A stretch of 30,489 nt of DNA from NCBI GenBank assembly GCA_003241215.1, contig QFOL01000016.1, positions 1 through 30,489 of the forward strand. The letters run 5' to 3'. Below, one piece after another: positions 1-30,489 of the stretch. A program made the translations under genes and the position numbers. This DNA comes from Agrobacterium fabrum (lineage in GTDB: Bacteria; Pseudomonadota; Alphaproteobacteria; Rhizobiales; Rhizobiaceae). Each line of letters starts with the position of its first letter. The stretch's first letter is position 1. Below the pieces are notes generated by a model. It was not told the DNA's origin and ran no database searches. It saw only the letters and a program-made list of their open reading frames with translations.

Positions 1-1
1 G

Positions 2-262
2 TTCGTCACCTGCAAGGGCGGCATCAACGATGTGAAATATTGCAATCCTGAAGTGGACAAGCTGCTGAACGAGGCCCGCGCTTCGACCGACGACGCGGTC
101 CGCAAGGAAAAATACGACGCCGCAAGCGTCATCCTCAACGATGACATGCCGATCATCTATCTCGGTCACCAGCCCTATGCCTATGCCATCTCCAACAGGG
201 TCAAGGGTTGGGCGCCGTCGCCCGATGGCATGATCCGCCTTCTCGGCGTTTCCAAGGACTGA
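2..262 (+). CDS. Family-5 peptide-type ABC transporter substrate-binding protein, C-terminal fragment
   Basis: Only the last 86 codons are in the window; the reading frame is open from base 2 and the gene begins upstream. The visible tail has the usual end of DppA/OppA/GsiB-like (SBP_bac_5) periplasmic binding proteins: a helix of the type 'NPEVDKLLNEAR', a 'KEKYDAASVILNDDMPIIYL' stretch, and a terminal segment containing 'VKGWAPSPDGMIRL'. It should act in the periplasm, delivering a peptide-like ligand to the two permeases that follow. The next four genes are on the same strand with short gaps, so this is the first or an early gene of the import operon. The specificity pocket lies outside the window, so the ligand cannot be read from it. 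Confidence 0.85.
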   Translation, partial: FVTCKGGINDVKYCNPEVDKLLNEARASTDDAVRKEKYDAASVILNDDMPIIYLGHQPYAYAISNRVKGWAPSPDGMIRLLGVSKD

Positions 263-274
263 CCGCTTCGCATA

Positions 275-298
275 GGCCGCACGGCTTGCCGTGCGGCC
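275..298 (+). promoter_or_regulatory. Intergenic stem-loop after the binding-protein gene
   Basis: GGCCGCACGG and CCGTGCGGCC form a perfect 10-bp stem around the loop CTTG, 12 bases after the stop codon of the binding protein. No T-run follows, so it is not a classical terminator. Such hairpins between a binding-protein gene and its permease genes often protect the upstream mRNA or attenuate transcription, giving more binding protein than permease. That role is inferred. Confidence 0.6.
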
Positions 299-328
299 CC
301 CAGACCGGACCCAAACGGGGGCAATGCC

Positions 329-1276
329 ATGCCTGTTTATATCGGCAAGCGACTGCTGGTCGCGATCCCGACGCTTCTGATCATTTCCATCTTCGTTTTC
401 TCGCTGCAGAAACTTTTGCCGGGCGATCCGGTGCTTGCCATGGCGGGCGAGGAACGCGATCCCGCGACGATTGAATTCCTGCGCGAGAAATATCGCCTCA
501 ACGACCCCGTGCCGCTGCAATATCTCAACTGGCTGGGCGGCGTGGTGACGGGCGATTTCGGTATTTCGCTGCGCACCAACCAGCCGGTGCTGGAACTGAT
601 CGGCCAGAAGCTGCCGGTCACCATTCAGCTGGCTGTCATGGCGATGTTTTTTGCCATGGTCATCGGCATTCCCATCGGCATTCTGGCCGCCGTCAAGAAG
701 AATACATGGATCGACTATACGGCCAATATCGTCGCGCTTTCCGGCCTTTCGATCCCGAATTTCTGGCTCGGCATCATGCTGATCCTGCTGGTCTCGGTGA
801 AACTCGGCTGGCTGCCGGCATCCGGTTATGAATCGATCTTCGTCGACCCTGTCCGCTCCATCGAAACGATGATCATGCCGGCCTTCGTGCTGGGCAACGC
901 GCTTGCGGCGACGCTGATGCGCCATACCCGTTCGGCGATGGTGGCGGTTTTGAGTTCCGATTATATCCGCACCGCCCGCGCCAAGGGGCTTTCGCCGCGC
1001 GAGATCATCCTGTCGCATAGTTTCCGCAACGCGCTGCTGCCCGTCATCACGCTGCTGGCGCTGCTCTTCGGCGAACTGCTGGCCGGGGCGGTCCTGACGG
1101 AGCAGATTTTCACGATTCCCGGCTTCGGCAAGATGACGGTCGATGCGGTGTTCACCCGCGATTATGCGGTCGTGCAGGGCATCGTGCTCTGCACCGCCGT
1201 CGGTTTCATCCTCATGAACCTTCTGGCCGACATTGCCTATGTCCTGCTCAACCCCCGCCTCAGGGCGACGATCTGA
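329..1276 (+). CDS. Peptide-type ABC transporter permease (DppB/GsiC-like)
   Basis: This 315-residue inner-membrane protein has the DppB-family layout. A first membrane helix lies near residues 9-28, then a periplasmic segment with 'LPGDPV' and 'LREKYRLNDPVPLQYLNWL', and then five further hydrophobic helices. The cytoplasmic EAA loop that docks on the ATPase is visible around residues 212-238 ('RTARAKGLSPREIILSHSF', then 'RNALLPV'). The C-terminus 'DIAYVLLNPRLR' is typical for the family, and the length is normal. A G-rich ribosome-binding stretch precedes the ATG. It should pair with the DppC-like permease that starts 12 bases downstream. Family assignment is secure; the substrate (di/oligopeptide, glutathione or another compound) is not. 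Confidence 0.95.
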   Translation: MPVYIGKRLLVAIPTLLIISIFVFSLQKLLPGDPVLAMAGEERDPATIEFLREKYRLNDPVPLQYLNWLGGVVTGDFGISLRTNQPVLELIGQKLPVTIQLAVMAMFFAMVIGIPIGILAAVKKNTWIDYTANIVALSGLSIPNFWLGIMLILLVSVKLGWLPASGYESIFVDPVRSIETMIMPAFVLGNALAATLMRHTRSAMVAVLSSDYIRTARAKGLSPREIILSHSFRNALLPVITLLALLFGELLAGAVLTEQIFTIPGFGKMTVDAVFTRDYAVVQGIVLCTAVGFILMNLLADIAYVLLNPRLRATI

Positions 1277-1288
1277 GGCCCCGATATC

Positions 1289-2161
1289 ATGACCGTTCTC
1301 GATCAAAACCTCTCCGTAGCGGTAACGCGGCAGGAAAGCCGCGCCTGGAAGAAGATGAAGCGCAACAAATCGGCGCTTGTCGGCATGATCATCGTGCTGT
1401 TCTTCGCCGTCCTTGCCATCGCCGCGCCGATCCTGCCGATTGCCGACCCGGTTGCGACCAGTTGGTCGGCCATCCGCAAGGCGCCCTCGGCGGCCCACTG
1501 GCTCGGCACCGATGATCTCGGCCGCGACATTCTCTCGCGCATGATCTATGGCGCCCGCGCCTCGCTGATGGCCGGTGTCGTCTCGGTGATGATCGCCGTG
1601 GTCATCGGCGTGCCCTTCGGTCTCATCGCCGGTTATTTCGGCGGCTGGGTGGATATGGTCATCTCCCGCATCACCGAAGCGTTGCTCGCCATGCCCTTCC
1701 TCATCATGGCGATTGCGCTGGCCGCTTTCCTCGGCCCGAGCCTCACCAACGCGATGATCGCCATCGGCCTTTCCGCCATGCCGATTTTTGTGCGCTTGAC
1801 CCGCGGGCAGGTGCTGGCGGTCAAGATGGAGGATTATGTCGAGGGCGCGAGGTCCATCGGCCTCAACCACGTCGACATCATGACGCGTTACATCCTGCCG
1901 AATGTCTTTGCCCCCATCATCGTGCAGGCGACGCTGACGGTGGCGACCGCCATCATTGCGGAGGCGAGCCTCTCCTTCCTTGGCCTAGGCCAGCAGGCGC
2001 CTGCGCCCTCATGGGGTTCGATGCTGAACACCGCGAAGAATTTCCTCAGCCAGGCGCCGTGGATGACGATGTGGCCCGGCATCGCCATCTTCCTCGTCGT
2101 AATCGGTTTCAATCTTCTGGGCGACGGCCTGCGTGACGCGCTCGATCAGAGCGAAGCATGA
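1289..2161 (+). CDS. Peptide-type ABC transporter permease (DppC/GsiD-like)
   Basis: This 290-residue inner-membrane protein is the second permease of the importer. It has the DppC N-terminal features: a basic cytoplasmic 'KKMKRNKSALVG' stretch, membrane helix 1 near residues 30-50, and the family signature 'HWLGTDDLGRDILSRMIYGAR' near residues 70-90. The EAA loop lies around residues 185-205 ('EGARSIGLNHVDIMTRYILP'). The 'EASLSFLGLG' and 'PSWGSML' segments and the C-terminal 'GDGLRDALDQ' are also standard. Length is normal. It begins 12 bases after the first permease and ends 21 bases before the GGT-family gene, so the three are almost certainly co-transcribed. Confidence 0.95.
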   Translation: MTVLDQNLSVAVTRQESRAWKKMKRNKSALVGMIIVLFFAVLAIAAPILPIADPVATSWSAIRKAPSAAHWLGTDDLGRDILSRMIYGARASLMAGVVSVMIAVVIGVPFGLIAGYFGGWVDMVISRITEALLAMPFLIMAIALAAFLGPSLTNAMIAIGLSAMPIFVRLTRGQVLAVKMEDYVEGARSIGLNHVDIMTRYILPNVFAPIIVQATLTVATAIIAEASLSFLGLGQQAPAPSWGSMLNTAKNFLSQAPWMTMWPGIAIFLVVIGFNLLGDGLRDALDQSEA

Positions 2162-2182
2162 TTTTTCACAAGGAATATCGGA

Positions 2183-3967
2183 ATGACTGAATTCACCACA
2201 CGCCCAGAAATCCTTGGCACCTTCGGCGTCGTCACCTCAACGCACTGGATCGCATCGGCTGTTGGCATGGCGATCCTTGAAAAGGGAGGGAACGCCTTCG
2301 ACGCCGCCGTCGCCACCGGTTTCGTTCTGCAGATCGTGGAACCGCATCTCTGCGGCCCGGGCGGCGACATGCCCGCCGTATTCTATTCGAAAAAGACGGA
2401 CAAGGTCGAGGTCATCTGCGCACAGGGCCCGGCCCCGAGCGGGGCGACCATTGAACATTATACCTCGGAAGGGCTGAAGCTGATCCCCGGCGACGGGTTG
2501 CTTGCCACCGTCATTCCCGGCGCCTTCGATGGCTGGATGCTGATGCTGCGCGATTATGGCACGATGAGCGTGCGCGAGGTGCTGGAACCCGCCATCTATT
2601 ATGCCGAGCACGGGCACCCGACGCTGCCGCGCGTCTCCGCCACCATCAAGGGGCTGGCGGATTTCTTCGAGAAGGAATGGCCGACATCCCATGAGACATG
2701 GCTGCCGGGCGGTGCGGCACCCGAGCCCCACGCCAATTTCCGCAATCCGGTTCTGGCCGCGACCTATCAGCGTATCGTCACCGAAGCCGAAGCGCGCTCC
2801 GGCCGCGAAAACCAGATCGAGGCGGCGCGTGACGCCTTTTACCGGGGTTTCGTAGCGGAAGCCATCGACGGTTACGTGAGGACCGCGGAAGTCATGGATG
2901 CCAGCGGCGCACGGCACAAGGGCGTGCTGACGGCGCAGGATATGGCGGACTGGAGCGCGACCGTTGAAGCGCCGCAGACGCTCGATTATCACGACTGGAC
3001 GATTGCCAAGACGCCGGCCTGGGGGCAGGGTCCGGTTCTGCTGCAATCGCTCGCGCTTTTGAAGGGTTTCGACATTGCGGCCATGGACCCGTCCGGTCCC
3101 GATTTCATCCACACCATCGTTGAAGCCATGAAGCTCGCCTTTGCCGACCGCGAGGTCTATTACGGCGATCCGGAATTCGGCCAGATACCGACGGAATATC
3201 TTCTCTCCGAAGGTTATAATGCCGGACGCCGGGCGCTGATCGGCGGCGACGCCTCGCTGGAGCTGCGCCCCGGCACCGTCCCGGGTTACGAAAAGCAGGT
3301 GGACGCCACCATGGCGATGCTGGCCGAGATGAGCGGCAAGGGCACGGTCTACGAGCCGACCATGTCGCATCTGACGGAGAAGCGCGGTGATACGGTGCAT
3401 ATCGATGTCATCGACCGCTGGGGCAACATGGTTTCCACCACGCCGTCGGGCGGCTGGCTGCAATCCTCGCCCATCGTTCCGGGCCTCGGCTTTGCGCTCA
3501 ATTCCCGCGCCCAGATGTTCTGGCTGAAGGAGGGCCTGCCGACCTCGCTTGCGCCGGGCAAACGCCCGCGCACCACGCTGACGCCATCGCTTGCGCTGCA
3601 TCGGGGACGCCCTTCCATGGTTTTCGGCACGCCCGGCGGTGACCAGCAGGACCAGTGGCAGCTGCCTTTCTTCCTGCGTTATGCCCATCACGGCAAGAAC
3701 CTGCAGGCCGCCATCGACATGCCGCTGTTCCACACCGCGCATTTTCCCGGTTCGTTTTATCCGCGCACCAGTTCGCCGGGTGAAATCATGGTGGAAGGCG
3801 CGGTGGGTGAGACGACGCTCGATGAGCTTCGCCGCCGCGGCCACCGCGTCACGGTTGCCGATGCATGGTCGGTCGGGCGGCTTACCGCCGCGCGTCGCGA
3901 TGCGGACGGCCTGCTGCGCGCCGCCGCAACACCGCGGCTGATGCAGGCCTATGCGGTAGGGCGGTGA
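2183..3967 (+). CDS. Gamma-glutamyltransferase-family Ntn hydrolase, divergent type
   Basis: This 594-residue protein belongs to the GGT family, whose members self-cleave before a threonine that becomes the nucleophile. The N-terminal 'GGNAFDAAVATGFVLQIVEP' and 'GPGGDMPAVFYS' segments are the usual large-subunit motifs. The likely cleavage site is in 'GDTVHIDVIDRWGNMVS', before Thr404, giving subunits of about 403 and 191 residues. Two points are unusual. The classical substrate-binding 'D-x-R-E-x-AP' arginine is absent ('CAQGPAPSGAT' instead), and there is no signal peptide, so the enzyme should be cytosolic. It lies between the permeases and ATPase of a peptide-type importer, so it probably cleaves the imported ligand. 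Gamma-glutamyl peptides or glutathione are possible, but the lost arginine also fits other amide substrates, as in the oxamate amidohydrolase (HpxW) branch. An AAGGAA ribosome site supports the start. Confidence 0.88.
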   Translation: MTEFTTRPEILGTFGVVTSTHWIASAVGMAILEKGGNAFDAAVATGFVLQIVEPHLCGPGGDMPAVFYSKKTDKVEVICAQGPAPSGATIEHYTSEGLKLIPGDGLLATVIPGAFDGWMLMLRDYGTMSVREVLEPAIYYAEHGHPTLPRVSATIKGLADFFEKEWPTSHETWLPGGAAPEPHANFRNPVLAATYQRIVTEAEARSGRENQIEAARDAFYRGFVAEAIDGYVRTAEVMDASGARHKGVLTAQDMADWSATVEAPQTLDYHDWTIAKTPAWGQGPVLLQSLALLKGFDIAAMDPSGPDFIHTIVEAMKLAFADREVYYGDPEFGQIPTEYLLSEGYNAGRRALIGGDASLELRPGTVPGYEKQVDATMAMLAEMSGKGTVYEPTMSHLTEKRGDTVHIDVIDRWGNMVSTTPSGGWLQSSPIVPGLGFALNSRAQMFWLKEGLPTSLAPGKRPRTTLTPSLALHRGRPSMVFGTPGGDQQDQWQLPFFLRYAHHGKNLQAAIDMPLFHTAHFPGSFYPRTSSPGEIMVEGAVGETTLDELRRRGHRVTVADAWSVGRLTAARRDADGLLRAAATPRLMQAYAVGR

Positions 3968-3971
3968 CACC

Positions 3972-5783
<1,812 letters not shown>

Positions 5784-5821
5784 GACGATTGCTGCGGATG
5801 GATGCTCCGAAGACGAAGCCG

Positions 5822-6631
5822 TTATGCGGGGTTCTTGGGCGGAACGCCGCGCAGGTGCTCCATGAGATAGGCATGGGTCGCGGCATTGGCGACGATCAGC
5901 GTACCGGTCTTTTCATAGAACTCCGGTCCGCGGCCCCACCAGTCGGTCACGATGCCGCCGGCCTCCTGCACCAGCAGAATGCCGGCTGCCGTGTCCACGA
6001 AGCCCGTTTCCTCGTAATAGCCGGTCAGCCGGCCGCAGGCGACGTAAGCGCAGGAATTTGCGGCGCTGCCGACGACGCGGACCGCGCCGATGGGCGCACG
6101 AATGGCGTCGAGGCGCTGATAGGCGCCGGGATAAAGCTGGAGATTGGGTGTGGGCAGGCCGGTGCCGACGCACATCAGGGCGACATCGGTGGTGGCATTG
6201 ACCCGCAGGCGCTCGCCGTTGAGATAGGCGCCGTCTCCCTTGATCGCGGTGAACATCTCGTCGGAAACGGGATTGTAGACCAGCCCGCAGATCGTTTCAT
6301 TGCCGCGGCGAAGCGCGATGGTGATGGTATAGTGCTGGCCGAAGAGGAAATTGGTGGTGCCGTCGATGGGGTCGACCAGCCAGCGGTGATCCTGATCCGC
6401 CCCTTCGACGGGCGCGAATTCCTCGCCGGTCAGTCCCCACGGATATTGCCCGAGCAGACGCTCGCGGATCAGTGTTTCGGAATCCCTGTCCGCATCGGAA
6501 ACGAAGTCTCCCGGTCCCTTGACGCCGATCTCTATCTCGCGGAAGCGCCTGAAATGGTCGAGCGTCAATGCGCCGGCGTCGCGGGCGGTGGCGACCATAT
6601 GGTCGAGAATGGTGCTGTAATTGACTGTCAT
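5822..6631 (-). CDS. Inositol-monophosphatase-family sugar phosphatase
   Basis: This 269-residue protein has the metal-dependent phosphatase fold of the IMPase/FBPase/CysQ superfamily. The first metal motif appears as 'GEEFAPVE', the central one as 'WLVDPIDGTTNF', and the C-terminal one as 'GFVDTAAGILLVQEAGG', where the usual Trp-Asp is Val-Asp with the metal-binding Asp kept. It is the last gene of a six-gene operon. Its ATG overlaps the stop of the phosphodiesterase gene by four bases (ATGA). In that context it should remove phosphate from the sugar or polyol phosphate released by the phosphodiesterase, in the cytosol. It need not be an inositol enzyme: AccG of the Ti-plasmid agrocinopine operon is also of this family and acts on a sugar phosphate. 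Family confident, substrate inferred. Confidence 0.9.
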   Translation of the reverse strand: MTVNYSTILDHMVATARDAGALTLDHFRRFREIEIGVKGPGDFVSDADRDSETLIRERLLGQYPWGLTGEEFAPVEGADQDHRWLVDPIDGTTNFLFGQHYTITIALRRGNETICGLVYNPVSDEMFTAIKGDGAYLNGERLRVNATTDVALMCVGTGLPTPNLQLYPGAYQRLDAIRAPIGAVRVVGSAANSCAYVACGRLTGYYEETGFVDTAAGILLVQEAGGIVTDWWGRGPEFYEKTGTLIVANAATHAYLMEHLRGVPPKNPA

Positions 6632-7464
6632 CGGCTGAAAACCTCGGCGAGCCCTTCCGGATCATCGGTGGTGATCTGGTCCACCTTAAGCCGCAGCAGG
6701 CGTTTCACCTGTTCTATGGATTGCGGCGTGACGCTGTTGATCGTCCAGGCATCGACCCGGCGACCGGCGGCGTGGATGGGGGCGATGATATCGATGCCCG
6801 CATCCTCGGCGGCAAGCACGATCTCGTAGGCGAGGTAGATCATGTCCGCATCGGGCGCGGTGGCAAGGGCGTCTTCGATGAAGCCCAGATAGTTTCCGCT
6901 TGTCTTCAGTGCGGCTAGCGTGCCGCGATGGCAGGGATCATAACCGGTGCGAAGGCCGGGGGCTGAGCCGGCCAGCGTGGCGATGGCGTCGAAATCACCA
7001 CCCGACAGGATCACCGACTTCGCCATGGGCGAAACGCTCGCCCCGAAACCGGCGACCACCTGCGGGGTAAGCGCCTGCCGGTCTTCCTTGAAATCGAGCT
7101 GGAGCAGGGCGTCGGGATGAATGGCGCCCTCGGCAAGCAGGGCGCAAAGGTCTTCGAGCAGCATGACCTTGGCATCGATGGGCTGGCCCGTATTGTCGCG
7201 CAGGTGAAGCTGGCGCAGCGTGGCTGCGGATGTATCGCGCACCCGGCCGGTACCGGTGGTCTCCCGCTCCAGCGTCCGGTCATGCAGGACGGCGCAGCCA
7301 TGGTCGGCATGGATGACGAGATCCACCTCGATGCTGGCGCCGAGCCGCATCGCCTCGATGATGCGCTCGCCCGTAAAGACCGGATCTTCGGCGCGGCGGC
7401 GGGCGCGATGCCATTTGAGCCACGTTCTGTGGCCGTCGCGGTCGATAAGGATCGGCTGGTTCAT
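6628..7464 (-). CDS. Glycerophosphodiester phosphodiesterase-family protein
   Basis: I place the start at the ATG at 7464 (278 residues), one base after the stop of the ATPase gene; the longer open frame would run deep into that gene and encodes no family sequence. The GDPD active-site pattern is present: an early His-Arg pair (His19-Arg20), then 'SIEVDLVIHADHGCAVLHDR' with the Glu/Asp metal ligands and the catalytic His, then 'TTGTG' and 'LLEDLCALL'. The usual 'HRG...PENT' start is degenerate ('WHRARRR...PVFTGER'). No signal peptide is seen, so it should hydrolyse an imported phosphodiester in the cytosol, giving an alcohol plus a sugar/polyol phosphate for the adjoining phosphatase. AccF (agrocinopine phosphodiesterase) is a family precedent. 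Confidence 0.88.
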   Translation of the reverse strand: MNQPILIDRDGHRTWLKWHRARRRAEDPVFTGERIIEAMRLGASIEVDLVIHADHGCAVLHDRTLERETTGTGRVRDTSAATLRQLHLRDNTGQPIDAKVMLLEDLCALLAEGAIHPDALLQLDFKEDRQALTPQVVAGFGASVSPMAKSVILSGGDFDAIATLAGSAPGLRTGYDPCHRGTLAALKTSGNYLGFIEDALATAPDADMIYLAYEIVLAAEDAGIDIIAPIHAAGRRVDAWTINSVTPQSIEQVKRLLRLKVDQITTDDPEGLAEVFSR

Positions 7465-7465
7465 G

Positions 7466-8500
7466 TCAGCTCCGATAGATTGGGCGGTTGTCGCGATAGG
7501 CCGTGACGGCACGAGGCGAAATCTGTACGCCCTGTCCCGCCTGGAACATATCCGGGTGAGCGACCATGGATTTGATCCTTGTGCCATCGGCAAGATCGAG
7601 GTCGACAAGCCCGTGGGTGCCATAATCCGTCACGCGATGCACATGTGCTTCCGGCGTTTCGGAAATCGTCAGATCGATGGCTTCCGGGCGAACGGCGAGA
7701 ATGGCCGGTCCGTCGGAGACGGGGAGCGGCAGGCTGAAGTCGGCGCGCATGAAGTTTCCGTCTGAAACCGCACCGTCTATCAGGTTCATGGTGCCGATGA
7801 AGCCGGCGACGAACGGGGTCTGCGGTTCGCGGTAGATGACGTTTGGCCGGTCGATCTGTTCGGTCTTGCCGTTCGCCATCACGACGATGCGGTCGGCCAT
7901 GGAAAGGGCCTCATCCTGACCGTGGGTGACGAACAGCGTGGTGATGCCGAGACGCTGCTGGATATCGCGCACCTCTTCCCGAAGCCGCTCGCGCAGATGC
8001 TGGTCGAGGCTGGCGAAGGGTTCGTCGAGCAACAGGATTTTCGGTTCGAGAACCAGCGAGCGGGCGAGCGCCACACGCTGCTGCTGGCCGCCGGAAAGCT
8101 GGCCGGTGGCGCGCTCGCCATAACCGGAAAGCCCGACGAGTTCGAGCACCGCCTCCACTTTCTCTCTGATGACGGCAGCCGGCATGCGGCGCAGCCTGAG
8201 GCCGAAAGCGAGGTTTTTGAAGACATTCATATGGCTCCAGAGCGCGTGGCTCTGAAACACCATGCCGGTCGGCCGTCGTTCCGGCGGCAGGTGGGTGACA
8301 TCTTCGCCATCGATGGTGATCTGCCCGCCCGTCGGCTGCTCGAAACCGCCGACCATGCGCAGCAGCGTCGACTTGCCCGAACCGGAGGGGCCGAGAAGGC
8401 AGACGAGTTCACCATCGGCAACATCGAGCGAGAAGCTGTCGACTGCCTTGGTGCCGCCGGTATAGGTTTTCGTGACCTGGCGGATATGAAGTACGGACAT
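7466..8500 (-). CDS. ABC transporter ATP-binding protein (PotA/UgpC/FbpC-like)
   Basis: This 344-residue single ATPase has Walker A 'GPSGSGKST' (37-45), a Q-loop 'MVFQSHALWSHMNVFKNLAF', signature 'LSGGQQQRVALARSL' (about 135-149), Walker B 'ILLLDEPFASLD' (155-166) and H-loop 'FVTHGQDEA'. About 110 C-terminal residues form the TOBE-type regulatory region found in the iron/polyamine/phosphonate/glycerol-3-phosphate group of importers ('ILAVRPEAIDLTISETPEA'). It starts 9 bases after the upstream permease stop and ends one base before the phosphodiesterase ATG, so it is within the operon. It drives uptake with the two permeases encoded upstream. Confidence 0.95.
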   Translation of the reverse strand: MSVLHIRQVTKTYTGGTKAVDSFSLDVADGELVCLLGPSGSGKSTLLRMVGGFEQPTGGQITIDGEDVTHLPPERRPTGMVFQSHALWSHMNVFKNLAFGLRLRRMPAAVIREKVEAVLELVGLSGYGERATGQLSGGQQQRVALARSLVLEPKILLLDEPFASLDQHLRERLREEVRDIQQRLGITTLFVTHGQDEALSMADRIVVMANGKTEQIDRPNVIYREPQTPFVAGFIGTMNLIDGAVSDGNFMRADFSLPLPVSDGPAILAVRPEAIDLTISETPEAHVHRVTDYGTHGLVDLDLADGTRIKSMVAHPDMFQAGQGVQISPRAVTAYRDNRPIYRS

Positions 8501-8509
8501 GATGATTTC

Positions 8510-9334
8510 CTAACCGCCGAAACCGCGGGCAAATGCGCCGCCGCCGATGACGCGGCGGGCGAACATGAGGGCAATGAAGGACGGCACCCAGAGCAGGACG
8601 GACAGGACCGCGCCATATTGAATGACCATCTGGTTGTTGATGTAGCTGATCATCAGCACCGGCATGGTGCGGATGGCCGGCGCGCCGATGAGCCATGCAC
8701 CTTCGGTCTCGTAAAAAGTGCCGACGAAGCTCAGCAACACCGCGGCGGCGATGGTCGGTCCCGCCTGCGGCAGGGTAATCGACCAGAAGACCCGGAGCGG
8801 GCTGGCGCCGACATCGCGGGCCGCCTCTTCCATGCGCCGGTCGACGGCCTGAAATGCCGCCACGGGGATCCAGATCATGAACATCAGCGTGCCGACGAGC
8901 TGGATGAGAACGACACCCCAGAAGGTGCCGATGAGGTTGAGCTGCAGGAAAATGGCGGCGATCGCCACCAGAAGCCCGAATTTCGGGAAGGCATGGCCGG
9001 CAAGGAAGGAGAAGAACAGCAGGTTGCGGCCAGGAAAGCTCATGCGCGCAAAGGCATAGGCGGCGGGAAGGCAGATCAGCGCCGAAAGCAGCGTCACCAC
9101 CGTTGTCAGCCGCAGGCTCAGCATCAGCGCGTTCCACACGTCGGCGCGTCCCAGTGTCTGGCCCCAGAAGCGGAAACCGAACTGCTGGGGAATGACATTG
9201 GGAAAACGCCAGACCTCGGTGAATGCCCAGGTGCCGACGACAAGCAGCGGCCCGACGATGGCGACGGTGAGAAGGACGGCGAAGAAGATGCCGGGCCAGT
9301 CCATGCGGGTTCGCGCCCGCGTCAGCGTCGTCAT
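8510..9334 (-). CDS. ABC transporter permease (second, PotC/PhnV-like)
   Basis: This 274-residue inner-membrane protein has about six predicted helices and the docking EAA loop 'EEAARDVGASPLRVFWSITL'. The N-terminus 'RMDWPGIFFAVLLTVAIVGP' is a typical first helix. It follows the first permease with a one-base gap and precedes the ATPase by 9 bases, so translation is probably coupled. The group fits binding-protein-dependent systems for iron, putrescine/spermidine, 2-aminoethylphosphonate or sugar phosphates. The sequence alone does not say which. Downstream phosphodiesterase and phosphatase genes favour a phosphorylated organic ligand. Confidence 0.93.
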   Translation of the reverse strand: MTTLTRARTRMDWPGIFFAVLLTVAIVGPLLVVGTWAFTEVWRFPNVIPQQFGFRFWGQTLGRADVWNALMLSLRLTTVVTLLSALICLPAAYAFARMSFPGRNLLFFSFLAGHAFPKFGLLVAIAAIFLQLNLIGTFWGVVLIQLVGTLMFMIWIPVAAFQAVDRRMEEAARDVGASPLRVFWSITLPQAGPTIAAAVLLSFVGTFYETEGAWLIGAPAIRTMPVLMISYINNQMVIQYGAVLSVLLWVPSFIALMFARRVIGGGAFARGFGG

Positions 9335-9335
9335 G

Positions 9336-10220
9336 TCATTTCCCCTGGTTGCGCGCGACCGAACGCACGTAGAACAGGCCGAAAGCGATGCAGAAACCGA
9401 AAGCGATGACGGCCTGGGTCATGGCGCCGATGGGATCCTGCACTTCGCGCAGCGTGCGCTGCATGAAGGGGCCGAGCATTTCGGGAGAGGCAGGGCCCAA
9501 AAGATAGGGCAGGGTGAAGGAGGAAAAAATGCCGAGCACCGAAAAGGAAAGCGCCACGAGGATGGAATTGGAAATGCGCGGCAAGATGATGTGCCAGAAG
9601 ACCTGAAGCGCATTGGCCCCAACATCGCGAGCCGCCTCCACGGACTGGTTGGCGACACTGCCGAGCCCCGCGAGAAGGATGAGCACGGTCAGCGGAATAT
9701 TGTCCCAGACAAGACCGATGACCGGCCCCCAGGGCGTGAGATAGGGCGTGCGGATTTTCGGCAGGTCGACCGCATTGAGCAATATGTCCACCATGCCGTT
9801 CGGCCCGAGAACGCGGATGAAGGCGAAAGCGAGGATGATGGAGGGCACGAACATCGGAAAGATGGCGAGCGCCTGCACATAGGCCGGAAGACGACCTTGC
9901 GAAAAGCGAAGGTAAAGCGCGATCGGCAGGCAGATTACCAGCAGGAGGGCGGCGCAGACCATTGTCGTCCACAACGTCACGGCAAGATTGTCGAGGCTGT
10001 AGCGGTCCGAGAAGAAGAAGCCGTAGCTCGAAAGATCGAAACTCGTCTCGCCGCTCGCCCCAGTGCGCCAGACAGTGCGGCCGATGGCGTTGATGGCAGG
10101 CCAGATGACCAGCCAGATCATCAGGAACACGGGAATGGCGACGAGCAGGAGGCCGATGGGCCTCCTGCCTGCCGTATTGTCGATGAGCGGGCGAACCGCT
10201 CCTTCCGCAACCTCGGTCAC
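9336..10220 (-). CDS. ABC transporter permease (first, PotB/PhnU-like)
   Basis: This 294-residue inner-membrane protein has an N-terminal helix near residues 22-45, a periplasmic loop ('TGASGETSFDLSSYGFFFSD'), several further helices and the EAA loop 'EAARDVGANALQVFWHIILP'. The ATG overlaps the stop of the binding-protein gene by four bases (ATGA) and the gene ends one base before the next permease, a signature of tight co-translation. It forms the channel with its neighbour. Length and architecture are normal for the family. Confidence 0.93.
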   Translation of the reverse strand: MTEVAEGAVRPLIDNTAGRRPIGLLLVAIPVFLMIWLVIWPAINAIGRTVWRTGASGETSFDLSSYGFFFSDRYSLDNLAVTLWTTMVCAALLLVICLPIALYLRFSQGRLPAYVQALAIFPMFVPSIILAFAFIRVLGPNGMVDILLNAVDLPKIRTPYLTPWGPVIGLVWDNIPLTVLILLAGLGSVANQSVEAARDVGANALQVFWHIILPRISNSILVALSFSVLGIFSSFTLPYLLGPASPEMLGPFMQRTLREVQDPIGAMTQAVIAFGFCIAFGLFYVRSVARNQGK

Positions 10221-11368
10221 GACTTGCGGTCGACGTTGGGAGCGACGTTGCGGTACCAGCCGTCATTGATGGCGGTTTCCCATTTGCCGCCCGGGAAGGT
10301 CGGAATGGTCTGCGGGATGATGTCGGCGAAGCGCTTGCGCAGCTCGGCCGGCACATAGTCCCAGGAAACGCCGGGGAAACCGCCGAGTTCGGTGAGGATG
10401 GCGCCCTGGATTTCTTCGGACAGCACAAAATTCGCAAGCTTCAGGGCGGCGTCGCGATTGGCGCCGTTGGCCAGCACGACAGCGCGCGAGAAATTGCCGC
10501 AAAGCGCCAGATCCTGAAGCTGAACGAGGCCGGTTTCTTTCGGCAGAACGCCCTGGTCGATGGCCTGAAGCACCTGATCGGACCAGACCGGGGTCATGGT
10601 GACCACACCCTGGGAGAGGAGCTGCAGGGACTGGGTGTTGCCGGAGGAGTAGGCGCCCTTGTCATAAAGCGACGGCGCGATGTCCTTGAGCAGTTCCCAT
10701 GCCTTGCCGAGAGCCTTGTCGCCGGCTTCCTGGGTGTAGTTGTCGACCGTGAAGGCCTTGGGGTCGAGGCCGTTCGCCTGATGGATGGCGCGGCGGACGA
10801 AGTTGCCGCCCGAACCGCCCTTGTCGGGACGGTTATAAACGAACTGGCCGGGATTGGCCTTGATCCAGCTGACGAGCTGATCCCAGTTCTTCGGCGCATC
10901 CGCCGGCTTCAGCTTGCTGGTGTCATAGGCGAGCAGAACCTGGCTGCCGCGATAGGGCAGGCTGTATTCGCTCTGGATGGCCAGCGGGTTGACGCGCGAA
11001 TAATTGGAAAGGCCGGCTTTCGCCATGTTCACATAGATGCCGGCATCGATGGCGCCGGCGGGCAGCAGCGGATCGGCGGTTTCGAAATAATCGGCCTGCG
11101 GATCGGTGCCCGTCTTTTTGGCGGCAATGGCGCGCTCGCCGATGGCGATAATGCCCGCGCCGTCGCCGGCATCGACGAGATTGAGCTTAAGCCCGGGATT
11201 GGCGGCCTCAAAGGCGGGCTTGATCGTATTGGACCAGAAATCGAGGATATTGGTATCCGAGCTGGTGTACCAGTCGATCGTGCCCGGCGCGGCGAAGCTC
11301 ATGCGGGGTGCAAGGGCAAGACCGGCGGCGGCGCCTGCGGCGGACATCATAAAGGTGCGGCGTTTCAT
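10217..11368 (-). CDS. Family-1 type ABC transporter substrate-binding protein
   Basis: This 383-residue protein starts with 'MKRRTFMMSAAGAAAGLALA', a twin-arginine-like signal with a likely cleavage after 'RMSFA', so the mature protein is periplasmic. The first mature strand 'GTIDWYTSSD' and later 'SLPYRGSQVLLAYDTSKL' and 'NWDQLVSWIKANPGQFVY' match iron/polyamine/2-aminoethylphosphonate-type binding proteins. A GGAG ribosome site lies about eight bases before the ATG. It is the first gene of the six-gene operon and determines ligand choice. Given the phosphodiesterase and phosphatase at the other end, a phosphodiester such as a glycerophospho-sugar/polyol or opine-like compound is the simplest guess. 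Spermidine/putrescine or phosphonate binding cannot be excluded from sequence. Confidence 0.92.
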   Translation of the reverse strand: MKRRTFMMSAAGAAAGLALAPRMSFAAPGTIDWYTSSDTNILDFWSNTIKPAFEAANPGLKLNLVDAGDGAGIIAIGERAIAAKKTGTDPQADYFETADPLLPAGAIDAGIYVNMAKAGLSNYSRVNPLAIQSEYSLPYRGSQVLLAYDTSKLKPADAPKNWDQLVSWIKANPGQFVYNRPDKGGSGGNFVRRAIHQANGLDPKAFTVDNYTQEAGDKALGKAWELLKDIAPSLYDKGAYSSGNTQSLQLLSQGVVTMTPVWSDQVLQAIDQGVLPKETGLVQLQDLALCGNFSRAVVLANGANRDAALKLANFVLSEEIQGAILTELGGFPGVSWDYVPAELRKRFADIIPQTIPTFPGGKWETAINDGWYRNVAPNVDRKS

Positions 11369-11505
11369 CTATGTCTCCGATGTTTTCGGGCGCGAGTGGA
11401 ACTGCTGAGCGCTGACCCTTCGAAAGGGGGCGGGAAAGACGCTGACCGGTCGTTGCACAGCCGTGCATTTTCTGGACGGGTCGGCGGCGGTTCTAATGTC
11501 TTTCC

Positions 11506-11523
11506 ATAACGCTTTCGTGACAG
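11506..11523 (-). promoter_or_regulatory. Possible Pho box upstream of the phosphodiester operon
   Basis: Read on the minus strand the sequence is CTGTCAC-GAAA-GCGTTAT. The first half matches the PhoB half-site CTGTCAT at 6 of 7 bases, the spacer is the usual 4 bases, and the second half matches at only 4 of 7. About nine bases further downstream is an A/T-rich TTAGAA that could be a -10 element, which is how PhoB-dependent promoters are arranged. It is 138 bases upstream of the binding-protein start. Only one half is good, so this is tentative. Confidence 0.35.
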
Positions 11524-11554
11524 GCGGCGGCTGCCGAAGCGGGTTCCGGACGGA

Positions 11555-11566
11555 CGGAACGTTCCG
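11555..11566. promoter_or_regulatory. Perfect 12-bp palindrome, possible operator
   Basis: CGGAACGTTCCG is a perfect palindrome in the divergent promoter region, about 190 bases from the leftward start and 100 bases from the rightward start. It could bind a dimeric regulator. No regulator gene is adjacent, and a 12-bp palindrome can occur by chance in GC-rich DNA. Confidence 0.3.
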
Positions 11567-11667
11567 CCCCCGGGGCGGCCCGCTGCCACGAAAAGATCAC
11601 GATTCATTCAGCCGCAGTTCACCGGCCGGGGCGCTAAATCGCCTCATCCCACAAGGAGGGAAATAAG

Positions 11668-11994
11668 ATGCGCAAGATGATTCTAACCGCCGGACTGATT
11701 TTCGGCGCCCTGTTCGGCACCGGTGCGAACGCCATGCCTGTCGGCCAACCGTCCGCACCTTCGGTATCCCACATCCAGAAGGTGGATTATGCCTGCGGAC
11801 GTGGTTTTCATCTCACACCACGCGGCTATTGCCGTCCGAACGGACCGCGTTACGAGCGCGGCTGGGACCGGCGCGACCGCTGGGAAAACCGCCGGGAATG
11901 GCGTGAACGCCAGGCCAGAAGGGAATGGCGCGAATGGCGCGACCGCCGGGATTATCGCGACTGGCGGGACCGTCGCGATTATTATCGGTACTGA
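11668..11994 (+). CDS. Small secreted GCG_CRPN-type protein with Arg/Trp/Asp-rich repeats
   Basis: This 108-residue protein starts with a signal peptide ('MRKMILTAGLIFGALFGTGANA'). The mature part has one cysteine-flanked element, 'YACGRGFHLTPRGYCRPN', which fits the GCG_CRPN prefix seen on many short rhizobial proteins. The rest is a low-complexity tail built of R, W, D, E and Y ('REWRERQARREWREWRDRRD', then 'YRDWRDRRDYYRY'). The two cysteines could form a disulfide in the periplasm. AAGGAGGG sits nine bases before the ATG and a perfect terminator follows, so it is a single-gene transcript with strong translation signals. The molecular role is unknown; a cell-envelope or surface role is only a guess from export and composition. 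Confidence 0.85.
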   Translation: MRKMILTAGLIFGALFGTGANAMPVGQPSAPSVSHIQKVDYACGRGFHLTPRGYCRPNGPRYERGWDRRDRWENRREWRERQARREWREWRDRRDYRDWRDRRDYYRY

Positions 11995-12000
11995 CCGGGC

Positions 12001-12030
12001 AAGGCCCTCCCGGCCGGGAGGGCCTTTTTC
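12001..12030 (+). terminator. Intrinsic terminator after the small secreted gene
   Basis: AAGGCCCTCCCGG and CCGGGAGGGCCTT form a perfect inverted repeat of 26 bases with essentially no separate loop, followed directly by TTTTC-type sequence. It begins 7 bases after the stop codon. This is one of the clearest rho-independent terminators in the window. Confidence 0.9.
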
Positions 12031-12120
12031 ACAGGAACCGGCGGAGCCCGGCGGGTTGCCCTGAGGTGCATTTGAGCTACTATGCGCCGATGGCGAGGAG
12101 GCCATGTTTAAGGAGGGTTC

Positions 12121-13110
12121 ATGATTTACCGGTCTTCAAAACGGCGCATGGTGCTGAAACTTGCCGCCGCGGCGGTTTCTTTGGGCATGCTGGGAACGGC
12201 TGCGGGCGCGCAGGGCTTCCCCGACCGAACGATCACGCTGGTCGTTCCTTTCGCGGCGGGCGGCTCCACCGATGTGGTGGCCCGGGTTATCGCGCAGAAG
12301 ATGGGTGATGAACTCGGCCAGCAGATCGTCGTCGAAAACGTCGCCGGCGCCGGCGGCAATCTCGGCGCCGACCGCGTGGCCCGCGCCGATCCGGATGGCT
12401 ATACGATCCTGATGGGCACGGTTGCCACCCACGCCCTCAACCCGCTCATTCTCAAGACCAAGCCTTACGATCCGGAAAAGGATTTCACGCCGGTTTCGCT
12501 GCTCGTGGTGGTTCCGAATGTGCTGGTGATCAATCCGAAGCTTAACGTCAACAGCGTCGCGGAGCTGATTGCCCTGCTGAAGGCCGAGCCGGACAAATAT
12601 GCCTATGCCTCTTCCGGCAACGGCACGCCGCTGCATCTTTCCGGCGAGCTTTTCAAGAGCATGGCGGGGGTGAGCATGCAGCATGTTCCCTATAAGGGCG
12701 CCGGCCCGGCGCTCAACGATCTGCTCGGCAACCAGATTTCCATCATGTTCGACAATCTGCCGTCCTCATCAGGACATATAAAATCCGGCACATTGCGGGC
12801 GCTCGGCGTGACCACCAAGGAACGGGCGTCGTCCTTCCCGGATATGCCGACGATTGCCGAAACCGTACCGGGTTACGAGACCTATACCTGGAACGCGCTC
12901 TTTGCGCCCGCAGGCACGCCGGCCGATGTGGTCGACAAGCTGAACGCCGCCGCCAAGAAAGCGCTTGCCGATCCGGGCGTCGCAGCGCGGATGGCGGATT
13001 TCAGCGCGAAGATCGTCGCTTCCTCGCCGGATGAGCTCAAGAACCATGTCGCGGCGGAAATCGCCAAGTGGGAACCGGTGGTCAAGAACGCCAATGTGCA
13101 GATGGACTGA
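12121..13110 (+). CDS. Bug/TctC-family tripartite tricarboxylate transporter-type binding protein
   Basis: This 329-residue protein has a basic start, a hydrophobic signal segment and a likely cleavage after 'AAGAQG' near residue 31, so it is periplasmic. It shows the Bug-family pattern 'FPDRTITLVVPFAAGGSTDV' at the mature N-terminus, 'VVENVAGAGGNLGADRVARA', 'DPDGYTILMG', 'YASSGNGTPLHLSGELF' and 'HVPYKGAGPALNDLLGNQI'. AGGAGGG precedes the ATG. Such proteins normally bind a carboxylate for the TctAB membrane pair, but no TctA or TctB gene is nearby: the upstream gene is an unrelated secreted protein and the next gene an ABC exporter. It is therefore an orphan binding protein, common in this family. 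Ligand unknown. Confidence 0.93.
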   Translation: MIYRSSKRRMVLKLAAAAVSLGMLGTAAGAQGFPDRTITLVVPFAAGGSTDVVARVIAQKMGDELGQQIVVENVAGAGGNLGADRVARADPDGYTILMGTVATHALNPLILKTKPYDPEKDFTPVSLLVVVPNVLVINPKLNVNSVAELIALLKAEPDKYAYASSGNGTPLHLSGELFKSMAGVSMQHVPYKGAGPALNDLLGNQISIMFDNLPSSSGHIKSGTLRALGVTTKERASSFPDMPTIAETVPGYETYTWNALFAPAGTPADVVDKLNAAAKKALADPGVAARMADFSAKIVASSPDELKNHVAAEIAKWEPVVKNANVQMD

Positions 13111-13241
13111 CCGGGAAGGGTAAATCCGCTTCTGAATTCCCGCCGCGCGGCCTGCCGGCTGCGCGGCGGAGACGACTGGCGACGAAAAATCTTGGCCGCG
13201 ATGAATTTCGCCGCACCCGCCGGTGTGTCGTTTGCGCATCA

Positions 13242-13275
13242 CTTGCCATAAGGTTGCAAAAAACCGCTTGGCAAG
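13242..13275 (+). promoter_or_regulatory. Nested inverted repeat upstream of the ABC exporter
   Basis: CTTGCCA (13242-13248) and TGGCAAG (13269-13275) are perfect 7-base arms, and inside them GGTT (13252-13255) and AACC (13262-13265) form a second stem. It overlaps the -35 region of a possible promoter, so it could be an operator for a dimeric repressor. It could also be an RNA hairpin if transcription starts further upstream. Confidence 0.45.
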
Positions 13276-13296
13276 ATCGAGCGGCTCAGCTACAAA
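13268..13296 (+). promoter_or_regulatory. Possible sigma-70 type promoter
   Basis: TTGGCA (13268-13273), a 17-base spacer and TACAAA (13291-13296) give an acceptable promoter. It would place transcription start near 13303, about 33 bases before the 16-codon ORF. The match is by eye only. Confidence 0.35.
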
Positions 13297-13335
13297 AAAC
13301 TTCACCGCATCAGATCGAACAAAGGGAGGCGTTGC

Positions 13336-13386
13336 ATGACACCAGCATTCATCAAAACCCTCCCGCAGGGAATGACCCGACACTAG
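13336..13386 (+). CDS. 16-residue leader-like ORF ahead of the ABC exporter
   Basis: ATG to TAG encodes MTPAFIKTLPQGMTRH. A GGGAGG ribosome site lies six bases before the ATG, far better than the one before the exporter itself. The CCTCCC within the ORF (13359-13364) is complementary to that GGGAGG, so the RNA could fold to hide its own ribosome site. It lies 165 bases upstream of the exporter ATG on the same strand. A regulatory leader peptide is possible. It may also be chance, since such a short ORF carries no family evidence. Confidence 0.35.
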   Translation: MTPAFIKTLPQGMTRH

Positions 13387-13551
13387 GTCATATCCATTCG
13401 CGGCCCGCCTGGAGCGCGCCCGACATGCGGTTCTGTTTTCCCCCATAGCCCGATTGATCTGACGGGATCATTTTGTCTCCCGCCCGGGCTGTGCCATCCA
13501 ACTTCCGTTTTGAGGACCGGTTGCCGAATTCGTGGCGCCGGGCTGGTAGCA

Positions 13552-15354
13552 ATGACTCGCAAGAAGCTCGATTTCCGCGCCGATGCCTATCGCCATGTGC
13601 TCGGCTTTGTTTTCAACCATTGGCGCCATCGGCCGACGCTGGTGGGTTTCATCATCGTGCTGGTGATTGCCAGCACCCTGGCCGAAGTGATGGTGCCGGT
13701 CTTTTCCGGCCAGATCGTCGATGCCATTGCCGGCGGCAATGGGGCGGGCAATGGCGCCGAAGGGGCGCTGCGCGCCTTCGTCATCGTGGTGGCGCTGGGA
13801 CTTACCAGCGTCGTGCTGCGCTGGTTCATCTTCAACGGCATCATCAGGCTCACGCTGAAGACGATGGCGGATGTCACCAATAACGGCTTCCACAAGGTCC
13901 AACGTTTCTCCACCGACTGGCATGCCAACAGCTTCGCCGGTTCGACGGTGCGCAAGATCACACGCGGCATGTGGGCGCTGGATTCGCTCAACGACCTGCT
14001 GCTCATCGCGCTTTTGCCATCCCTCGTGATGCTGGTCGGCGCCACCATCGTGCTCGGCAGCTACTGGCCGGTCATGGGCCTTATCGTCGGCCTGGGCTCG
14101 CTGATCTATGTCGGTGTCACCGTCGGCCTTTCCATGGGCTATGTGTCGCCTGCGGCGCGGCTTGCCAATGCCTGGGATACCCGCCTCGGCGGCGCGCTGG
14201 CGGATGCCATCAGCTGCAACTCGGTGGTCAAGGCCTTCGGCGCTGAAACGCGCGAAGAAGCGCGGCTGGGTCAGGTGCTGGTGAAATGGGATAACCGCAC
14301 GCGCAGGACATGGCGGCGCGGCACGCTGAACGGCACGATCCAGAGCTTCATGATGGTGTCGATGCAGGCCGGCATTCTCGGCACCGGCCTCATCATGTGG
14401 CGGCAGGGGCTGGCGACGCCGGGCGACATCACCTTCGTGCTTGCCATGTTCTTCGTGCTGCAGGGTTATCTGCGCGATGTGGGGCAGGATATCCGCAACC
14501 TGCAACGCGCCGTCAACGACATGGAAGAGCTGGTGCTGCTCGACAAGATGCCGCTCGGCATCGAGGACAGGCCGGACGCCGGACCGATCAAGATCGGCAA
14601 GGGCGGGATCGTCTTCGATCACGTCACCTTCCAGTACGGTGCGCACGCCACGCCGCTTTATGAGGACTTTTCGGTCACCATCAAGCCGGGTGAGCGCGTG
14701 GGTCTGGTTGGCCATTCCGGCTCGGGCAAGACGACCTTCGTCAAGCTCATCCAGCGGCTCTACGACGTCAAGTCGGGCGCGATCCGCATCGATGGGCAGG
14801 ATATTGCCGGGGTGACGCAATCGAGCCTGCGCGGTCAGATCGCCATCGTGCAGCAGGAGCCCATCCTGTTCCACCGCACGCTGGCGGAAAACATCGCCTA
14901 TGGCCGGCCGGACGCCTCACGACGCCAGATCGAACAGGCGGCGAGACAGGCGAGCGCCCATGATTTCATCATGTCCCTTCCCAAGGGTTATGAGACCATG
15001 GTGGGCGAACGCGGCGTCAAACTGTCTGGCGGGGAACGCCAGCGCGTCGCCATTGCCCGCGCCTTTCTGGCGGATGCGCCGGTGCTCATTCTGGACGAGG
15101 CCACATCGAGCCTCGACAGCGAAAGCGAAGTGCAGATCCAGCAGGCCATGGAACGCCTGATGGTGGGCCGCACCACGCTCGTCATCGCACACCGGCTCTC
15201 GACCGTCAGGGCGCTGGACCGGCTGCTGGTCTTCGACAAGGGCAATATCGTCGAGGAAGGTGACCATCAGGCCCTGATCCGTCTTCATGACGGCATCTAT
15301 CGCCGGCTGTTCGAACGGCAGGCGCTGGAACTGACCAAGGGTCTGGTAGCCTGA
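13552..15354 (+). CDS. ABC exporter, fused membrane and ATPase domains (MsbA/MDR type)
   Basis: I use the ATG at 13552 (600 residues); an alternative TTG at 13510 adds 14 residues without family character. The N-terminal half has six predicted membrane helices of the type-I exporter fold. The ATPase half has Walker A 'GHSGSGKTT' (387-395), signature '[15 protein letters not shown]' from residue 491, Walker B '[12 protein letters not shown]' (511-522) and the H-loop 'VIAHRLSTV'. All catalytic elements look intact. It should work as a homodimer or with a partner, moving lipids, peptides or drugs outwards. A terminator follows directly and an ABC-F gene comes next, so the two probably have separate transcripts. 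Substrate unknown. Confidence 0.93.
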
Positions 15355-15364
15355 AAGAACGAAG

Positions 15365-15390
15365 CGCCGGGGGATATCCTCCGGCGTTTT
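15365..15390 (+). terminator. Intrinsic terminator after the ABC exporter
   Basis: CGCCGGGGG and CCTCCGGCG pair over nine positions with one G-T wobble around an ATAT loop, followed by TTTT. It starts 10 bases after the exporter stop codon. It should separate the exporter from the ABC-F gene, or act as an attenuator for read-through. Confidence 0.85.
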
Positions 15391-15464
15391 CAGATCGACG
15401 TCATGAACGCGCCGCTTTTTTCCTTTAAGGCGCTCTCTCCGCAACACCAACAGGACGGTGAACC

Positions 15465-15569
15465 ATGGATTTCCACCCGATCGCAAAGCCCAAACGCCTT
15501 GTCATCAGGGGAACCCATATCCATGCCGCATTCCATCACCCTTTCAGACCTGTCGTGGTCCACGCCTGA
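15465..15569 (+). CDS. 34-codon upstream ORF overlapping the ABC-F start
   Basis: ATG at 15465 opens a 34-residue basic, histidine-rich frame (starting MDFHPIAKPKRLVIRG) that runs past the ABC-F ATG at 15523 and stops at 15567-15569 in a different frame. AGGACGGTGA lies just upstream as a moderate ribosome site. Upstream ORFs controlling antibiotic-responsive ABC-F genes are known in other bacteria, so a regulatory role is conceivable. It could also be chance; no family is recognised. Confidence 0.3.
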   Translation: MDFHPIAKPKRLVIRGTHIHAAFHHPFRPVVVHA

Positions 15570-17118
15570 CGGTCATCCGCTTTTTTCCAACATCAGCCTC
15601 CGCTTCGGCGCGGAACGCACCGGCCTTGTCGGGCGAAACGGCGTCGGCAAGACGACGCTCCTGAAGCTGGTAGCCGGCGAATTGTCGCCGTCAACGGGAA
15701 CGGTCGCCGTATCCGGCAGCGTCAATCTCCTGCGTCAGAGCGTGCAGGTCGCGTCCGACGACACGGTGGCCGATCTCTTCGAGGCGCGCTATGCGCTGGA
15801 TGTGCTCGCACGGGCGCAGGCCGGCGCGGCGACGCTCGAAGAACTCGGCGATGTCGACTGGATGCTGGAGGAAAAAATTGCCGATGCGCTGGCGCAGGTC
15901 GGCCTGGATGCGTTGCCTTCCACGCCGCTTTCGGCGCTCTCCGGCGGACAGCGCACGCGGGCCGCGCTTGCCGCCCAGATCCATGCCGCCCCTGATTTTC
16001 TCATCCTCGATGAGCCGACCAACAATCTCGACCGCGACGGTCGTCTGTTCGTCGCCGGTTTTCTGGCGGCCTGGCGTGGCGGAGCGATCGTCGTCAGCCA
16101 TGATCGGGAACTTCTCGAGACGCTCGATGCCATCGTTGAAATGACCACGCTGGGTGCAACCCGCTATGGCGGCAACTGGAGCCATTACCGGGCGCAGAAG
16201 GCGCTGGAACTGGCCGCTGCCGAGCAGGACCTTGCCAGTGCGGAAAAACGCCTGTCCGAGGCCAAGCGGAGGTCGCAGGAAGCATTGGAGCGCAAGGCCC
16301 GCCGCGACGCCAATGGTGCTGCAAAGGCGGCGAGGGGGGACATGCCGCGTATCGCTGCCGGAGCGATGAAAAGGCGCGCCGAAAAGACGAGTGGCGACAA
16401 CGCCAATCTGGCCAGCCGCCTGAAAAACGAGGCGAGCGAGGATTTGAAGGCGGCGCGGCAGCGGATCGAAATCCTTGAGGGCGTCACCGTCACATTGCCG
16501 CCCAGCGGCTTGCACATGACAAAAACAGTGCTGAGCCTGCATAAGCTGACGGCGGGATATGCGAGCGAACAACCCGTGCTCACCGATCTGTCCTTCGAGA
16601 TCACCGGCCCGCAGCGTGTCGCCGTCACCGGCCCGAACGGATCGGGAAAAACGACGCTGCTTGCGGTGGTCACGGGGGATCTGGCGCCGTTTTCCGGAAC
16701 GGTCCGCCTCGGCGCGAAGTCGGTTTTTCTCGACCAGCAGGTCAGCCTGCTGGATGCGAAGCTGTCGATCCGGGACAATTTCCTGCAGCTCAATCCGCAG
16801 GCCGGCGAGAACACCTGCCGCGCGGCGCTTGCCCGCTTCATGTTCCGTGCCGATGCCGCCCTGCAGATTGCCGGAACGCTTTCGGGAGGGCAGATGCTGC
16901 GCGCCGGTCTCGCCTGCGTCCTGGGCGGACCGCACCCGCCGCAATTGCTGATTCTCGATGAGCCGACAAATCATCTGGATATCGATTCCATCGCGGCCGT
17001 GGAGGCAGGTCTGCGGGCCTATGACGGTGCATTGCTGGTCGTCAGCCATGACGAGGCGTTTCTCGCCGGCATCGGCATCGACAGGCGGCTGGAGCTCGGC
17101 GTATCGCCACGCCGCTGA
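15523..17118 (+). CDS. ABC-F family ATPase (ribosome-associated type)
   Basis: I choose the ATG at 15523 (531 residues), since family sequence begins at 'MPHSITLSDLSW' and the 40 residues before it look random. It has no membrane segments and two ATPase domains: Walker A 'GRNGVGKTT' (37-45) and 'GPNGSGKTT' (370-378); signatures 'LSGGQRTRAAL' (from 139) and 'LSGGQMLRAGL' (from 453); Walker B 'FLILDEPTNNLD' (159-170) and 'LLILDEPTNHLD' (475-486). Between them is a long charged linker, about 215-335, rich in K, R, A and E, which in this family reaches the ribosomal P-site tRNA. The C-terminus ends shortly after domain 2, so it lacks a Uup-type coiled-coil tail. Roles in this family range from translation-factor activity to antibiotic target protection; which applies is open. 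Confidence 0.9.
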   Translation: MPHSITLSDLSWSTPDGHPLFSNISLRFGAERTGLVGRNGVGKTTLLKLVAGELSPSTGTVAVSGSVNLLRQSVQVASDDTVADLFEARYALDVLARAQAGAATLEELGDVDWMLEEKIADALAQVGLDALPSTPLSALSGGQRTRAALAAQIHAAPDFLILDEPTNNLDRDGRLFVAGFLAAWRGGAIVVSHDRELLETLDAIVEMTTLGATRYGGNWSHYRAQKALELAAAEQDLASAEKRLSEAKRRSQEALERKARRDANGAAKAARGDMPRIAAGAMKRRAEKTSGDNANLASRLKNEASEDLKAARQRIEILEGVTVTLPPSGLHMTKTVLSLHKLTAGYASEQPVLTDLSFEITGPQRVAVTGPNGSGKTTLLAVVTGDLAPFSGTVRLGAKSVFLDQQVSLLDAKLSIRDNFLQLNPQAGENTCRAALARFMFRADAALQIAGTLSGGQMLRAGLACVLGGPHPPQLLILDEPTNHLDIDSIAAVEAGLRAYDGALLVVSHDEAFLAGIGIDRRLELGVSPRR

Positions 17119-17138
17119 TGTTTCGATGCTGTGACGCT

Positions 17139-18089
17139 TCAGTAGTTCACGGTCACGACCACGGTGTCGGAGTAATTTCCCGGCGCCGGCGTATTCTGCG
17201 CCGGTACGCGTCCATAAACGGTCAGTGTCTGCAGGCTGCCTGTTCCGGTGCCGGTGGCAATCTGGCCGGCGGCGCTTCCCCAAACATTGGTGCGGTTCAC
17301 GTCGCGATAGAGGCCGTAGACTATCGATGCGCCGCCCTGCACCATCTGGCGCGCGGCGGGCGGGCTGTTGCTCAGCCCGCCATTCAGCGCAACGCTGTAG
17401 TTCAGGCTGGTGGTGCAGGTGAGGTTGATGGCGCCTGTCGCATCGACCGCCGTGTTGAGCACGCCGTGGCTGCCGAAATCGATGTTCTGGGCGGAGATGA
17501 TACAGGTCGGCGCCACCGCGGCCGTCACGTTGAACGGGACCTGGGTGGGGTTCTGGGTCACGGAAGAGCAGCTCGGTGCGAGCAACGTATAGCTCGTATA
17601 GGTGAAGTTGGTCTCCGCGCCGGCAAAGCTGGAGAGATAAAGGCCGCGCGCCGCCGAGGCCTGGCCGGCGTTGATGCGGCCATAGACGGTGCGGCTGGTG
17701 GTGTTTATCAAAAGCGGCAGCGCCATGTCGATCGGCGGAGGCGATCCGAGCGCGGGCTGGGTGACCGATCCCCAGGAGGTGGTCCGCGCGGGGTTTTGAT
17801 AGAGCTGGTAATTGAGAATGTTGCTGCCCTGAAGCATGCGGCGGATGCCGCCCGACTGTCCGCCGCTTCCGGCATTGATATTGGGGCAGATGCGGATGGA
17901 AAGCGCCAGCGACAGGGGGTTGGAACAGGTGACGGACAGGGTTGCCGTGGTATCCACGGCGCTGCCGCCCGCGAGATTGACGAAGCCGAAATTCATGTCC
18001 GACATGTTGAAGGTGCAGCTTTGCGCCAGCGCCGGAGAGGCGCAGAGAAAGGCGGCGATGGCGAGGGCGGCGCGGGTCCGGACCTTCAT
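17139..18089 (-). CDS. Two-domain spore-coat-U-type pilus protein, likely tip adhesin (CsuE-like)
   Basis: The start is set at the ATG at 18089 (316 residues), which overlaps the usher stop by four bases (ATGA) and opens a clean signal peptide ('MKVRTRAALAIAAFLCASPA', cut after 'ALAQ'). The longer frame adds 25 residues inside the usher gene. Two SCPU-type domains follow: domain 1 begins 'SCTFNMSDMNFGFVNLAGGS' and domain 2 'CIISAQNIDFGSHGV'. The C-terminus 'TVYGRVPAQNTPAPGNYSDT', then 'VVVTVNY', mirrors the end of the single-domain pilin at 21231. In archaic Csu pili the double-domain subunit sits at the tip and contacts surfaces, and its gene is last in the operon, as here. Secreted through the usher encoded just upstream. 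Confidence 0.9.
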   Translation of the reverse strand: MKVRTRAALAIAAFLCASPALAQSCTFNMSDMNFGFVNLAGGSAVDTTATLSVTCSNPLSLALSIRICPNINAGSGGQSGGIRRMLQGSNILNYQLYQNPARTTSWGSVTQPALGSPPPIDMALPLLINTTSRTVYGRINAGQASAARGLYLSSFAGAETNFTYTSYTLLAPSCSSVTQNPTQVPFNVTAAVAPTCIISAQNIDFGSHGVLNTAVDATGAINLTCTTSLNYSVALNGGLSNSPPAARQMVQGGASIVYGLYRDVNRTNVWGSAAGQIATGTGTGSLQTLTVYGRVPAQNTPAPGNYSDTVVVTVNY

Positions 18090-20524
18090 TGAACGCTCCT
18101 GCATATGGTTTCGAGAGTTGCGCGTGTATTGTCGGCGGAAGGCACGGTGATCTCGGCCTCGCACGCGCCTTTCGTCGGTTGCGTGACGTGGAGCCGGTGC
18201 GTTTTGTCGATATTGTCGAGATAGGCCTGCCCGTCATAACCGACGATGAAATCGCGCTTGCCGTCGATTGTGCCTGTCGATCCGGTTTCGATGAATTCGC
18301 CGGCCTCGTTCTTCAGCGTCACCAGCGCCACCTGTCCCTCGGTCTCCACCTTGAAATTGACGACGGCTCCCGCGCGTTCCGTCGGTGTAACAGTCTGTTT
18401 CGTGCGGTCGATGCGGGCGTCGACGGGCAGATTGCCCGGATCGAGACTGATGTTGTTGACGTCGTAGGAGCGCAGGTTCGGAAGCAATATCTTGCCGCGG
18501 CGGTTGGTCTGGCCGATGGGGCGGTTTTCCAGCAGGATATCGACGCCCGGCGCGCCCGCATCCACCACCGCGAAAGCGTCGTCGATCCGGTTGCCGACAA
18601 AGACATCGCCGCCGGCGAGCGCTATCGATCCTTCGATCTGGGCATAGGCCTGCGTCGTGCGGTTGAATTGATCGACGCCGGCCGAAACGCGGGCGGCGCT
18701 GCCGCGATAACTGCCGGAAACGGAGGCGATATCGTTGCCGCCGACCGCGCCGCGCAGACGCCAGCCGTAACTTCCCTCGGCCTGTTCTTCGGATTTTCCG
18801 ACCTCGGCCGTCAGCGAATATCCATCGGCATCCGACGACATGCCGGCCGAACCGGAGACGCCGCCGCCGAACGACCAGGAGAGGCCGGCAAAGATGCCGT
18901 AGGAATCGCTGTCCTCAAGATCCTTGTAGGCGGTGACGAAGATATTGCCGTTTTCTCCGAAAGGCCGCGTGGCGGAAAGACCGAGCAGCCGGGATCGCCG
19001 CTCATCGAAGGTCTCGAGCTCGGTGTAGGAAAAATTGAGGCTGGTCTGATCAAAGCCGAGTTGGGTGGAAACGGAAATCTGGTCCAGGGCGCGCGGCGGC
19101 CGCGCGCTGAGCAGGCCGGATATCGTCCTTATCTCCGACGTATCGGCGGAGACGGACGCCATGTCGTGATAGTCGCCGAATGTCCGCTGCGACCGCGCGT
19201 GAAATTTTACGCCGAGCAATTCGGCCTCGACACTGGCCGAAAGCTGATAACCGCTTTCCCCGCCAAAACGGCTGGTTGCGCCTGAAACCGCCGCCAATCC
19301 ATGGGCTCCGAGGGTGAAGACGCCGCCGAAGCCGACATTGTAGAATTCCTCGCCGCCTTCCGCATGGCCTTCCAGTGTCAGCCCGTCCGAAAATCCGTAA
19401 CGCAACGTTGCCGAGCCCAGCGGTCTGTCATCATAATCGAAGGACGAGGTTCCGTAGTTGCGCCGCGCGAAGCCAAGCTCTGCGGAAAAATCGAGGAGAC
19501 CCTGCGCCAGCAGGTCCGGGGAGGTATAAAACGGCGTTTCGGATACGGTTTCGCGGCCCAGCGCATCCCGCACCACCAGTCTCGCATTGCCGGCGCCGCT
19601 GATGACGGGGAGATTGGTAATCGAGAACGGTCCTTCCGGAACATCCTGCGACAGGCGGCGGATATTGTTGACATAGACGTCGACCGTGGAGGGCACGGCC
19701 GCCGAGCCGGCGAATTCCGGCATCGGCATGGTGACGATATCCGGGCGCAGATCGAAGTTGCGGCGGATCTGCAGGCCGCCGAGCCGGGTCGGGCGCGTCC
19801 AGCTCAGTCCGCCGGTGATCAGGTCGCCGGCGCGGTAGGTCGTCAGCGTTTCCTCATTCGAATAGCTCCAGGTGGTATCGAGACGCTGTGTATCGAATTC
19901 CGACAGGCGCGACGTGCTGAGAACCTGCGATGAGGAAAGCACGCCGAGCGGACCGAAGGCGCGGCTTTCGAGGAGGGCGGAGACGCCGTTGAAATCGGCG
20001 ATATCCGACCAATTGCTGCCGCCGGAGGAGCCATAGACCGTGTAATTCACCAGACCTCCAAAATCGCTCGTGGCCTTTTCCTCTGTCGCTTCGTCCTCTT
20101 CCTGCGGCGGCCTGCCGGAGGCGTCGATCACCTTGCTCGCCCGCGCCGCCATCGGCAGGGTGAAATGCACGGACTGGGTGCCTTCATCGTAACGCGCCAC
20201 CACGTCAGGCAGTCGGGACACATCGATCCAGCCATCTGCGCCGACGGCGCTTTCAACCGGGGATATCCCGATATTCTTCAGCTGCTCCGGCTCGATGAGA
20301 AGCGATCCGGCGTCGTTTTGACGAAAAGTGGCGATCAGGTCCGTCGGAACATCGTTGATGTAGACTTCGAGCTGCAATGGCCCGGCCTCTCCCGGGACAA
20401 TAGAAGTCGGTTGCGCCGCAGGAGGGATATCCTGCGCCACGGAAATACTGCCCGATGAAATGACCGTCAGAGCGGCAATCGTCAAAACGGCAAGGTCAGC
20501 CGCCCGAGACGCGCGCCGTCGCAT
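18086..20524 (-). CDS. Outer-membrane usher of an archaic chaperone-usher pilus (CsuD-like)
   Basis: This 812-residue protein has an N-terminal signal segment and the usher layout. A periplasmic N-domain ('GPLQLEVYINDVPTDLIATF', 'LKNIGI') comes first, then a long beta-barrel region rich in aromatic and glycine residues, with the plug-type segment near 'PSTVDVYVNNIRRLSQDVPE' and 'GPFSITNLPVISGAGNARLV'. Two C-terminal periplasmic domains follow ('GVDILLENRPIGQTNRRGKI' and 'GEFIETGSTGTIDGKRDFIV'). Its start overlaps the chaperone gene by 29 bases, so translation is probably coupled. It forms the outer-membrane pore that assembles the fibre. Size is close to the CsuD family norm and no disruption is seen. 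Confidence 0.93.
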   Translation of the reverse strand: MRRRASRAADLAVLTIAALTVISSGSISVAQDIPPAAQPTSIVPGEAGPLQLEVYINDVPTDLIATFRQNDAGSLLIEPEQLKNIGISPVESAVGADGWIDVSRLPDVVARYDEGTQSVHFTLPMAARASKVIDASGRPPQEEDEATEEKATSDFGGLVNYTVYGSSGGSNWSDIADFNGVSALLESRAFGPLGVLSSSQVLSTSRLSEFDTQRLDTTWSYSNEETLTTYRAGDLITGGLSWTRPTRLGGLQIRRNFDLRPDIVTMPMPEFAGSAAVPSTVDVYVNNIRRLSQDVPEGPFSITNLPVISGAGNARLVVRDALGRETVSETPFYTSPDLLAQGLLDFSAELGFARRNYGTSSFDYDDRPLGSATLRYGFSDGLTLEGHAEGGEEFYNVGFGGVFTLGAHGLAAVSGATSRFGGESGYQLSASVEAELLGVKFHARSQRTFGDYHDMASVSADTSEIRTISGLLSARPPRALDQISVSTQLGFDQTSLNFSYTELETFDERRSRLLGLSATRPFGENGNIFVTAYKDLEDSDSYGIFAGLSWSFGGGVSGSAGMSSDADGYSLTAEVGKSEEQAEGSYGWRLRGAVGGNDIASVSGSYRGSAARVSAGVDQFNRTTQAYAQIEGSIALAGGDVFVGNRIDDAFAVVDAGAPGVDILLENRPIGQTNRRGKILLPNLRSYDVNNISLDPGNLPVDARIDRTKQTVTPTERAGAVVNFKVETEGQVALVTLKNEAGEFIETGSTGTIDGKRDFIVGYDGQAYLDNIDKTHRLHVTQPTKGACEAEITVPSADNTRATLETICRSVQ

Positions 20525-21209
20525 TGACGGGGCCGCCTTCGCTGTCTGCCGAAATCTTCAGGGTGCCGCCGGCCCTGCCGCCGGTTGCCGGAACAAGGAA
20601 GCTTGCGGCGGATTTGCCGAGCACATAGCCCACCAGCCCCTGCTGCCGGGCAATCGGCTGGCCGCTGCCGGAAAGCATCAGGTTGGCGATCCTTATCCGC
20701 CTGTCGCCCGCATTGGATACCGAGACCCTGTACCCTTTGCCCTGCGGCGTAACCTTCCAGACCGGCTGCGCATCGCCCGTGGAGGCGGGCGAGAAGAAAA
20801 CCGGTATGGAGTGGCGCACCACCAGATTGACGGTGCCGGATTGCGGTTTTCCCGCCGGCGGCAATTCGTCGACGATGACGCGGTAGCTCTCCTCAGCCCG
20901 CAGCGGCGCCTTGGACAGCCGGACGATGCGGATAAGATTTTCCGCGCCGCCCTTGAGCTGCGTCATCGGCGGGCTGGCGACGACGTCCTGCGCCGCCGTA
21001 TAGACATCCTGCCCGTTCTGCTGGGTCCAGCGGAAAATCCGGACCTGAACATTGATCGGGGTTTTCGCATCGTTCCAGATGCGCAGGCTGGAGGCCGCCG
21101 TGGGCGCTTTAAGATCCAGAAGCACGGGTGCGACCCGCAATGATGCAGCCTGTGAAGGTGAAACACTCAAACCGGCAAAAAACGCAGCCGCTAAGGTAAA
21201 AACACGCAT
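20496..21209 (-). CDS. Periplasmic pilus chaperone (CsuC-like)
   Basis: This 237-residue protein has a signal peptide ('MRVFTLAAAFFAGLSVSPSQ', cut near residue 21) and two immunoglobulin-like domains. 'SLRVAPVLLDLKAPTAASSL' and 'WNDAKTPINVQVRIFRW' form the first strands, and 'KAPLRAEESYRVIVDELPP' is the edge segment typical of archaic chaperones. The 'VVRHSIPVFFSP' stretch leads into domain 2. It should hold pilin subunits in the periplasm by donor-strand complementation and pass them to the usher, whose gene overlaps its end. It is the second gene of the pilus operon, 21 bases after the major subunit. Confidence 0.92.
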   Translation of the reverse strand: MRVFTLAAAFFAGLSVSPSQAASLRVAPVLLDLKAPTAASSLRIWNDAKTPINVQVRIFRWTQQNGQDVYTAAQDVVASPPMTQLKGGAENLIRIVRLSKAPLRAEESYRVIVDELPPAGKPQSGTVNLVVRHSIPVFFSPASTGDAQPVWKVTPQGKGYRVSVSNAGDRRIRIANLMLSGSGQPIARQQGLVGYVLGKSAASFLVPATGGRAGGTLKISADSEGGPVNATARVSGG

Positions 21210-21230
21210 GCGCGATCCTCCCTGTGGCGA

Positions 21231-21728
21231 TCAGTAGTTGAGCGTGGCCGTCACCGTATCGGTATAGACGCCGACCGCGGGTGTCGTCTGGGCAGGTACG
21301 CGCCCATAGACAGTGAAAGTCTGCGGTGCGCCGGTGCCCGTGCCCGTTTGCCGGTCCGTTCCCACGGTGTTGCCCCACACCGTGCTGTGCGCCGCAGTCG
21401 TATAAAGCGAATAGGAAATGGTCGCGCCCGCCGGCGATGTCATCAGACGGTTGGCGACCGTCGCCCCGGAGCCGGCGCCGGCGCTGAGGCCGAGGCTGAA
21501 GGGCGTGCTTGCCGTGCATTGCACGACAATGTCGCTGGTCGCGTCGATATTGCCGCCGATGACGCCATTGGTGCCGAAATTGAGATTACCGGCGGAGTTG
21601 ATCTGGCACGCCGCCTGAATGGTGATCTGGACGTTGAAATTCGTCGTGGCGACCTGCGCGATCCCCGATGCCGGTGTGAGAACCAGTGCCGCAAACGATA
21701 ATAGATAGCCTGATGCTGCAAACTTCAT
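21231..21728 (-). CDS. Spore-coat-U-type major pilin (CsuA/B-like)
   Basis: This 165-residue protein has a signal peptide (about 24 residues, ending 'SGIAQ') followed by one SCPU domain: 'FNVQITIQAACQINSAGNLN', 'FGTNGVIGGNIDATSDIVVQ' and a second Cys in 'VQCTAS', giving one likely disulfide. The end 'TVYGRVPAQTTPAVGVYTDT', then 'VTATLNY', is the usual C-terminal strand. GGGGAGG lies just before the ATG. As the first gene of the operon it is probably the main fibre subunit. No separate CsuA or CsuB minor subunits are present, so this is a reduced four-gene version of the csu layout. Confidence 0.92.
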   Translation of the reverse strand: MKFAASGYLLSFAALVLTPASGIAQVATTNFNVQITIQAACQINSAGNLNFGTNGVIGGNIDATSDIVVQCTASTPFSLGLSAGAGSGATVANRLMTSPAGATISYSLYTTAAHSTVWGNTVGTDRQTGTGTGAPQTFTVYGRVPAQTTPAVGVYTDTVTATLNY

Positions 21729-21777
21729 GCTGCCTCCCCAAGCTGTTGCGCTGCTGACTTTCCGATGCGCAACATGG

Positions 21778-21800
21778 AATTACGCCAATAACGGGTAATT
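21778..21800. promoter_or_regulatory. Inverted repeat upstream of the pilin gene
   Basis: AATTAC and GTAATT are perfect 6-base arms separated by 11 bases, 50-72 bases upstream of the pilin ATG. The position would suit a regulator binding near the pilus promoter. The regulator is unknown. Confidence 0.35.
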
Positions 21801-21828
21801 AGAATGACCTAATATTCGCGCTGATTTG

Positions 21829-21844
21829 GTTAACGAATCCTTAA
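21829..21844 (-). promoter_or_regulatory. CtrA-type binding box upstream of the pilus operon
   Basis: The minus strand reads TTAAGGATTCGTTAAC, an exact match to the full CtrA consensus TTAA-N7-TTAAC of alphaproteobacteria. It lies about 100 bases upstream of the first pilus gene and in its orientation. CtrA is the conserved cell-cycle response regulator of this class and often controls motility and surface structures. Control of this operon is inferred. Confidence 0.6.
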
Positions 21845-22093
21845 TGGCGATCCCTGAAAAACCACTGGCTGAAATGCAGCGGTTGCCACAATCAAAAGTG
21901 TATGGTCCGCGGCGGATTTTGTGGCTCCCGATCGGGGTTAAATCCCGTCTACGAGTTTTTTACTGAAAGGCGACATCTTGTCAGCCGGCCCCGGTTGGCG
22001 TAGTCGAAATCGATAGAAACCACGGGCCGATTAACAGTACCGTTCGGTGGCGCTCTGCACCGGCTCCATAGACATCACGACGTTGGGATTGCG

Positions 22094-24883
22094 ATGAACC
22101 TTTACCTGGATTACCTGGCTGAAATCAAAAGCAGAGAACAACAGGGGCTTGCTCCCAAACCGATCGACGACGGCGCGCTGACGGCCGAAATCATCGAACT
22201 CATCAAGGACGCCGGCAGCGAACACCGCACTGACGCCCTGAAATTCTTCATCTACAACACCCTGCCGGGCACCACCAGCGCCGCCGGCGTCAAGGCGGCC
22301 TTCCTGAAGCAGATCATCCTCGGCGAAGTCGTCGTGCCGGAGATCACCCCTTCCTTCGCGCTGGAACTGCTGTCGCACATGAAGGGCGGCCCGTCGATAA
22401 AGGTGCTGCTCGATGTTGCGCTCGGTAACGATGCCGCGATTGCAGCCGAGGCCGGCGAAGTGCTGAAGACCCAGGTCTTCCTTTATGACGCCGATATGTT
22501 CCGCCTGCGCGACGCCTACAAGGCCGGCAACGCCATCGCCAGGGACGTGCTGGAAAGCTACGCCAAGGCCGAATTCTTCACCAAGCTTCCCGACGTCGAA
22601 GACGAGATCAAGATCGTCACCTTCATCGCCGCCGAAGGCGATATTTCCACCGACCTCCTGTCTCCCGGCAACCAGGCGCATTCGCGTTCGGACCGCCAGC
22701 TGCACGGCCAGTGTATGATCTCGCCGGAAGCGCAGGCGGAAATCGTCGCGCTGCAGAAGCAGCATCCGGACAAGCGGGTGATGATGATCGCCGAAAAGGG
22801 CACGATGGGCGTCGGCTCGTCGCGCATGTCGGGCGTCAACAACGTGGCGCTGTGGACCGGCAAGCAGGCCAGCCCCTATGTGCCCTTCGTCAATTACGCC
22901 CCCATCGTCGCCGGCACCAACGGCATCTCGCCGATTTTCGCCACCACCGTCGATGTGACGGGCGGCATCGGCATCAACCTGAAGAACTGGGTGAAGAAGC
23001 TCGGCGAAGACGGCAAGCCGATCCTCAACAATGACGGCAACCCGATCCTCGAGCAGAAATATTCGGTTGAAACAGGCACCGTCCTCAAGATTGACGCCAA
23101 GAACCGCAAGCTCCGCGACGAGGCCGGCACGGAGCTGGTGGATATCGCCTCTTCCTTCACGCCCCAGAAGATGGAGTTCATGAAGGCCGGCAGCTCTTAC
23201 GCTATCGTCTTCGGCAAGAAGCTCCAGACATTTGCGGCTGAAACGCTCGGTGTCGAGACCACTCCGGTCTTCGCGCCCAACAAGGAAATCGCGATCGAAG
23301 GCCAGGGCCTCACCGCCGTCGAGAAGATTTTCAACCGCAACGCCGTCGGCGTCACCCCCGGCAAGGTGCTGCATGCCGGCTCGGACGTTCGCGTCAAGGT
23401 CAACATCGTCGGCTCGCAGGATACGACCGGCCTGATGACCGCGCAGGAACTGGAAGCGATGGCGGCAACCGTCATTTCGCCGCTGGTGGATGGCGCCTAT
23501 CAGTCGGGCTGCCACACAGCCTCCGTCTGGGACAAGAAGGCGCAGGCGAATATTCCGAAGCTCATGTCCTTCATGAACAATTTCGGCGTCATCACCGCGC
23601 GCGATCCGAAGGGCGCCTATCACTCCATGACGGACGTGATCCACAAGGTGCTGAACGACATCACCGTGGATGACTGGGCGATCATCATCGGCGGCGACAG
23701 CCACACCCGCATGTCCAAGGGCGTCGCCTTCGGCGCTGACTCCGGCACCGTCGCACTGGCGCTGGCAACGGGCGAGGCGACCATGCCGATCCCGCAATCG
23801 GTCAAGGTCACCTTCAAGGGCACGATGCAGCCCTATATGGACTTCCGCGACGTGGTGCACGCCACGCAGGCGCAGATGCTGAAGCAGCACGGCGACAACG
23901 TCTTCCAGGGCCGCATCATCGAAGTGCATATCGGCACGCTGCTTGCCGACCAGGCCTTCACCTTCACCGACTGGACGGCCGAAATGAAGGCCAAGGCGTC
24001 GATCTGCATTTCGCAGGACGAAACGCTGATCGAGTCGCTGGAAATTGCCAAGTCGCGCATTCAGATCATGATCGACAAGGGCATGGATAACCCCGCCCAG
24101 ACGCTCAAGGGCCTGATTGCCAAGGCGGATCAGCGCATCGCCGAAATCCGCTCCGGCGAAAAGCCGGCGCTGACGCCCGATGACAATGCGAAATATTTCG
24201 CCGAAGTCGTCGTGGATCTCGACGTGATCGACGAGCCGATGATCGCCGACCCTGACGTCAACAACAACGACGTGTCCCGACGCTACACCCACGATACGAT
24301 CCGCCCGGTCTCCTATTACGGCGGCACCAAGAAGGTCGATCTCGGTTTCGTCGGTTCGTGCATGGTGCACAAGGGCGATATGAAGATCGTCGCCCAGATG
24401 CTGAAGAACATCGAGAAGTCCGAAGGCAAGGTGGAGTTCAAGGCGCCGCTCGTCGTCGCCGCGCCGACCTACAACATCATCGATGAACTGAAGGCGGAAG
24501 GCGACTGGGAAATCCTGCAGAAATATTCCGGCTTCGAGTTCGACGATCTGAAGCCGAAAACCACCAACCGGACGGAATACGAGAATATTCTCTATCTCGA
24601 ACGCCCGGGCTGCAACCTGTGCATGGGCAACCAGGAAAAGGCCGAAAAGGGGGACACCGTTCTGGCGACCTCCACCCGCCTGTTCCAGGGCCGCGTGGTG
24701 GAAGACACGGCTGAGAAGAAGGGCGAATCGCTTCTGGCCTCCACGCCGGTCGTGGTGCTCTCGGCCATCCTCGGCCGCACGCCGAGCATCGAGGAATATC
24801 GCTCCGCCGTCGAAGGAATCGATCTGACGAAGTTCGCCCCGCCGAAGGTAACGCCGATCGATTCCCAGTCGGTTCACTATTGA
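22094..24883 (+). CDS. acnB: Aconitate hydratase B (long form)
   Basis: This 929-residue cytosolic iron-sulfur enzyme interconverts citrate and isocitrate in the TCA cycle; the family often also hydrates 2-methyl-cis-aconitate. The N-terminal 160 residues form the HEAT-like domain peculiar to AcnB. The three 4Fe-4S cysteines are in 'FVGSCM' (Cys756) and 'GCNLCMGNQ' (Cys840, Cys843). Substrate-loop motifs such as 'GGDSHTRMSKGVAFGADSGT' are intact. It is about 65 residues longer than E. coli AcnB (865), mainly through insertions in the swivel and C-terminal parts ('LKNWVKKLGEDGKPILNNDG'). Rhizobia usually rely on the unrelated-layout AcnA, so this may be a second aconitase. It is a single-gene unit ended by a strong terminator and faces away from the pilus operon. 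Confidence 0.95.
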   Translation: MNLYLDYLAEIKSREQQGLAPKPIDDGALTAEIIELIKDAGSEHRTDALKFFIYNTLPGTTSAAGVKAAFLKQIILGEVVVPEITPSFALELLSHMKGGPSIKVLLDVALGNDAAIAAEAGEVLKTQVFLYDADMFRLRDAYKAGNAIARDVLESYAKAEFFTKLPDVEDEIKIVTFIAAEGDISTDLLSPGNQAHSRSDRQLHGQCMISPEAQAEIVALQKQHPDKRVMMIAEKGTMGVGSSRMSGVNNVALWTGKQASPYVPFVNYAPIVAGTNGISPIFATTVDVTGGIGINLKNWVKKLGEDGKPILNNDGNPILEQKYSVETGTVLKIDAKNRKLRDEAGTELVDIASSFTPQKMEFMKAGSSYAIVFGKKLQTFAAETLGVETTPVFAPNKEIAIEGQGLTAVEKIFNRNAVGVTPGKVLHAGSDVRVKVNIVGSQDTTGLMTAQELEAMAATVISPLVDGAYQSGCHTASVWDKKAQANIPKLMSFMNNFGVITARDPKGAYHSMTDVIHKVLNDITVDDWAIIIGGDSHTRMSKGVAFGADSGTVALALATGEATMPIPQSVKVTFKGTMQPYMDFRDVVHATQAQMLKQHGDNVFQGRIIEVHIGTLLADQAFTFTDWTAEMKAKASICISQDETLIESLEIAKSRIQIMIDKGMDNPAQTLKGLIAKADQRIAEIRSGEKPALTPDDNAKYFAEVVVDLDVIDEPMIADPDVNNNDVSRRYTHDTIRPVSYYGGTKKVDLGFVGSCMVHKGDMKIVAQMLKNIEKSEGKVEFKAPLVVAAPTYNIIDELKAEGDWEILQKYSGFEFDDLKPKTTNRTEYENILYLERPGCNLCMGNQEKAEKGDTVLATSTRLFQGRVVEDTAEKKGESLLASTPVVVLSAILGRTPSIEEYRSAVEGIDLTKFAPPKVTPIDSQSVHY

Positions 24884-24892
24884 GCATCGGAC

Positions 24893-24914
24893 TTCGCAGG
24901 CTTCGGCCTGCGAA
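24893..24914 (+). other. UUCG-tetraloop hairpin after acnB
   Basis: TTCGCAGGC and GCCTGCGAA form a perfect 9-bp stem with a TTCG loop, an unusually stable RNA hairpin, 9 bases after the acnB stop. No T-run follows. It may protect the mRNA 3' end or slow polymerase before the true terminator 44 bases on. Confidence 0.6.
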
Positions 24915-24957
24915 TGCCCGCAGGCATGGGCCGCGTGTAGCGGCATCGGATCAACAG

Positions 24958-24988
24958 ACGCAGCGGAATTGATTTCCGCTGCGTTTTC
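24958..24988 (+). terminator. Intrinsic terminator of acnB
   Basis: ACGCAGCGGAA and TTCCGCTGCGT form a perfect 11-bp stem with a 5-base loop (TTGAT), running into TTTTCATTT. It is 75 bases after the acnB stop codon. Confidence 0.88.
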
Positions 24989-25304
24989 ATTTGTATGGCG
25001 ATGATCTCTTATAATTCGATGTAACAGGAAAACGGGCTTGAGCGGGGCAAATTGTCAGCCCTTGCATGGTCCGGGTAACACTTCATTTAGTGGTTTTGTG
25101 AAATCTAAAATACGCAGGTTCCAAGGTTTCATCGGCGGAGCCGGTAGAACAAGCGGACCCGTGACGACCTGCCCGGCGGCGGCTCGAAGACGGCATCCGC
25201 TTGTCGCCCCATGAGGAGGGGCAACAGCTACCCGCAATGTTTCATCATATGGTTCTCCGACCTCCCGTGCGGGCGGCTGGAGAGCGCTTGCCTTGAGGCC
25301 ATTC
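24989..25304. other. Intergenic region upstream of the chemoreceptor
   Basis: These 316 bases follow the acnB terminator. They are relatively A/T-rich up to about 25120 and GC-richer afterwards. I see no convincing gene and no clear promoter; the chemoreceptor promoter is presumably here. Confidence 0.5.
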
Positions 25305-27249
25305 ATGTCTTTCCTGAAGAATACCAAGATAAAAACGAAGGTCGTTTTTGTCATCTCGTTGATGAGCCTGATGTCGCTTTCCGGAATAAGCTATGTCAGC
25401 CTGCAATATAAAAGCACCGACACCGTCTATAGCCATTTCATCGGCCATGAGGCGCTTGCTGCCGTGCTGAATGCCAGGACCAGCGGCAATCTCAATGCGC
25501 TCGGCATGCAGATGCTGCGCGCCAGCCTCAATGATCCGGAAAGCAGCGATTTCGAAGCCGCCGTTACAACCTTCAGGGCCGACCGCAAGCAGCTCGAAGA
25601 GCGGCAGCACAAGATCATGGAGCTGGTGCCGGCGCGCACGGAAGCCGCCCGTGACATTCTCAAGGGCGTTGTCGAGGTCGAGGAGATCGGCAACCAGGTC
25701 ATCGCCCTCATGCAGGCGGGGCAGCGCGCCGAAGCCCAGCAGATGGCGCTCAACGTGCTGCGGAAGATCACCGAGGTTTCCCCGAAGATCAGCGCGGGCA
25801 ACGAGCAGCTCATCCAGGTGATGAATGACGGCAGGGAACGCCTGACGGCCAGCACCGATACGACGATCTGGACGGGTCTCGTCACCCTCGCACTGGTGTC
25901 TCTCGCCGTGATCGCGCTTGGCCTGCTCATCTCGTCGCGCGGCATCACCCCCCCCCATCGCAAGGCTTCGCGCCCGCATGGAATCGCTTGCCGCCGGCGA
26001 TACGGCAAGCGAGATCGACGGAATGGACCGCAAGGACGAGGTAGGCCAGATGGCCGCAACCGTTCAGGCGTTCCGTGAAAATGCAATCGCACGCGTGCGG
26101 CTCGAGAATGAAACGGAAGCCAGTCGTTCGATGTCCGAGAAGGACCGGATCGAGCGCGAAAGACAGAAGACGCAGGAGGCCGCCGACGTGCAGTTCGCGG
26201 TCAACAATCTCGCCACGGCGCTTTCCAGGATCGCCGAAGGGGATGTGACCCACCGTATTGCCCAGCCTTTTGTCCCGAGCCTCGATGGTATTCGCGGCGA
26301 TTTCAACAGGGCGGCCCAGCAGCTGCAATCGACGCTGACCCAGGTGGCGCAGAATGCACGCGGCATCGATTCCGGCGCCAACGAGATCAGGTCTGCCGCA
26401 GACGATCTCGCCAAGCGCACGGAGCAGCAGGCGGCGGCGGTTGAAGAAACGGCGGCGGCTCTGGAAGAGATCACCACCACGGTGAAGGATTCGACGAGGC
26501 GGGCGCAGGAGGCGGGTCATCTCGTCAGCCGCGCGAAAATCGGCGCGGAAAAGTCGGGGGAAGTGGTTCAGAAAGCCGTCTCCGCGATGGAGCAGATTGC
26601 CACCTCCGCCAATGAGATTTCCAACATTATCGGTGTCATCGACGAGATCGCCTTCCAGACCAACCTGCTGGCCCTGAATGCCGGCGTGGAAGCCGCCCGT
26701 GCGGGCGAAGCGGGCAAGGGCTTTGCCGTCGTGGCGCAGGAGGTTCGTGAACTGGCGCAGCGTTCGGCCAATGCCGCCAAGGAGATCAAGAACCTGATCA
26801 CGACATCGAACGGGCAGGTTCAGCAGGGCGTGCAGCTGGTTGGCGAAACCGGCCGGGCGCTGGAACTGATCGTCACGGAAGTGCAGGAGATCAACCGGCA
26901 CGTCGCTGCAATCGCCGAGTCGGCGCAGGAGCAATCCTCCGGCCTGCAGCAGATCAATACGGCCGTAAACCAGATGGATCAGGACACCCAGAAAAACGCC
27001 GCCATGGTGGAAGAAAGCACGGCGGCAAGCCACGGCCTTGCAAACGAGGCGTCTTCGCTGAACCGGCTGATCGCCCAGTTCAGACTGTCCGAAGGCAGCC
27101 ATGCCGAGGCGTCTGCGCCCGTGCGTACGGCGTCGGTTGCCGACAGGCCGGCGGCGTCTCCCGCCCGTGCGCTTGGCGGCAGGATAAGGGCTGCGTTTTC
27201 CGGCAATGCGGCGCTGAACACCTCCGCCGACAATTGGGAGGAGTTCTGA
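25305..27249 (+). pseudogene. Methyl-accepting chemotaxis protein split by a +1 frameshift in a nine-C run
   Basis: One chemoreceptor is spread over two frames. The first (from ATG 25305, TGAGG upstream) encodes membrane helix 1 near residues 12-32, a helical periplasmic sensor, helix 2 near 188-210, and the start of the HAMP domain ('SSRGITPP'), then runs on out of frame to 26078. The second continues the HAMP ('PPIARLRARMESLAAGDTAS') and the whole signalling part, including the hairpin 'DEIAFQTNLLALNAGVEAAR' and 'AGEAGKGFAVVAQEVRELAQ'. The join falls on nine C's (25948-25956); eight would give one 647-residue receptor with a perfect 'GITPPIARL' HAMP start. The end 'NWEEF' resembles the NWETF-type tether for the CheR methyltransferase. 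Translation might restart at a GTG/ATG in the second frame, giving a soluble fragment. The break could be phase variation, a true mutation, or a sequencing error. Confidence 0.88.
25948..25956 (+). repeat. Nine-cytosine homopolymer at the chemoreceptor frameshift
   Basis: A run of nine C's lies in the HAMP codons. In frame, the protein 'I-T-P-P-I-A-R-L' would need only eight. It is the longest single-base run I noticed in a coding part of the window and a classical site for slipped-strand change or base-calling error. Confidence 0.95.
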
Positions 27250-27298
27250 CACTCCGTTTATCTGCGCCGACCGAGCGTGAGGCATACGGGAGGTCGGA

Positions 27299-27412
27299 TT
27301 GAACATTTGGCGCCGGAAAGCGGAGGCTGCTCTGCTTTTCGGTGTCATGTTTTTGGGCCATGCGATTGCGGCAACGACATTGGCTCCGCATTGCCATCGC
27401 TCATCAAGCTGA
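27299..27412 (+). CDS. Possible 37-residue secreted peptide with TTG start
   Basis: A TTG at 27299 is preceded at ideal distance by GGGAGG (27288-27293) and opens a 37-codon frame. The product has a basic start, a hydrophobic core and an 'AIA' cleavage motif (MNIWRRKAEAALLFGVMFLG, then HAIA), leaving a mature peptide of about 13 residues with one Cys and two His. The signal-peptide shape plus strong ribosome site support translation. The rare start codon and lack of a known family keep this tentative. It sits 50 bases after the chemoreceptor and 45 bases before the next small gene. Confidence 0.35.
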   Translation: MNIWRRKAEAALLFGVMFLGHAIAATTLAPHCHRSSS

Positions 27413-27456
27413 CTAGCCTCGTCGCCATTTGCGGGACTGTTTGGAGGCGGAGAACC

Positions 27457-27639
27457 ATGATCGCGGCCTATATCGATGAATTCATCTTTTTCTGCGCCGG
27501 GCTCTGGATGACGCTGGTGGGGTTCGGATATCTGGCCCTGTCCAAAAATCCCGCCTACCAGCCGCGGGTGGTCCGTCACTTCAGGTGGATGGGGCCGATG
27601 CTGGTCGCAATTGCCGCCATCCTCGCCATGGCGTCGTAA
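27457..27639 (+). CDS. Small hydrophobic membrane protein, 60 residues
   Basis: The ATG at 27457 follows GGAGGCGGAGAACC, a strong ribosome-binding stretch. The product has two likely membrane helices (about residues 8-27, 'EFIFFCAGLWMTLVGFGYLA', and 44-59, 'GPMLVAIAAILAMA') joined by a basic loop ('NPAYQPRVVRHFRWM'), so it should be a hairpin in the inner membrane. I prefer this start to the longer upstream frame because the upstream residues look random. No family recognised; function unknown. It could be in a transcript with the 37-codon ORF just upstream. Confidence 0.65.
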   Translation: MIAAYIDEFIFFCAGLWMTLVGFGYLALSKNPAYQPRVVRHFRWMGPMLVAIAAILAMAS

Positions 27640-27843
27640 GGCGCAAACATGACGGCATGGGCGGGCTTGGCGGCAGGCGCGTTTTGCGCTAACCAGAAGC
27701 CATGATCAAAGCTTCGAGTATCACCTGCATCTAGCTCCCGCCGCAGCGCGAGGAGCATTGGGCGCAAAACCGGTCGGTTTGACGCCTTGCTTATGCTTGC
27801 CTGAAGGCAGGCGAATGCGAACAGATGCAGTGAGACAACTCCA

Positions 27844-28473
27844 ATGGAAAACTATTTCGAAAGCCCTTTCAGGGGCATTACGCTCGACAGGCAGGTCAGG
27901 AACCCCAACCTTGTGGTCGGCAAATACAGCTATTATTCCGGCTATTATCATGGCCACAGCTTTGAGGATTGCGCCCGCTATCTGTTGCCGGATGAAGGCG
28001 CGGACAGGCTGGTGATCGGAAGCTTCTGCTCGATTGGTTCGGGCGCCGCCTTCATCATGGCGGGCAATCAGGGCCATCGCAACGAGTGGATCAGCACGTT
28101 TCCGTTCTTCTTCATGCCGGAGGTGCCGGAATTCGAGAATGCCGCGAATGGTTATCTGCCGGCGGGCGATACCGTTATCGGCAACGATGTCTGGATCGGC
28201 TCGGAGGCCATCATCATGCCGGGCATCACGGTCGGCGATGGGGCGGTGATCGGAACGCGGGCGCTGGTGACGAAGAATGTCGAACCCTATGCCATCGTCG
28301 GCGGCAATCCCGCGAAAACGATCCGCAAGCGGTTCGATGACGGCAGCATCGCCCTGCTGCTTGAGATGAAATGGTGGGATTGGCCGGCGGAACGGCTGAA
28401 GGCGGCAATGCCGCTCATGACCAGCGGCAACATCGCGGAGCTTTACCGGTTCTGGCGATCCGACAAATCCTAG
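27844..28473 (+). CDS. catB: Chloramphenicol O-acetyltransferase, CatB/xenobiotic acetyltransferase type
   Basis: This 209-residue cytosolic enzyme transfers acetyl from acetyl-CoA to the 3-hydroxyl of chloramphenicol. It is of the left-handed beta-helix (hexapeptide) type: '[20 protein letters not shown]', '[20 protein letters not shown]', then the hexapeptide turns '[20 protein letters not shown]' and '[20 protein letters not shown]'. The catalytic His is expected at His78 in 'NQGHRNEW'. The C-terminus '[16 protein letters not shown]' and 'LYRFWRSD' is family-typical. I recognise it as nearly identical to the CatB described from Agrobacterium tumefaciens, where it is a chromosomal resistance gene. 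The ribosome site is weak. No mobile element flanks it, so it looks like a resident gene. Confidence 0.95.
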
Positions 28474-28484
28474 CGGTCAGATGG

Positions 28485-28511
28485 CCGGCCCGTCTCGGCG
28501 AGGCGGGCCGG
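28485..28511 (+). terminator. Strong hairpin after catB, likely 3' end
   Basis: CCGGCCCGTCTC and GAGGCGGGCCGG pair over 12 positions with one G-T wobble and a GGC loop, starting 11 bases after the catB stop. Only a weak T content follows (GTGCTTG), so it is not a perfect intrinsic terminator. Confidence 0.5.
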
Positions 28512-28629
28512 TGCTTGAGGCCCGATCAGGACAGATGGTGCGATTTTGCGACCCCTGGACGGGTGTCTTCAGCCCCACCTGTCTCGTCTTGGGCAGCAGC
28601 GACAGATATTGCGACACCGGCTGCCTGTC

Positions 28630-28956
28630 TCATCCGCTGCCCTTCAGGCCGCGTGATCGCAAACGCCGCAGCCGGACTTCCATCTGCCTCTTTGCCTGAA
28701 TGTCGCCCCGCCTGACAGCCGCCGAGATGCCTTCCACCCACGCCGCAATGGCGCCGTCGTCATCTCCCAGCTTTGCGCGACATTCGCCGAGTTCGGCCCA
28801 GGCCGCCGAATAGTCGGGATCCTGCCGGATGGCCTCGTGGAGATGATGCGCGGCATCTTCGAACTGCCCTGTGGCGGCCAGGGTCTTTGCGATTGAAAAG
28901 CGCAGGAGCGGACTGTCCCGTCCGTCTTCCAGCATCTTCATGAGTTGTTGAATCAT
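28630..28956 (-). CDS. Small TPR-repeat protein
   Basis: I choose the ATG at 28956 (108 residues); a GTG at 28983 would add nine residues. GGGA precedes the ATG. The sequence 'SIAKTLAATGQFEDAAHHLH' then 'EAIRQDPDYSAAWAELGECR' and 'AKLGDDDGAIAAWVEGISAA' is a run of about two to three tetratricopeptide-type helix pairs, a protein-protein interaction scaffold. The C-terminus is very basic ('RRLRSRGLKGSG'). No signal peptide, so cytosolic. It lies downstream of the LacI-family gene on the same strand with 81 bases between them, which contain a small hairpin (ACCTCAA/TTGAGGT, 28999-29018). Partner and role unknown. Confidence 0.7.
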   Translation of the reverse strand: MIQQLMKMLEDGRDSPLLRFSIAKTLAATGQFEDAAHHLHEAIRQDPDYSAAWAELGECRAKLGDDDGAIAAWVEGISAAVRRGDIQAKRQMEVRLRRLRSRGLKGSG

Positions 28957-29037
28957 CACTATCCCGTTGCAATGGTGAAGCACCGTGCAATCGGTACGAC
29001 CTCAAGCCCAGTTGAGGTCAAGCGGCGTTTTGCACAT

Positions 29038-30117
29038 TCATCGCGCTAGGCGGCGCAATGCAAGGGGATCCCATATGTCGTCGAGCGGGCCTTCCAGCGC
29101 GGTTCGCGGCGGAATGAGCTTGGGTTCGATAATGGTGACTTCGGGCTCGGTCCGGTTCTCTTCCAGGAGTTCGAAACCCTTGTTGAGCATCTGTGCTATA
29201 TCGGGCTTGATCATGTAGACCGGGAAAGGAAGGAACGAGGCGAACGGGTCGTAGTCAAAACAGCCGACAACGATGTCGCCAAACGCCTCGCCGTCATGAC
29301 GCCCCATGAAACGAAGCAGCCCTTCGAAATTGATCGACGAATTGACGAAGAAACAGCGGGGCAGGCGGCCCTTGCGCTCAAAGAAACGTTCGAAAGCCAG
29401 TTCCGTCATGCGCGGTGAATAACCGGTGATCTCGATATCGTCTCCGCTTTCAACCCCGAAATAGGAAGCCTTGGCGGCGTGGAAGCCGTCGATACGTGCG
29501 CGGCTGGCGTGGTCGTCATGCCCCCCGAACAGGACGACGTCGTCAGGACCGAGAGGCCCGCCTTTTACCGCATGGGCAAGGATGGCGGACGTCAGTATTT
29601 CCGCGCCCTGCCTGTTGTCGGAAATAACCGAGGGCACAAATTTGCCGGGAAGGTCGATATTGACATGCGGCAGTGCGGCGCGGGCGCAGACCTGGTGCAC
29701 GCCGTCGGGATCGGTCGCGCCGGCAATGAAGAGGGCGTCGATCGAATAGGCGATCAGGGTCTCCACGGTGCGGCGTTCCTCCTCGGGATCGCGCCGCCCC
29801 GAAACGACCATGGGCGACAGGCCGCGTTTGCGGGCCTGCCCTTCGAATGTCTGCGCCATCGATGAAAAGAACCGGTTGTCATAAATGGGCACAAGAAGCC
29901 CAACGAGACCGGATTTCGAACTCCTCAGGCCACGGGCCTGCAGGTTGGCGGTGTAGCGATGCGCCTTGGCGAGCGAGAGAATCTTGTCGGCAGTCTCCTC
30001 CGAAATCCGTCGCTTGCGCCACGATCCGTTCAACACGGCGCTTACCGTCGAGGCCGATGCACCCGACAATATCGACAAGTCATAAATAGTGGCTTTCTTG
30101 GAACTTATGCCCGTCAC
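29038..30117 (-). CDS. LacI-family transcriptional regulator
   Basis: The start is set at the GTG at 30117 (359 residues), because GGGGAG lies six to seven bases before it; a TTG at 30141 would place that ribosome site inside the gene. Residues 9-60 form the LacI DNA-binding head: 'ATIYDLSILSGASASTVSAV' then 'LNGSWRKRRISEETADKILS' and hinge 'LQARGLRSSKSGLVGLLVP'. The rest is a periplasmic-binding-protein-like sensor ('SVISDNRQGAEILTSAILAH', 'VVLFGGHDDHASRARIDGFH'). It is divergent from a sugar-type binding-protein gene, and two operator-like repeats lie between them. It probably represses that transport operon and itself, released by the sugar or a derivative. Confidence 0.92.
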   Translation of the reverse strand: MTGISSKKATIYDLSILSGASASTVSAVLNGSWRKRRISEETADKILSLAKAHRYTANLQARGLRSSKSGLVGLLVPIYDNRFFSSMAQTFEGQARKRGLSPMVVSGRRDPEEERRTVETLIAYSIDALFIAGATDPDGVHQVCARAALPHVNIDLPGKFVPSVISDNRQGAEILTSAILAHAVKGGPLGPDDVVLFGGHDDHASRARIDGFHAAKASYFGVESGDDIEITGYSPRMTELAFERFFERKGRLPRCFFVNSSINFEGLLRFMGRHDGEAFGDIVVGCFDYDPFASFLPFPVYMIKPDIAQMLNKGFELLEENRTEPEVTIIEPKLIPPRTALEGPLDDIWDPLALRRLAR

Positions 30118-30161
30118 TGTGATCTCCCCAACTGATTCCAATTATTAGAGCACGCGTCCCC

Positions 30162-30189
30162 TTGACGGAAGGGCGCTTCATGATATGGT
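30162..30189 (+). promoter_or_regulatory. Possible promoter of the sugar transport operon
   Basis: TTGACG (30162-30167), a 16-base spacer and TATGGT (30184-30189) fit a sigma-70 promoter. The first operator-like repeat begins three bases later, over the likely transcription start, so a bound repressor would block it. A leader of about 160 bases then runs to the ATG. Confidence 0.5.
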
Positions 30190-30191
30190 TA

Positions 30192-30211
30192 TTGCACCAT
30201 CGATTGTGCAG
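30192..30211. promoter_or_regulatory. LacI-type operator 1
   Basis: TTGCACCATCGATTGTGCAG is an imperfect palindrome about a central CG (8 of 10 positions symmetrical), the usual form of LacI-family operators. It abuts the possible -10 element in the divergent region. Confidence 0.65.
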
Positions 30212-30213
30212 CT

Positions 30214-30233
30214 TGGCAATATCGATTGTGCAA
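30214..30233. promoter_or_regulatory. LacI-type operator 2
   Basis: TGGCAATATCGATTGTGCAA repeats the right half of operator 1 exactly (ATCGATTGTGCA), with a weaker left half. Its centre is 22 bp from that of operator 1, about two helical turns, so two repressor dimers would sit on the same DNA face. Confidence 0.6.
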
Positions 30234-30355
30234 GATGGTTGCTGTGGGAGTGGCAAGGGAGAGTCTCGAATAAGCGAGATGAGAAATTTCGAACGCGCCA
30301 GATGAAAAATGGCTGCGGCGGGTTTCGTTTGCCTGGTTTTTTGAGGAGGAACATC

Positions 30356-30489
30356 ATGAAGAAAATTATTGCTGCAGCGGTCGGCCTGTCGCTCGCACTG
30401 CTCTCGTCCGCCGCCTTCGCCGAAGGCCCGAAGGTGGGCGTCGTCGTCAAGATCGGCGGCATTCCGTGGTTCAACGCCATGGAGGCCGG
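30356..30489 (+). CDS. Sugar-type ABC transporter periplasmic binding protein, N-terminal fragment
   Basis: The gene is cut by the window end after 44 codons. TGAGGAGGA lies just before the ATG. The product starts with a signal peptide ('MKKIIAAAVGLSLALLSSAA', cut after 'FAE' or 'FA') followed by 'KVGVVVKIGGIPWFNAME', the first strand and helix of RbsB/LsrB-like sugar-binding proteins (Peripla_BP_4). It is probably the first gene of a sugar uptake operon controlled by the divergent LacI-family repressor. Which sugar is not readable from this fragment. Confidence 0.88.
   Translation, partial: MKKIIAAAVGLSLALLSSAAFAEGPKVGVVVKIGGIPWFNAMEA

Follow-up and report, generated by a model that had tools for sequence, protein, structure and literature searches.

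What is taken up and degraded by the six genes on the minus strand at 5822–11368 of the window (the whole stretch of 30,489 nucleotides of Agrobacterium fabrum DNA analysed here), and are they, as an earlier note had proposed, a second version of the agrocinopine (acc) system built on an unrelated transporter? From the ORFs, the array encodes a binding protein (SBP), two permeases and an ATPase of an ABC importer, followed by a GDPD-family phosphodiesterase and an IMPase-family phosphatase (Table 1), and these probably form one catabolic unit for taking up a phosphodiester of a sugar or polyol and hydrolysing it in two steps. The SBP and permease 1 genes overlap by 4 bases, as do the GDPD and IMPase genes, and the remaining gaps are 1 base between the permeases, 9 bases between permease 2 and the ATPase and 1 base between the ATPase and the GDPD. 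ORF coordinates and Pfam thus bear out the packing with gaps of 1–9 bases or 4-base overlaps noted earlier. A longer GDPD ORF, to 7623, would run into the ATPase gene. An Rfam scan of the window gave no match at the gathering threshold. The locus had been called chromosomal, and close relatives are indeed found on contigs of about 2.0–2.4 Mb, but one is located on a 316 kb plasmid, and for the window itself the location is not proven.

Table 1. Genes and upstream sites of the six-gene array, with coordinates in the window.
Feature	Position	Strand	Basis
SBP, SBP_bac_8 family, 383 aa, predicted exported	10217..11368	-	ORF, Pfam, hydropathy, AlphaFold model
ABC permease 1, GTG start, 294 aa, 6 TM-like segments	9336..10220	-	ORF, Pfam, hydropathy
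ABC permease 2, 274 aa, 6 TM-like segments	8510..9334	-	ORF, Pfam, hydropathy
ABC ATPase with TOBE domain, 344 aa, Walker A/LSGG/Walker B present	7466..8500	-	Pfam, motifs
GDPD-family phosphodiesterase, predicted cytoplasmic, distinct 'KWHR' subfamily, 278 aa	6628..7464	-	Pfam, tree, alignment, model
IMPase-family phosphatase, predicted cytoplasmic, 269 aa, GEE, DPIDGTTN and VDTAAG motifs	5822..6631	-	Pfam, motifs
Palindrome TGCACAGCCGTGCA (plus strand), predicted LacI-family operator, 86–99 bp upstream of SBP start	11454..11467		conservation
Conserved block CTGTCACGAAAGCGTTAT, PHO-box-like in first half, about 55 bp upstream of operator	11506..11523	-	4/14 mismatches to whole consensus

All importer genes are recognized by Pfam, the SBP by SBP_bac_8 (74.2 bits, cut-off 27), both permeases by BPD_transp_1 and the ATPase by ABC_tran (124.7 bits, cut-off 25). 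The SBP starts with MKRR followed by a hydrophobic stretch, and nothing comparable is present within the N-terminal 45 residues of the GDPD or the IMPase; the comparison is a simple hydropathy count and not a signal-peptide prediction, and it agrees with the previous description of both enzymes as lacking signal peptides. The GDPD is a member of PF03009 by profile score (55.4 bits, cut-off 23.6), fold and catalytic residues: the metal and catalytic positions H19, R20, E46, D48, H61 and K126 are invariant among 36 aligned sequences, and the model (pLDDT 95.0) has GDPD crystal structures as its best Foldseek matches, some with bound glycerol-3-phosphate. The phosphatase belongs to the IMPase family (PF00459, 167.5 bits, cut-off 27), with the metal-site motifs intact.

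The earlier note had likened the two enzymes to AccF and AccG of the Ti plasmid; aligned with these and with UgpQ and SuhB, the GDPD is set apart from both AccF and UgpQ. In the tree it falls in a clade separate from the AccF type (support 100/100), and its alignments to the two acc GDPDs of the opine-catabolic plasmid pOC-Colt5.8 are short and weak, one reaching 27% identity along 84 aa (E 7e-4) and the other 42% along 50 aa (E 4e-5), which rules out an AccF-type orthologue. UgpQ likewise lies outside its clade, with an E value of 0.07 between the two. By pairwise identity the IMPase is nearer to SuhB (36% over 258 aa) than to AccG (31% over 198 aa), and orthology with AccG is unlikely, although a tree grouping AccG with the operon IMPase clade is not rejected by the AU test (p 0.24). 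The IMPases of Rhodobacterales are set apart on a long branch; a separate recruitment was considered and not upheld, since a single clade including them is not rejected either (AU test, p 0.37), and only their divergence is therefore claimed.

The unit is conserved. Among the best 80 GDPD-centred loci, 70 have the GDPD, the IMPase and all four importer genes (each counted as present at 50% identity or above), and in 47 of these 70 the IMPase gene is adjacent and on the same strand; in the four loci with the importer and without the IMPase the sequence ends 900 bp or less from the GDPD. The operon is found in Devosia, Rhizobiaceae and Rhodobacterales, and being kept across several genera the array is more than a chance arrangement. 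A second hydrolase is retained next to the GDPD even where it has diverged: the IMPase is 37% identical in Ketogulonicigenium and 35% in Alloyangia, compared to 67 and 61% for the SBP, while the IMPase slot of Roseinatronobacter is occupied by a CehA/McbA-type PHP hydrolase. A Na/Pi cotransporter gene adjoins the IMPase gene in some Devosia versions, and sugar or inositol-type genes are located near several relatives, but these vary by lineage and therefore cannot name one substrate.

The two enzymes also recur alongside other importer types, and three loci (L014, L022 and L045) have the GDPD and IMPase without an importer, their genomes containing no SBP match at E 1e-15; at a Gordonia locus (L083) the GDPD is alone, with neither importer nor IMPase. 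Across 37 genomes sampled from the order, with 69 GDPD matches, GDPD–IMPase adjacency was found in at least 4 places, with 0.63 expected (Poisson 0.004), in a count made by eye among the matches listed and after the pattern had been noticed, with a centre genome picked for having the operon and with a pair about 5 kb apart in genome G022 left out. In L022 and L014 the pair follows thiamine genes, which were identified as thiC, thiO, thiG and thiE for L022 alone. A thiamine link was dropped, since between thiE and the GDPD gene there is an operator-type site of the kind described below, exact in L022 and with one mismatch in L014.

The palindrome upstream of the operon is a new observation beyond the earlier note. 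The motif TGCAC-N4-GTGCA, of which the window holds an exact copy, recurs without mismatch in 37 of 72 upstream regions from homologous loci, which are related and so not independent (shuffle mean 0.05), and is present within one mismatch at 28 of the 30 loci with a nearby LacI-family gene; the LacI domain was confirmed in the tested members of these. In the window alone there are two sites with at most one mismatch, and as many were found in 30 of 100 shuffles, which is not significant, so the case rests on conservation. We predict that the motif is a LacI-family operator, the link to LacI being one of association. No LacI gene is adjacent to the window operon, and the LacI-type protein encoded at 29038–30141 was rejected as an orthologue of the operon-linked regulators (best 29% identity over 126 aa). 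As the palindrome is conserved and tracks LacI-family genes, the regulation points to a carbohydrate-like ligand. An involvement of phosphate is suggested by the Na/Pi cotransporter genes and by PHO boxes with at most two mismatches, which are present in 10 of the 72 regions (shuffle mean 0.1); the window upstream region has no canonical PHO box, its best match being the block in Table 1.

In the pathway we propose, the six genes would be read as a single transcript, and the exported SBP would capture a small sugar or polyol phosphodiester, for example a glycerophospho-polyol (glycerophosphoinositol would be one) or a sugar-phosphate-sugar compound, which the two permeases and the ATPase would bring in uncut. 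The cytoplasmic GDPD would then split the diester, with the phosphate presumably kept on the sugar or polyol side, and the IMPase-type enzyme would dephosphorylate the resulting monophosphate to free sugar or polyol and Pi. A LacI-family repressor might act at TGCAC-N4-GTGCA, and phosphate control may apply at other promoters of the family.

Among the alternatives, the operon could be a Ugp-like scavenger of glycerophosphocholine, -ethanolamine or -glycerol, where the GDPD yields glycerol-3-phosphate and an alcohol to supply phosphate and carbon, with the IMPase in a secondary role. The UgpBAEC-UgpQ cluster of E. coli likewise combines an SBP, two permeases, an ATPase and a GDPD, but unlike the window operon it has no phosphatase gene. 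The SBP has no clear pairwise similarity to UgpB (E 0.44), the fold being common to both, and neither has the GDPD to UgpQ; the GDPD reaches 42.8 bits with the E. coli-type glycerophosphodiester phosphodiesterase model PRK09454, for which the cut-off is 264. Glycerol-3-phosphate enters metabolism without a phosphatase, and yet the IMPase is kept in the 70 full loci, making this explanation unlikely.

Somewhat less likely still is an importer for a plain sugar or for the phosphomonoester of a sugar or polyol, on which the IMPase or nothing acts, the GDPD serving another purpose or a wider range. Rhizobium leguminosarum and R. johnstonii have a related importer (SBP 65–66% identical) and an IMPase with the GDPD not adjacent, and on plasmid pAt of A. 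vitis the importer (SBP 49%) lies beside sugar isomerase and Gfo/Idh/MocA genes, with neither GDPD nor IMPase within 8 kb, indicating that a diester is not necessarily what the importer carries. Many oligosaccharide binders are also among the best structural neighbours of the SBP. On the other hand, the GDPD gene of the window shares bases with the IMPase gene and lies one base from the ATPase gene, and the GDPD follows the importer genes in 75 of the 80 loci, a count biased by the choice of loci by their GDPD.

A true opine system, for uptake and breakdown of agrocinopines or another sugar phosphodiester made in tumours, would fit the Agrobacterium host and the enzymes, which are of the same kinds as in acc. 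AccA-G are described as an ABC importer, a cytoplasmic phosphodiesterase and a phosphatase encoded together (PMC4526662), a functional parallel to the window operon. On pOC-Colt5.8, where acc names were assigned here from gene order and PMC6546132, these genes are grouped in the same way, and a Na/Pi cotransporter gene is located nearby, as is also the case for some of the operons related to that of the window. The acc SBP belongs however to SBP_bac_5 and has no similarity to that of the window (BLASTP, 18 aa, E 0.58); the acc importer has two ATPases and Opp/Dpp-type permeases, whereas the window operon has one ATPase gene; and the acc region carries DeoR-type regulator genes in contrast to the predicted LacI-type site. 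Devosia, Ketogulonicigenium and Alloyangia, which also carry the operon, are not known to form galls. Judged from these comparisons, the window operon seems to work like acc without being a member of it. The anatomy suggested before therefore fits, and several such versions were seen, but a special link of this one to agrocinopines or opines is not supported; an opine-like role, as had been suggested, is unlikely, and a dedicated opine system very improbable.

The importer had further been typed as one for iron, polyamine or phosphonate, and its sequences do resemble all three, but its scores for the named families listed here all fall short of the cut-offs (bits/cut-off: PhnS 29.3/395.3, PhnT 265.4/499.15, PhnU 42.3/283.45, PhnV 63.2/358.7, PhnT2 340/457.7, PotA 312.1/482, PotB 59.7/348, PotC 55.2/326; UgpC subfamily 310.9/432). 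Foldseek with the SBP model (pLDDT 81.3) places 4r6y and several ferric-binding proteins among the top matches, and a profile search matches ferric-binding proteins at E 0.003–0.007, which is weak ground for an iron or polyamine identity; sugar, glycerophosphocholine and dinucleotide binders are also near, and in VIA-align and Foldseek no single ligand class stood out. Some sources label the SBP as spermidine/putrescine-type. That the operon serves to import iron, polyamine or 2-aminoethylphosphonate, its two enzymes being unconnected with the transport, is scarcely credible given the missed cut-offs and the retention of both enzymes beside the importer in several genera.

Returning to phosphodiester import and hydrolysis as the probable function, clusters with other importers show comparable content. 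CUT1-type clusters in R. leguminosarum, R. etli p42b (L156) and Devosia riboflavina combine an importer, a GDPD, a LacI-family regulator and an IMPase, the first being locus L005. That of D. riboflavina (L144) has an exact copy of TGCAC-N4-GTGCA, and its LacI-type protein is 43% identical to the one next to the window-type operon in Neorhizobium. These clusters differ in their sugar-type importer and ordinary-type GDPD, of which L144 has two. A plasmid cluster of Agrobacterium larrymoorei (L088) has an SBP_bac_8 importer, GDPD and IMPase in a row, its SBP being 29% identical to that of the window over 295 aa, but differs in the order SBP-ATPase-permease-permease, in a GDPD with a DUF4996 part and in a ROK-type gene upstream. 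In Xanthomonas, AvrBs2-XanT-XanP is described as a system in which xanthosan, a sugar phosphodiester, is imported and hydrolysed as food (PMC12807533). Unlike the window operon, the account there is of a TonB-dependent outer-membrane transporter and a 2H-phosphoesterase, with a GDPD-like protein that makes the compound instead of breaking it down. By title and abstract opening we found no paper on the six-gene operon, and one may still exist in print.

A wider view, possible but held only tentatively, is that sugar and polyol phosphodiesters commonly serve as food in soil and on plants but have been overlooked as such, and that Alphaproteobacteria carry modular operons to import, cut and dephosphorylate them, with freely swapped importers, phosphodiesterases and phosphatases under LacI and PhoB-type control, acc of the crown-gall plasmids being a specialised offshoot of an older nutritional strategy. 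This would fit the xanthosan work, where a sugar phosphodiester is presented as a dedicated nutrient (PMC12807533). If true, the acc logic would not be specific to the Ti plasmid, and would be one of five importer arrangements seen for phosphate-bridged sugars and polyols. In that case the window-type operon could serve as a testable model outside tumours, in which the predicted operator and regulator family may lead to the inducer.

The six genes, encoding a periplasmic solute-binding protein (SBP), two permeases, an ATPase, a phosphodiesterase (GDPD) and an IMPase-family phosphatase, are all located on the minus strand, and the close packing claimed in the earlier note, with gaps of 1–9 bases and 4-base overlaps, agrees exactly in coordinates and spacing. 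The overlaps are found between the SBP and permease 1 genes and between the GDPD and IMPase genes, and the remaining gaps are 1, 9 and 1 bases. Above the Pfam cut-offs the products match SBP_bac_8, BPD_transp_1 (both permeases), ABC_tran with TOBE_2, GDPD and Inositol_P. The SBP starts with MKRR followed by a hydrophobic stretch, a start that a simple hydropathy count did not reveal in the GDPD and the IMPase, consistent with the proposed lack of signal peptides in the two enzymes. The ATPase contains Walker A, LSGG and Walker B motifs, and each permease has six membrane-like segments. The GDPD starts at 7464, matching relatives of 278 residues, and is 99% identical to one from A. leguminum, which makes Agrobacterium the most likely source of the window.

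Features of the window and of the compared loci
Sequence	Position	Strand	Feature
Window	329–5783	+	gene group for a peptide-type ABC importer, including a gamma-glutamyltranspeptidase gene; converges on the operon
Window	5822–11368	-	six-gene operon
Window	11454–11467		exact copy of the palindrome TGCAC-N4-GTGCA
Window	11669–11995	+	short protein rich in charged RDRRDWR-type repeats; flanked by the operon and a TctC gene
Window	18086–20524, 21231–21728	-	outer-membrane usher, spore-coat-U-domain protein
L006, Rhizobium sp. T1473	7463–8843		partial ATPase gene directly before GDPD
L010, Agrobacterium pusense	5098–6245		SBP gene matched as two overlapping pieces (97% and 87%)
L014, rhizobial genome	4171–4282, 8905		GDPD–IMPase pair after a TPP-riboswitch-led thiamine gene set
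L022, rhizobial genome	4193–4304, 8869		GDPD–IMPase pair after a TPP-riboswitch-led thiamine gene set
L083, Gordonia lacunae	9001–9810		GDPD of the same subfamily, 57–58% identical
L147, Rhizobium rhizogenes	8799–10427		Na/Pi cotransporter beside LacI and IMPase genes

Elsewhere in the window, the importer at 329 perhaps takes up a gamma-glutamyl compound, the protein with charged repeats is, judged from its sequence, probably secreted, and the usher and spore-coat-U-domain genes likely represent a fimbrial cluster of the chaperone-usher type.

Scanning the GTDB genome set with 14 aligned GDPDs turned up 230 confirmed places, the best 80 of which were analysed, counting a gene as present at a match of at least 50% identity. 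All four importer genes precede the GDPD gene in 74 of these 80 loci, and in 70 of the 74 an IMPase gene follows, adjacent on the same strand (47), adjacent and convergent (13) or convergent within 7 kb (10). The four importer loci without it (L051, L059, L077, L085) each end less than 900 bp from the GDPD gene. In L007 three importer genes, beyond which the contig ends, stand before the GDPD gene, with the IMPase gene adjacent to GDPD, and no importer was found at this identity in L014, L022, L045, L049 (cut on the 5' side) and L083. The split SBP match of L010 suggests a frameshift or an assembly error, and L006, with no IMPase match found in the locus, looks like a decayed operon. The hosts are mostly Agrobacterium, Rhizobium with its kin, and Devosia; among the few remaining ones are Pannonibacter, a Pseudorhodobacter MAG and a Gordonia; plasmid-borne copies are found in Rhizobium, Ketogulonicigenium, Alloyangia and Roseinatronobacter. 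Loci L007–L011 and L042 have neighbouring gamma-glutamyltransferase and peptide-importer genes in common with the window. The distribution is patchy, with a GDPD at E 1e-30 (weakest match 38% identity) in 15 of 61 genomes, a set sampled for relatedness to one Agrobacterium genome, which it includes.

Regions upstream of the SBP gene were collected from 71 loci and the window (72 regions), leaving out 4 of 76 SBP genes with an unmatched start codon. The palindrome TGCAC-N4-GTGCA is found exactly in 37 of the 72 (shuffle mean 0.05) and with at most one mismatch in 43 (shuffles 1.6), namely in 28 of 30 regions with a nearby LacI-family gene of one sequence cluster versus 15 of the 42 others. All five cluster members put to Pfam have the LacI domain, and the one put to NCBIfam is scored by LacI-type models. 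Three Agrobacterium-group genomes have their closest LacI homologue (43–44%) at a different site, close to an IMPase gene and to importer genes that include one for a UgpC-like ATPase, and in L143 also near a metallophosphoesterase gene. A one-mismatch palindrome precedes this IMPase gene in all three; a stop codon places it outside the IMPase frame in two, and the start codon of L143 is ambiguous. It is our guess that the distant homologue regulates the window operon in trans. The L147 cotransporter shares 62% identity with its counterpart in the agrocinopine catabolism (acc) region of plasmid pOC-Colt5.8.

Another conserved block, TGTCATGAAAGCGTTA, occurs with at most two mismatches in 29 of the 72 regions, in Rhizobiaceae and Devosia alike, and starts 54–55 bp before the palindrome in 27 of the 29; the distance is 45 bp in L031, and in L076 the block comes after the palindrome. 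Its first half with the preceding C equals the repeat CTGTCAT of the rhizobial PHO-box consensus, as given in PMC3131613. PHO boxes with at most two mismatches occur in 10 of the 72 regions (shuffle mean 0.1), seven of which have no LacI-type site.

The GDPD subfamily of the operon is marked by a KWHR signature, and H19, R20, E46, D48, H61 and K126 are kept in all 36 aligned GDPDs. The model (pLDDT 95.0) matches solved GDPDs, some with bound glycerol-3-phosphate. The operon GDPD was aligned directly with the acc enzymes of pOC-Colt5.8 and with UgpQ (AccF, 27% over 84 residues, E 7e-4; AccF', 42% over 50 residues, E 4e-5; UgpQ, E 0.07), and in a tree of 25 rows the operon GDPDs form a separate clade (support 100/100), with both acc GDPDs, UgpQ and the other sampled GDPDs outside it. 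The acc names on pOC-Colt5.8 were assigned here on the basis of gene order and of the account in PMC6546132. GDPDa of R. leguminosarum falls within the clade, and KWHR is present also in its R. etli counterpart. In the locus of the actinobacterium Gordonia lacunae neither an importer nor an IMPase was found.

The IMPase, with motifs GEE, DPIDGTTN and VDTAAG, shares 36% identity with E. coli SuhB over 258 residues and 31% with AccG over 198. The 22 sampled operon IMPases, including one of a Paracoccaceae MAG, group in a single clade (100/100). Those of Ketogulonicigenium and Alloyangia show 37 and 35% identity, versus 67 and 61% for the SBPs, and a single clade including them is not rejected by the AU test (p 0.37). 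Roseinatronobacter has a CehA/McbA-type PHP protein after GDPD in place of the IMPase.

GDPD and IMPase genes are found together beside five importer arrangements, including that of the window. A peptide-type importer accompanies them in the acc region of the opine-catabolic plasmid and also in R. leguminosarum and R. etli, where the GDPD is of the KWHR type. These two rhizobia and D. riboflavina also have them beside a sugar-type importer with LacI, and the D. riboflavina cluster contains an exact palindrome. In D. riboflavina they are found with a Ugp-like importer as well, and in A. larrymoorei with an SBP_bac_8 importer of another gene order. In 37 genomes sampled from the order, adjacency within 3 kb was seen at four places among 69 GDPD matches (expected 0.63). 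The count was made by eye, once the pattern had been seen, among the IMPase matches listed, around a centre genome picked for having the operon, and leaves out a pair about 5 kb apart in G022. In L014 and L022 the pair has its own operator-like site, between it and the thiamine genes.

Importer and enzymes also occur apart. R. leguminosarum and R. johnstonii have a related importer (SBP 65–66%) and a convergent IMPase gene without an adjacent GDPD gene, next to ribokinase and other genes, and near a 49% SBP on A. vitis pAt, which lies close to sugar isomerase, Gfo/Idh/MocA and ROK genes, neither GDPD nor IMPase was found. Since these importers stand without GDPD, the class may carry related sugar-like non-diesters. 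In L155 and L153, from R. leguminosarum relatives, the genes of the window-type importer and the IMPase lie next to those for ribokinase, TenA, BtpA/SgcQ and glutamine amidotransferase, in L153 additionally for a phosphotriesterase, and this setting may point to another ligand in these relatives. Conversely, the genomes of L014, L022, L045 and L083 gave no SBP match at E 1e-15, indicating that the enzymes can persist without the importer.

The operon works like acc, as the earlier note held, but is not acc itself. That a phosphatase is retained, which glycerol-3-phosphate would not require, gives the strongest hint of a GDPD product that is a phosphorylated sugar or polyol not directly usable by central metabolism. 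The predicted LacI-type regulation and neighbours of a sugar or inositol kind, such as the IolE-like and IolG-like proteins of L050 (both below cut-off), point to a ligand resembling a carbohydrate. Being common in eukaryotes (PMC3725514), glycerophosphoinositol makes a reasonable first candidate, though nothing here singles it out. The modular recurrence of the enzyme pair, together with the predicted operator, makes the question directly testable.
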